From positions 744,001 through 808,000 of the forward strand of contig JAGTXO010000014.1 of assembly GCA_019448385.1 (NCBI GenBank): a stretch of DNA of 64,000 nucleotides, written 5' to 3'. Made by a program: the position numbers and the translations under genes. Below, piece by piece: positions 1 to 64,000 of this stretch. The notes below the pieces were generated by a model that saw only the letters and a program-made list of their open reading frames with translations, had not been told where the DNA came from and searched no databases. Numbering within the stretch: the stretch's first letter is position 1; every line of letters starts with the position of its first letter. Source of the stretch: Diacronema lutheri (lineage: Eukaryota > Haptophyta > Pavlovophyceae > Pavlovales > Pavlovaceae).

Positions 1-2590
1 ACGCTCGGCAAAAGCCAGCCGCGAAGCGGGCGCAAGTCGCCCGTCGGCGCGGAGAGCGTGCTCGGCGCGGGCGAACGGCGCAACGCGGGCGAGCAACTGA
101 GCGCGATCGAGCCAGACGGGACGCCGAGCCTCGGTGCGAGCCCAGGTGCAGTGCGCCAGCTGCAGCCGCTGGATGTGCGCAGTGACGAAGCGCCGATGGG
201 CGCCGTCCTGCGGCGCAACGCGATCTCGTCACTCCCGTCGCTCACATGTCCCGGCGCTCAGCACGCGAGCTCGAGAAGTCTCGCGCCGATGCGCGTGGAG
301 GAGGAGATTGAGGCAGTCGTCGAGCCGGTCGAGGGCACGTCGCTCACCGACCGCGACCGTAAGCGCGCGGCCGCGTGCCTCAAGCGGAGCAAGCTCATCA
401 GCGACCTGAGCAGCGTCAACCTGTACGAGGTCTCAAAGCTGCTGCGCACGGTCGACTTTGAGGCCGGGATGAAGGCGCGCCGCGCGCGCGCCCCGGTAGC
501 GGCGCACTGCTGGCTTGGCCGCGCGCTGCTGGCTTGGCCGCGCGCTGCTGGCTTGGCCGCGCGCTCACGCATTGCGTCGCCCGCACGCCCGCCTCCCCCG
601 CTGCGCGCTCGCCCGCCGCACGCAGGTTGTCACGTATGGCGACATCGGCGACTGCTGCTACGTGATCGACGCTGGCGAGTTGGACGTGTACGTGGCGGAG
701 GAGGGCGATACGACGCTTAAGCCGGTCTCGAGCCTAGGCGCGGGCGAACTCTTTGGCGAGCTCGGCGCTTTCTACTCGTGCCGCCGGACGGCGACCGTCG
801 TCTCACGCACGCTCGTTCGCCTTTGGAAGCTACGCCACGCCGACTTTACGCGCATCTTGAAAATGGACGCGGTCACCTCGCGACGCGAGGTCTTCGAGAT
901 CCTGCGCGCGGCCGAATCGCTCCAGGCGCTCGACGAGCGCGCGATCAGCCTGCTCGCCGACGTGTGCGAGCAGGTCTGGTTTGAGGCGAACGAGACGATC
1001 ATCTCGCAGGGCCACGAGGGCGACGCGCTCTATATCGTCAAGTCGGGCTCGGTGATCGTCACGCAGTCCAAGCCGATCGGCGGCATCGGCGGCGGACATG
1101 GGATCGGCGCGCCGAACGGGCTGGCCGGCGGCGGCGGCGCCGTCGTCTCGGGCTTCGCGCCACCCCCGCGCCATCGCTCGACGTTCTGTCGGATGATCGG
1201 ACCTGGCGGGTACTTTGGCGAGCGCGCGCTGCTCGTCAACGAGCCGCGCTCGGCGACGGTGGTGGCCGCGCAAGAGACGGAGTGCCTGGTTGTGCGCCGC
1301 GAGTCCTTCCAGCAGCTCCTCGGCCCGCTCCATTCGCACCTCAAGGCGCACATGCCTCACGACGAGGCCTCGCGTGATGCGCCCGCCGACGCGCTTTCGC
1401 CAACGCCGGCCGCACAGCCGCTCGGCGGCAGCGTGTCGCTCAACGCGCCGCGGTACAACGAGCTCAAGGTGCTCCGGCCGCTCGGCGTCGGCGCGCTCTC
1501 CGCCGTCGCGCTCGTCTCGCACGCGCCCTCGCGCCGGCTGTACGCGTTGAAGATCGTGCACAAGGCGGTCCTCACGCGCGAGGCGGACATCGAGCAGCTG
1601 CGCGGCGAGAAGCAGGCGCTGCAGCTCGCGGGCGTGCATCCGTGCATCGCGCAGCTGCACGGCACGTACCAGGACGTGCGCTCCTTCTACCTCCTCCTCG
1701 AACCGTGCCTCGGCGGCAACCTGTTTGATCTCATGCGCGACAATGGTGCCCTCTCTTCCAACCAGGCGCGCTTCTACGCGGCGACGTGCGCGCTCGCGCT
1801 CGAGCGGCTGCACCGCGTCGCCGTCGCGTACCGCGACCTCAAGCCCGAAAACGTGATGATCGACGCGCAGGGCTTCGCGCGCCTGAGCGATTTTGGCCTT
1901 GCGCGGCAGCTGCGCGGCGGCGAGCGCGCGTACTCGGCATCGGGCACGCTCGAGTACATGGCGCCCGAGGTGCGGGCGCGCGGCGCGGCCGGCGCTGGCG
2001 GCGAGGGCGGTGGCGACGGCACCGCGCGCCGCCGCGCCGCGCGTCTGCGCACGCGATCGCGCGCGCGCGCGCGCGCGCGCTCGCGCTCGCCGCCAACGCA
2101 GATGTTGCGGCGGACGGGACACGCGTTCGCCGTCGACTTTTGGGCTCTCGGCGTGCTCACGTTCGAGATGCTCGTCGGCCGCACGCCGTTCGTGTCGCGA
2201 AACGGCAGCTCGAGCATGACGGAGGAGGCCTTCGCGATGGAGCTCATGTCCAACATCCTCGCGGGCAAGGTGCACTGGCCGGCGGCGAACGAGCCGCAGG
2301 TTGGCCGCGACGCGCGCGATTTCATCTCGCAGCTGCTGCGCGTCAACGTCGCCGAGCGGATGGGCAACCTGGAGGGCGGAATCGGTGAGGTCCTCGACCA
2401 TTCGTGGTTCACCGGCCTCGACCTGAGCGCGATCACGATGCGCTCGGCGCAGCCGCCGTACCGGCCCGAGCTCTCGTCGTCGATGGACACGTCAGCATTC
2501 ACCGTCGACCCCGCCAGCTTCGCGGCCAAGCTGCAGGGCGACAAGTCGGGCAAGCAGCTCCAGCCATTCGCCGTGATTGAGGACTGGTGA
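1..2590 (+). CDS. cGMP-dependent protein kinase-like Ser/Thr kinase, 5' end missing
   Basis: AGC-type kinase preceded by two cyclic-nucleotide-binding (CNB) domains, the layout of protein kinase G. The frame is open from base 1, so the true start lies upstream. Exons: 1-474, 626-1969 and 2102-2590. The first CNB spans the first intron and has a phosphate-binding cassette with FGELGAF and RRTATV. The second has the consensus FGERALL and RSATVV at about 1215-1260, so it should bind nucleotide. The kinase has a glycine-rich loop near 1480 (LGVGALSAV), the VAIK-type lysine in YALKIVHK, the catalytic YRDLKPEN near 1830, DFGLA near 1890 and APE just before the second intron. That intron (132 bp) is in frame and stop-free, so naive ORF calling keeps about 44 false residues. 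Family assignment is firm; cGMP versus cAMP specificity is not determined. Confidence 0.9.
475..625 (+). other. GC-AG intron of the PKG-like gene
   Basis: The exon ends with Met-Lys and the intron starts GCGCGCC and ends CGCACGCAG. Joining the exons gives MK-VVTYGDIGD, which restores the first CNB domain (usual form: GE-xVxxQGDxGD). No GT is available at the join, so the donor is GC. Confidence 0.75.
507..563 (+). repeat. Three perfect copies of a 19-bp tandem repeat inside an intron
   Basis: The unit CTGCTGGCTTGGCCGCGCG occurs at 507-525, 526-544 and 545-563 without a mismatch. It lies wholly within the first PKG intron, so it does not affect the protein. Lack of divergence suggests recent expansion. 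Confidence 0.9.
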
Positions 2591-2681
2591 CGCGCGCGCC
2601 GGGCGTTTTCATTTTTTAACAGCAGCTGCTTGCCCCGTTTTGGCTTTTTCGAGTTTTCCCCCCTTCTTTTAACCTGTTTCC

Positions 2682-3032
2682 ATGGCGGCGATCCCTTTCG
2701 TGCCATGGCGGCGAGGGGGTTCGTCCCTCGAGTTGATCGAGGACCTGGTCGACACGCTGGATGAGGCGAGCGCGTGGCTGCCTTGGATCACGACCGCGCT
2801 GCTCGGCCTTGTCATCCTCTACCTGCTTCGCGAGCGAGCCGACCGCGCCGACCCGCTGCCCGCGCCGAGCGCAACGGGCGCTCAATTCGCCGAGCACACT
2901 GCGCACAGCAACGCAGCGTTGCGCGCGGCGGGCATTGCTGCGGGCATCCACATCGACCCGCGCAAGTTTGTGCACACGATGGACGAATGCCCGTTGAGAG
3001 GGTGCTCGCGCTGCATCAGGCCAAAGTCGTGA
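2682..3032 (+). CDS. Small single-TM protein, unknown function
   Basis: A 116-aa frame starts at an ATG 92 bp after the kinase stop and follows a T- and pyrimidine-rich leader (about 2606-2680) that could hold its promoter. One hydrophobic helix (about residues 36-52, LPWITTALLGLVILYLL) is followed by basic residues and a polar tail ending in a short Cys-containing segment (CPLRGCSRC). The part before the helix is acidic, so the topology may be N-out or N-lumenal. I do not recognise a family. The C-terminus may be wrong: from about 3000 another frame stays open to 3169, so an unrecognised splice could change the tail. Confidence 0.45.
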   Translation: MAAIPFVPWRRGGSSLELIEDLVDTLDEASAWLPWITTALLGLVILYLLRERADRADPLPAPSATGAQFAEHTAHSNAALRAAGIAAGIHIDPRKFVHTMDECPLRGCSRCIRPKS

Positions 3033-3279
3033 CCGTCGGCGACTTCGCTCACGTGGCCGCTGGCGCCTCGTCGCGCCCCCTGCGCGGGCGCGCGCTGGCG
3101 CCCGCGCTGCCAACTCCGACCACCGGGCCGCCAATCGATGCGACTCGGCCGTGCCTAGGCTTGAAGTGAAGGTGTGGGATGGGCCGCGTGCGTGGCTCTC
3201 ACTCGTCAGCGCCAGTGGCAGCCATCCTTGTTAAGCAGCTCCCCGTGGCCCGACCTCGTGGAAGTCGGACGGCCGCAAG

Positions 3280-5171
3280 ATGGGGAAGATCCCAAAGAAG
3301 AAGTCGAAGCGGCTGCTCGTCAAGGACAAGCACAAGATCGCCAAGAAGGTGCGGCAGCACCACTCGAAGCAGCGGCGCGAGGCGAAGAAGAACCCGAACA
3401 AGTTCAAGCACAAGGACCCCGGCATCCCAAACTCGTGGCCCTTCAAGCAGGAGCTGCTTGCCGAGGTCGAGTCGGCTCGAGAGGAGGAGCGCGCGATGCA
3501 CGAGCGCGCGCGCGCACACAAGGAGGCGCTGCGGCAGCGCGCGCTCAACCAAAAGGCCGCACAGGCTTCAAAGGCCGCGCCATCAGCCAAGCAGCTGCGC
3601 GACGCGTCGGCCGCGTCCGCGCTCGACAGCGCGCACGCGCTACTCCTCTGCGTCGACGCGCGCGATCCGCCGGCGAGCCGGTGCGCGCAGCTCGAGCAGC
3701 GCTTCACGGCGGGCCCAAGCGGTCCGAGCTCGCTCGTCGTCCTCGTCACGCACGCGCACCTCGTCCCCGCCGCCAACCTCGCGGCGTGGCTTTGCGCGCT
3801 GTGCGCGGACGGCGTCGCGGCCGCACCCTTCTCGACGACCGCGGACGACGCGGCCGCGCCGCGCGCCGCGGCGTCGAGCCGGCAAAAGGCGCTGCACGCG
3901 ATCGGCGCGACTGAGGTCTGCGAGCTCCTCGCGCGCATCGCGCTCGAGCCTGGCCTCGTGCCTCGCGCGCCGGGTCAACCCCTGCTTGTTGCGCTCGCTG
4001 GGGCGCCTGGCACGGCCGCCGCCGACGCGCTGCGCAGCCTGCAGCTGCGGCTCAAGAAGAAGGGGCCGGCACGCGGGCACGTCGAACTGCTCGGCGACGC
4101 CGTCATCCTCGAGCCGCGCCTCGCCGACGGCGCGCTGCCCGCAGGCAACCCAACGGGCGGTATCATTTCATTTGGCATGCGTCCTTCACGCAAAGCCACC
4201 GACCTCGTTCAGCTCGCGGCGGTGCGGCGCCGGCCCGCGCGCAGCCGCTGATGGCTTGATCTCACCGCGCGCGCCTGTCGTGCCCTCTCGCCTGTGCCGC
4301 ACGCCGGGCCCCACTTGCGCCTCCCGTCTCCAAATGCTCACCTATGCTCACCCCCCACCCCCCCCAAACACTTTCTTACTCACCCTGCTACCACCCGCGG
4401 GCGCACGGTCCTGCCCTTGACCAGGCCCTGCTCGATCGCTGCGCCGACCGCGCCGCGCTCGTCCGCCACTACTCGCTCCCGCGCTTCGAGTCCGCCGCCG
4501 ACTTCCTCACGCACCTCGCGCACGCGCTCCAGCTTCCGCCCGCCGAAGGCTCGGACGTCCCAGACCCCGCGCTCGCCGCGCTCGCCTTCCTCGAGCAATG
4601 GCGGCTTGGGCGCGTTCCCTTTTGCAGCAGGCCGCCCGCAGACGCGGGCGCGGGCGCGGGCGGGCGTGACGCGCGCGCGGCCGCGCCGCGCGCCGTCGAG
4701 CTCGCGCTCCAAGTCTACTCGGACCAGGTGCGCGCCGCCAAGCGGAGCCGGACAGGGGGCCGCCGGACACGGGGCCCCCGGACAGGGGCCGCCGGACAGA
4801 GCGCCGCCGCGCTCGCGCGCCGCGCCAGCGGCGGCGCGGCACCGTTGCCGCCGCCGGTTGTGCTTCCCACGGCGCCGTCTTATATACGGCGAGCACGCCG
4901 CGCGCCGCCCTCGCGCGCGCCGCGCGCACGTCCGCAGGTGAACGGCGAGCTCGCGGCGGCTTTTGCCCTGGCGGGCGCAAAAAGCATGGCTGCCGCCGAG
5001 GGCGTGCACCTCGTGCTTGAGCCGAGCGCGTCGGGGTTGGAGAGCGAGCTCGTGAGCCGGCTGGGCGATGCGCCCGCGCGCAACGTGGCGGCCCGCGGCC
5101 GGGCGCGCGCCGGCGCGCGCGGCAGCGGCGAGGCTCAGGCGGGCGACACCAACGCTACGAGTCCGGAGTGA
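3280..5171 (+). CDS. GNL3/nucleostemin-like nucleolar protein with degenerate GTPase domain
   Basis: Exons are about 3280-4140, 4425-4727 and 4938-5171. The N-terminus is a typical GN3L/Grn1 basic domain (KKKSKRLLVKDKHKIAKKV, then HHSKQRREAKKNPNKF and DPGIPNSWPFKQELL). Next come a VDARDPPASRC block, the circular-permutation hallmark of this family, and in exon 2 the conserved C-terminal part (RHYSLPRFESAADFLTHLA, then FLEQWRLGRVPF). In ordinary members the NKxD guanine motif and the GxPNVGKS P-loop sit between them. Here these read VTHAHLVP and ALAGAPGTAAA, so GTP binding is probably lost. Family members act in the nucleolus in 60S ribosome biogenesis and cell-cycle control. The last intron is 210 bp, in frame and stop-free. 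Exact ends of the first intron are inferred from homology. Confidence 0.8.
4141..4424 (+). other. Probable GC-AG intron of the GNL3-like gene
   Basis: The best join in frame uses a GC donor (GCAGGC) after Leu-Pro and the acceptor TTGACCAG, giving LADGALP-ALLDRC, which lines up with the family pattern before the RxHYxLPxF block. It contains a C-rich tract around 4350-4375. A GT donor at about 4160 would break the frame with this acceptor. Confidence 0.5.
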
Positions 5172-5247
5172 TGGTCCGGCGGTTGCACAACTGGACGCTT
5201 TCATTAGACGGATTGTAAAGTTCGATCGGACCGACCGGTCCAAGTCG

Positions 5248-8200
5248 ATGTCGGCACAATCGCGCGTCGCTCCGGCGGTTCACTCGGGGCTCGAGGATGA
5301 GCTCAACGAGCACGCACCGCCGCGAAAGTCTACCCGTCTGAACTTCTTCGACCCATCGACCACCGACCTGAAGCGTATCTTCTCGTTCCCATTCACATAC
5401 GGCGCGATAGGCACGTGCGACGAGCGCGATCCGGTTCCCCAAGGCCCAGTCCGCCGTGTGGCCGCCAGCGAGTGCGTGGCCGGAGCTTTCGCGCTGATCG
5501 AGCACGGCGGTTATGTCGATGCATCAACACTGCGCAACAAAGCCACGGCATGCGAGGAGCAGAACGCCGTCGCGGTCATCGTGGTTGTGAAGCCATCCGA
5601 GTCGCATGCCGATCGCGCGATCACCGACTCCAGCGCGACGCTCGCGCGCGGTGCTGCCGGAGCGAGACAGCGTCCCGCGCTCGATCACCGTCTCAGCATC
5701 CCCGTCCTCTACATTGATCATGCGAGGGGCAACAAGCTCCTCACGCACCTGCGCTCCGAGAGGAAGGAGGCGGTCGCGTCGCTCGGGATCTTGTCCGCGC
5801 ACAACGGCGCGCGGGGCGCGGCAGCGCAGAAAGGCGGCGCGCGTGCGCCCGTTGGATGGTTCGGGCGCGCGGTGGAGTATGTAGCCAGCTCGCTTGCTCC
5901 TCTCAGCAGGCTCGGCACGGGTCCTTCACCGGCGGCCCTGCTCGCCACCATCATCAACCAGGCCGACGAGCGCATCACCGCGACCGAGCTCGCGCTCGCT
6001 CTCGACTTTCTGAACCGTTGGTGCTCCGAAGGCCTCGCGCTTCCAGCCGGCGAGGTCGTGCTCGCGCTCAACGCGCGCTCGGTAAACGCGACGCTCGGAG
6101 GTGATCCAGCGCTGCTCATCATCGCCGCGCGGTTCCAAAAGCTGCTGCCCGAGCTGACGAACCACGCTGACGTGAAAAGCAAAGACGTGCGCGCGTGGAG
6201 CGGCCAGATCGCACGCGCGGTATGGAACTGCCTCGAGTCAAGCGACTTCGCGCAGCTGCTCGCCGCTGCGCTCTGGGGCGCGCGCGCGCGCGAGTCGGCG
6301 GCCGCGCAGACGCTCCTGCCGGAACATGTCTTTGAGCTCGAGCGCTTCGTCGACGAGCACCCGTACGCGGTCGAGTGGCTCGGCGACGGTGTCTCGGCGT
6401 GCCTCGATGCGGGCACTGCGCGCGGGACGGAGAGCAAGCGCGCGGCTGTGCTGCTCTCGGCCGCGCTGTGGGCGCGCGCAGTGTGTTACTCTCGCGGGCC
6501 CGCTGGCGTTGGTTGGCCCGCCATGCCGCCGCTCGATGAGGACGACGTGGAGGTGTGGGCCAGTCAGATGCTGAAGAACGGTGTGCACTTCGACGTGGAG
6601 GGTGCATCACTCCTCCTCGAAGCGGTCGCGAGGCACGTCGCGCAGCCGACGCTCAACGCAATCGCGCTCTCGCTGCCGCAGTCGCTGTACTGCTTTTGCT
6701 ACGCCTCGAGCCGCTTTGTGCGTGATGCGAGCGAGCAGCTCGCCACGCAGCGGCTGCGCGATTTGGTGCTGAGCGCGGCGGCTGCGGGCGCACTCGACGG
6801 CGAAGCGCTCGCCGCCGCACTCGTCGCGGCTCAGCAACTCGGCCTCGGCGGGGCGGGCACAGAAGAGCTCGCGCGCCGCCTCGTCGAGCGCGCGAGCTCA
6901 CGGCGTCCGCGCGAGGAGAGGCTATCCTGCTTGTACGACATGCTCGATGCAATCGCGCGCTTACATGCGGCCGACGGCGCGCGTGCGCAGCTCCTGGACG
7001 TGCTGCTGCGTGAGAGCAGTGAGAGGGCCGCCTTCTTGTCCGTCGTGTCCATTATGCTCAACGTTGTGCAGCAAGTTGCGCGCACGGCCGGCCACCCGCT
7101 GTGCCTCGCGCACGCCAGCCCCTGGCTTGCACGCGTCGTGCACGACGCGCCGCGCCTCCATGGCAATGGCGCCAGCGCGGCGCCCGAAGGCAGCTTCGAC
7201 GATTGGTTCCAGTTCGCGTCTGCCGTGCTCGCGCTGATGCGCGACGGCCGCGTCGAGCTCCAGCGCGCCGAGCACGACGTCGTGCGAGCACTGCTTTACG
7301 AGGCGTGCGACGAGCACGTGCGCAGGCTTCGCCTCGACAGCTCGGACAACGCCGTCCGAGCGCGCCGTGCGGGCGCGCTGCTGCGCGAGCTGCTGCGCGC
7401 CGCGTCCGCATACGCGCTCACCGCGCCTGTTGCGGAGAGCTCGGCAGCCATGCGCACGCTCGCGCGCAACCTGCTCGACCTGCTCGCCCAGGTGGGCGCG
7501 CTCGCCGAGCTCGGTCACGCGCGCGCGCTCTCCGAGCTCGCGGCGGCCGTCGGCGCGGGCGTGCCTGATGATGCGCTGCACGCCGCGCTGTTCGCGGGCG
7601 TGGTCGAGCGCGTGGTCGCATTGCGGCGTGGCGAGCCGTGCAACGAGATCCTCTCCTTTGCCGCGCAGCTCTTGGATCCGCGTTCGATGGCTGTGCGGGG
7701 CAGCGCGGGCGCGACTGCGGGCGCGCGCGGCTTTGCGCGCGCCGTGCTCGAGCGTCACTGCGCGCAGCCGTGGTGGCCCGCCGATTTTGAAACAGCCGTG
7801 CTGCGCGTCGACCAGCGCGTGCTGGGCTGGCTGGGCAAGCTCGCGACCTTCGACCCGCCGCAGGCGTTCGTCGCACGATGGCGGCGGCTGCTCGACGCGG
7901 CAGCGGCGTGGAGCGGCGCGCTCTCCGCCCAGCGCGTCACGTTCGAGGACCTCGAGCGCATCCACGCGCGGCCGGCGTACGCCGAGCTGCAGAGGTGCGC
8001 GCGGAGCGCGGACGGCGCGCCGCTGCTGCCCGACGCGGACGCACTCCGCGCGCGCCTCGCGGAGATCGCGCACGCGCGCGACGAGCTCGTGCGCGAGTGC
8101 TCGCTCGGCGCGAGCGCGCCCGTCGGCACGATGACGCACGGCAGCGCGCTCACCGTCTGGACCATTCTCGACAGGTATGTCGTGCAGCTCCCCGACGCGC

Positions 8201-11200
8201 TTGCACGCACGGCGGCTCGGATGCGGGTGGACGCTGAGTGGTGGCGCGCCGTCACGTGGGCCGAGCTGGTCGCCGACGCGCACGCCGTGCGCGTCTGGCG
8301 GTGCGAGCACGAGCCGCAGCTCGCGGCGCTCGAGCACTTCGCGTCGCGCCAGAGCGCGCTCTTTCACGACCAGCTGCGGCTGCTGCGCGCGGATGAGCTG
8401 CGCGAGGACGAGGCGTGGGATGCGAGCGCCTTCTTCGAGGCCATCGACGCCGCGCTCGCCGCGCTTGCTCGGCTCGTCGAGCGCGACGGCGCGAGCTTTG
8501 CTGACGTGCGCGCATCCGCCGGCGCGGTCACGGCCGCGCGCGCCGAACGCGAGCTGCGCGTGATCGTCGAGTGGCCGCCGCTCGCGCGCTTCGCGGCCGG
8601 CGTGGACGAGTGCGTCGAGAACATGCGCACGGTGCTCGCGCTTCTCGACCTGCGTGCGCCGCTCGGCGCGCTCGTCAACTGCCTTGAGCAGTACGCCTTC
8701 TCGTGCGCAGCCGCCGAGGACCACGATTTCGCTTTCGTGCGCGCGCTGTCGGCACGCCTCGATGACGAGCGCGCGATGGCGTCAAGGCCAATGGCCGAGT
8801 GCCGCAACGACCTGCGCCGCGCGATGCAGCTGCTGCGCGGAGACTGCGCGGACGACGCTGGCGACGCTGGCGACGCGGTCGGCGCGGACTGCGAAGATGG
8901 CACGGCCGGTGCAGCCGACGCGTTCGACCCGGCTCGCGCGGAGAGCGCTCCAAGCGTTGCGGCCGCAGCCGACGGGGCAGCAGCCCACACCGATGGCAAC
9001 GATGCGCACCCCGACGATTCGCTGTGCTCCGACGCTGCGCTCGCGCGCGCGGCGCGCCACTTGGCGCTCTTCGCGGCGCTCTCGTCCGCGACCAACGTGT
9101 GGGACTTTGTGCGCGACAAGGGGTGGCACGGCAAGGAGGGCTTTGGCGAGCTCTTCCGCCTCGAGTACGCGAACGTGACCAACCTGCTGCAGGGTGAGGA
9201 CTACGAGACGACCGTGCTCAACCAGCTCGACCGAGCCGTCGAGTGCGTCGCGACGGCGATGCAGGCGCGCGAGCTGCCCTTCGAGCAGCTGATGCGCAGT
9301 CTGCTCTCTGCGCCCGTCGTGCGCGCGGGCGCGGCCGTCGGCTTCTCCGAGCTTGGCGAGGTGCAGGCCAACATCGTGCGCGTCCGCGCGTGGTTCACGC
9401 GCGGCCTGGGCGACGTCGAGGGCGTCTTCGACGAGATGAGCTCGGTCCTCGATCGGGGCGTCTGGGCCTTCTCGCGCGAGCAGGGCGGCTCGCGCGCTGA
9501 CGCGGCCGCGCTGTCGCTCGCGCTGCTGCGCGACGGGCACGATTCGCTGCGCGGCGCGCAGCTTGATGATTTTGTGCGCATGCTCTGCTTTGTGCAGCGC
9601 GATGACAAGGGTGCTGGCTTTCGGATCGACGAGGTGCTCAGCGAGTACAACGCGTACGGCAAGGCGCTCGACGCGATGCGCGAGCTCGTCGCGCTCGGCC
9701 ACCCGCTCCTCGACGGCGGGTCGATTGAACGACGCGTGCTGCGCGTGCCGCGCGACGCTGCCGCGGGCTGGGCGGATGAGCTCAGGCGCGAGATGAGCAC
9801 GTGGCTCTCCGACCTGGCGCACGTGCGCGCGCAACATTCGCTGCTGCTCCTCCTCTCGACCGCCGAGGCGCGCAGCTTGCACGGCCGCCTCGCCGCGGCC
9901 ACGACCACCGCAACGGGCGCCGCCGCGTTCGGCGCAGCCGCGGCGCACATGCTGCCGCGGCTCGTTGGCACGGTGGGTGGCTCGAGCGCGAGGACGCGCG
10001 ATGCCATTGCGGCGTTCGCGCGGCAATACGCGCGCGCCCATCCGCTCAGCACTTCAACGGCGTGGCCGGCGCCGGTCGGCAGCTTCCTGAGCGCGCTGCG
10101 TCGCGCGCTCGGCTCGCCTCCGCTCCCGCTGCGCGCCGGCGCGCTCACCGCGTGCGCCGGCCTCGTGGGCGTGTACGTGCACGTGCTCGACAACGCACCA
10201 CCAGAGCTACTGCTTCGGCTGCTCGTGCACATCTTCGCTGGCCGCGCGCCCGAGGCCTTCGAGATGCTCGTCTGCTCGAAGGACACGCGCCCGAGCGACC
10301 TGCACCTCTTCTTCCAGCGCGTGCGCGTGCATACGCGCCGCACGTATGCGCTCGTGCACGTCGATGCGCTCTCGAGCGCGTGCCAGGACGACGTCACGGC
10401 GTTCCTGCTCGACCGCGTGCGCGAAAGCGAGGAGCTGCGGCTGCACTGCGTCGTCGACGGCCCGTCGATGCTCCAGCCCGCGCCGTGGATCCGCATCACG
10501 CACTGGAACGTCGCCAGCGCCGCGTCTGCGCTCCCGGCGCGTCAGGCCGCTGCGCGGCAGTACACGGCAGCCATCGTTGACGGCACGTGCATCCGGAGCG
10601 TGCGCGTGTTTGCGTCGAGCGTGCCCGGCGCGGGCAAGACGCATCTCGCTCGCAAGCAGCTGCAGCTGCTGCGCGCGGACACGCTGGTCGTGTGCCTGTC
10701 GGAGGCGTTTGATGCCGCGGACGTGTCGCGCCTGCTCGCAGCGCACGAGGCGCGGCAGCACAGCGTGACCGACACGCGCTCGGCCGTCTTCTTCCAAGTG
10801 CAGATGGGCCACTTTGCGACGCTCGACGGCCTCGCAGCCGCGCTCAGGCCCATCGCCGCCTTCCTGTACGACCTGCTCGTGCTGCGGCTTGTCGGCGGTG
10901 GCGGCTCGGAACCGCCGTTCGCCCTGCCGTCCGATGCGGGCTGGGACGTCTTCGTCGAGGTGCCGTCGCTCGTCGGGCACGCGGCCGACGCGGCGGGCGT
11001 CAACCAGGCCGCGTGGTACGCCGAGCACGCGCTGCCCCTCCTCTGGCTCGTCGGTACGATCGTCGAGCCGCCGGCTGAGTTCGAGGTGGACGAGCGTGTG
11101 CGGCGCGTGTGCAAGTACTTGCGCGCCTACTCGGACGGCACGATCAACCGCAAGTTTGGCGACGGCGCGCCGGCGTCCAAGCATGTGCTGCTGCTCCTCG

Positions 11201-14200
11201 ATGTCTCGGGCAGCATGCAGGGCGAAAAGCTGGATGCGGCCGTGGACAACATGCTCGCCATCTTTGACGGGCACATGCGGGCGGGCGATCGTCTCAGCCT
11301 CCTCGTCTTCGACCATGCGGTGAGAAACGTGCTGTCCGCGGTGGACGACCTGGGCGCTGGCACGCGCGCGGCATTGGGCGGCGCACGCAACCTGTGCCAA
11401 GGGGGCGGTACAGACATGTACGCTGCCATTAGCGCAGCCGCCGACCTTGCGCTCGCCAATCCGACCGACGGCGAATCGTGGATCATCTGCCTCACCGACG
11501 GCGAGTCCATCGGCGACGTGAACGCAGCGACCACGCGCTTGCAGCGCATGGAGCGGCTGCACCTCGCCATCATCGGCGTCGCGCTGGCCGCACACCTTGT
11601 CCCGAGGATGACGGCACTGTGCACGCCACGTGCCGACAGCAAGGGGCAATTCATCGCGGCGGGCGAGTCTGCACACGCCCTTGGCGCCGCGTTTGCCACA
11701 GCCGTGTCGCTGCTGCCCGTCTCGCAAACGTTCGACCTCGACCCTCGGCTCGCGGACAGCGAGTGCCGCGCGTGGCTCGCGCGCTACATGCCCGAGCATG
11801 TGCGTGCGCCAGTCAAGGGCCTGCTGCTGCAGACATTCTGGGTCAAGTACCTCCACAGGCGCGTGCTCGCGCTCGACGAGGTACGCTCATTCGCCCTCGC
11901 TCCGCGCGTGCAGCGCGCGCGTGCGACGAGCGTCACGGCGTTGCCTCGCAACTGCGTCGGCTTGGCGCGCGCGTGCCCAGCGTGTGACCACGCGCGCGGC
12001 GCATGCCCACGCGCGCGCCGTACGCGCACCGCGCCGCCTCTGCCAGTCGGTGGAGTTCAACTACAACCGCGAGCACGAGCAGTTGGGCAGCACTTTGATG
12101 GAGGTGATGCTCTTCGAGGTGGACAGCGCGCTGCGCGAGGGGCAGGAGCGCTCGTGGCGCTCAGAGGCGCATCGGCAGCTCATCTACGACTTTTCGCACC
12201 CTGACGGACCCAAGTTTGCCATCTTCGCGACCTCGCCCGAGCTGATCGATGCCGAGTCGCGCGCGCGCCTCTCGTCCCTCGGCTTCGCGCTGCCGAGCGC
12301 CGCCGAGCTCGCTACGCGCGATTGCCTCGACGCAAGCCTCGCGCGCGCACTCTCGCTTCAGCTCGACGAGCGCGGCCGGCTCGGCTGCATCGACGAGTTT
12401 GGGTTTGTGCTCACGCTCGACTTTGCGGTCAAGCTGCTGCACATTCACGAGCGCGTCGCGTGCGGTGTGCCGTGCGTGATGGAGGGCGAGACGGGCGTGT
12501 CCAAGACGGCGCTCACGCGCATGTACGCGCTGCTGCTCACCGCGAGCTGCCGCGAGCTCGCGCGCACAGCCGCGCGCACCGAGCTTGGCCAGGTCGACAG
12601 CGCGCTCTCCATGCGCTGGCCGGGCCTCTGCTTGGAAAATATGCCCAGCGGCGCGCCGTTGGAATGCGCGGTATGCGCCGCCGAGATGCTGCTCGGCATG
12701 GCCGAGCGACTCGCTTCGCCTCGCCGCGCGGCGCCGCCGGAGCTGCTCGCGGCCGCGCGCGCGGAGCTCGACGCGCTGCGCGCGCCGCTTGGCGAGGCGG
12801 AAGGTTCGCAGTCGAGCGGCGAAATGACCGTGCTGGACGGCCGCGCCCTGGAGGCCACGCGCTCGCTTCTTGCCTTCTTGCGCGAGGCTGCGGTGATCGA
12901 GTGCTTCTTTGCGATCAACGTGCACGCCGCGCTCACGCCCGCCGACATCCGCGTGCAGCTGCAGCCGGCGCGCGACGCTGCGCGCGCTCTGCGCACCGTG
13001 CGCGCCGAGCGCTCGCCGCCCGTCGTCGTCTTCCTCGACGAGGTGAACACGTCGAGCTGCATGGGCGTCTTCAAGGCGCTGGTGCTCGACCGCAGCCTCG
13101 ACGGCGAGCGTCTGGAGGACAACATCGTCGTCATCGCCGCGTGCAACCCCAAGCGCACGCTCGCGATCGGCTCGGCGGGCGTGCTGCGGCAGGACGATTT
13201 GGGGCGCGACTGGGCGCTCGGCCATTACCAGGTCAGCGCGCTGCCCGGCTCGCTCGATGCGATCAAGTGGCGATACGGCGCGCTTGGCGAGGAGCAGGAG
13301 CGTGACTTTGTCGCTTGCCGGCTCGAGCAGGAGCTGACGCGTGCGGCGCGCGGCCGCGGTGCGCGCGCAGCCGCGGGCGCTGGCGTGGGCGCAGCCGCGG
13401 GCGCAGGCGCGCATGGCGGCGGTGAGGGCGGCGCGCACATGGCGAGCCTCGTGTGCGCGTGCATGCGGCTGATGCGCGCATTCTCCGAGGAGCACCTGCG
13501 CGAGCGGATCTGGTTGGCATGCCCGCGCCTCACGCGCGCCGTGGTCGCCGCGGAGGCCGCCGAGCGCGCCAAGACGGCCGTCTCGCTGCGCGACGTGCAG
13601 CGGGTGCTCGTCTTCCGCCGTTTCTTTGCAGCCGAGTCCGGCGAGCTGTGCGCAGCGCGGCCGGACGCGGCGCGGCGCGCGCTGCTGCTCGCGCTCGCGT
13701 GTGTCTTCTACGTGCGCCTCGACCGACCGTTCCGCAAGCGACTGCTCGACACGTTGCGCGAGCAGCCGGCCGAGCAGCTGGAGCACCTCACGCTCGACGT
13801 CGCGCTTGCCGACGCGATGGAGCGCGTGCTGTCAAACTCGGACCTGCCGCGCGGCATCGCGCGCACGGAGGGCCTGATGGAGAACTGCTTCATGGCGCTC
13901 GTCTGCACGCTCGCGCGCGTGCCGCTGATGATCGTCGGCCCACCCGGTTCGTCCAAGACGCTGTCGGTCGGCGTCGTCGAGACCAACGCGCGCGGCGAGG
14001 AGTCGCGCCGCGCCTTCTTCCGCCCCTTCGAGCGAGTGGAGGTCTTCTCGTACCAGTGCTCGCGCCGCTCGACAAGCTCTGACATCGAGACGGTCTTCCG
14101 ACGTGCGATCGAGCGCCAGGGCGCGAATCGCGGCCGCGCGCGCTGCGTTGTCTTCATGGACGAGGCCGGGCTGCCCGACGAGCGGCGCGAGTCGCTTAAG

Positions 14201-16982
14201 GTCCTGCACTACTACCTCGAGGGCGCGAGCCCGGCGCGCGACACGCCCGATGTCTCCTTCATCGCGATCACGAACCACGTGCTCGACGCGGCCAAGAGCA
14301 ACCGATGCGCGTGCCTGCTGCGTGGCGAGCCCGATTCGGACGACCTCGAGCGTATCGCGCGCGGTTGCCTGCTTGAGCTGGGCAAGGCCAGCGCGGCCGT
14401 CAGCTCGGTCGCCAGCGCGGACGCCGCCGAGCCGCTCGTCGGCCCGCTCGGCGCGGCGGGCGCGCCGATGCTCTCGCAGCCGGTCGCCGGGCTGCCCGTC
14501 GAGTGCGGCACGCTCACGATCGGCGAGTTTGTGCGACGGCTGTGCGCCGCGTATACGAGTCTGCTCAAGGACAAGGAGAGGAACGGCTTCGACTGGTTTG
14601 AGCGCGCGTTCGGGCTGTGCGCGCGCGCGCGCTTGCCGCGCGCCGACCCGCGCCGCGCTTCTGCCTCCGCGCGGTGCGCGCGCCCGGCGCTGCGCCCATG
14701 GCGCCCACGCGGCCAGCCCCGCGCGCGCGTGCGCGCGCGCGCCCGACACGCGCCGCGCGCCAGGCGCGATTTCATCCACACGCTCCGGATGCTGCGTCGC
14801 CGGTCGGAGGCGGGCCCGACGGGCTTTCGCACGTCGCGAGACGCGCTCCTCGTCGCGCTCTCGCGCAACTTTGGCGGCGTCTCGCCGGAGCGCTTCCGCG
14901 CGGTCGTGAGCGCGTTCGTCACGCAGCTCTTCGGCGGGCGCGTCGCGCGCGAGTGGGTGCCATCGCTGCTGCCGGACGTGGTGCGCGTGCTCGACGAGGC
15001 GATTGCCGACTGCGCCGTCGGCGAGGACGCGCCGCGCTATGTCCTGCTCATCGACGAGTCGGCGGACGAGTCGGCGCTGCGGCTGCCGCGCTGGCATGGC
15101 CTCGCGACGCCCGCGCGCACCACCGCGCTCGTCGCCGGCTCGGCTGCCGCGCAGGTGCTCAAGCTGTCGGACTTTTCTGACGATATGGAACGCAGGCAGG
15201 TGAGCCTCATCTCCGCCGTCAAGCTCGGCGCCGCGCAGGGCGCGTACGTCGAGCTGTCCGGCAGCGAGCCGGTGCACGAGTCGCTGTACGCGCTCTTCAA
15301 CCAGCAGTTCAAGGAGATCGTCTCCAAGGACGGGACGGTCAGGCGGTATGCGAACATCGCCGTCGGCTCGTACTCCAAGCCGTGCCTCGTGAGCGCCTCG
15401 TTCCGATGCGCGCTCCACCTGCCCGTCGCGCAGCTCGCGGACGCGCCCGCGGCCTTCCTCAACCGATTTGAGAAGCATCGGCTGCGCGTGGTCGACGTGC
15501 TGCGCGCGCGGCTCGCGCGCGTGCCGCCCGGCCTCGCGGCGGCGATGCTCGACGCGCGACGCACCGCGACCGCCTTCGCGGAAGAGCTCGCAGCTCCCGG
15601 CTGGCTGGGCGGGTTGGTCGAGCAGCAGACGGTCGACTCGGTCATCCTCGACATGCTGCCGCGCCTCGATGGGCTCGCGCCGCCGATCGCGCCGACTGCG
15701 CCGGTGCTCGATGAGGCGTTGAGTGGCTTCGCCTCGGCTGCGAGCGATGGCGGCGCGCTGCTCCTCTGCGCGGAGGCGGTCGACGGCGCGCGCGCGCATC
15801 TCACGCTGCGCTCGAGCGCCGCGCTCGACGAGCTCGCGCTCGACGGGCTCGCGTCGGCCGCGTCGTGGGGCGGGCATGCGCTCGCGGGCGAGTGGAGGCG
15901 CCTGACGGCAGCCGGCGCGCCAGCTCAGGAGTGGCGAGCGCTCGTTCAGTGCGCGATCGCGACCGCGGACGCCGATGCGCGCGCGGGCGGCGCCGATGCC
16001 GACCGCGCGCGCGACGAGCCGCGTGGCGGGATCGACGGCGGCGGCGAGGCGGAGGAGGTGCCGCTCGCCGCGCTCAGCGTCGCGCGCGCCGCGCTCCGCC
16101 ACGTTCTTGAGCGCGAGGCGTGCGAGCGTCTGCTGCTGCTCGCGCCGCCCGAGGCGCTGCTCAGCGCGCGCCCAGCGCTGCCGCCGACGCTCGTGCGCGC
16201 CTACTTTGAAAGTCAGGAGCATTTCTCGCTGCCGCGGCTCGTTGAGCGCGCGCGCGAGGCCGGCGGGCTCCACGCCGTGCACGCGCGCACCACGCCCGCC
16301 GTGCATCGCCTGCGCGACCGACGCGCGAGCGGCGCGGCGGACGCGCGGCCGGCGTGCGGCGCGCTCGGCCTCCCCGCCGACGTGGCCGTCGCGTGCCTCG
16401 CGCACTTCCCGTCGGAGGAGGCGTTTCGCGAGGTCGTGCGCGAGTGGGCGAGCGCGCCCGGCGCGCCGTGTCTGCTGCTCGTTGCCGATCTCGCCGCCAC
16501 GAGCCCCGAGCGCGTCACGTTTGCGCGCGTCGTCGCCGAACAGTGCCTCGTCGATGCGCGCGCGAGCTCGCACGGACGCCATGCTGACGACGGCCATGCT
16601 GAAGACGGGCGCAATGCTGACGAAGGGCCAACGCGGGATGAGATCGGCGGTGGCGGCGGCGGCGCGCGCTCGGCTTCCGAGCGCACGCTCGTGCTGCTGC
16701 TCCATGCGCCCGCCTCGCGGCTTGGCGCGCGCGCGCAGCGCCACCCGGCGCTCTTCCATGCCGGCTGGACGCACTGCGCGCTTGATGGCGTCGGCGGCGA
16801 GCCCGACGCGCTCGATGCGCGCGTCGACGGCGCGAGCGCAGACGCGCGCGATGCGCGCGAGTGGTGTGCGCTGGCGTGCGACTTGCGCCGTGAATGGGAC
16901 GTGACGCCATGTCTGCGCGCGTGCGCGGGCGCCGCCCTGCGCGTCGCGTCGAAACGCGTGCGCGTGCGCGCGCCGGCAGCTG

Positions 16983-17017
<35 letters not shown>

Positions 17018-20000
17018 ACGCGTCCGGTGGAGCTCTCGCTGCCTGAGCGCCAGCGGCTGGTCGAGTCGTTCATGCGACAAGAGGTGCCAAGCATGGGCGG
17101 TGCGAGCGTGTGCGAGCTCGTGTGCAGGCGCTTCGCGCGCGAGTGGGACCACGACAGCATCGAGCTCGAGGTGACGACGGCCGCCGAGCGCCTCGCGAGC
17201 GGCCAGTTGGGCGTCGCGCTCGGCGAGGAGGTGGGCAGCGCGCTCGAGGCGACATTCTGCAACTTTTGCGCATGGCTGCTCCACCAGCTCTCCGCCGACG
17301 GCTCGCTCCTTGCGCACGAGCGGCAAGGCCGCGCGCCCGACGGCACGGGCGCTTGCTCGGTGGAGCTGTTGCGCGAGCTGCTCGACTTGCTGCGCATGCC
17401 GCCACTCGCTGAGCTTCGCCTGCGCGTGCACTCGTACGCGCTGCCGCCGCCGCACGCGGTCGTGGCGAGCGCCACACTTGCGGCCGACGGCGTGCACGTG
17501 CCGCTCTTCGCGATTGTGCGCGCCGCGCTCGACCTGGCCGTGGACGAGGCGATCGGCGCGGTCGCTCCGCGTGCGGATCCGGACGGTGCGCTGTCCGGCG
17601 CGCGCGATGCGTGGCCGCAGCCGGCGGCGATCGACGCGGAGGCGCGCCGCGCGTCCGACGCGGCGGGGGAGCACGACGCGACGCGCACGCTCGTGCGCTG
17701 GGCGTGCGCGCGCGCGGCATGCGACGCGCCGTTCTGGGAGACGTACGTGCGCCAGCTCGTCGCGCACACCGCGGTGCTCGAGCCCATCCCGGCGCGCGCG
17801 CTCTGCGCGGTCATCGACGTGCTCGTGCGCTGCCTCGAGGCGCGGCTGCCCGCCGCGCCCGCCCGCTCGCTCGTGGCGCTCCACGCCGCCGAGCGCGCGG
17901 CGAGGGCCGAGCTGCTCGCGCTCGTCGCCGTGCTCGCGCCGATCGCCCAGTGCTGCCCCGACCTGGGCGAGGCGTGGGCGCGGCGCGCGCACGGCGGCAG
18001 CGCGGAGGCGCGCGCGGTCGATGTGGCCGTGCGCGCCCTCCGCGCGTCGCTCGACGCGATCGTCGCGCGCGCCGAGCCGGCCGGCGAGGCGGAGGTGCCG
18101 AGCCGCGAGTGCACCGCGAAGCTGCGCTCGTGGTCGGCCGATTGCGCGCGCCTATTGCGCGAGCTGCCGGCGCTGCTTCCGCCGGCCGAGCGCTCCGCCG
18201 CCTCGGGCGCCGCGCACGTCGGCGGGCGTGCGCGGGCCGGCGCCGAACGTGACGGACGCGGCGGTGGCGGAGCCAGCGGCGTGTGCTCGCAGCTCGACGC
18301 GCTCGCCACGCTCGCGCGCGTGTGCGCGCACGGCACGCCCGCGCACGCGCGCGAGGCTGTCGCGAGGCTCGAGGCACGCGGCGCGCGCAACCACTCGCTC
18401 AAGGCTGCGCTCGACGAGGTGTCGGAGCTGCCCGCGCCGGCCAAAGCAACCGCGCGCGACGCGCTTGTGCTCTGGTACCTCGCGCCGTGGCGCCTCGCTC
18501 ACCGGCCGCCAACGGCAGGTGAGGACGTGCGGTGCGCGCTCGCGGCCACCGGCGAGCCGCGCGCGCTGGGGCGCGCCGAGACCGCCGCGGGCAGCGCGTC
18601 GGACGCGGGCGGCATCTTAGCGGAAGGCGGGTGGCACAGCAGCGTGGAGCATGGGTGGCGCATTGCGCTCGTCGGCCGCGCGCTCGAGCCGCTCGACGAG
18701 GACGAGGGTGGCTGGCGGCCGCTCGGGCTGAGCGTGGACGCCGTGAACTGCGCCGAGGCGCTGCTGGCCGAGACGCCCGATGCACCGCGCACGCTTTCGG
18801 TTGGTTACGTGCCAGACTGGCTGCAAGTACCGCCAACCGACGGCGGAGTACCGCCAACCGACGGCGAAGTTCCGCCAACCGACGGCGGAGTACCGCCAAC
18901 CGACGGCGGAGTTCCGCCAACCGACGGCGGAGTACCGCCAACCGACGGCGAAGTTCCGCCAACCGACGGTGGGTGCGAGCAGCCATGGCCGCTCGCGGAC
19001 GCTGTCTTCTGCGCGCTGCTCAAACGGCTGCTCGTGCGGTATGGCCGGCAGCCGCTCGACCAGCTCGTCTCGCTCCTCGCCCTGCGTCCGGCAAGGCCGC
19101 GCGCGACCGAGTCGCCCGCCGTGGGCGGCGGCGACGCGGCACTGGAAGGCGCGGGCGCTAGCGCGGTGGGCGTGGACGCTGGCGGCGCGAGCGGCGTATT
19201 TGACGCTGTCTACACCGCTGCTGCCGAGATCTTCTTCCTCAGCCGCTTTGCACGCGAAGCAGCCATGCGCGCGTCTGTGGGCGCAGGCGGCGCCGCTGCG
19301 GACGGCGGCGCGACGGCAGGACCGAGCGCCGGCGTGCGGCGCGAGCCCGTGGCGCGGCTGAGTGGCACGGCGTGGGTGGGTGCGCGCGACGCCGCCTCGC
19401 GTCTCCTCGCGGCTCGGCCCGAGCTGCAGCGCTTCGCGCTCACACTCATTCTCCGCTCGCACGGCCAAGCGGCCGTCGAGGCTGCGCTCACGAGCCGCGA
19501 CGCCTTCGGCTGCGGCAGCGCGTGGGCGGACGAGTGGCGGAAGCAGCTCCTCCCGCCCGGCGAGGCGAACGTCGACGCGCTCGCACGCGCCGCGCGAATG
19601 GCGGCGCTCAACGCGCGCATCGTCGAGCTGCACGCCGCCGAGGACGAGAAGGCGCTCACACTGCGCTGCTGCCCCGCGTGCGGGCGCGTGACGCAGCGCA
19701 CAGAAGGGTGTAACACGATGGAGTGCGGGCGCGACGCGCACACGGACGCCCCCATCCATCCGACCGTCGGTTGCGGCGCGCGTTACGACTGGCAGTTCGC
19801 GCGGCCGTACACCAAGGACACGCACGCGCTCGACGCGCTGCGCGCCGAGGTGGAGCGCGCGTACGAGCGGGCAGCCGCATCCGAGCGCTTCTGGCGCGAG
19901 CTCGCCGACTGGCGGCTGCCACACGCCTTCGTGGCGGTGATGGACGCGGGCGGGCCGGAAGATGCGCTGCCCACCGCCGCGCTCGCCTCGGCGCTCGAGC

Positions 20001-22726
20001 GGGCGGTGGACGGCGGTGGCGCGCGCGCGCCCGGCGCTGCCGTCGCCCTGCGATTTCTCGGCGTGCGCCGCGAGCTGCGCGCGCTCCGTGCGCTCCCCGC
20101 ACTCGTGCGGCTTTACCTGTGGCTTGACAGCCATTTTGCAAGCCTGCTCACGCGCGCGCGCGCGGCTGAGCTCACGCTGGGCGAGGTGTTTGGCGAGGCG
20201 CAGCTGCGCTCGCGGTTCAGCGCGAGCGAGGCGCGCGACGCACGCGCGCTGTGGGCGCGCGCGCGCGACGGCTTTAACGAGCACGTGCGTGCCGAGGCAG
20301 GGCGGCTACGGCACGGCGCGTGCGGCGCGGTTAACGAGCTGACTGAGCTCACTGACGACACGCGGCTGTTGCACGTGCTCTCGGACGGCGCCACGCTCGC
20401 CGACGGCAACGACGCGATCCTCGCCGTCATCGCCGCGCTCGTCGCGCGGCACAACGACGCCATCGACGCGATCACGCGCGCGAGCCCGTCGACCGCGCGC
20501 GCGCCGTTGGCCGTGCACCCCGCGGCCGTGAGCTGGCGCACGCTGCTGTCCGGCGACCTGTTGCCCCACGAGCTGGGCGGCGCGCGCGCGGGCGCGTCGA
20601 CCGCCTTCGAGCGCGACGTTGAGCAGTTTTGGCGACCGCGCTCGTGCGACTTTGACCTCGACGCGCTGAACGCGCACATCGCCGATCAGTTCGTGGTCCG
20701 GTGCCGCGCGATCGGCGATCCGGACACGCAGCTGCGCAGCCGCTTCCGCTTCCGCGCCGATGCGAAGGGCGAGGGCGTCGGCGCGAGCGTCGGCGCGGAC
20801 GAGGCCGCCGCGCTCGTCGCTGCAGTCGAGGACGCGTGCGCGGCCGGCGCGTGCGCGTGCGGCATGCCGGTGTTCACCCCCGAGGGCTTGGCGCGCGAGG
20901 CGACGGCGCGGCGGCCGGCGCTGCACGCCGTGCTGCACGCCGCGCCGTACTCGCAGCTGCGCGCGCTCCTGCACGGCGCCAAGATGCTTGCCGACATCTT
21001 TGCGGAGGTCGCTGTCGGGCTGGTGCGCGCGCCGCCGCACGCGCGGCGCGCGGCGGACGGCGGCGGCAGCGGCGCGGCGGGCGGCGCGGTCGGCGGCGCG
21101 GTCAGCGGCGCGGCCGGCGGTGCGGGCGGCGGCGAGGGCTGGGCGGCAGCACCGGACCGCTGGACGACGCGCTCGATCCTCGAGCGCTCTGCCGCTGCGG
21201 GCGGCGGAGGCGGCGCAGGCGGCGGGACTCCTGGTGCGTGCGCACGCGCTGTGCGTGCGCCCACCGACCTGCTATCGATGCTCGAGCTCGCGCAGCTCGA
21301 CGGCGCGGCGGCCGAGCTCGTGCTCTCGCTCAGGGCGCCGGCCGAGCTGTGTGCGTTCGCGAGATTCCTCGAGGCGCAGCTGGTGTCGCGCGCGTACGAT
21401 TTTGCCCACCTGCCACTCGGCGTCAAGCAGCCGCTGCCCGCGCCAGTCGAGGCGCACATGCGCACGCAGAGGCTGCGTGCCGCACGGCACCGCGCGGTGC
21501 GCGGCGCAGCGGAGGAAGTTGAGGCGGCGCTCGGGTTCGCCGAGCGCGATTATGCTGGCGCCTCGGACCTGACTCGCCCGCTCGGGGCCTACTTGCTGAG
21601 CGTCTGCGGGCTCGAGCGCGATGGCGAGGCCATCGCGAGGCTCGTGCCTGCCGGCGCGCGCCTGCAGCACGTGGTTGCTCTGCGCGTGCAACTGCGCGAG
21701 CTCGCGCGGCACGCTGCGGGCTTCGAAGACGACGCACGTGGCGCGCCCGCGGCGGCGGACGACGCGGGCGCGCAGCTCGCGTGGGCATGGGCGCCCAGCG
21801 TCCTCGACCCGGACAGGGCGCGCGCCGAGCCGTCCGCCGCGCAGGGCGCGCGCGGCGCGCCGCGCGCGCGCGGAGGGCGGCTCTGCCTCTGGTTTGAAGC
21901 GATGGCGGTGCACACAGGCGGTGGATGGTCTCAGGACGCAGCTCGGCGGGAGGCCGCCATCGTGATCTCGCGCGAATGGCGCGCCAGGTGGCGCTCACGC
22001 GCCGCCACGCGCGCCGAGGCCGCCGCGACGTCCGCGGCCTCGGCCGCGGACGGAGTGCGCGGCGCGCTTGCCCTCGCGACCGCCTCACCGGCCGCGGACG
22101 GCGAGTTCAATGCGGCCGCGCCTGCCGTCGGCGAGGCGGCGGAGCTGGCGTGGGTGCATGTCGCAGGCATCGACGGCGCGACATCCACGCGGCCCGCGTT
22201 GGGTACAACCGATGCTTTCCGGCTGGCCACAACCGATGGCGCCGGAAAGCAGCTCGGCCTGCTGATCGCCTTGTGGCCAGCCTTGCGACTGCGCGCGTGG
22301 CCCGCGATCGCGTCGCTTCGCGAACGAGCCGAGCGTTGCGCAGCGCCGCCCATCGTGCTCGCGTTGGTGGTGCTTGCTGCCGCCGCAATCTGCGCGCCGA
22401 TCGACCTGCGCGATGCCGTCGCTGTGGACGTTCGCTCGCTGTGCGTTGCAGCTGCTGTGTGCGCGACAGCCATGGCGGTCGCGGCCGCAATCCATGCTTG
22501 GGCGCGCGACACGCCGCTGACAGTGGCTGCGTGGGTGGCAAGGCACGCTCTTCCGCTCGATCTTGCCGCGCGCCTTCGCACCGTGATCGGCGTGCGCACG
22601 CTGAGGGATGTGCTCCTCTTGGACGAGGCGGACGTGGCGACGCTCGCGTTGCTCCCGCTCGACCGGCGAAAGTGGGAAACGGCCGTGGCCGAGCTGCGCA
22701 GATCCAGCTTGGCTCGGCAGAGGTGA
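5248..22726 (+). CDS. Giant RNF213/mysterin-like AAA+ protein with VWA, PA-like, IBR-like, TM and SAM-like parts
   Basis: Exons 5248-11880, 12047-14616 and 14764-22726 give about 5,721 residues (human RNF213: 5,207). Both joins are homology-supported: ALDE-SVEFNY, and FGL-RDFIHTL, matching the RNF213 FGLRDYYSLIK block. Order: a PA-like fold (about residues 75-170); a long helical stalk with the WDFVRDKGW...YANVTN block; a P-loop PGAGKT (about 1793); a VWA domain with complete MIDAS (DVSGS about 1985, GGTD, TDGES); AAA unit GETGVSKT (about 2358) with FLDEVN; AAA unit GPPGSSKT (about 2841) with FMDEAG; the RNF213 block ending FLNRFEKHRL; a zinc-finger-like CPAC...EGCNTMECG...CGARYDW (about 4700); the RNF213 C-terminal region; two TM helices (about 5595-5650); and a SAM-like tail. 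RNF213 proteins are ubiquitin ligases active at membranes and lipid droplets and against intracellular bacteria. The start is the first ATG after an upstream in-frame stretch without homology. Confidence 0.85.
16985..17014 (+). repeat. GACGCC hexanucleotide run in coding sequence
   Basis: Five GACGCC units encode an Asp-Ala run in the linker region of the RNF213-like protein. It is probably a slippage-prone, disordered linker. Confidence 0.8.
18827..18973 (+). repeat. Coding minisatellite, seven 21-bp units (VPPTDGG/VPPTDGE)
   Basis: Seven head-to-tail 21-bp units encode VPPTDG followed by G or E inside the RNF213-like protein, before the zinc-finger region. Units differ only at a few positions (GTA/GTT start, GGA/GAA end). 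The array is stop-free on both strands in several frames, which creates spurious ORFs. Copy number is likely polymorphic; the protein segment is Pro/Asp/Gly-rich and probably unstructured. Confidence 0.92.
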
Positions 22727-23017
22727 TGGCTGACGTGTCATGTGTCATGATTTGAAAAGAGGGCCAGGCTTACGCCGGTGGTCTGCCACGCCGCTCACTT
22801 CAGATTTGGCTGAGAGCGGCGCAGTACACACTCTCACAGGCGCATGAAAATGAGACGAGGAGCTCGAGAGGAATTTTCACAAGAGTGCTGCTGGTGAACG
22901 CCGCCGTGCGCGAGGCGAGCGCTCGGCGGCCGCCGCCGGACGGCGCGGCGGCCGCAGTGCGCACACGCAGGCCAACGCCAGCCATCGAGGCTAGAGCGCC
23001 GGCAAAGCGCGTGCTCT
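22727..23017. other. Convergent 3' intergenic region
   Basis: About 290 bp separate the stops of the RNF213-like gene (+) and Hsp70 (-). It must hold both 3' UTRs. Its first 150 bp are less GC-rich than the genes around it. No gene or repeat is visible. Confidence 0.6.
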
Positions 23018-25045
23018 TCACTTCTTCGGGTCCTCGTCCTTGTCCTTGCTGCCCTCCTGCGCCTGCTGCTCGCCCACGTTGCGGTACATCGCCTCCCCAA
23101 TCTTCATCTGCGACTTCTCCAGCGCCTCCACCTTGGCCTTGAGCTCATCGGGCTCAACGTTGGCCTGCGCGGCGGCGCGGCGGCGCGGCGGCGCGGCGCG
23201 GCGCGGCGGCGCGTGAGCGGCGGGCTTTCGGTCCGGCTGCCCCTGCGCGCCGGCCCGGCTGCCCCTGCGCGCCGCGCGCGCGCGCCAAGGGCGCGGCGGC
23301 ACGCTGCGCGCGGCGCGGCGGCGCACGTCCTCGGCCGCCTTCTTCAACGCGGCGATGTCGGCGTTGATGGCGTCGACGTCCTCCTGCCCGAGCTTGTCCT
23401 TGTGCTCCATCAGGTTCTTCTCCGTCTGGTAGATGGACGTGTCCGCGCGGTTCTTGAGCTCGACACGCTCCTTGCGCTTGGCGTCCTCGCCCGCGTGCCG
23501 CTCGGCGTCCTGCACCATCTGCTCGATGTCCTTGTCGGAGAGGCCGCCGGACGAGCGGATCTGGATGCGCTGCTCCTTGCCCGTGCCCTTGTCGCGCGCG
23601 CTCACGTTGACTATGCCGTTCGCGTCGATGTCGAAGGTGACCTCGATCTGAGGCATGCCGCGCGGCGACGGCGGGATGCCGACGAGGTCGAACTGGCCGA
23701 GCATCTTGTTGTCGCCGGCCATCTCGCGCTCGCCCTGCAGCACCTTGATGCCGACCTGCGTCTGGTTGTCGGCGGCGGTCGAGAAGGTCTGCGACTTCTT
23801 CGTCGGGATCGTCGTGTTGCGCGGGATGAGCTTGGTCATCACGCCGCCGAGCGTCTCGATGCCGAGCGAGAGCGGCGTCACGTCGAGGAGGAGGATGTCC
23901 TTGACGTCGCCGCGCAGCACGCCGCCCTGGATCGCGGCGCCGATCGCGACGACCTCGTCGGGGTTGACGCCCTTGTACGGCTCGCGCCCAAAGAACTTGC
24001 CGACGATCTCCTGCACCTTTGGCATGCGCGTCATCCCGCCGACGAGGATCACCTCGTTGACGTCCTTGGTCGAGACGCCCGCGTCCTTGAGGCACGCCTT
24101 GCACGGCGGGATCGTCCGCTCGACGAGGTCGTTGGTGAGCATCTCGAGCTTAGCGCGCGTGAGCTTCATGTTGAAGTGCTTTGGCCCCGTTTGGTCCGCG
24201 GTGATGAAGGGCAAGTTGATGTCCGTCTGCGTCGTGGACGAGAGCTCGCACTTTGCGCGCTCGCCCGCCTCGCGCAGCCGCTGGAGGGCGAGCGTGTCCT
24301 TGGAGAGGTCGATGCCCTGCTCCTTCTTGAACTCGGCGCAGAGGAACGAAGTCATCAAGTTGTCAAAGTCCTCGCCACCGAGGTGCGTGTCGCCGTTCGT
24401 CGCCTTCACCTCGAAGACGCCGCCCGAGATCTCGAGCACCGACACGTCGAAGGTGCCGCCGCCCAGGTCGTACACGGTGATGAGCTTGTTGTCGCCCTTG
24501 TCCATGCCGTACGCGAGCGCCGCGGCGGTCGGCTCGTTGATAATGCGCAGCACGTCGAGCCCTGCGATCTTGCCCGCGTCCTTGGTCGCCTGGCGCTGTG
24601 AGTCGTTGAAGTAGGCGGGGACGGTCACGACCGCCTGCGAGACGGGCCGGCCGAGGTAGGCCTCGGCAGTCTCCTTCATCTTGACGAGCACGAAGGCGCC
24701 GATCTGCGAGGGCGAGTAGTCTTTGCCCGCCGCGTGCATCCACGCGTCGCCGTTGCTCGCTTTGACGATCTTGTACGGCACCGTCGCAATGTCCTTCTGC
24801 GTGATCGGATCGTCGTACCGCCGGCCGATCAGCCGCTTCGACGCGAAGAGCGTGTTGGCCGCGTTCGTCACCGCTTGCCGCTTGGCGGGCATGCCGACGA
24901 GGCGCTGCCCGTCATCTGAAAACGCGACGATCGACGGCGTCGTGCGCGCGCCTTCCGCGTTCTCGATCACGCGCGCCGTCCCACCCTCCATCACCGCCAC
25001 GCACGAGTTGGTCGTACCCAGGTCAATGCCTATCACGTCGCCCAT
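23018..25045 (-). CDS. Mitochondrial-type Hsp70 chaperone (DnaK/mortalin)
   Basis: ATP-dependent chaperone of the DnaK branch. It begins [20 protein letters not shown] and has the conserved phosphate-loop and connect motifs ([34 protein letters not shown]). The substrate-binding domain carries the DnaK/SSC1 features [14 protein letters not shown] and [10 protein letters not shown]. The tail ends acidic-basic (KDKDEDPKK) without EEVD (cytosol) or KDEL/HDEL (ER), so mitochondria are the likely site. A 162-bp in-frame intron (23165-23326) splits AAED and [11 protein letters not shown]. The start at 25045 lies two codons after a splice-acceptor-like CAG, so an upstream exon encoding the transit peptide is likely. 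A basic, acid-poor frame at about 25118-25460 on this strand is the best candidate, not proven. Mature length is about 621 aa, normal for the family. Confidence 0.93.
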
Positions 25046-25051
25046 CGAGCT

Positions 25052-25084
25052 GCGCGCGCGCGCGCGGGCGCGCGCGCGCGCGCG
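25052..25084. repeat. Alternating GC tract next to the Hsp70 start
   Basis: An almost uninterrupted (GC)n run with one GGG break lies directly upstream of the Hsp70 coding start, within its presumed first intron. Such alternating tracts can adopt Z-DNA; a similar run lies in the second PKG intron (about 2060-2090). Confidence 0.8.
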
Positions 25085-25515
25085 GGATGGGGCGGACGTG
25101 GGAGCCGAGCGAGCGCGTCAGGCGGCGGCGCACGTCCAGCAGGCGCGCGCGCGTGGCAGGCTCGAGCAGCCGGCGGCAGCGGCGGCGGATGCGGCGGCGT
25201 CGTCGCACGCGCGCGCGCGCGCGCACCTCAGCGCGCGCGACTGCTGCCGCGCCGCGCGCATCGCGCGCATCGCGCGCGGCGTCGCCTGGCGCGCGCGGGC
25301 GCGCGTGGCGCGCGCGTGGCCGCGGTGCGCGGCGCGTGAGCGGCGAACTTCGGGCGCGTGCGTCGCGAGCGGCCGGCCGGCCCCGACAGCCGAACGCGCG
25401 CCGCGCGCGCGCACCCGCGTGCATCGGAGCGCTGCGTGCTGCAGCATCGCGTCCCCGTGCAGGACGGGGCGGAGGGCAACAAACACGTGCTTGTTCGACC
25501 GCGTCTGGGCCAGAA

Positions 25516-26685
25516 ATGCTCACATGGCGGCCGGCCGCGATGGCCGCGCTTGGTGAGGAGGGCCCTCAGCTCCGGGTCGGGCCGCGGCCGCGGCCGGCCG
25601 CACGGAGGAAGCTGCTCATCCTCGACCTCAACGGGCTCCTCGTCGACCGCGTGCGAGCCGACGCGCGCGACACACACGGCGCCGCCGCGCCATGCGACCT
25701 GCGCGACGGCGGCCGCGACGTCTACTTCCGGCCGCACGCGCGCGAGTTCGTGCGGTTCTGCCTCGAGCGGTTCGACGTGGCGATCTGGACGTCTGCCAAG
25801 CTGTCGAGCATCTCTCGCGTGCTCGACGCTGTCCTCCCCGCCGGCGCGCGCGGCGAGCTGGCGTTTGTGTGGGATCAGCGACACTGCACGCACGCAGCCG
25901 AGCTGCGCCACCCTGAGAGCGCATCCAAGCCGATCGTCGTTAAGGACCTCGCGCGGTTCTGGACGTACGACGCGGACCGCGCGCGCGCCGCGCGCCGCGC
26001 GCCGCACGACGCCGCGTCCACGATCCTCGTTGATGACTCGGTCTACAAGACGGCCGTCAACCCGCCGCACACAAGCGTGCACCCGCCCACCTGGCTGGCG
26101 CGCGGCGGCGAGCGCGATGCCGGGCTCGCGCCGAACGGCGCACTGCGCGCGCTCCTCGCCGCGCTCAGCGACGCGGCAGGCGACGTGCGCGACGCGCTCG
26201 AGCGCGCAGCAGCTGACTTTCCCGCGCTCGTGCCGGGCGCGAGCGCGCGCGTCGCGCAGATCGAGCAGATCCCCGGGCTCGACGCGTTCTGCCGCGCGCA
26301 TGCCGCGCGCGCGCGCGCGCAGCTAGCGGCGCGCCCGGGCGCGCCAGCGGGCGACGCACTCGACCGCCGCGGCGTGCAGCACGAGCCGTGCACTGCCGAT
26401 TATACGCCGCGCAGCTCCGGCGCCCGGCCGGCGAGCGGCGGCGATGGTAGTGAGGAGTACGTCGTCGTGAACAAGAAGCAGGCGCGGCGCGAGCGCAAGC
26501 GTGCCAGGAGCGAGCGAGCAGTACGCACGCCGCCCGACGCTGCGCCGGCGATGGGCGGCACGCGCGCCGACCGCACGGCCGCGCGCCGCGAGGACGCGCG
26601 ACACAGTCGCAAGCGCGTTGCGTGCGGCGCCGCGCGCGAGCGAGTGGCGGGGTCTGGGGCGAACTTCGCCGCCCGCGCGCGGTGA
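25516..26685 (+). CDS. FCP1/NIF-type HAD-family protein with DLNG motif
   Basis: A 389-aa frame with an FCP1-homology domain at about residues 35-190. The first HAD motif reads LLILDLNGLLVDR, where phosphatases have DxDxT. Asn replaces the second Asp, the acid base. The other motifs are present: RPHAREFVRFCL, VAIWTSAK (motif II), a KDLARFW block with Lys (motif III) and STILVDDSVYKTAVNPPH (motif IV, DD intact). A DLNG form is seen in a poorly studied plant/fungal/algal branch of the family, so this may be a conserved variant and not simple decay. The C-terminal third is Arg/Ala-rich and disordered, with a basic, NLS-like KKQARRERKRARSER. ATG 25516 is used; a second ATG lies at 25540. It diverges from Hsp70. 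Confidence 0.75.
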   Translation: MLTWRPAAMAALGEEGPQLRVGPRPRPAARRKLLILDLNGLLVDRVRADARDTHGAAAPCDLRDGGRDVYFRPHAREFVRFCLERFDVAIWTSAKLSSISRVLDAVLPAGARGELAFVWDQRHCTHAAELRHPESASKPIVVKDLARFWTYDADRARAARRAPHDAASTILVDDSVYKTAVNPPHTSVHPPTWLARGGERDAGLAPNGALRALLAALSDAAGDVRDALERAAADFPALVPGASARVAQIEQIPGLDAFCRAHAARARAQLAARPGAPAGDALDRRGVQHEPCTADYTPRSSGARPASGGDGSEEYVVVNKKQARRERKRARSERAVRTPPDAAPAMGGTRADRTAARREDARHSRKRVACGAARERVAGSGANFAARAR

Positions 26686-28093
26686 GCGCGTTTGTGGCCG
26701 CGCCCCGCGCGGCCGCGCCGACACGACGTCTGCGACTCTGCGTCACGCGTCACAAAGCGTCACGCGGCAGCCCTCAGCGAGAACGCAATCCCTGTAACAT
26801 TTTTAAAATCGGCCGCGCTGCGGGAGGACCGTGTCTCGACGCGAGCGGCGGAGCCCCTCGGCCCATGCACGCGCTCTGGGCAGCGATGCACCGGCTGGTG
26901 TCGCCGCCGCTCGATGCGGACGTAATTGCGGCGCCGTGAGCCAACGTCCTGCCCGTGCATATGATCGACGACGACGTCGACTCGTCGCACGCGCCGTCGC
27001 CATGTGCCTAGCCGCGCTTCGGAGCCGCGCCCGCCCTCGCCCCTCATCCGGCTCGGCGCAGCCTGCGCAGATCGACCTGCCGCGCTGGGGCACATGGACG
27101 AAGCCTCCGCGCCCGCCCTCGCCCCTCATCCGGCTCGGCGCAGCCTGCGCAGATCGACCTGCCGCGCTGGGGTACATGGACGAAGCCTTCGCCACACGCC
27201 GCCGCACGCGCCCTTGCGCGCCCCGACGCCTACACAATCTGCAGGTGGCGAGGTGCTCGCCGCTGGCCGCCACCGCGCAGGCGACGCCCAAAGCCCACCG
27301 GGTCGCGCGCATGGACCGCATCGAGGACACGCGCGGACGAGAAGACGAAAAGGTGCGCACCCCCCCCGCGGGACCCACGCACATCCCTCCAGCGGCGCGT
27401 GCACTGCAATGCGGACCAACCTATTGGAGCTGGAACGACGGCCTTTCGGTCACTGGTTACATGAAATATACGCTCTGAGCAACACCCCGCTTTGCCTGTC
27501 GCCAGCGCCGCGCGCTGCCGCCCACCGCGACGCTCACCGCAGCCGCGCGGCCGCGCGACGCGGCACGCTTGCGCGACGCGCAGGAAGCGACCAGCTCGGC
27601 GCGCCAGGGCGCATTACGACGCTAGAACCTCCTCGGCGCGACGCGCGCGAGACGCTCGGCCACCGTCGGCTCGGGCCCGGCGGATAAATTGCCGCAGACA
27701 CAGCCCGCTCTGCGCGGTGTGCGCGCCGCCAGATGACGCGGCGGCGCCGTCAGCCAAACTGAGTCTCGTTCAAAAGTTTAAACTCAGAAACGTTGACTGA
27801 GTCAGGCTTCAATAACGCCGAAACTCCTCCCGCCAAGCCTTTGAAACTCGTTCACCCTCCTCCATATTGCAATCAAGGTAGACAAAGACAGAGCGCCGGC
27901 GTCGCCGCGCAGCTGACCGGCTTGGGCGGCTGACCGGCGCGGACGCACGCCGCATCGCACGCATCGCCGTGCGCAGAGCAGCGGCCTTGGTGAATCGCGC
28001 TTCCAAACCAGTACCTCGCCCTACGGCCCGCGCAGCTCAGATTTTTGAGCGCGCGGCCCGGGCGAATTGCGGTCGGCTCCGAGCGCCTGGTTG
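26686..28093. other. 1.4-kb gene-poor region upstream of the E2F gene
   Basis: Frames here are open but low in complexity, and none shows a recognisable domain. The region contains an 82-bp tandem duplication and, from about 27745 to 27900, a distinctly AT-richer stretch that is the probable E2F promoter or 5' leader. Within that stretch are a TGACTGAGTCA element (bZIP/AP-1-like core, near 27795) and CTCCCGCCA (near 27827), which resembles part of an E2F site. Confidence 0.5.
27025..27188 (+). repeat. 82-bp tandem duplication, one mismatch
   Basis: Copy 1 is 27025-27106 and copy 2 is 27107-27188. They are identical except for one C/T change (GGGGCACATGG versus GGGGTACATGG). The period is not a multiple of three, which argues against a coding role. 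Confidence 0.9.
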
Positions 28094-31039
28094 ATGTCGC
28101 TCGGTGTGGGTGCGTTCTACGCGCCGGAGATGGCACCAAGCTTTGGCTTTCAGGCGGGGCAGGAGTACATGGGCTCTGCCTCCGCCGGCGGCTCTGACGC
28201 GGGCTTCCCCGAGGCCTCGTACTCGCGCAAGGAGAAGTCGCTCGGGCTGCTGTGCGACAACTTTTTGCGCCTCTACGCCGGGCACGACTCCGAGGAGATC
28301 TGCCTCGACGCGGCGGCGCAGCGGCTCGCGGTCGGGCGGCGGCGGATTTACGACATTGTGAACGTGCTCGAGTCCATCGAGATCATCTCGCGCAAGGAGA
28401 AGAACAAGTTTGTCTGGCAGGGCCTCGCGAGATTGCAGGCCGCGCTCGATGAGCTCGAGCGCGCGCCCGAGGCCGCCCCGTCAGACGCGCGGCGCTTCGA
28501 CTCGACGCGCGCAGAGGGCTCGACGCGCGACGAATGTGCGCGCGGTGTCGCGCGCGCGCGCGCCCTGCTCGGCCTTGCGCCCCGCCGCGCGCGAGCAACG
28601 GCGCATCGCGCGCCCACGCGCAGCCAACCGCCGCCTGCGGCGCCTTGGCCGACCCGCGGCCGCATCGGCGTGCGCAGACGCAGTGATGGGCCTCGCGTCG
28701 ATGCAGGCGGGCGTACCGCACGGCGTGCACGCCGGCAGCGCCGCGCCCTCCGAGGCGCACATTCCTCGCAAGGACAAATCATTGGGCATCCTCTCGCGCC
28801 GCTTCATGCGCAAGCTGCTCTACGCCGCGTCGACCGGGTCCTCGCCGATCGTCTCGCTCGAGCAAGCGGCGCGCGCGCTCGACCGCGCGGTGGACGAGCC
28901 CGAGCTGCCGGCGGCGGGCGGTGCGCATCACGCGCACGGCGACGTGCCCGAGGAGCAGGCGCTCGGTGCAGGCGGGACAGGCAATGGCGGCGCATATGAC
29001 GATTCGGCAATGGCGAAGACGCGTCTGCGCCGCTTGTACGACATTGCGAACGTGCTCTCGTCGGTGCACCTGATCGAGAAGGTGCAGCTCGACTCGCGCA
29101 AGCCCGCCTTCAAGTGGGCGGGCATCACCGACATGACGCGCGAGGTCCTGACATGCCCGCGCGCGCTGCCCGCGCCGACGCACGGTGGTGGATGCGGCGG
29201 CATGGACGGCGCGGCCAGCGGCGCTCACCTCTTCTTCGGCGCGGGCGCGCACGGAGGCGAGGCGCAGGCACACGCCGGCATGAAGCGCAGCCTGTCCACA
29301 GGTGCGCGCGCGCCGCCGCGAGCGCCGTCGAGGGCGCGCACGCCGGCGCCGTGCGCTGCGCGCCCACTCACCCGCCGCGTCCGCGCGCGCGCGTGCCATA
29401 GGCCTCACCGGCCCGAACACGAGCAGGCACCGGGGCAGCGACGATGGCCCAGGCGCGCACTCATCGTCCGCCTCGCTGCACGCGCTCGGCGCGCATCACG
29501 CCTCGCTCGGCTCGATCGCGTCCCTGTCGACGCTGGCGGGCGCGCGCGGGGGCGGCGTCGGTGATACGCACGCGGCTGGGCTCGCGGCGCTCGCGATGGG
29601 CGCCGACCAGGGCCTCGGCCCGATCAATCCGTACCTGTACAACGCGTATCTGCATGCGATGCTCTCGGGCCAAATGCCCGTGATGGGGCAGTGCGCTCCC
29701 CTTGCGCTGCCTGGCGCAGCCTCGAGCGCGCCAGGCGCGCAGGCGTCGTCCGCCATGGGCGCGGCGGGCGGAGCGTTTGGCGGCGGCGAATTCGCGCCGC
29801 AAAACGTTGCGGCGCACTTTGCGGCGCTCGCGCAGTTCTCGGCGCTTGACCCGACGATCGGCGCCGCCGCTCTGGCAAATGCCCTTGCGCTCGGCGTCGC
29901 AGGCAGTACCGGCGCGCCCGACGCGGCCGCCATGCTGCCGCCGCACGGAGCATCGCAGGTGTCTCACCCGTTGCCGGCCGAGGCGGGCCACACGGACGCG
30001 CGGTTCGAGCAGGTGGGCGCTGCGCATGTGGACGTGGCGCTTGGCCAGCACGCAGTTTCCGACGGGGTCACGCAGGTCGAGCGCAAGGTGGGGACCGCTG
30101 CGGCGCCAGCCATGCTGCCTCCGCCGCACGACGACGTGGCGCACGCGGCGCAGCTGCAGCACGCGGGCGGTTGCGCGCAGGACGAGCATGGCGCGCATGC
30201 GCATGCGGAGGTGAGGCGCGCGCGCGCCATTCGCCTACGCCCCTCCGCCCGCCGCCGTGCGACCAACCGCCCGGTGCTCGCCCTGCCCTGCGCGTGCAAC
30301 GCTCGATCGCTCACGCGCCCCGCCCCGCGCTGCGCGACGCGCGCTGCGCGCGCAGCAGCAGCATGCACAGATTCAGCAGGCGCAATTGCAGCAGGCGCAA
30401 ATGCAGCATTTGCAGCGGTTGCTGGAAATGCAGATGCAGGCGCAGATGCAGGCGCAGCTGCAGGCCGCACAGCTCATGCAGCAATACGCACTCGCCGGAG
30501 CCGGCGCAGGCGCCGGCGCAACGGACGTCGCCGCCGATGCGGGCGGGTACGTGAGCGAACAACCGGCGCGGGACGGCGCCGACGAAGCGGACGCCGGCGG
30601 CGCGCGCGTGGACGTCGCAGCGGCCGCGGCGGTTACGACGGACGACGCGCGCCTCTCCCAGCATGCCTACACTTGCGTCGGCTCGGGGCTGGGCGCCGGC
30701 GAAGCAGGCGGCGGTGCGCACGGCGCGCGCGCGCTCGCGAGCGCCGAGTGGCTGCGAGCGTGCGCGTCCGAGTCGGATCCGCGCGGCTTGGCAGGCGCGG
30801 CGGTCGACGCGGGGGGACCGCCGCCGTTCGCGTCGCTGATCAACGCGATCCAGACGACGGCGGACGTCGCGCTCGGCGCGGGCGCGGGCGCGTGCTACGC
30901 GCCGCCCGGCTGCGCGCCCACCGGCTTCTCGCCCATACTTGCGAAGAGCGGCTCACACCACACCTTCTCGCAGCTCGGCGCACGGATGGTCACGCTCGAT
31001 GAGGAGCTGGTCGAGCCGCATGCAGAGAGCGTTCGGTAG
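28094..31039 (+). CDS. Atypical E2F transcription factor with two DNA-binding domains (E2F7/8/DEL type)
   Basis: Exons 28094-28535, 28684-29301, 29402-30210 and 30356-31039 give 850 aa with consistent phases. The first winged helix (about residues 37-105) has [14 protein letters not shown] and [14 protein letters not shown]. The second (about 160-265) has [18 protein letters not shown] and [19 protein letters not shown]. Two such domains in one chain and no visible dimerisation or Rb-binding region define atypical E2Fs, which bind DNA without DP and usually repress S-phase genes. The second domain has an Ala/Gly/His-rich insertion before its recognition helix. Exon 4 opens with a Gln-rich coiled stretch ([14 protein letters not shown]). 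ATG 28094 is the first in frame that keeps the domain. It ends in a short conserved-looking tail. Confidence 0.88.
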
Positions 31040-31429
31040 GGCAGCGCCGGCGGCGCGCGCCTGGAGCGCGCGCCGCGCGCACGCCTCGGACGCACGGCCC
31101 GGGTCCTCGCCCCTTGCATCCGCATACAGCCGAGCGCCTCGCCCGCCCGCCCGCGCCTCGCCGTCGAGCGCGGCGCCCGCCGGCTGCGTCGAGCGCACCC
31201 GATCGTGCGGCTTCTCCATCAATTCCTCCGTGCCCATGGCCATGCACGCCAGCACGCGATGTGACGGCACGTGCCACACATCGCCTCTGCCCTTCACTGA
31301 TCAAACAGAGCCGCGTCTTTGCACTTTGGATCTGCACGATCTTCTCAGCAATCGTAAATTGGCCTGCGTCATTCTGGTTCATTCCCCCGCTCGCTCTCGA
31401 CGAGTATGCTACATGTCGGCGCGTCACCC
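31040..31429. other. Convergent 3' region between E2F and VPS29
   Basis: About 390 bp with no recognisable gene. It should contain the 3' UTRs of the E2F gene (+) and VPS29 (-). Base composition falls toward the VPS29 stop. Confidence 0.55.
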
Positions 31430-32281
31430 TCAGCTCTGCTTGACAAAATCGACCTTTTTCACGCCCACCTCGCCGTCCACGAGCTCGTACACGTACGTCG
31501 TCGCGGTCGTGCCCTGCAGGTCCATGAGCACAAACGACGGTACCGACGTGCTGCGCGCGGGCGGCGGCAGCGGCGAGAGCCGTGCGCCTCAACGCGCGCG
31601 CTCCGCGGCAAGAGGCGCTTGCCGGTGCGCGCTCGCGCGCGCACGGAGCGAGAGGGCCTGGCGCTCCGGTGGCCGAGCCCGGGTTGATGAAAAGCTTGCC
31701 ACCGTCGACGTGCGCTTTGAAAGCGTGCGTATGTCCGCTCACCAAAATGTCCACGTCCATTTGCCGCCGGACGATTGCGAGTGCGTCCTCGTCGCCCCAT
31801 GGCACGACTTGGTGGCCGTGCGTGACACCAATCCGGAAAGCGCCGATGGGCACGACCTTGCTCTCGGGCAGGCGCGCGTTCTGCGCGGCGCGTGGCGCGC
31901 GGCGCGCGGCGCGCGGCGCACGCGCGCGTGAGTCTGGCGCGGCGCACCGCCCGCCGCGAGCCACGCGCGGGACGCGCGCGCGGCCGCACGTCGTCCGAGT
32001 CGCCCTTGACGATGTGGAGGTCGGCGGCGAGACTGCGTAAGTAGTCGTGCATCTCCTTGGAGCAGAGGTTTCCCGTGCACAGGATGTGCTGGATTTTGTT
32101 GGGCACCTGCGCGCGCGGCGCGCGGGACGCGCAGCCAGCCGAGCCACGGCGCCACGTGGGCCACGCAAGTTGCCGTCACTCGCTCTGCCGGCGCGGCGCG
32201 CACGAGGAGCTTCATAAAGCTCGGCGGCAGCTCGGCCGATCTGTACGGGATGTGCATATCGCCAATTACAAGCACGAGCAC
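31430..32281 (-). CDS. VPS29: VPS29, retromer subunit
   Basis: Four exons (32281-32204, 32106-31990, 31880-31663, 31550-31430) give about 177 aa; human VPS29 has 182. Characteristic sequence: [15 protein letters not shown] at the start, [59 protein letters not shown] and [20 protein letters not shown]. This is the metallophosphoesterase fold used as a scaffold in retromer, which retrieves cargo from endosomes to the Golgi. The first acidic motif is GDMH; VPS29 proteins are not thought to be strong phosphatases. The third intron needs a GC donor; the other two are GT-AG. It diverges from the TCAIM-like gene with 150 bp between ATGs. Confidence 0.95.
31551..31662 (-). other. GC-AG intron of VPS29
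   Basis: On the minus strand exon 3 ends GGAGC and the intron starts GCCAGG and ends GCGCAG. Only this donor gives phase 2 and restores [15 protein letters not shown], which matches VPS29 proteins. Confidence 0.75.
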
Positions 32282-32431
32282 CTGCTCAGCGCGCGAACGC
32301 GTGGCGAACGGTCTGTGTGAGCCCCGGCATGGACGCGCGGCCCTCGAGCGCCACAGAACGCCGCGTCGCGGGTCCGGTCACCATGCTGCCGGCTTGGCGC
32401 GAAACCGCATCATATTGCAGCCAATCTTAAC

Positions 32432-33970
32432 ATGAAGGCCGCGCTGCGGCAGCTCTACTACCGAGTGCACCCCGACCGGTTCGCGGGGTACCCGCACGCG
32501 CAGGAGGACAACCTGCGCTCGTTCCAGCGTCTGCAATCCGTTCTGCAGCGCACGGGCACCTCCGCCGGTCCTGAGGAGCGGATCCGCTTCCACCTCGCGC
32601 CGCGCGACGGGGACGCGCGCGGCGGCGAGTCGGGCGGCGCTGCCAAGCCGTTGCAGGTTGTCGAATGCAGCCTGCGCGCGACCTCGCTGGACGGCGATTT
32701 GCGCCACCTCCTTCGCCTCTGCGGCCTCGAGCCCGGGGCGGCCGCGCCGAGCGCGCCGAGCGCGCCAGCCGCGAACGCGGCGTTTGGCTTCCGCGCGGCG
32801 CGGCCGCCGGGGCGCGCGCGCGGCGGCGACTTGCCGAGCTGGTGGGCCCTGCGTCAGCCCAAGGTGCTCTCGCGCGAGTCCAGTCTCGGCGCGTTCGTCG
32901 CTAAGCATGCGGTCGAGCAGCGGCGCGCGCTGCTCGACGCGGAGCGGCACGGCGCGCACGTCTCGCGCCACCTCGACGAGCTGCGTGACATCTTTGGCTT
33001 GCGCGTCGAGCTGCGCGACCGGTGGATCCCGTCGCTCTGCGCGCGCACGCTCGCGGACCTGCGCGAGCAGCTCGAGGGCAGCACCGGGACGCAGCGCGAC
33101 GCGCTACGCGGCGCGCGCGTCGCGATTTGCGCGAACGCCGAGTCGGGCGCAGGCGCCCTCGATCATTGGGGCACGCTTGTGCTGCCGGCGCAGCTCATCC
33201 ACCGCAAGGCGCTGCTCGAGCTCGCAGACCGCGTCGACCGCGAGCAGCTCGAGGCTGGGCGCGCGCGTGAGCGCCACGTCGGCTCGCTCGAGCGCGCGGC
33301 CGCGACGGCGCTCCACCTGCGCAGCGTACGCGCAGCCGACGGCGCGCTGCGCGGCGCGGGCGCGTACGCGAACTTCCTCCACGCGCTCGCCGCGGACGCG
33401 CGTGGCAGCGCGTCGAATCGCGCGCACCTCGACGCGTGGGCGCGCGCCGCGCGCGACGACGCGGCCACGGCCGCGCGGCTGCCCGTCGATGGCAGCGGCG
33501 CGGGCGGCGGCGGCGTCTTCGGAGGCGCCGGCGGCGCCGACGACGCGGCCGGCGGCGCGCTCGGCGCATGGCCGTCTCTGTGGAGTGCGGTGGTCGAGCC
33601 GAGCGGCGCGCTTGAGGAGACGCACCCGCTCCGGCTGCACAACGCGCGCAGGCTCGTGCATGTGCCGATGCATGCGTCCGCTCACGCCATCGCGCAGTTT
33701 CTGGGCGTGCGCGGCACGCTCGGCGCTGCGCAAATGGCGGCGCAGGCGGACGCGCTTGACGCGGCGCGCAGGCACACGGGCGCCAAACGGCTGCGCGCCG
33801 ACCACGCGCTCTCGGACGGGCAGGTGATGGCCGCGTGCACGCGGCTGCGCGCGCTCGCGCCGCGTCCGTCCGGGTGCGGTGTGCTGGATCGTCTGAGTGT
33901 CCTCATTGCACTGTCCTTCTCGGCAGAGACGTCGGGCGAGGTGAAGGTGCGCTGGGACTTTGACGAATAG
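32432..33970 (+). CDS. TCAIM-like mitochondrial protein (DUF4460/DUF4461)
   Basis: A 512-aa single-exon frame. Its start, ALRQLYYRVHPDRFAGYP, followed by ENNLRS-like EDNLRSFQRLQSVL, matches the J-like DUF4460 module of T-cell activation inhibitor, mitochondrial (TCAIM: ALRPFYFAVHPDFFGQHP). The rest is Ala/Arg-rich and fits the weakly conserved DUF4461 part. Function is not established in protists; animal TCAIM is mitochondrial. No transit peptide is visible after this ATG. The frame stays open for some codons upstream, so a targeting exon may be missing. A short upstream ORF begins near 32382. Family call is mainly from the N-terminal 45 residues. Confidence 0.65.
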   Translation: MKAALRQLYYRVHPDRFAGYPHAQEDNLRSFQRLQSVLQRTGTSAGPEERIRFHLAPRDGDARGGESGGAAKPLQVVECSLRATSLDGDLRHLLRLCGLEPGAAAPSAPSAPAANAAFGFRAARPPGRARGGDLPSWWALRQPKVLSRESSLGAFVAKHAVEQRRALLDAERHGAHVSRHLDELRDIFGLRVELRDRWIPSLCARTLADLREQLEGSTGTQRDALRGARVAICANAESGAGALDHWGTLVLPAQLIHRKALLELADRVDREQLEAGRARERHVGSLERAAATALHLRSVRAADGALRGAGAYANFLHALAADARGSASNRAHLDAWARAARDDAATAARLPVDGSGAGGGGVFGGAGGADDAAGGALGAWPSLWSAVVEPSGALEETHPLRLHNARRLVHVPMHASAHAIAQFLGVRGTLGAAQMAAQADALDAARRHTGAKRLRADHALSDGQVMAACTRLRALAPRPSGCGVLDRLSVLIALSFSAETSGEVKVRWDFDE

Positions 33971-34024
33971 CATGGCCAGGCCTCACACTGACAACATGGA
34001 TGGCAGCTCGTCTTGGCGCCAGAA

Positions 34025-35917
34025 TCACGGGTCGAGACGCCCTGTCGGCGTCGTGGCGCGCGGGTGCATCGCGCCACGGCCCCGACCAACGCCCGAATGA
34101 CGGTGCGCGCCAGCGTCCTTGGACGAAACGCCAGCAACCGTGTGGCTGTCGGCGCCGCGCAGCGCCGCTTCGGTTGCGAGCATGCTCGACGTGGCGAAGC
34201 GCGAGTCCGCCGTCCGCGCGCTCTCGCGCGCATGGGCCACTCGGTCGTAGGCTGGCTCGGCGTTTGGACGCTCGGGCTGGTCAAAGGGCGCGTGCAGCTG
34301 CGTGGGTGGCGCGAAGGCGCCACGCGCGCGGTGACAAGCGCCGGCGGATCGCTTGCTAGGCGCGCCACCTGCGGCTGACGCGCAGGCCTTTGCAACGCCC
34401 AGATCGATGGCATGGCGCTCCGCACGGCGCTCGCGCGCTCCCGCGTCCCCGTCGTCATGCCGCAGGACCCGCTGCACGTCGCTCGTGGGCGGCAATTGGA
34501 CCGGCGGCTTGGGCGTGGGCGCGTGTAAGCCGGTCTGGTCGAGGACGTCGGCGACTGCGCCGCCGTGCCCAAAGCGCGGGCCTGCCGACATGGGTCGGCC
34601 GCCCGCCGCCGACCTGCCGCCCGCGACGGGCGGCACGTGCGCGCGGCCCTCGCGCCGAAACGTCGCGTGCGTCGCCGGCGCGCCCGCGACGTCCGCGCGC
34701 CCGCCGCGCGCGAGGCCGCCGCCGGTGATAGGGTTGCGCCGCTCGGCGCCGGGTGCGCCGGCCGTCCAATCGACCGGATCGTTGAGCGCGCTGCGCGCCG
34801 CATCGCTGGAGTTGCGCGCGCGCACTGCCGCGGCGCGATGCGGCGGCGGAACGCGCTCGGGCGGCGCGGGCGATTCCCGCGCGGCCTGGCGGAGGATTTC
34901 GTCAACGAGGCTCGAGTCGGCGTTGTGGCGGCGCGAGGGGCTCGCGCCGCCCGCGCGCTGCGGCGCCGCGCGCGTCGATTGCCGCGCCGCGCTCGCAGAC
35001 GAAACGCCTGCGTACCCGGTGTAACCGCCGCCGCCGTAACGGCCGCTGAAACCGCCGTCGGCCGCGCCGTCCGCGCGCGCGCCGGCGTGCGCGGTGGCAG
35101 GGCGCGGCGGCTCCCATGGCATGTCGGATGGCGTATTTCGTCTGCGGATGTGCATCGAGGCCTCGCGCTGTTCCTTCTCCCATTCATGCCGCACGGCGGC
35201 CGGGTCGGCGGTCGCGGCGTCCTCCACGACCCACGGCGCAGACTGCGCGTCGGGCGCGCGCTCGCGCGGCTTGGCTGCGTGCGTGCTGGTGGCGGGCCGC
35301 AGACGCAAGACGCGCACGCGCCGCGCCGCGGGCGAGTGTGAGCGCTGCGCCCGAGCCGAGCCGCGCGGGGCGGGCGTGGGCGTGCCTGCGGACGCGCAGG
35401 GCGTCGCACGGACAGCGCTTTCGCACCGGATGTACTGCGTCTTGCCATCGTGCAGGCGAAGCTGCAGCAAGGCCTCTTCGGTGCCCCCGCCGTGGAGCGA
35501 TGTGGGCTGGTGCGCCGCGCTGGCGTGCGGCACGGCCGCCTTGCGCGACAGGCTGCCGAATAAGTCGTGCTCGGCGACAGTCTGCTCGCGCGCCTTGAGC
35601 GCGGACTCGGATGCGCCCAAATGGTGCGAGAAGAGGTCGCGCTCGCCAGACGTGCCGTGCTGCTTGGCGGGAGCAGAGTGCTCCGTCGGCTTGCGCCCGC
35701 GCGTTTTGAACAGCCCACCCACGTCGTCGCCCGCCGGCGGGCTCAGCTGGTTGAGCGCGGACGCGACGCCGACCGCCTTCTTCCCCACGTGCGAATCGTC
35801 CGTCTTGGCGCGGCCGCCGCGCAGCCCTTCAAGCTTAGACGCGTGGACGGACACGCCACCGCCGACGATGCGGCCGCCGTGCAGGCTGTCCGAGTAGCCG
35901 CCGCCGGTGAGTTCCAT
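34025..35917 (-). CDS. Disordered protein of unknown function
   Basis: A 630-aa frame rich in Ala, Gly, Arg, Ser and Pro, with no domain I recognise. More conserved-looking patches are EEALLQLRLHDGKTQYIRCE (about residue 145), a WEKEQREASMHIRRRNTPSDMPWEPP block (about 245, shown in part) and SLVDEILRQAARES. A roughly 130-bp GC-rich segment at about 35285-35415 may be an intron with a GC donor; removing it would delete an Arg-rich stretch that looks like translated intron. It is convergent to the TCAIM-like gene and divergent from RFC3, 150 bp between ATGs. Reality of the gene rests on the long frame without stops and the bidirectional spacing. Confidence 0.5.
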   Translation of the reverse strand: MELTGGGYSDSLHGGRIVGGGVSVHASKLEGLRGGRAKTDDSHVGKKAVGVASALNQLSPPAGDDVGGLFKTRGRKPTEHSAPAKQHGTSGERDLFSHHLGASESALKAREQTVAEHDLFGSLSRKAAVPHASAAHQPTSLHGGGTEEALLQLRLHDGKTQYIRCESAVRATPCASAGTPTPAPRGSARAQRSHSPAARRVRVLRLRPATSTHAAKPRERAPDAQSAPWVVEDAATADPAAVRHEWEKEQREASMHIRRRNTPSDMPWEPPRPATAHAGARADGAADGGFSGRYGGGGYTGYAGVSSASAARQSTRAAPQRAGGASPSRRHNADSSLVDEILRQAARESPAPPERVPPPHRAAAVRARNSSDAARSALNDPVDWTAGAPGAERRNPITGGGLARGGRADVAGAPATHATFRREGRAHVPPVAGGRSAAGGRPMSAGPRFGHGGAVADVLDQTGLHAPTPKPPVQLPPTSDVQRVLRHDDGDAGARERRAERHAIDLGVAKACASAAGGAPSKRSAGACHRARGAFAPPTQLHAPFDQPERPNAEPAYDRVAHARESARTADSRFATSSMLATEAALRGADSHTVAGVSSKDAGAHRHSGVGRGRGAMHPRATTPTGRLDP

Positions 35918-36067
35918 GACACGGCCGAATACTGGGCGGGTTCAGACCTTTGACTCCATTGTCCTTTTTCGCGTACAGTTGGCATTTATTACCATGCAGT
36001 AGGGGACTTGTACAAGCTGCGGGAGGCGGGAAGAGGGGAGTGGCGCCGCGCGTGGCGGAGCAGCGCC

Positions 36068-37395
36068 ATGTTGTGGGTCGACAAGCACCGGCCGCGGACG
36101 ATGGACCAATTGGACTATCACATGGAGCTCTCGCAATCGCTCAAGGCGATGGTCAATCGTGGTGACTTCCCGCACATCCTCTTCTACGGCCCGTCGGGCG
36201 CGGGTAAGAAGACGCGCGTGCTCGCGCTGCTGCGCGACATCTACGGGCCGGCGGTGGAGAAGGTCAAGGTGGAGCACAAGCAGTTCAAGGTTGGCAGCAC
36301 GACCGTTGAGATCCCCATCCTCTCCAGCGCGCACCACCTCGAGCTCAACCCGGGCGACGCCGGCAATCGCGACCGTGACGTCGTGCAGGAGCTGATCAAG
36401 GAGATCGCCGCGTCCGCGCCGCTCCCCACGTCCTCGTCGGGCGACACATCGGATTGGAAGCCGTTCAAGGTGGTCGTGCTGAACGAGGTGGATAACCTCT
36501 CGAAAGAGGCCCAGCACGCGCTCCGTCGCACGATGGAGAAGTGCGCACCGCGTTCCGCGCGCCTACGCCGCCGCGGTGCTCCGCTACACGCGGCCGGCGT
36601 GCGCGCGCGCCGTCCACACGCCTCTCCCGCCACCGCGCGCCGCACGCGCGCAGGTACATCACGACATGCCGAATCATGATGACGTGCAACAACGCCTGCC
36701 GTGTCATCGCGCCCATCCGCTCGCGCTGTCTCTGCGTGCGCGTGGCCGCGCCATCAGCTGCGCAGATTGCGGCGGTGCTTCAGGCGACGGCGCGCAAGGA
36801 GGCGGTGACGCTACCGCCGTTGCTCGCGGAAAAGCTGGCCGCGCAGGCGCACGGCAACTTGCGCAAGGCGCTGCTCACGCTCGAGGCCGCGCGGGTCCGC
36901 CGCGCCGCCGCGCGCTGCGCGAGCGCGCAAGCACCGATCCCGCCGTGCGCGCTGCGGCGCCACGCGCACCTCCGACGCCGCCGCGCGGCGGCTTGCGCGC
37001 GCGACGCGCACACGGCGGCCGCGCAGGTGGCGCAGTACCCCTTCGACCCGAAGGGCGAGGTGCGGCAGGCGGACTGGGAGGCCTTCATCGACGGCGTCGC
37101 AGCAGACTGCGTGCGTGAGCAGTCACCGCGGAAGCTGGGCGAGGTGCGGAACAAGCTGTACGACCTGCTTGCGCACTGCATCCCGCCGGACATGATCATG
37201 GAGCGCCTCACGCGCGCGCTGCTCGTCAAGCTCAAGCACGACCCCCCGCTGCTGCAGATGGAGGTGCTGCACCACGCGGCGCTCTACGAGGTGCGGATGA
37301 TCTCGGGCTCCAAGGCGATCTTCCACCTTGAGGCGTTCATCGCAAAGTTCATGGCGGTGTACAAGCGCCACCTGTTCACCTCCTTTGGCGGGTGA
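36068..37395 (+). CDS. RFC3: Replication factor C subunit 3 (RFC3/RFC38)
   Basis: Exons 36068-36540, 36654-36894 and 37027-37395 give 360 aa (human 356). Clamp-loader AAA+ subunit that helps load PCNA at primer ends. Visible: LWVDKHRPRTMDQLDYH, Walker A YGPSGAGKKTR, the HHLELNPGDAGNRDR block typical of RFC3, a Walker-B-like VVVLNEVDNLS, the SRC arginine-finger motif (APIRSRCL) and the collar domain ending FHLEAFIAKFMAVYKR. Asn replaces the usual Thr or Asp in the Walker B region (LNEVD). Joins are exact by homology: TMEK-YITTCRIM and LEAAR-VAQYPF. The second intron (132 bp) is in frame and stop-free. Confidence 0.96.
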
Positions 37396-37461
37396 TTGGC
37401 ACGAGTGAGCCAGTGACGAGTCCGATGTTGCCCGTGAAAAACGTGCCATCATTTTTTGCAG

Positions 37462-40395
37462 TCACCAGTCACCGTCACCGCTGCGCTCGTCGCGCGTGTC
37501 GTCCTCCTCCTTGAACGGCGGCATGAGCAGCCCCTCGGGCGTCTCGATTGGCCGGCCGGCGCGCAGCGCGGCGCGCAGCTTGCCCACGACCGTCTCGAGC
37601 CGCGAGAGCGCGCCGCGCTCCTCGTCGTGCAGGCCCTCCATGCCGCGCACCTTTGGTATGAAAACGGTCTGAATGTGCTCAACCATCTTTGAAAATTGGC
37701 GGCCGTATGCCGAGTGCAGCTGCGCGCCGAGCGCGTCGAGGAACGGGACGAGGAGCACGACGCTCACGCGGCGGACGGGCAAGTTGAGCAGCGTCGCGAG
37801 CCAGCGCCACGCCGCGCGCAGTCCGGTGCGCTCGCCGCCGTCCGGCCTGCTGATCGGAAGCGCGCTTCTCGGCGCGGCGCGCGCTCCGCAGTTCGCGCAC
37901 GTCTCGTGCGGCCCGCGGTCGGTGCACGCGCAGCCTGCACGGCACGGCACCGCAGGCGCGCGCATGTAGGGTGGACGGGGGTGGGAGCCGAGCGGCGGAT
38001 GAGGAGGCGGATGGCGCAGCCGGGGGGCATGGCACCGTGTGCCATGCCCCCCGTCCACTCAGCTCCCTGTGCCATGCCCCCCGTCCACTCGGCTCTCTGT
38101 GCCATGCTGATATGACCACGGCGCTGCTAGGCCGACATCGGCCGCCGCTCGGTGACGGCGGCAGCCGGGGGCATGGCACAGGGGGCAGCGCTTGGGTGCA
38201 GCGCAAGCCCCGCGGCAGCGCTTGGGCGCAGCGCGCTCTCACCGAGGTCAAAATCGAGGTAGGCGTCCGCGCCGAGCAGCGCAGCATACAGCGTCACAAA
38301 GCCGATTGTCCGGTTGTAGTACTTGTCCTTGGCCTCAAGCCTGACCGGCGCTCGCGGCGCAGCTTCGCGCCCGAACGGCGCCGGCCGTGCGCCCGCCGCG
38401 GGCCGCGGCGCGAGGTCGCGGTACCCAAGCGCCATTTTCCACTCGTCGATGGTCTGCCCATCGCGGCGCGGCGGGAAGCACGGCACCGTGTAGCAGCACG
38501 CGCAGTTGAGCTCCGCGAGGACCGCGCGCCACAGCGCGGCGCCAGCGTCGGGCGGCAGCGCGCTCGCCGCGGCCGCGACGACGATCGCGAGCGGCACGGC
38601 CGCCATCGGCTGCTTCTCGATGAGCATGCCACCCTGCGCGACGACCCGGCGCGCGAAAAAGGCGACGTGCGATGGCACCGCCGCGCCGAGCGCGCCAGCG
38701 CCTACGCTCGCCTCTGCGGGCGCGGCGTCTGGCGCGTTTGTGGCGAGTAGGACAGTCACGAGTTGAGAGCAGCGCTCGTATACAATCTGCGGGTAAGCGC
38801 GTTTGGATGGGTGGATAGGGCGTGTGTAGGGCGTATGTCGGTTTTGAGTGAGCTGTGCCCTCGCTCAGACTTGGAGTGGGCCGCGGCCGAATGCTCGACG
38901 GTATGCGCCCCGCGCCACAGCCGCAGCAGCAGCAGCCAGTATCAGACAGCAGGTATGCACCCCAGCCAGTATCAGCCAGCAGCGGGCAGGAGCACAAGAC
39001 GACAGCCAACGCCAAGAAGGAAGGAAGAGGGAGGGGGGGGGGGGGGGGTGCATCGCACACCTTGTGCACTCGCGATATCTGGTTGACGCGCAGCGCTATC
39101 TCGCGCGTGCAGCGCGCAAGATCCGAGCCGGGCACGACCGCCAAAAGCGCGCCATCGAACGCGCGCACGACCGCCTCCGCCTGCGCGTGCTCCGCCATCA
39201 GCTCCTCCTCCGACCAGCGCGAGACGCCGGCCGCGCCTGCGCCCCGCCTCGTCCCGCCTCCGACCCGCGTGGCCGCCGCGCCTGCCGCGCCAGCCGTTGC
39301 CGCGCCAGCTGCGGGGCCCGGCGTCGGGCCCTGCGCGCCGGCGATGTGGGCCTCGACTCGCCGCGCCTCGCTGACGAGCGGGTGGGCCTCCGCCACGCCC
39401 ACGTCGAGCACGGCGCCGATCGCCGCGCGCACGCGCTCGCGCGGGTCGGCGGCTGGTGGACCCGAGTCCGGCTGCTGGTCCGGCTGCTGGTCCGGCTGCT
39501 GCGCTGCGCTGTCGAGCGCGGCGGCGAGCTGCGTCAACGCGGCCGCGACGGCGTGCGCCTCGATTGCAAGCGCGCTGTCCTGCACGCGCTCCGCCAACGC
39601 CGCGACTGAAGCGACGAGCCTACCCCACCCCGAGCCGTTACCCTCGAGCGACTCGCGCAGGATGCCCAGGCTGGCGGGTGCCTCGGCGTCGCCCGCCTGC
39701 ACGAGGCGGAGGACGCGACGCGCTCTTGCGGAAGTTTCAGCGCGCAGCTCCGATGCGAGCGCGCGCGCCTCGCCCAACTCCGGCCCGTCGTACCCCGACG
39801 CGCGCACGTCGCGGATCGCGCAGTCCACCTTGGCGACGTCGCGCGACGCCATGGCCGCGCTCAGCGTCTCGCGCGCGCGCGCGGCGGCGGCGGCGCGCTC
39901 AACATCCGCGCGCTCGGCGGCGGCGCGCTCCTCCTGCGCCGCGCGCGCGCGCGCCGCCGCCGCCGCCGCCGCCGCCTCGCGCTTGTCGCGCTCGCGCTGC
40001 CGCGCGGCGCGCGCGCGCTCGCGCTCCGCTTCGTCGCCAGCCAGCTCGGCGCGCAGCGCCGAGCAGAGCGCGAGCGCGGCCGCATCCTCGTCCTCGCTAA
40101 ATGCTTCGGTCGCCTTGCCATGCGCCCGCCCACCAGGCGGCCTGCGCGCGCGCACGCGCGCGGCTGAGTCGAGCCGCACATCGGCACGGTCGCGCGGCTG
40201 CGCGGCGACCGTGCCGAGCGCGGCATCCGCGGCGGCGGCCGCCGCGAAGAGCGCCGCGCCGTGCGTCGGGCGCGGCAGCGCCGCCTTGGCCAGCTCGCCA
40301 CCCAGGCTGCTCCCCACCCACGAGCTGACGCGCAGCCCGCCGAGCGCGAGCGCCGCGGAGCTCACGTCGTCGTCGTCGATGCATATGCGCCCCAT
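37462..40395 (-). CDS. GLE1: GLE1, nuclear pore mRNA-export factor
   Basis: Exon 1 (40395-39070, 442 codons) holds an acidic start (CIDDDD), a long Ala/Arg/Glu coiled coil (about residues 110-250) and ends RVNQISR. Exon 2 begins at 38786 (IVYERCSQLVTVLLATNA) and carries HVAFFARRVVAQGG, YTVPCFPPRRDGQTIDEWKMALGYRD and KDKYYNRTIGFVTLYAALL. Exon 3 has AAWRWLATLLNLP and YGRQFSKMVEHIQTVFIPKV. These match the C-terminal helical domain of GLE1 (human: VPMYPARKEGQT, GWRWLARMLN, FWKMLLLIKEDYFP), which with IP6 activates the DEAD-box helicase Dbp5 at the cytoplasmic face of the pore. Borders of the intron around 37.85-38.25 kb are uncertain; the phase suggests a GC donor or a weak acceptor. Confidence 0.85.
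38021..38108. repeat. Perfect inverted repeat plus 30-bp tandem repeat in a GLE1 intron
   Basis: CGGGGGGCATGGCAC (38021-38035) faces its exact complement at 38039-38053 with a 3-nt loop. Its right arm is also the start of a 30-bp unit repeated at 38038-38067 and 38068-38097 (two mismatches), followed by a partial third copy. A further GGGGGCATGGCACAG copy lies near 38165. All lie inside the second GLE1 intron. Confidence 0.85.
39033..39048 (+). repeat. 16-nt G homopolymer
   Basis: On the GLE1 (minus) strand this is a C16 run about 20 nt inside the first intron (38787-39069). Run length may be a sequencing estimate. Confidence 0.8.
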
Positions 40396-40408
40396 GTTGG
40401 ACGGCGCG

Positions 40409-41983
40409 ATGGCGGCGCGCATGAATGCGACGCTGGCGTGCCTATTCGCCCCTCCGTCGTGGCGCGGCGCGCTCGCGCCGTGCGCGCACCACGCGGCGAG
40501 CCGCGAGCACTGGCTCGCCGTCCCGCTCGACTGGGCGGCGCCCGCCACGCACCCGCTCTTCAAGATCCGGTACCACGTCGACGACTCGCACTTCGACGCC
40601 GCCGACTCGCGCGCGCCCGTGTTTGTCAAGATGGGTGGCGAGGGCACGACAGCGAACGCAAACTGCGGCGAGCTCGCAGCGCGCCACGGCGCGCTCTGCG
40701 TCTCGCTTGAGCACCGCATGTACGGCCTTTCCGTGCCCGCACGCGGCGCAGGTGGCGTCTCGGACGCCAACCTGCGCACTGGCCTGTCGGTCGAGAACGC
40801 GCTCGCGGACGCCGCCGCGGTCGTCGATGCAGTGCGTCGCTCACACGGGCCGCCCGACCGTCCGATCGTCGCTTTCGGTGGCTCCTACGCTGGCGCGCTC
40901 TGCGCGTGGTTCAGGCAGGCGTATTCAGCGCACGTGGACGGATGCGTCGCGTCGAGCGGCGTCGTGAACGCGATCCTGGACTTTGACAGCTTCGACGTGG
41001 CGATCGGTGGAGCGCTCGAGCGCATGGGCCCGCCCACGCACGGCCGCGCATGCGCGGCCACGTTGCGTGCGGTTGCGGCCGCTGTGGACCGCGCGCTCGA
41101 CTCAGGCAGCGGGCGCGAGCTGCGCGCGCGCTTCAACGCGACTGGCCTGCGCAACGACCGCATCGGCGACGTCGACTTGGCGTACGCGCTCGCGGACGCG
41201 CCCGCCATGGCCGTGCAGTACGGCGCGAAGCGCTGGTTGTGCGCGGCGCTCGGCGCTGCGACGCCCGGCGCTGAGCCGAGCCCGGCCGACGATGACAGGC
41301 TGCTCGGCGCGCTGGCCGCGCTCTCCGCGTCGCGGTACGGCAGCTCATTTGCTGCGAGCTGTTTCTACAGCACCGACTGCATCGCGCGCACCGCGGGCGA
41401 GGGCCCGTCCGCGCCGCGCCGCCCGCTCGGCGACGAGCTGGGCGGGCAGGCGGAGGAGCCGCACGCGGAGGAGGAGGACGACGACGTGACCGCGCGTATC
41501 AACGCTCGCTCGTGGCGGTTTCAAAAATGCTCGCAGCTCGCGTACCTGCAGCGCGCACCGCAGGCGTCGGCCGCGCCCGCGAGGCTCCGGTCGAGACGGC
41601 TGACGCTCTCTGCGCTCCTCGCGCAGTGCGCCCTGGCCTTCGGCGCGCGCACGCGCGCCGCGCTGCCCGCGGCAAACGCCGCCTTGAACGCGCGGTTTGG
41701 CGGCGCCGCGCCCGCGTCCGGCGCTTACCCGGACGCGAGCGGCATCCTCTTCCTCGGCTTCTCTGACGATCCGTGGCAGGCGGCGACCGTGCCGATGGGC
41801 GAGGCGTCGAGCTCGCGCACTTCCGCTGACGCCCGCCGTCCGAGCCTCGGTGTGCAGACGTGCTTCACCATGTGCGACGGGTGCGGCCATTGCGGTGCGG
41901 GCGTGCCGGCTGAGGCGATGAAGCGGTGCAGCGGCGTTGCCGACGCCTTTGTGCGCGAGCTCGTCGAGACCGAGCTCGGATAG
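40409..41983 (+). CDS. S28-family serine peptidase (prolyl carboxypeptidase type)
   Basis: A 524-aa alpha/beta-hydrolase peptidase. Family signs: HWLAVPLDW near the N-terminus, VFVKMGGEG (S28 pattern YxGNEG), LEHRMYGLSVP, nucleophile serine in FGGSYAGALCAWFR, LSRSSGVV-like VASSGVVNAILDF, catalytic Asp in FSDDPWQ and His in DGCGHCGAG. S28 enzymes (PRCP, DPP7) cleave after proline in acidic compartments such as lysosomes. An acidic EEEDDDD insertion occurs at about residue 355. Start is ambiguous: ATGs at 40379, 40385, 40394, 40409 and 40421 are in frame, and a clear signal peptide is not visible from any of them. The start region overlaps the GLE1 start on the other strand. Confidence 0.88.
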   Translation: MAARMNATLACLFAPPSWRGALAPCAHHAASREHWLAVPLDWAAPATHPLFKIRYHVDDSHFDAADSRAPVFVKMGGEGTTANANCGELAARHGALCVSLEHRMYGLSVPARGAGGVSDANLRTGLSVENALADAAAVVDAVRRSHGPPDRPIVAFGGSYAGALCAWFRQAYSAHVDGCVASSGVVNAILDFDSFDVAIGGALERMGPPTHGRACAATLRAVAAAVDRALDSGSGRELRARFNATGLRNDRIGDVDLAYALADAPAMAVQYGAKRWLCAALGAATPGAEPSPADDDRLLGALAALSASRYGSSFAASCFYSTDCIARTAGEGPSAPRRPLGDELGGQAEEPHAEEEDDDVTARINARSWRFQKCSQLAYLQRAPQASAAPARLRSRRLTLSALLAQCALAFGARTRAALPAANAALNARFGGAAPASGAYPDASGILFLGFSDDPWQAATVPMGEASSSRTSADARRPSLGVQTCFTMCDGCGHCGAGVPAEAMKRCSGVADAFVRELVETELG

Positions 41984-42802
41984 TCACATGTGCGGCGAGC
42001 CCGCACGCCTCGCGCCGTCCGCGCGCGGCGCGGCGCCTCCCGGCTTGAAGAGCGCGAGCAGCTGCTCTGCAGCAGAGCTCTCCCAGTACTCGTCGTACCG
42101 CACGATCCGACCCTTGCGCGCCGGGTCGTACGTATAGCGCGTCCGTCCGCGTAGCTCAATGCGCGGCCGCCACGGCAGCCGGACGCCGCCCGACATGCGC
42201 CACGACGCGACAACGTGGCCCGCGCCCTCGGGCGCATCGAGCGCATACAGGTCGACGGCGGTTTCGCCCAGGATGGCGTCGAGGACTGGGCGCAGCGAAG
42301 CGAGGTTGCGTTCAAAGGTGGCGAGGCCAGTGAAGCTGAGCGTCGGGTCGGTGAACACGCACTCGTCGTCGTACAGGTCCGGGTCGATCAGCCCGGTGAA
42401 GAGGTACTGCCGCGAGAAGTCAGTGCGCAGCCCGGCCACGAGCGCCGCGGGTGAGAGCGGCGGCGCGCGCTGGCGCGCGACCTGACGCTCCGCTTGGGCG
42501 GCAGCTTGGGTGGCAGTGAGCGCCCCCGGCGGGAAGAGCGCGTTCACCATCGCCGTGAGCGAGCCGACGATCGCCTTAACCACGGGCGCCGTCCCGGCGT
42601 ACGTGGCGAAAGTCGGCTCCGCAGCGGCTGACGGCGCGCCCGGCTGGTCATCCGACGCGCACGCGCTGACGCGCGTGCAGGCGCTAACGCGCCACGCTGT
42701 CAAACTGCGCACGGGGCGGGCTGCGCCTGCAAGGCGGCCAGCGCATGGCGCCGACAGAGCGCACACTGCGGCGGCAAAACCTGCCAACCTGCGCCATCGC
42801 AT
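41984..42802 (-). CDS. DUF2358 protein, predicted plastid-targeted
   Basis: The 272-aa frame begins MRWRRLAGFAAAVCALSAPCAG, a signal peptide followed by a basic, hydroxylated transit-like stretch, as expected for entry into a complex plastid. The core, LRTDFSRQYLFTGLIDPDLYDD, then CVFTDPTLSFTGLATFERNL, is the DUF2358 (SnoaL-like/NTF2-like) signature found in cyanobacteria and plastids. It continues through SWRMSGGVRLPWRP and YDEYWE. Molecular role is unknown in the family. An ATG eight codons upstream (42826) is possible but would put charged residues before the signal peptide. It is tail-to-tail with the S28 gene, stops nearly adjacent. Confidence 0.8.
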   Translation of the reverse strand: MRWRRLAGFAAAVCALSAPCAGRLAGAARPVRSLTAWRVSACTRVSACASDDQPGAPSAAAEPTFATYAGTAPVVKAIVGSLTAMVNALFPPGALTATQAAAQAERQVARQRAPPLSPAALVAGLRTDFSRQYLFTGLIDPDLYDDECVFTDPTLSFTGLATFERNLASLRPVLDAILGETAVDLYALDAPEGAGHVVASWRMSGGVRLPWRPRIELRGRTRYTYDPARKGRIVRYDEYWESSAAEQLLALFKPGGAAPRADGARRAGSPHM

Positions 42803-43016
42803 CTCTGCAGACCAGTCGGCAGTCACTACGTACTGATGAACGAGCCAGAGCAGACTGGAGCAGACTCGCGGTTCAGCAGGCCCAGGCTTGATGGTGCTGC
42901 AGGCGCATTCTCGTGCAGCACTCGCTCGGCCTGTTGCTCGTGCGCCGGGTCAGCGGCGCTCTCGCCCCGGCTCCCAAGTCCAAACCTGGTCCAAACGCCC
43001 CGCTGCTCGTCAGGCC

Positions 43017-43700
43017 TCAGGGACACATGAGCGACTCGCGCGTGTCGACGCCCGTCTTGGGGTTGGTCCCCTTGGCGCTCTCGAGGCCGCACAGGTACAA
43101 ACGCTGGTCCTTGCGCAGCTCAGTGTCCGTCCAGTCCGAGTCCTCGATGGTCGCAACGCCCTCGAAGAGCGTGTTGCCGACGACGTAGACCTCGCGCAGA
43201 ATGGTGCCCTTCAGGATGGCGCGGTTGAGCTGGGCAAGCTCGAGGTTGGCCTGCGTCATATCGGCGCCCGTGAAGTCCGTGCCGTCGAGCGTCGCGTCGA
43301 AGAATGTCGCGCCGCGCAGGTTTGCGCCCATGAACTTCGCGTCGCGCACGATCGACTGCTGGAAGGCGACGCCCTTCAGGTTTTTGCCGGCGAAGTCCGA
43401 ACGGTCGAGGTTGACGCCGCGCGTAATCACCTTGTACGCGCCCGACGAAAAGCCCTCGCTCGACGACGACGCGCCCCCGCGCTCGATTTTGAACTGCTCG
43501 CCGTCCGCGCTCGCCACGAGTGGGGCGGCCACGAGCGTCAGCGCGACAAGGCCGGACGCGAACGCGCGAGCGACGGCAGGTGGCGGTGTTGGCCAGCGAT
43601 GCGCCGCGCTCAGCCGCGACGCCTTCATCGAGGGCGCAGCCCGCGCGCAGGCGAGCGCCGAAACCACAGCGACGACGATGTTTCGCGAGCACAACGCCAT
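43017..43700 (-). CDS. Thylakoid-lumen pentapeptide-repeat protein
   Basis: A 227-aa protein with three targeting parts in order: a signal peptide (residues 1-22, IVVAVVSALACARA), a basic transit stretch, and a second hydrophobic segment (SGLVALTLVAAPLVASA, about 50-66) ending in an AxA-type cleavage site. That suits import into a complex plastid and then the thylakoid lumen. Pentapeptide A(D/N)LXX repeats run from about residue 97 to 170 (NLDRSDFAGKNLKGVAF, ANLRGATFFDATLDGTDFTG, ADMTQANLELAQLN). Plant lumenal TL15/TL17-type proteins share this layout; their function is unknown. The start is 53 bp from that of the divergent gene at 43754. Confidence 0.85.
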   Translation of the reverse strand: MALCSRNIVVAVVSALACARAAPSMKASRLSAAHRWPTPPPAVARAFASGLVALTLVAAPLVASADGEQFKIERGGASSSSEGFSSGAYKVITRGVNLDRSDFAGKNLKGVAFQQSIVRDAKFMGANLRGATFFDATLDGTDFTGADMTQANLELAQLNRAILKGTILREVYVVGNTLFEGVATIEDSDWTDTELRKDQRLYLCGLESAKGTNPKTGVDTRESLMCP

Positions 43701-43753
43701 CGTCCGTCGTTTTCTTGTTTTGGCCGTTACGACTGCTGGCGCGCGAGACGCGC

Positions 43754-44224
43754 ATGCCGGCCAACGGGCCGAATGGCAAGGCGCCGGAGCAGTTCAAGTA
43801 CAAGCGGGTGGACACGATGTCCGAGCTTATGAAGAAAAGCGCCGAAATGCACCGGAAGAAGGGCGAGGCGGCGGACGCGATCTCAGGCCTGACGAGCGTG
43901 ATCGAGCTCAAGAAGCAGCGCATCGCGCAGCTGAATGACGAGATTGCGGCGGACAAGCTTGGCCTCGAGGAATACGGGCCGCAGACGATCGTGGCGCACC
44001 AGGAGCGGCAAGAGCGGTGCCGCAAGATCATCAAGGAGTGCGAGGAGTGGTGCGAGTTCTTTGATGGCGCGATCGGCCCGTTTGAAAAGGCCTACCACGA
44101 CTCGCAGGACGCCGTGCGCGTCAAGTACGACGAGGCGATGAAGAAGTACCGCGAGTCGATTCAGACGCTGATTCGTGAGTTCGGTTACAACCCGGCGTTC
44201 AAGAGATGGCACGATCAGCTCTGA
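43754..44224 (+). CDS. Coiled-coil protein, unknown
   Basis: A 156-aa, mostly helical, highly charged protein with heptad-like patterns from about residue 20 to 150 (MSELMKKSAEMHRKKGEAA, VIELKKQRIAQLNDEIAADK). It has a Cys/Trp patch (ECEEWCEFFD) and a distinctive C-terminus FGYNPAFKRWHDQL. The even codon use and lack of low complexity indicate a real, probably conserved gene. I do not recognise the family; the form would suit a cytoskeletal or flagellar accessory protein, but that is a guess. ATG 43754 is the first Met before the basic start. Confidence 0.6.
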   Translation: MPANGPNGKAPEQFKYKRVDTMSELMKKSAEMHRKKGEAADAISGLTSVIELKKQRIAQLNDEIAADKLGLEEYGPQTIVAHQERQERCRKIIKECEEWCEFFDGAIGPFEKAYHDSQDAVRVKYDEAMKKYRESIQTLIREFGYNPAFKRWHDQL

Positions 44225-44626
44225 CGTGAGGCCAGGCCGTGGGGCCGGCAAGGCAGGGCCCGGCCGCCGGCCGCGGCCGATGCGCTAGGCTAAGCCGCCC
44301 TTGGCGCGTGGAACGCACAAAGCGCGTGCCCTTAGGGTCGAACACCACGCGGCGCGTGCCACGTGCACCGCGCCCACAGCGCTCCACTCCACTCCACTCC
44401 ACTCCACTCCACTCCACTCCGTCCTCCTCTGTGACTGGTTTTCCGTCGCGCCATTGCTCTCGCGTCCCATTGCGCGCGCCCCATACGCGACTCGCGCGTC
44501 CGTCTAGCCGCGCGTACAGCGCACCTGGCCACGCCCGCGCGAGCTCGCGAGCCTGGCGACGGGCGCCCGCGCCAAGCGCTTCGTGGCGGGTAGCGGCGCT
44601 TTGCGCTGCTCCCTCCGGCGCGCGCC
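44225..44626. other. Upstream region of exportin-7 with ACTCC microsatellite
   Basis: No gene recognised in about 400 bp. It holds the pentanucleotide array at 44382-44420 and presumably the 3' UTR of the coiled-coil gene and the XPO7 promoter. Confidence 0.55.
44382..44420 (+). repeat. (CTCCA)n microsatellite, about 8 units
   Basis: An uninterrupted 39-bp run of the pentamer CTCCA, about 200 bp upstream of the XPO7 start. On the complementary strand it is G-rich (TGGAG)n. Confidence 0.92.
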
Positions 44627-47600
44627 ATGGAGGACCGGCAGCAGGCAATGTTCCGCGTCGAGGCGCTCGCCAACCGCCTGTACAACTCGCCGAACGCGGA
44701 GGACCGCACGCAGGCGGAGCACTCGCTCATGCAGATCTCGAACGCGCCCGAGTGCATCCCGCAGTGCCAGTACGTGCTCGAGCATTCGCAGGTGCCGTAC
44801 GCGCAGCTCGTGATGGCCAACGCGCTGCGCAAGCTCGTGACGCAAAACTGGAACAACTCGACCGCGCAGCAGCGACTCGACATGCGCACGTGGGTGCTGA
44901 GCTACCTGGCGAGTTCGGGGCCCAAGGTGGCGCCGTTCATTGTCTCCTCGCTCGTGCAGCTCCTCTGCCGCATCACGAAGATGGGCTGGTTCGAGGACCC
45001 GTGCCACCAGAAGATCACGGACGAGGTCGGCCAGTTTCTGCACGCGTCATCCAAGCACTGCGTGATCGGCCTTGGCATTCTGACGCAGCTGGTGTCCGAG
45101 ATGAACCTGCCCGCGCCCGGCCGTTCGCTCACGCAGCATCGCAAGACCGCGAGCAGCTTTCGCGACCTTGCGCTGCTGCAGATCTTCGAGGTGGCGCTTA
45201 CGACGCTCCGCTCGATACAGGCCGGCTCGCTCGCGCAGGCCGGCGGCGCTGCAGGCGCCGCGGCGGACGACTCGCCAAAGCTGCAAGAGCTTGCGCTGCA
45301 GCTCGCGCTGCTCTCCCTCTCGTACGACTTCATCGGCACGACGCTCGACGAGGCCTCGGAGGAGCTTGGCACGATCCAGGTGCCGTCGTCGTGGCGCGCG
45401 CTCATGGAGGAGGGCGGCACGATGGAGCTCTTCTTCGAGATCTACTGCACGACGACGCCGCCGCAGTCGTCGATGGCGCTCGAGTGCCTCGTCCAGCTCG
45501 CCTCGCTCCGCCGCTCGCTCTTCTCCTCAGAGACGCAGCGTGGCCTCTTTTTGAATCGGTTGCTCACTGGCGTGTTCAACGTGCTGCAGACGCAGGCCGG
45601 GTTGCGCCAGCATGAGAACTACCACGAGCTGTGCCGGCTGCTCGCGCGGATTAAGGCCAACTACCAGCTCGGCGAGCTCGTCGTCGCCGACGCGTACGAC
45701 GAGTGGATCCAGCTTGTCGCCGCGTTCACTGTCGACTCGTTCCAACACTGGCAGTGGGCGTCCAACTCTGTGTACTACCTGCTCTCGCTCTGGTCGAGGC
45801 TGGTCTCGTCGATCCCGTACCTCAAGGGCGATGCGTCGTCCAACCTTGAAAAGTACGTGCCGCAGGTTACGCGCGCCTTCATCCTCTCGCGCATCGAGTG
45901 CATCCGCAGCGCGCTCGCGTCGCCGGACGCCAACGACGACCCGCTCGGCGACGAGGAGCAGCTCACCGAGCAGCTCGAGTCGCTGCCGTCGCTCTGCCGC
46001 TTCCAGCTCACGCAGGCGTCGGAGTACATCGTCGGCCTCTTCGACCCCGTCGCGACGCTCTACGCCACGCTGCTCGTCCTGCCCGAGGCCGAGCGGCACG
46101 GCGCCGACTCGCACACGCGCATGTCGCAGTGCGAGGCCGAGCTGGCGTGGCTCGTGTACACGGTGGGCGCGATCCTCGGCTCGCACCTGTCGCCGTCGAG
46201 CAGCCCGGAGACGCAGCAGCTTATCGACGGCGAGCTCGCCGGCCGCGTCTTCCAGCTCGCTGTCCTCACGGACAGTCAGCTGGGCGCGACCGAGCGGATG
46301 GCGCACCGCACCAACCAGCAGCTCGAGCTCGCGATGCTCTACTTCTTCGGCCAGTTCCGAAAGGTGTACATTGGCGACCAGGCGACGTCATCGAGCAAGG
46401 TGTACCAGTACCTCTCCGAACGGCTGATGCTCGGCGACCACCTCGCGGTGCTCACGCTGCTGCTCAGCAAGATTTCGGGGCACCTCAAATACAGGCACGC
46501 GTGCGCAGAGCTGACGAGCAAGGCGCTCGCGCTCTTCTCCGAGCTCGCGTCGGGGTACGCGAGCGGCAAGCTGCTGCTCAAGCTCGACATGGTCCACCAA
46601 ATTCTCCGCTCGCACACCGCTGCCGAGTTCCCGTTCCTCGATCTGCCCTCAAACGGCAGACAGCGAACCTCCTTCCTCGCCATGCTCGCACGCCTGCTCT
46701 TCTCCGAGTCGGAGCAGCCGGCGAGCTTCGCGCAGTTCATGGAGCCGGTGCGCGAGTCGCTCGACAAGCTCTGGCAAGCCGCGCAGCAGGCGGCCGACGT
46801 CTTCGGCTCTGACGCGATGAAGAGCCTGTTGATCGGTGCACGGCGCGCGGGCATGGCGCGCGGACGTGGCGCGGCGCGCGGCCCGGCACGCGCGCGCTTT
46901 TGCCTTTCGCTCACGCGCGCGCCCGTTGCGGCGACGCGCCGCCCGCCGCACCGCGCGCCCCGCCGCGCGCCCCGCCACGCCGCGCGCGCCGCGCAGGCAC
47001 GCTGCGCGACCTGCGCGGCATCTGCTCGTCGTGCAACAACCGACGCACGTACACGCTCTTCTTCGAGTTCCTGTACCCGACCTACTTCCCGCTGCTGCGC
47101 GAAGCTGCGGCGGGCTGGTACCAGACGCCCGCCGTCACGACGCCGCTGCTGAAGCTGATGGCCGAGGTCGTGTACAACAAGGCGCAACGGCTCACCTTCG
47201 ACTCGAGCTCCCCCAACGGCATCCTGCTTTTCCGGGAAACTTCCGCACTGCTCTGCGTCTTCGGCTCGCGCGCGCTCACGCACGAGCCGCCGCCGAGCGG
47301 CGACCTATACGAGCACAAGTACAAGGGTATCGGCATAGCGCTGCTCACGCTGCAGCGCGCGCTCTCGGGCAACTACGTCAACTTTGGCGTCTTCGCGCTC
47401 TACGGCGACAAGGCGCTCGACGACGTGCTCTCCATCGCGATCCAGCTGTGCCTGTACATGCAGCTCGGCGAGATGCTCTCCTTCCCAAAGCTCGCGAAGA
47501 CGTACTTCACGCTCATCGAGATCCTCATGCGCAACCACACCGCCACCATGGTCAAGCTCGACACCATCGTGCTCGCGCACATCGCGACGACGCTCACCGT

Positions 47601-48383
47601 GCGCGCGGCCGGCGCTCGCGCGCTCGCGCTCGGCGCAGCGGCTCGCCCGCCCAGCACGGCGCGGCCTCAGCACGCCGCGCGCGTCGCGCCGCGCACGCCG
47701 CTGCACTACGGTGCCGTCCGCTCGCCCGCTTGCCCGCCCGCCCGCCCGTCCGTCCGTCCGCCGTGCAGGAGGGCCTCAAGTCGCACGACGTGTCCATCTC
47801 GTCGCAGTGCGCGGCGGCGATTGAAAATTTTGCCGTGTACCACTTCACGCACGCGCCCGAGGGCGAGCGCACCGAGGCTGGCCGCATGCTGAGCGCGCAC
47901 CTTGCAAAGGAGCCGGCGCTCTTCCAAGGCTTGCTCAGCACGCTGCTGCAGACGATCGTGTTTGAAGAGTGCGCTAACCAGTGGAGCCTCTCACGGCCGC
48001 TCCTGCCGCTCATCCTAATCAACCAGGACTTTTTCAACCAGTGGCAGGAGCAGGCGCGCCGCGCCGCGCGTGCCGACGCGCCGTCCGCCGTCCGCTGCAG
48101 CGCGTGCAGCGCGTCCGGCGCCTCCGTGCGGCGCGACCCACGGCCGACGCACGGCGCTGCATCGCGCGCGCGCCGCGCCGTGCCGCGCCGCACCACACGC
48201 CGTGTCCGCTCGCGCGCGCAGTTGATAGCTCAGCAGGCGGGCACGCCGGAGAGGCAAGCAAAGCTCGCGAGCGCCTTCCAAAAGCTGATGGCGGATGTGC
48301 AGTGCAATCTTGAGTCAAAGAATCGCGACAAGATCACGACAAACCTTACGCTTTTCCGACACGAGGCGAAGGCGCTCTTCTGA
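44627..48383 (+). CDS. XPO7: Exportin-7 (RanBP16), importin-beta family
   Basis: Exons 44627-46835, 46997-47598, 47769-48053 and 48222-48383 give 1,085 aa; human XPO7 has 1,087. Collinear similarity runs end to end: TQNWNN/LDMRTWVLSYLA, ARITKMGWF-like CRITKMGWF, HRKTASSFRDLALLQIF, YDFIGTTLDEASEELGT, VQLASLRRSLFSS, YHELCRLLARIKANYQLGEL, TWLVY-like AWLVYTVGAILG, FFGQFRKVYIGDQ, FDSSSPNGILLFRETS, SGNYVNFGVFALYGD, and FEECANQWSLSRPLL. It is a Ran-GTP-dependent HEAT-repeat exportin moving folded cargo through nuclear pores. The last intron (48054-48221) is GC-AG, in frame and stop-free; the second intron has a (CCGC/CCGT)n tract before its acceptor. Confidence 0.97.
48054..48221 (+). other. GC-AG intron of XPO7
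   Basis: The exon ends GGAGCAG, the intron begins GCGCGCC and ends CGCGCGCAG. Homology (FNQWQEQ-LIAQQAGTPERQAK) requires its removal; no GT is near the join. Confidence 0.8.
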
Positions 48384-48594
48384 TGGGCCGCGGAGGCTCC
48401 AGAGTCCGAGTCGGAATGTCCGCCGTCAGCACAGTTGCCACGTGGTGGCGACTGGAGCGCGACGAGGATGGTCGCTGTGCGCGGCGCGCCGGTGCTGCGG
48501 AGTGCATCCCTGCACCGCGCGAACGAGCCCCATTGTGTCTTGCCAATGCCCGCGCTGAGGAGGCGCTGCCGAGACATCAAGTTCATGATCTCAA

Positions 48595-49644
48595 TCAGAC
48601 GGGAATTCCTTTCGCGCGCATGCGCTTGCGCGCTTTTGGGTTTGGCCGCTTCTCGGTGCGCTTCGGCTTCACCTTGTCGGGCAGCTCGTCGGGTGACAGG
48701 GCGAGCGCGCAGCCCGATGCCTTCTCGTACTTTTTGAGCCACCACTGCTGCAGCTCGGCGTGCGCCTTGGCCGAGCCGCACCACAGGTACCACATGCACT
48801 CAAACGGCGTCGTCGGCTTCCCAGCGGCCGCTCCGTCCGCGCCGACTGGCGGCTTCTCGCGTGCGGGCCCCGTCCGGAATTGGCGGCCCGGCGACCAGAA
48901 GGTGTACGTGCTTGCGGGCACGAGGAAGAGTGGCGGGCTCGGCGCGAGCGCGAGCTCCGGCGCGCACGTGCGCTTTTTGTAGATGAAGTTGGGAAGCAGC
49001 AGGAACCACGGCCGCCCATCGTTCTGCGCGACGCAAAAGCGGAGCGCGCGCTCGATGTGGTCGGCGCTGAACGGTGGGTTGGTCACGACCACGTCGTGCT
49101 CGGGCACCGCGCCACCGGCCACCTGCGCGTAAAAGTCCTCGTTGCGGTTGTATACGCTCTCGAAGCCGAGCTGCGCGAGGTGTTTGACGGCCGACCCCTC
49201 GCAAAAGTATGGGTCATAGATGCGCAACGTCGACTTGCTCCGGCCGAGGCTGAGCGCCAGGCGAAAAAGGAACGGCTCGATGTCTCGGTACGCCTTGAAC
49301 GGCGTCTCGCAATGGTCAGTAGGGTCGGCGTCGAATGGGCGCGCGTGGAGCGCGGGCGTGAGCACCGCCCCTTTTGTGTGCAGAGCCGCGAGATGCTTTG
49401 GCTGCCTGCCGCCGGGCGGCTGATCACTCGCGCCGGCGTCGACCGCACGCGCGTGAAGCGCCGGCACAAGCGCTGCGCCCGTCGTGCACGCAGCCGCGAG
49501 CTGCTCTGGTCGCTTTGCGCTCGGGCCCTCGTCGGATGAACAAGCGTGGGGCGCCAGCGGCTGCTTGCGCCGCTTCTCTCGGGGCCCGATCACATCGGCC
49601 GGACGTGAATGGATCGACGTGGGTGGCTTGCGCTTGTCCGCCAT
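48595..49644 (-). CDS. Class I SAM-dependent methyltransferase-like protein with NPPF motif
   Basis: A 349-aa frame from MADKRKPP; another Met lies 17 codons upstream (49695). The first 130 residues are basic and disordered and include two similar blocks (ALVPALHARAVDA and AVLTPALHARPFDA), suggesting an internal duplication. The fold starts with a Rossmann motif I, LRIYDPYFCEGSAVKHLAQLGF, followed by VYNRNEDFY and motif IV DVVVTNPPFS. The NPPF tetrad is typical of enzymes that methylate exocyclic amines (adenine N6, glutamine, some rRNA bases). The tail is Lys/Arg-rich (KPKRTEKRPNPKARKRMRAK), probably nuclear or nucleolar. Related proteins occur in protists, without a known substrate as far as I recall. 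Confidence 0.7.
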   Translation of the reverse strand: MADKRKPPTSIHSRPADVIGPREKRRKQPLAPHACSSDEGPSAKRPEQLAAACTTGAALVPALHARAVDAGASDQPPGGRQPKHLAALHTKGAVLTPALHARPFDADPTDHCETPFKAYRDIEPFLFRLALSLGRSKSTLRIYDPYFCEGSAVKHLAQLGFESVYNRNEDFYAQVAGGAVPEHDVVVTNPPFSADHIERALRFCVAQNDGRPWFLLLPNFIYKKRTCAPELALAPSPPLFLVPASTYTFWSPGRQFRTGPAREKPPVGADGAAAGKPTTPFECMWYLWCGSAKAHAELQQWWLKKYEKASGCALALSPDELPDKVKPKRTEKRPNPKARKRMRAKGIPV

Positions 49645-49755
49645 CGTGTCGTGTTCCAGCTCACGCTCGCTCGTCTGTGTGCGACACCGACTCAACTGAC
49701 AGTCGACGGGGGAGTGGGGACCAACGGCGCGAACCGGCGCGCAATCCCGCGCGCC

Positions 49756-50952
49756 TCATGCGCTCTCCGCGAGCATTGCCTCGCTCAGCCGGTGCACATC
49801 GTTCACGAAGGCGTCGCACAGCGTCGGGTCTTCCGTGCCCTCCAGCCCCGAGCCGAGGTTCGCGATCAGCCGATCCGGGCCGAGCGCGCGCAGCATGCGC
49901 GCGGTCTCCGCTCGCACCGCCTCCTCCGAGCCACCCTCGGCACGACGGAGGAGCGCCGGATTGAAGTTGCCCTGTAGCGCCTTGCCGCGCGCGAGCGCCT
50001 CGCGTCGCGCCTGCGCGCGCTCCGTCGCGCAGTCGAGCGTGACGACGTCGTACCCGGCGGCGAGCAGCTCGTCGTTGCAGTAGGTTGCGTCTCGCGAGAA
50101 GACCATCACGGGCGTGTCGGGGTGGCGCGCCTTGAGCGCGCCGACGATCTTGCGCATCGCCGGCAGCGCGAACGCGCCCATCGACTCGCGGCTGATGTGC
50201 TCCCCCATCGCCTCGAAGATCTGCACGAGCTGCGCGCCGCACACGACCTGGGCCGACGCATACTCGACCACGACGTCGGTGAGGAGGTCGAGGAGCGCGG
50301 CGGAGAGCTCGGGCTCCTCGCGGAGCCAGCGCTCGCCCGCGTCCGTGTTCTTTCGCCCCGAGCCACCGACCATGTAGTAAAAGAGGGTCCATGGTGCCGC
50401 CGAGAAGCCGATGAGCGGCACGACGCCGTCGAGCCGCTCGCGGATGAGCGAAACGGCCTCGAGGACGTGGGCGAGACCGATGCGCACGTCTACGTCAGCG
50501 CCGCGCGCGAGCAGCTCGCGCGCCTCGGCCGGCGTCGAGAGCGGCCGCGGCACCTGGATGCCCTTGCCGCCAGGCATCGTCACCTCGATGCCGAGCGCCT
50601 GCGGCACGACGAGGATGTCGGAGAAGAGGATGGCGGCGTCGAGGTCGTAACGGCGGAGGGGTTGAAGCGTGCACTCTGCCACGTCGCGCGGGTCGTCGAG
50701 CAGCTGCACAAAGTTCTTGCCGCGCGCCTGCTTGTACGCTTGGTACTCGGGCAGGTGGCGGCCCGCCTGGCGGAAGAGCCACACGGGCGTGCGCTCGACC
50801 GGCTGGCCTTTGGCGGCGCGCACAATCAAGTCAGCCTTGCGCGCATCCGACGACGCGAGCGCCGAGCCGGGCAGCACGGGTGACAACGCCGCGCCCACGC
50901 CCACAGCCCGAGCTACCGCCGGTCCGCCCGCAAGGAGCAGCACGTGGAGCAT
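49756..50952 (-). CDS. hemE: Uroporphyrinogen decarboxylase, plastid type
   Basis: Converts uroporphyrinogen III to coproporphyrinogen III in heme and chlorophyll synthesis. The 398-aa frame begins MLHVLLLAGGPAVARA, a short signal-peptide-like segment followed by a transit-like stretch, before the enzyme starts at about residue 35. Motifs: RTPVWLFRQAGRHLPEY (active-site loop; the usual WxMRQAGR is WLFRQAGR), FSDILVVPQALG, GFSAAPWTLFYYMVGG, VQIFEAMGEHIS, and GNFNPALL near the end. The catalytic Asp of FSDIL is present. Upstream frame continues to 51054, but those residues lack targeting features. Confidence 0.93.
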   Translation of the reverse strand: MLHVLLLAGGPAVARAVGVGAALSPVLPGSALASSDARKADLIVRAAKGQPVERTPVWLFRQAGRHLPEYQAYKQARGKNFVQLLDDPRDVAECTLQPLRRYDLDAAILFSDILVVPQALGIEVTMPGGKGIQVPRPLSTPAEARELLARGADVDVRIGLAHVLEAVSLIRERLDGVVPLIGFSAAPWTLFYYMVGGSGRKNTDAGERWLREEPELSAALLDLLTDVVVEYASAQVVCGAQLVQIFEAMGEHISRESMGAFALPAMRKIVGALKARHPDTPVMVFSRDATYCNDELLAAGYDVVTLDCATERAQARREALARGKALQGNFNPALLRRAEGGSEEAVRAETARMLRALGPDRLIANLGSGLEGTEDPTLCDAFVNDVHRLSEAMLAESA

Positions 50953-51565
50953 GGCCGCGGGTGACGAAACACAATGCGGAATTGCCGAATTGGGCAGCGC
51001 CACCCAGCAAGCACCATGGAGTTGCCAGCGAGACGGCGTTGCGCTCCATCTCACCCTGCATATTGCTTATGCCAACGATCGACCCGCTGAGCAGCCCTGA
51101 TTTGGCGTGCTTGCGTGGGTCGCCCGAGCTCGTGCGCCTTCGCGCGTCGCAATGACCGCATCGCGTTGGGCCGTTTGCGCCGGCGAACGGCGCGAAAGGG
51201 CGTTCGACCTGCTGTAAAACATCACGTACGACGTTGTAAGTGCGCGCATGCCGCATCATGCGCGTCCCTGCATCTCTGCACTGAGTGTGGGCTTGCGAAC
51301 AGCGTGCACTCGCGGTCATGCTTACGCTGCCGTGCTTGGCGCACATTTTGATGGCCGCTCACCCTTGCCCGTCGAACTGCCCTGACACGCTCTCGCTTAC
51401 GCGCGCACTTCGCCGTGGTAGTCTCTTTCCCGGTCCACAAAGCGCGGACACGCGCGCCTATCTTCAATTGAGGGGTGGAGCGCACTCCACGCAGGTTCCC
51501 CTTCCGAAACAGTCGGCGTGTTCACCACGCTATCACACATACCAAACACGCTCACGCCCAGCGAC
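50953..51565. other. Divergent promoter region between UroD and the DUF3638 gene
   Basis: About 610 bp, noticeably lower in GC than the flanking genes. No coding sequence or repeat recognised. It must serve both divergent genes. Confidence 0.55.
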
Positions 51566-54500
51566 ATGCCGTCTCGCGCGGCGCCAGAGTTTGTCGAGTT
51601 TCTCTCCGCCGTCTGCGCCAGCACCGGCGGCGACGAGGCCGTTGGCAGCGGCATGCTCGCTCTCGACGACGACGACGAGCTTCGTGCGGTGCGCGAAATG
51701 CGCGATGCACTGATAAACGAGCAAATTGTGCGCTTCGAGGAGGGGTACGGCTCGGCGCTGCTGATTCGCCGGCGGGAGAGCGATGTGCACGTGCACGTCG
51801 TGAGCCTTGACGGATGGGAATTCAACATGGCACACAACGGCGAGCGACCGTCTGTGATGCCCGAGCCGAGCTCGCGGCCGACGATTCTCTTTGCCGGCCG
51901 ATTCGACACGAGCCGTGCTGCGAGATTTGACGCAGCGTACGAGCAGATCAAGGCGAAGGTGGCGGGGCGCTCGGGCGCGGCGCGCCACGCCGACAATTCG
52001 AACGGCGGCCACCAGTGGACGGGCGCATGCATCGCCGCCATCTGCAGCAACGCGGTTCGCGCCGCAAACACGCCGCCGTCTGCACACGGCCACGAAGCAA
52101 AGCTCGACGTTTGCATCCAGCCGATGGGCGGGCTCACGGATTGCGGACGGCACACCGGTGGGGAGGCGCGCGACACGACGCTCGCACTCACTGTGTGCGT
52201 GGCGCGCGCGCTGCTTGCGACCACATCGAGTCCGCCGTCCTGTGGGTACGAGCGCACCTTTGCGACCCTCCACGCCCGCTACGCCGCGTGGCGCGCCAAG
52301 CGAGCCGTCGACGGCGTTGAGGCGGCCGGCGGCGATGCGCGTGCTGTGCACGCCGCCATGCTCGCGCTCGTGCGCGCCTGCCGGCACACCGACCTGCTCG
52401 TCGCAGAGTCGGCGCAGCTGGATGAGCGCGCGCGAGGGCACATGACTCGTTGCGAGGCGCTGCGCGCACGGCTCGACGCCTACGTGGCGGCGCGAGCCAA
52501 GGCGGCGGCGGAGGCGTACGTGCTCGCACCTTTGCACATGGAGGACGTGGGTGCCGTCCCGAGCCCGGGCTTTGCCCCTCCGCCCGTGCCGCAGCTGAGC
52601 ACCTTCGCGCTACTCGATGCGGATGGCCTGCGCAATTCGGCGCTGTCCAACCTGTCAGCGACGCAGCGGCTCGATCTCGCTCGCTCCCCCAAGTTCTCAG
52701 ACGCACGCGCTTGGCTCATCGAGCTCAAAGCGAGCGGTGGGCTCAGCCATGCGGATGGCATGCTGAGCGCGCTCGCCGAGACCGAAGCGCTCGTGCTCGC
52801 TGCGGCGACGCGCTTGCCGCTGGAGAGCAAGCGCGCGCCAAACGCGCTCGGCGAGTCGGAGGCTAACGCGATGTGCGATCTCGTCGATGAATACCGGCGC
52901 TTGCTCGCCAAGGCGCGCGCAGACCTCAGCATTACTGGCGGCCTGATGCAAACCGCGCTCGCGAGCAAGCAGGTGCTCGTGGTATGGTCCGTGTTCTGTC
53001 TTCTCCACAACAATGCGCGCGCGGCGCACCCGCTGCTCGAGCGCTTTGCGGCTGCGCCCGACTGGCACGACCTCGAGCATCTCGCGCTGCCCGACGCATC
53101 GTCCACAACCGCGATGCTCCACGTGTGCGCCTACTTGCAGCGCGCATCGCCGCCAGGCGCTCCCGTCGTCTTCTCAGGCCGCGATTGCGAGGCCGCCGGC
53201 ACGCACGAGCTCGCGGATGCGGTCTTTGCGAGCAATCGCTGGATGCAAGACCTCTGGCGGAGGGAGAAGACGGCAGCCAATGAGCGGCAGGAGCGGCGTT
53301 GGCAGGAGGTGCTGCGCAAGCAACGGGAATGCAAGCGCCTTCGCGCCAAGCTTGGCGAGGAGCGCTCCAAGCTGCCAGGGCTCGAGACCGCAGTCGAAGC
53401 TGCTCAAGCGGTCGAATCGGAAGTATTGCGTCACGGAGAATCGTGGTACGTCTTACAGTCCGCCGCCTACCAGCGTGCCGCTGCCGATTTGTCACGCACC
53501 GAAGCAGCGCTCGATGTACAGAGCCAGGCAATCCGCTCGACCGAGCGCGCCCTTGCAGACGCTCAAAAAGCGCCTCCGCCGCTCGTGCAGCCGTTGCCCT
53601 CGGACGTACAGCTCGGCGGGCGCGCGGTGTGCTACGCGCACTGGCCATCGCAGCTTCGCCGCCTCGCTCGCTGGAGCTTTGAGTGCTACACGGCGCTCCT
53701 TGCCGAGACGCTCGCCAGCCACAACGGGCATTCTGCTACGCCCACTACTTCAGCTGCGCCTGGCACGGTCGACTTTGTGCGTTTCCACGATAAGCACAAC
53801 CCCGAGCGCAACGCCACCGTGGGCTCGCAATGCAGCGACAAGTCTATGCTGGGCTATTTTGTGCAGGACGCGCCCATGCACGTGGCGCACACGACCAAAG
53901 TGGAGCACATCACCTCGTCGGCAGACGGCGTCTGGCACTTGCCGAGCTTCGCGCCGATGATCCTGTGGTGCGGCGGATGCTCGCTCGAGCTCTCCCAGAC
54001 CAAGCCACTCAACCCGTTCTGCACGAACCGGACCGCGTGGGTCGTCGCCTTCACCGAGCGCCTGCCCGAGCAAAGCCTCCAGTTTGCCCTCGAGCAGCAC
54101 GACTACCGTGGCACGGCGGCATCGCGCGGCAACGAGGCACCCGCCCAGCATGGCAAGAGACCGGCGTGGATGGGCAAGCAGCAGTACCTCGCCTTCTGCA
54201 GCCTGCGCGCCTTCCCGTGCCAGCAGCTGCGCAAGCTCGCGGCGCTGCTTCACGACAACCTCTTTGTGCTTTCAAATCCTTCGACGCACGTGCTGCTCAC
54301 GCAGGCGCTTTCGCACGTCGGCGCGCTCGCCGCGCAGCCTGGCGGCCCGCCGCGCATGGCTTGGAAAGCTGAGCTGCTCGATGGCGAGCGCGAGGCCCTC
54401 GAGGCGATCGCGACCGAGCTCGAGCGCTGCGCCGACGAGCTGCGCGATCAGCCGAGGCAGCACCTTGCTCTGCTTGCGCTCGGCCGCGTTGCCGCGTACC

Positions 54501-57500
54501 TCGGCGGCTGGGACGGCGATGCGGCCGCTCGCTGCGCGCTGTGCGCGCGGGACCTGAGCGGCATCGCGAGGAGCTGGGCGTACAACCTCGAGGAGCAGCT
54601 GACGGCAGCGGAAGACGCAGCAGACCTGCCGCGCGTGGTCTCCACCCGGGCCAACCAGCACCGCTACCTCTCCATCGCGCTCGTCTGCTATGGCCTTGCG
54701 GGCGCGCTCAGCGCGGCGGATGCGGCACGGCTCTGCGAGCTGCGCGTCTGGATGCACGCCACGCAGCCGCTCCTCGGCGACAAGGCTGGCTCGTCGCGCG
54801 CGGCTGCTGGGGCAGTGCACGACCTTGCTGCCTCCGCGCAAGCCGTGATGGCCGCACGGGTGGCCGCCGTGACCGCCTTGCTCGACTTGCCGGCGCTCAC
54901 CGCTGCTGTGCGTCTCGTGCTCCACGGCCGGCTACCCGAGCAGGTGCCATGGCGACCGCAGCTCGAGGCGAGCGGGCGGCCGCTGTCGTGCTACGATGCG
55001 CTGCTCGCGGATGGCTCGCTCGTGAGCGTCAACGTGCTGAACGGCGTTGTGCTCTTCAGTGCAGCGCCGCCGGGCCAGCTGCCGCAGGCAGTCCTCTCGC
55101 ACCCGCTCTACATGCGCACCTTTGGCGGGCGCAACTGTGCGGTGGTTCCCGACAGCCGAGCGCCGGGCGCGCTCAAGACGACGAGGCAGCTCGCCGGCCG
55201 CGACTACTTCTTTCACCTTGCACCAAGCGGTGAGCTCGTCGTGCTCGAGACGCAACCCGCTGAAGACGATCAGCCGAGTGGGCAAGAGCGCACCTTCTGG
55301 CTGCTCGATCCGACGGACCGCTCGGGCACGGCGTCCGTCACGGCGCAGTGGGCCTCACAGCTGCCAAAGCGCTTGCTTGAGCTGCACTCGCACTGGCTCT
55401 TTGAAAATTCGCCAGCTGCAGTCGTTTTCCGTCCCATCCCGTTCAACGAGCGTGTCGTGCACTTCCTGCACGTGCACGGCGAAGGCGTCGAGCGCGGCGC
55501 AAGGCTCTACCGCGTGCCACCCGAGCTCGGCACGAGGCCGCCCGACGAGCTGGTCGCATCAGCGGAGAGCGCGCTGTGCCGCATGCTCGACGTCTCGGCG
55601 CACACTGAACTCCGCGCGCGCATGCACGTCCTCGCCAAGTTGGAGCACATGGCGTACTTCGAGGCGTACGTCACGCCGGGCTCGCACGTCGCGCCGCGCA
55701 CGATCCTGCTTGTGCTGCCTCGCTGCTCACTCGAATTTGAGCTGCGCGACGGCGCGTTTCACTCGCTCGACTACCGGGGCTACAAGCTGGCGCAGCAGCA
55801 GCACGCTGCACGGCTTCACGGAATACCTCGTACTGCAGTCTTCGCGTCCTGGCGTTGCGGAGATGATCGGTCGGCCGCAGCAGCGGATCGTCATGCACAA
55901 GTCGCACATCGTGATGAAGGGTAAGGCGGTCACGACGGCCACTTGGAAGAAGGATGGCCAGCCCGACGCTCGACTGTCGCTGTGCGCGTTCGACGTGCAT
56001 CCGCGCTTTGGCACGCTGCTCGCTGGCGATGTCTGCTCGCGGCTGCAGCTCGCGGCCTTGTACGCGGCGACCGGTGGCCTGCTGCCAGAGGCGAGGGCGG
56101 GTATGACTGGCGGAGAGCACGCGCTCGAGCTTGTGCGGCAGTGCTGGGTAAACCGCCCGTTGACCGCCGCGGAGCGGCGCAACCTCGAGGTGCTCGCGCG
56201 CTTTTCGAGCATGACGCCTGCCACCGCTCTGCTCTGCGACGAGGTGTGCCGCAGCAGTCGCGAGCTCACCTTCTTGCACGAGGCTGCCTCCGACGAGTCC
56301 GCGCACGCAGGCGCAGACGGTGCGTGCGTCGGCGGACAGGGCGGGCCGCTCGTCAATGTGCTCGCCGCGACCGAGTACCAGCTGCCTTCACCGATCGCGC
56401 CGCGCAATGCGAGGCTGAAGCTCACTGCGGACGAGGAGGAGCGCTGCTTGGGGCAGCTGTGTCACGCAGGTGCGTCCGCTGGGTCCGCTGCGCGGCTCGT
56501 GGAGCGCGTGCTCGATGTGGAGCTGCCGCCGCCGCACCGTGGAGCCAACTTGGCGCGTTGGGTGCAGCATGAGTTGGACTCGATGATTCGTGAGGTGGCC
56601 GCGCCGAGCGATGCGAGCACGCCATTCCCGCTCACGCTCGAGGACGCCGCGCATGACTCTGAGATCGGCAAGGCCATGCGGCGAGCCCTGCGCGATTCTT
56701 GGGAGGCGCACGGCGGCTGCGCAGCGCACGCGCTGGCCGCGCCCACCGACGCGATGAACGTCGACCATCCGTCCAAGGCCGGCACCTCGCTCGACACGGC
56801 GCGCACGCTCTTGTCCAAGCTGTGCGGCGGGCGCTCGAAGCTCGAGGCGGCGATCCTCACGGCGTTGAACGACATACCGGTCGGCCAGCACAAGCAGCGT
56901 CTTGGCTTTCGCGCGCGTCGCGCGGGCAACGATGTGCCCATCGCGTCGACGCGCGACCTCGTGAGCACCTCGTTCGGCGCGGCACAGCTGCGCGACTTCA
57001 ACCAGTTCCTCTCCGACTCGAGTGTTGTGCGGCTGCGCGCGGCGATCCTGCAATGGATGGAGCTGTGCGTGCTCGAGGACCGGCTCGAGCGTATCCTCGC
57101 GCACCTTCACGATGCCGTCGACTCGCCAGCCAGCGCCGACCTCGCCGTGCGCGAGATGCGCGTGAGGCGCACGTTTGACGTGAGCGCACACCCCGAGTGG
57201 CTTGCGTTTGAGGTGGAGGGCGGCATCCAGATTCGGCCCGAGCAGCACGCTGTGATCCGCGACCTGATCGAGCATCCGCCCGACAAGCCTGGCGCCATCG
57301 CGCAGCTCAACATGGGCCAAGGCAAGACGCGCGTGATTGTGCCGTGCCTCGTCCTGCACTGGGCACGCGCGCGCGCGCCCATCGTCCGCCTGCACTTCCT
57401 CTCGCAGCTCCTCGACGAGGCCGCCGACCACCTGCACAGCAAGCTCACCGCGAGCCTGCTCGGTCGCAAGCTCTTCCGCATGCCCTTCTGCCGCGATGTG

Positions 57501-60500
57501 GAGCTCACCGAGGGCCGGCTGCACGCGATGCGCTCGAGCCTGCTGCACTGCCAGCGAGTCGGCGGCGCGCTCATCATCGCGCCGGAGCACGTGCTCTCGC
57601 TCATGCTCAAGGAGCTCGAGCTCGGCATGCAGTCGAGCGCGAACGTGGGCGTGCAGCGCCAGTGCGCCGCGCTACGCTCCCTGCCGTGCGCGAATGTCTA
57701 CGACGAATGCGACGAGATTCTGTCACACCGTCGGCAGCTGGTGCGTGCGCCACGGTCGCCGCAGCACGCGCGCGCGCGCGTGCTCGCGCGCATCGCCGCG
57801 CCACGCTGCATCCCGTGTGACATTCCTCGCTTTCTCGTCCTCCGTCCTCCCCTCCACTGCGCGCCGCGACAGATTTACGCCGTCGGTGCATCAGAGGCGT
57901 TGCCTGCAGGCGACCGCCGTTGGTGCTCCGTGTTTGCGCTCCTGCAGCTCGTGCGGCACGAGCGCGACGTGCGCCAGCTGTTCACGCGCAACGAGACGGC
58001 AACGTGGGCGGAGGATGCGCTCGCCGAGCGCTTCGACGACCTGCAGCTGCTTGCGGGCGCGCAGCTCGATCGTGTTGTGCCGCGGCTGCGTGAGGCGCTC
58101 GCACGCGCGCTCATTGATCGACCTTCGTCGCACACGCGCGCGCTCGCAAAGCTTGCCGACGTGCGCGGCGTTCAGGCCGTTGTGCGCGCGCTGACGGACG
58201 TGACCATCTCAGTCGATGCGGCCGTGCCAACCATCAGCGCGTGCGCGCGCGACGAGCTGCTGAGCGTGCGCGGGCTGCTCGCAGGCGGCGTGCTCGAGCA
58301 CTGCCTGCAAAAGCGGCACCGCGTCGACTTTGGGGTCGCGCGCGACGGCTCGCACCGCAAGCGGCTCGCAGTGCCCTTCGTCGCCGCTGACACGCCGTCT
58401 CAGCGGAGCGAGTTCCAGCATCCGGACGTCCAGCTCGTCTTCACGGTGCTCGCGTACTATGCGGACGGCCTCTCCGGCGCGGAGGTGCGCCAGACGTTTG
58501 AAAAGCTGCTCAGCGCGGGTCTCGTCGCCCAGCGCACCATCTACGCCGAGTGGTTCGTGACATGGCGCGACGGCGGTGCCGCCATCGACGAGGCCGATGC
58601 GAGGAGCATTGACTCGATTGACAAGGTCGACCTGAGCAACGCTGTGCAGTTTCGGCTGCTCGAGGCGGCGTTCGCACGTCACATGCTCGTCATCAACCAC
58701 TTCCTCGCCAACCTCGTCTTCCCGGTCGAGACGGGCATCTTCCCGCACTCGCTGCTCGCCACGCCGTGGCACACGTGCGGCAATGCGGCACGGCAGGTCG
58801 GCTTCTCGGGCACCAACGACCTGGCGTTGCTCATGCCGCTCGCCGTCGAGCAGATCTCGTCGAGCAGCCGCGAGCTGCGCGCGACCGATGGCCTGATGCT
58901 CTCGCGCCTCCTCACGCTCGCAGACTACGCGCTGGTTGCCGACGAGCCCGCGCAGGACGGCGGTGCTCCTCCCGCAGCGCGCGCGCTCGCGCGCTACGCG
59001 GCGCAGCACGCCATGCGCGCGCTCATCGACGTCGGCGCGCAGATGGCAGGCTTGCCCAATCAGCGCGTGGCCGAGCTGCTCGCCACCGAGCTGCAAACGG
59101 CGCGCGCAACGTGCCGCGGCGTCGCCTTCTTTGACGCGGCGCAGCGCGCGTGGGCGATGCTCGACGTGCGCACGGGTCGCACGTGCCCTCTGCGCAGCTC
59201 GCCGATCTCGGAGCGCGACGCATTCTGCTTCTTCGACGAGAGCCGCTGCCGTGGCGCGGATCTCAAGCTCGAGCCGACGGCCGTCGCCCTGCTCACGCTC
59301 TCGCTTCGGCTGTGCAAGAGCGCGCTGATGCAGGCGGCTGGCCGCATGCGCGGCCTGGGCTTTGGGCAGCGCGTGCGTCTCGCCGCGCGGCCCGACGTGG
59401 ACGCGAAGGTGCGCGCGTGCGCGCGCGTGCCCGCCGGCGAAGACGTGGCGGTGTGGCACGTGCTCGAATTCGTCACCGCCAACTCGGCGACGGCTGCCGC
59501 GACTGGGCTCACGCAGTGGGCGAGGCACGGCGCGCACTTTGCGACGACGCGTGACTGCGCACAGGCCTCTGTACTCGACGACCGCTCGACACTCGAAGCG
59601 CTCTACGCGGACGCGCGCGGCGAGGACTGCGTCGCCACCGCGACGGGCCACATCGTCCGCAGTGCGGTCGCGCGCCGGGAGGCGTGCAACCCTGTCGCAG
59701 ACGCCCAGCCTGTGCCTAGCGCCGGCAATGGCGCGCTTATCGGCGGCAGGGTCGACCAGCTCGTGCTCGACCGCGTGCAGGCGCGCGCGAGCGAGTTTGG
59801 AACGGACGTGATGTGCACGCACAGCATGCACGACGACGAGGCCGAGCGCGAGGTCGAGCAAGAGGAGGAGGAGGAGGAAGAGGTGGAGCGAGAGGTGGCG
59901 TGCGCGAAGCCGATCGCAGAGTATGACTGGGTCGACGACGCCGTCGTGGCCTGCGCGCGCTCCGCCGCCCAGCTGGCGCACACGGCGCGCGCAAAGCCGC
60001 TCAAGCAGTTCATCGCCGAAGGCGCGTCAAAATTTGGTTGCATCGCCTGGCCGTCGGATCGCATCTTCCTCACAGCCAACTTTGCCGCGACAATCGCCGT
60101 TACAGGCGGCGGTCTGCGCATGCCGCCCGCCGACTTTTGGCGCGCGGTCGACGCCATGCTCCTCTTTCCCGACGGCAGCCTCTTCCTCATCTCCGAGCGC
60201 GAGCACGACGCTCTTCTCGCGCGGTGCTTTGCGGCGGACGCAAGGCTGCCCGTCGCCCGCTGGCTCGGCAGCGGCGCGCGCGCGCTGGACGCGCACGCCG
60301 TCACGCTCACGCACTTCGCCTTTGTGCGCGACGCTCCGCCTTTGAGTGCGGGCGATGCAGCGAGTGGTGTGCACATCGATGACGCGGTGGTCGCCGCGGT
60401 GCAGCTCTTCGCCGGCGAGACGACATTTGCTCCGGCGCGCCGCGTCGCGCTTGCCGCGATGGTGCACAGCGCCGAAGCGGCGGCCGCGGCTCGCGAGCTG

Positions 60501-60581
60501 GTCGCCGCGCGCGGCACGCGCCACCTGCTCGACCGCAGCGTGCTGCAGGACGTGATTTTGGGTGTGGAAAATGCGGTGTGA
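51566..60581 (+). CDS. Giant DUF3638/DUF3645 ATPase-like protein with one internal frame change
   Basis: About 2,960 aa. Diagnostic blocks: QLNMGQGKTRVIVPCLVLHW (Walker-A-like, about residue 1915), GGALIIAPEHVLSLMLKELE, YDECDEILSHRRQL-IYAVG (Walker-B-like, split by the intron 57741-57872), LAYYADGLSGAEV, VGFSGTNDLALLMPL and a helicase-VI-like QAAGRMRGLGFGQ. These define DUF3638/DUF3645 proteins of fungi, oomycetes and algae, sometimes annotated as ubiquitin hydrolases without strong proof. The first 1,400 residues are helical, with a coiled coil near 600-690. Coding sequence moves from one frame to the next at about 55,785-55,815, inside CAG/AGC repeats, between YRGYKLAQQQ and TLHGFTEYLVLQ. 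The total length is 3n+1, consistent with one extra base. An acidic EEEEEEEVEREV run is at 59,850. Start is the ATG before PSRAAPEF. Confidence 0.82.
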
Positions 60582-60843
60582 TTGACATGGGCTGATGGGC
60601 ATGACCGCATGAGATGAGCATGGACCCACTGTGACCATGAGCATGGCTCTCATACTGACACAGTATGAATGAGTACTTCGTGAAAGGGAAGGGAAAGCTG
60701 CGGCCGCAAGAAAGGCCGCCGTTTGTCGAAGCCTCGACAAACGCGCCTCAGCGAGGCGAGGCGAGGCCGAGCAGCGCCTCGAGTGGAGCAGGGAGCCGTC
60801 TCGGCGCATCGCCGTGTACACCGCCGCTTCGCCACTCGCCGAC
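60582..60843. other. Leader region of CSN9 with a small hairpin
   Basis: Between the DUF3638 stop and the CSN9 ATG. GTTTGTCGA (60721-60729) faces TCGACAAAC (60734-60742) around a 4-nt loop, inside the presumed CSN9 leader. Upstream ATGs (for example 60665) open another frame that runs over the CSN9 start. Confidence 0.55.
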
Positions 60844-61017
60844 ATGCAGGCGCGCGTGTCCGCTACGCCGGAGGATCCGAGCAACATCGTCGACAACGAG
60901 CCGATGGATGTCGACGTGGACGAGATGGCGCTGGTCGACGAGGCTTCGGGCGAGAAGGTGGAGGTTCTCTTCTTCAACGACTTTCCAGACGACTTTGACG
61001 ACGACGACCTCGATTGA
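60844..61017 (+). CDS. COP9 signalosome subunit 9 (CSNAP) homologue, 57 aa
   Basis: A short acidic frame of exactly 57 codons, the length of human CSN9. The C-terminus FFNDFPDDFDDDDLD closely matches human FFNDFEDLFDDDDIQ, the segment that docks on the COP9 signalosome (deneddylase that controls cullin-RING ligases). The N-terminal half is acidic and Val/Asp-rich (MDVDVDEMALVDEASGEK). The same frame is open a little upstream without an ATG, so Met at 60844 is chosen. Too short for many gene finders. DSS1/SEM1 was considered and lacks the fit. Confidence 0.8.
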   Translation: MQARVSATPEDPSNIVDNEPMDVDVDEMALVDEASGEKVEVLFFNDFPDDFDDDDLD

Positions 61018-61258
61018 TCTCGCCAGCCATGCACGCGGTGAACAGCCAGGGTGCAGCGCCTATCGTTCGTGAAGTGCTGACCGCCGGCGCGCGGTCAGCA
61101 CTGGCAGCTGGTCAGGAGGCAGGCACGATTGAGTCGTCGTGAGCCGCCAGCGCCCCCACCCCGGAAAGGCTCTATTGTCCCTGTCCGCAACGCGGCGGAG
61201 GGTCCCGACCCCGTCGCACCCGCGGGCCGAGCACGCTGGGTTGTGACACATGCGCGGG

Positions 61259-63692
61259 CTACTCGAAAAGCGTCGCGCGTTCGGGCAGCTTCCAGATGCA
61301 GATGGAGGCATCGTTGCCTGCGCGCCAAACGAGCGCACGCACGCACGCGCGCAGCCGCCGAGCGCGTGAGCCGAGCGCTTGAGCCGGTGCGCGCGCGCGC
61401 TGGGCGCCCGCGCCCGCGCGCGATCCAACCCGCCGCGCGCCCACGCACCGATCGAGACGAGCCTCTGCTCATCGGGCGATATTTTGACCTTAGTGACCGC
61501 GGACGAGTGGCCCTCGCCAGTGTACCAGCAGACGCCCTCGTCGTAGTGCCACAGCTTGACGGAACGGTCGGCCGAGGCGGACACGTAGAAGGAGCCATCC
61601 GCGGAGATGTCCAGGCCGTTGAGCGCCGCCTGCCGGCACGGCGCGTGGCGGGGGCGCAGCGGCGCGCGGCGTGGGCGCGCGGCGCGCGCGGCTGCAGCGC
61701 GCCGGCGGCACTCGCGCGGCGCCGGCGCGCTGCACCACCCGGCGCAAGCGCCCGCCCTGCATCCGCCTGGCGCCGAGCCGCGCGTACGGTCTGCGAGCCC
61801 TCGAGGATGCGCACGGCCGCCATGTCCGTCGAGTCCCAAAAGGTGATCTTGTGGTCGGTGCCACACGAGATGAACTGCGACTCGTCGGGGTGGTAGCAGA
61901 CGGCGGTGAAGAAGGTGGCGCCGAAGACCGCCGCGATCCGCGTGAACGACTCGAGCGACCACTTGATCACCGAGCCGTCGGCGGACGCGGAGAGGCACTC
62001 GACGTCGGTCGAGCCCATGCGCAGGTCGTTCACCGGCCCCTTGTGCTCCTTCATCGAGGCGATCATGACCTGCGCGCCCGTGTCGAGCTTCCACACGCGT
62101 ACCTGTCCGTCCGCACCGCCCGTGATCAGCCGCGAGCCCGCGTTGGTCACGCAGAGCGCGGTGACGCCGTTGGCGGGCACGGTCCCGCCCGACGGGTTGC
62201 CGACGCCGACGAGCTTATGCGCGTCGTTGATCACGTAAAGCAACTTGCCCGACTGCGGGCCAAAGGCGCGGACCTTGCCGTCGGACCAGCCCGAGATGAT
62301 CGCCGATCCCTTCGGATTGAACGCGATCACGTTGCACTCGAGGTTGGGCACCTGGATGCGCAGCAGCTCGGATGCGGACGCGAGGTGCCAAATCCGGATG
62401 TCCGCGGCCGAGCACGTCGCGAAGAGCTCCGAGTAGCCGCGCGGGAAGGCGACGTCGTTGATCTTGTCGTTGTGGCACGTCGACTTGAGCGTCACCGTGT
62501 CGAGCACCGCCCCCTTGCCCGACGGGTGCCGCGCGTACTGCACGGCGTACACGTTTGAGACCGTCGTGCCGATGAGGAGCTCGCCCGACGGCGCGGCGGT
62601 GATTGATGTGACCTGCCCGCTGATCTGGTCGGCGCCGATGGTGGCGACGACCTTGAACTCGTCGGGCGTGATGACCGTCAGCGCGTCACCCGAGCCGAGC
62701 ACCAAGTTGCCGTTAAAGTCGAGCGCTGCGGCGGTGATCTGCCGAGCGATGCGCTGCTTGGGGCCGATGCGCCTGAGAAGCCGTTCGGAGATGCTCACCT
62801 CGAGCACGTCGCCCGTCTCGGTCGCGGCGTAGACGTGCTTGTCGTCATCGGAGACGACCAGGCACGTAAAGCACCGGCGCGTCTGCCCGAGCTGGCAGTC
62901 GATAGGGCGCACCTTGCGCTCGCCGACGTCAAAGTTCCAGACGCGCAGGTTCTCACGACCAGCGGTGATGAGCGTGTCGTCCGACGCCTTCGCCCAGACG
63001 ACGGCGAGCGCGATGTCGTGTGCGGCGGGCGCGCCACAGATGGCAATGCCGCGCGCGTTCTCTACGTCCACGTGCCAGACTACCAGGTTGTTGTCGTCCT
63101 CGCCGCCGATCGACGCGAGAAATTCGCCAGACGGCGAAAACGCGAGCGCCGCGACCGACACCTTGTGCAGCTGCAGCGTGCAGACGATCGCGCGCGCCTC
63201 GAGGTCCCACACGAGAATGGGCGCGAGGAACCCCATGTGCGTCACCTGACCGCTCGCGAGGATCCGCGAGTCGACCGGGTGAAGCGCCATGCACGCGATG
63301 CGATCCGAGTGGCCTGCGCGAGATCACGCGTGCGCGCGCGCGCGCGCGGCGCAGCGCGGCGCGGCGGGCGTGAGCGAACGGCGCGCGCGCGCTCGCAGCC
63401 TGATGCAAGCGCTAGAGTGTGCGCGCACCCTGCAAAAAGGTCTGGTCGCTCGGGTCGTCCATGTTCTTGAGAACGAGCGTCGAGCCGATCGAGTGCACAA
63501 GGTAGTTCATCTCGTTGAACCGCGTGCATACGAGCGCGCCGCGCGGCTTGCCTGCGCGCGCGGCGCACGCAGCGTGGCACGGACAGAAGCCGACGCGCGT
63601 GAGCGCGACGGCGCGCACGAAGCCCACGCAGCGCACCACGAGCGCGGACCGCTGAAGCCGATAACGGTCTCGAGCTCCAGCTTGCGCTCCAT
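61259..63692 (-). CDS. CFAP52: CFAP52 (WDR16), ciliary WD40 protein
   Basis: Five exons (63692-63650, 63551-63429, 63313-61788, 61629-61449, 61317-61259) give 643 aa; human CFAP52 has 620. Two WD40 propellers. Diagnostic matches: ELETVIGFSG at the N-terminus, FLQGHSDRIACMALHP, ILASGQVTHMGFLAPILVWD, VWNFDVGERKV, AFPRGYSELFATCSAADIRIWH, SAIISGWSDGKVRAFGPQSGKLLYVINDAH, YHPDESQFISCGTDHKITFWD and the last repeat ending ASICIWKLPER. It is a microtubule inner protein in the B-tubule of motile cilia, so the organism has or had motile flagella. All splice joins restore homology, including the 43-bp first coding exon. A divergent gene starts 40 bp away. Confidence 0.95.
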
Positions 63693-63702
63693 GCTTTGAA
63701 AC

Positions 63703-63756
63703 CGACGCGACTGGGTTGCCCGACCGCAAACGATGGGGCCAAAACCAGTCGCGTCG
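63703..63756. promoter_or_regulatory. 12-bp inverted repeat spanning a 40-bp bidirectional start region
   Basis: CGACGCGACTGG (63703-63714) and its exact complement CCAGTCGCGTCG (63745-63756) flank the point between the CFAP52 ATG (63692, -) and the divergent ATG (63733, +). The right arm falls within codons 5-8 of the + gene. A second palindrome, CGCGTCGAC/GTCGACGCG, overlaps the right arm. Role is inferred from position only. Confidence 0.5.
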
Positions 63757-64000
63757 ACGATTGTCGACGCGGGAGCGCCGGCGTGGGCGCAGCTGGGCCT
63801 GGCCATGCTTGCGGCGATCTTCGCCCTTCTCATAGTCCTTCTGCGCGACCTGCGCGCCTTCATCGCGCAGGTTGCGCGCGCCGAGGGGCAGCGCGAGCGG
63901 CGTGAGGCCGAGGAGCGGCGAGTCGGCGCCGTGCGCGCGCTGCGGCGGCACGAGGACGAGCGGCCGGACAGGCAGAAGGCCGCGCTCGGGTTTGCGAGTC
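63733..64000 (+). CDS. N-terminal part of a single-pass membrane protein, cut by window edge
   Basis: Frame open from ATG 63733 to the end of the window (89 codons). A short polar start is followed by one hydrophobic helix (about residues 20-38, LGLAMLAAIFALLIVLL), then a charged helical stretch (VARAEGQRERREAEERRVG) that may be a coiled coil. I cannot name the family from this fragment; ER proteins such as DDRGK1 or SelS-like have similar starts, but that is not evidence. It shares its start region with CFAP52. Confidence 0.55.
   Translation, partial: MGPKPVASTIVDAGAPAWAQLGLAMLAAIFALLIVLLRDLRAFIAQVARAEGQRERREAEERRVGAVRALRRHEDERPDRQKAALGFAS

Follow-up and report, generated by a model that had tools for sequence, protein, structure and literature searches.

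The forward strand of the window (the whole 64,000-nucleotide stretch of DNA analysed here) carries at positions 5248 to 22726 a giant coding region, which raises the question of whether a single protein joins an RNF213-type series of AAA units to a VWA domain and, if so, what kind of machine such a chain would form. The spliced frame is open throughout from an ATG at 5248 to a stop at 22726 and holds 5,721 codons. Two long overlapping open reading frames underlie it (5056-12204 and 11612-22726), and they are joined via intron 1 (11881..12046, 166 nt, GT..AG). Exon 1 (5248..11880; aa 1-2211) encodes the N-terminus, the arm, the first P-loop AAA unit and the VWA domain, exon 2 (12047..14616; aa 2212-3068) encodes AAA3 and AAA4, and exon 3 (14764..22726; aa 3068-5721) includes the stop. 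A second intron is proposed at 14617..14763 (147 nt, GT..AG, in frame), with evidence weaker than that for intron 1; because its length is divisible by three and it is free of stops, its retention is conceivable, and the retained form would gain 49 residues. An in-frame 21-nt tandem repeat was observed in exon 3 of the same strand (18826..18969), with 6.9 copies of VPPTDGG-type units.

The length of open reading frames was dropped as coding evidence, since at 70-76% G+C the strand opposite to the giant gene also has long open frames, one of them of 1,439 aa at 13,832-18,151. Because open frames are uninformative at this composition, codon usage was scored. An independent codon table was built solely from six neighbour genes with Pfam support (2,957 codons), and it ranked the expected frame first among the six in 75 of 83 scoring windows. 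The eight missed ones begin at 6720, 15960, 18690, 18900, 19950, 21420, 21840 and 22260, those at 18690 and 18900 corresponding to the tandem repeat, and codon support was weak across the transmembrane (TM) tail. Around intron 1 the same table showed frame 0 fading between 11,880 and 11,940 and frame 1 rising at about 12,000-12,030, to become strong from about 12,030. Another table, the first to be used and self-trained on the giant gene, agreed on both sides of intron 1, yet in it the score of frame 0 was still mildly positive inside the intron, and within intron 2 neither frame was clear.

These observations bear on whether there are two adjacent genes instead, namely a VWA/P-loop protein ending at about 12.2 kb and an RNF213-type protein starting at about 12.1 kb. 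Such an arrangement would fit the different frame of exon 1, which is open as far as the stop codon at 12,202-12,204, the mildly positive frame 0 seen in the intron with the self-trained table, and the lack of any RNF213 homology detectable in exon 1 by itself. However, with the independent table the signal fades from 11,880, a position that has a GT donor but no stop, and is back by the phase-compatible AG acceptor at 12,046; moreover, no more than about 330 residues of the second protein could precede the AAA3 Walker B, and it would lack the AAA1 and AAA2 of its class. Since the coding signal fades at the donor and resumes near the acceptor, we consider two separate genes very improbable and, judging from the nucleotide sequence, we take the giant to be one spliced gene.

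The neighbourhood of the giant gene is ordinary eukaryotic. On the forward strand it includes a cyclic-nucleotide-dependent protein kinase with cNMP-binding domains and a kinase domain (500-2590), a GNL3L/Grn1-type protein (3235-4251) and an exportin-7-like protein (44594-47152), and on the reverse strand an HSP70 (23018-25117), a uroporphyrinogen decarboxylase (49756-51066) and a WD40 protein (61095-63323). A second giant coding region was found at 51422-60581 (+), with a 1,846-aa frame that matches DUF3638 (2.1e-51) and DUF3645 (7.5e-14); a 1,500-aa frame with no Pfam match at 1e-5 overlaps it upstream, and the two are perhaps one spliced gene.

The relationship of the AAA core to RNF213 (mysterin, an animal AAA+ E3 ligase that acts in defence) was assessed with a phmmer search of the PDB, in which the region 11984-22726 was read straight through and thus contained intron 2. 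All nine sequences found at E<=0.1 were RNF213, the best at 1.8e-40, and no Rea1 chain was among them. Against mouse RNF213 the i-Evalues were 8.6e-8 for AAA3 and 3.3e-23 for AAA4, and the AAA5/6 block (15155..15505, +), which contains the RNF213-like FLNRFEKHRL (aa 3299), matched RNF213 at E=0.012-0.013 in five of the six phmmer matches to the PDB at E<=10. In pairwise comparison, the identity to the displayed mouse RNF213 fragments was 36% for AAA4, 33% for AAA3 and 32% for AAA5/6. AAA3 has the Walker A GETGVSKT at 12485..12508 (aa 2358; K2364) and the Walker B Asp-Glu at 13037..13042 (E2543), and AAA4 has the Walker A GPPGSSKT at 13937..13960 (aa 2842; K2848) and the Walker B MDE at 14156..14164 (E2917), all on the forward strand, so that the catalytic Walker A/B pair of each unit is complete. 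According to the mouse numbers in an excerpt of PMC12075652, the spacing from Walker A to Walker B in AAA4 is nearly that of mouse RNF213 (69 versus 70), whereas in AAA3 it is 179 versus 62, which implies about 117 extra residues between the two motifs (12485-13042). PADLOC gave a weak match to TRIP13, another AAA family, in exon 2 (2.9e-4).

The kinship of AAA3-AAA6 to RNF213 is thus shown at the level of sequence. The RNF213-type chain proposed in the preliminary description was borne out by these PDB matches, and the motifs it had listed (PGAGKT, GETGVSKT, GPPGSSKT, FGLRDFIHTL and FLNRFEKHRL) were all found in the spliced frame, FGLRDFIHTL (aa 3066) being split by intron 2. Its C-terminal RNF213 blocks were not recovered, as the two displayed PDB alignments contained no RNF213 stretch past AAA5/6. 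The giant also resembles RNF213 in size (5,721 aa, the RNF213 chains in the PDB reaching 5,161-5,247 aa).

Upstream of this core, exon 1 contains the first P-loop, PGAGKT (10624..10641, +; aa 1793-1798), in a unit that would be the AAA2 of RNF213 by order in the chain only. Pfam AAA_5 covers this unit at E=0.0082 and 0.012, under the cut-off, phmmer gave no RNF213 match for it in the PDB, and AF2 folding of aa 1600-2211 without an alignment reached a pLDDT of 39.8; because of these three results, placing the VWA domain inside AAA2 is likewise a matter of order. In an excerpt of PMC7311170, the AAA2 of RNF213 is described as binding ATP and lacking a Walker B.

The VWA domain lies between the first P-loop and AAA3, in the same exon and frame as the former (11185..11709, +; approximately aa 1980-2154). 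From aa 1977-1980 onward, Pfam matched PF13519 at E=4.6e-13 (50.2 bits against a cut-off of 27), VWA_CoxE at 1e-9 and PF00092 at 6e-8; the only three NCBIfam families at the end of exon 1 all fell over the VWA stretch, the best with 1.5e-7 and far below its cut-off. The five MIDAS residues are present on the forward strand, in the DxSxS motif at 11200..11214 (D1985, S1987 and S1989), a threonine at 11410..11412 (T2055) and an aspartate at 11497..11499 (D2084), which agrees with the complete MIDAS that had been proposed at this place. They were invariant in 13 aligned sequences, that is, the giant and 12 VWA relatives from IMG/VR contigs (16 IMG/VR loci had been found) that were aligned for folding only, although this invariance is partly by construction, because patterns covering DxSxS or TDG had been used to collect the relatives, and T2055 alone is fully free of that choice.

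The fold of the segment at 11,170-11,700 had been named beforehand as the refuting test, and the fold predicted for it matched VWA structures. AF2 with the alignment gave a mean pLDDT of 57.8, with core blocks at about 77-82, and Foldseek found 257 matches to this model in the PDB at E<=0.001, the best at E=7e-8. The best 50 of these 257 had query TM scores of 0.39-0.55 and included ITIH1, TEM8, CMG2, archaeal ArnA and NorD; the 50 are titled as VWA or I-domain proteins or are proteins that bear such a domain. As an alignment made only of VWA sequences could lean AF2 towards a VWA fold, the Pfam matches are the independent evidence.

The preliminary description had called this domain an adhesion module, and an intracellular role in ligand binding looks likelier, because the VWA sits in an ATP/ubiquitin-type chain and a hydropathy scan (a coarse test, as opposed to a signal-peptide predictor) showed no strongly hydrophobic stretch near the N-terminus. 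We read the domain as an intracellular, midasin-like ligand grip. The comparison with midasin (Rea1, MDN1), made already in the preliminary description, is apt, because the MIDAS of midasin docks on a single-chain six-AAA ring, and in Rea1 the MIDAS and the ubiquitin-like domains that it binds share a metal ion (excerpts of PMC6624252 and, for the docking, PMC11603028). The giant would share with midasin the single-chain six-AAA class and a MIDAS that works with the ring, a count in which AAA3, AAA4 and the AAA5/6 block are matched to RNF213 and the P-loop unit of exon 1 has no RNF213 match. In contrast, midasin carries its MIDAS at the C-terminal tip of a long tail, whereas here the VWA lies between AAA units, at about aa 1980-2154 of 5,721.

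MoxR/VWA pairs such as NorQ-NorD also have an AAA+ unit working with a VWA, and the NorD VWA is among the fold matches described above. In those pairs the AAA and the VWA are on separate chains, whereas here the VWA and the RNF213-type AAA units are on one.

At the two ends of the protein the results were less uniform. The PA-like domain proposed for the N-terminus (5473..5739, +; aa 76-164) did match Pfam PF02225, at E=0.0035 and 7.1e-4, but the scores of 17.9 and 20.1 bits were below the curated cut-off of 23.9, and the sequence is only suggestive of such a domain. Two TM helices are predicted near the C-terminus on the forward strand, at 22352..22408 (aa 5598-5616; hydropathy 2.61) and 22436..22492 (aa 5626-5644; hydropathy 2.24), and the TM pair that had been proposed is likely, though the codon signal there is weak. 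The SAM-like C-terminus found no counterpart, with no Pfam family at E<=10 in a search whose filters drop most matches above about 0.1.

In RNF213, ATP binding in the AAA core activates the ligase, which transfers ubiquitin in a cysteine-dependent manner (PMC12075652, excerpt). The RZ finger of RNF213, and not its RING, is needed to ubiquitylate Salmonella and Listeria, and the residues of the human finger are C4505, H4509, C4516, C4525 and C4528 (PMC11549300, excerpt). Exact and loose patterns of the RZ finger and a loose RING pattern were absent from all 5,721 aa, no Pfam RING appeared at E<=1, and no E3 domain was above the cut-off in the Pfam scans. CBM20, a domain of human RNF213, had no match at E<=1 in a Pfam scan of exon 1.

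The densest Cys/His cluster of the protein was found instead at aa 4704-4744 (19670..19792, +), with the sequence CPACGRVTQRTEGCNTMECG...GCGARYDW and a RING2 (Rcat)-like spacing. Its C-x2-C-x9-C-x4-C arrangement (C4704/C4707/C4717/C4722) occurs only once in the protein and was reached in one of 2000 whole-protein shuffles; a stricter form with a C[NM]xMxC core, chosen after the motif had been seen, was reached in none of 2000. The spacing equals that of C418/C421/C431/C436 in parkin, whose cysteines include C418/C421/C436/C441 and the active C431 (PMC3305615, excerpt), so that C4717 (19709-19711, +) is the candidate catalytic residue, third in the motif as in the RBR E3 ligases parkin and HHARI. 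The motif lies 1,869 residues past the AAA4 Walker lysine, a distance comparable with the 1,726 residues to the catalytic cysteine in mouse RNF213.

Unlike the RBR ligases, the giant has no RING1 pattern, has a longer loop before the fifth cysteine, and carries D4743 in the place of parkin C446, which leaves the second zinc site incomplete. The RING1-IBR-RING2 trio is unmatched apart from the RING2-like spacing and an IBR_2 match at E=1.6, the best that Pfam gave on the motif, and phmmer against the PDB gave none. We infer that the motif may stand in for the RZ finger, and the giant seems to have a ubiquitin-handling active site unlike that of RNF213.

Two other readings were weighed against a ligase that uses a MIDAS as a grip, one for each of the added parts. 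The VWA could be a passive structural insert, or its metal site could serve only to close the ring without an external ligand, the protein then doing the usual work of RNF213. The AAA units of RNF213 do hold several inserts (PMC7311170, excerpt), and the lengthened Walker A-to-B stretch of AAA3 would be another instance here, but all five MIDAS residues are kept, which a passive insert would not need, and we regard this reading as unlikely. The cysteine motif could in turn form a zinc ribbon with a structural role, the protein being no ubiquitin ligase but a remodelling ATPase of the midasin kind that is anchored in a membrane. The TM pair, the missing RING and RZ patterns and the Pfam scans, with no E3 domain above the cut-off, would suit such an ATPase; an E3 cysteine is favoured by the GCNxM core, by the spacing and by the proximity to where RNF213 has its active site, and we find the ATPase doubtful, if somewhat less so than the passive insert.

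Relatives were sought in viral, bacterial and phage collections; among those searched, no protein with the same architecture was found and no RNF213 relative was recognised. When the whole giant was compared at E<=0.01, six bacterial loci matched only the AAA4 region; phages matched neither the AAA3/4 segment nor the VWA, and plasmids did not match the VWA. Searches of the open-licence PMC literature turned up no paper reporting an RNF213-type protein with a VWA, which is not proof of absence. The VWA/MIDAS in the chain, the probable C-terminal TM pair, the PA-like N-terminus and the RING2-like motif in place of the RING and RZ patterns set the giant apart from RNF213, and the AAA3-AAA6 match, the intact Walker motifs of AAA3 and AAA4 and the cysteine-rich centre behind AAA4 bring the two together.

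Read together in the simplest way, these features would describe a cysteine-relay ligase that is gated by ATP, tethered to a membrane and equipped with the MIDAS as its ligand grip. In it, ATP binding by AAA3 and AAA4 would switch the ring, as in RNF213, and the MIDAS, situated in the ring part of the chain, would grip a ligand by means of the metal it binds and an acidic residue of that ligand, in the way in which the MIDAS of midasin holds ubiquitin-like domains. It could thereby present the substrate or report its presence to the adjacent AAA units. C4717 would take ubiquitin from an E2 by transthiolation and then hand it on, while the C-terminal TM pair would hold the machine at a membrane for the marking of a target that is bound there or comes from a pathogen. 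That the giant is of the RNF213 type, a single-chain AAA+ ring in which AAA3 and AAA4 have complete Walker motifs and to which a C-terminal module for ubiquitin transfer is coupled, and that it works in this manner, we judge to be evenly poised between right and wrong. More tentatively, and with the balance against it, the RNF213 chain may be a modular chassis that in this lineage gained a MIDAS grip in its ring and swapped the RZ/RING for an RBR-type catalytic cysteine domain, giving a membrane-tethered, ATP-gated transthiolating E3 whose targets would be chosen through metal-dependent binding of ubiquitin-like or other acidic ligands by the VWA.

Two questions still surround RNF213, namely how it selects targets that differ so much from one another and how its ATPase governs the ligase, and a natural variant with a VWA grip and a different candidate catalytic cysteine module would separate the role of the ring from that of the E3 centre. 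It would also give RNF213 a mechanistic link to midasin, the other AAA+ machine built as a single chain with a MIDAS, and, if the DNA is that of a haptophyte, an RNF213-type machine would exist in an alga, which lacks the interferon system of vertebrates. The VWA within the motor core and the seemingly different active site suggest that the parts of this molecular machine can be exchanged when it is rebuilt.
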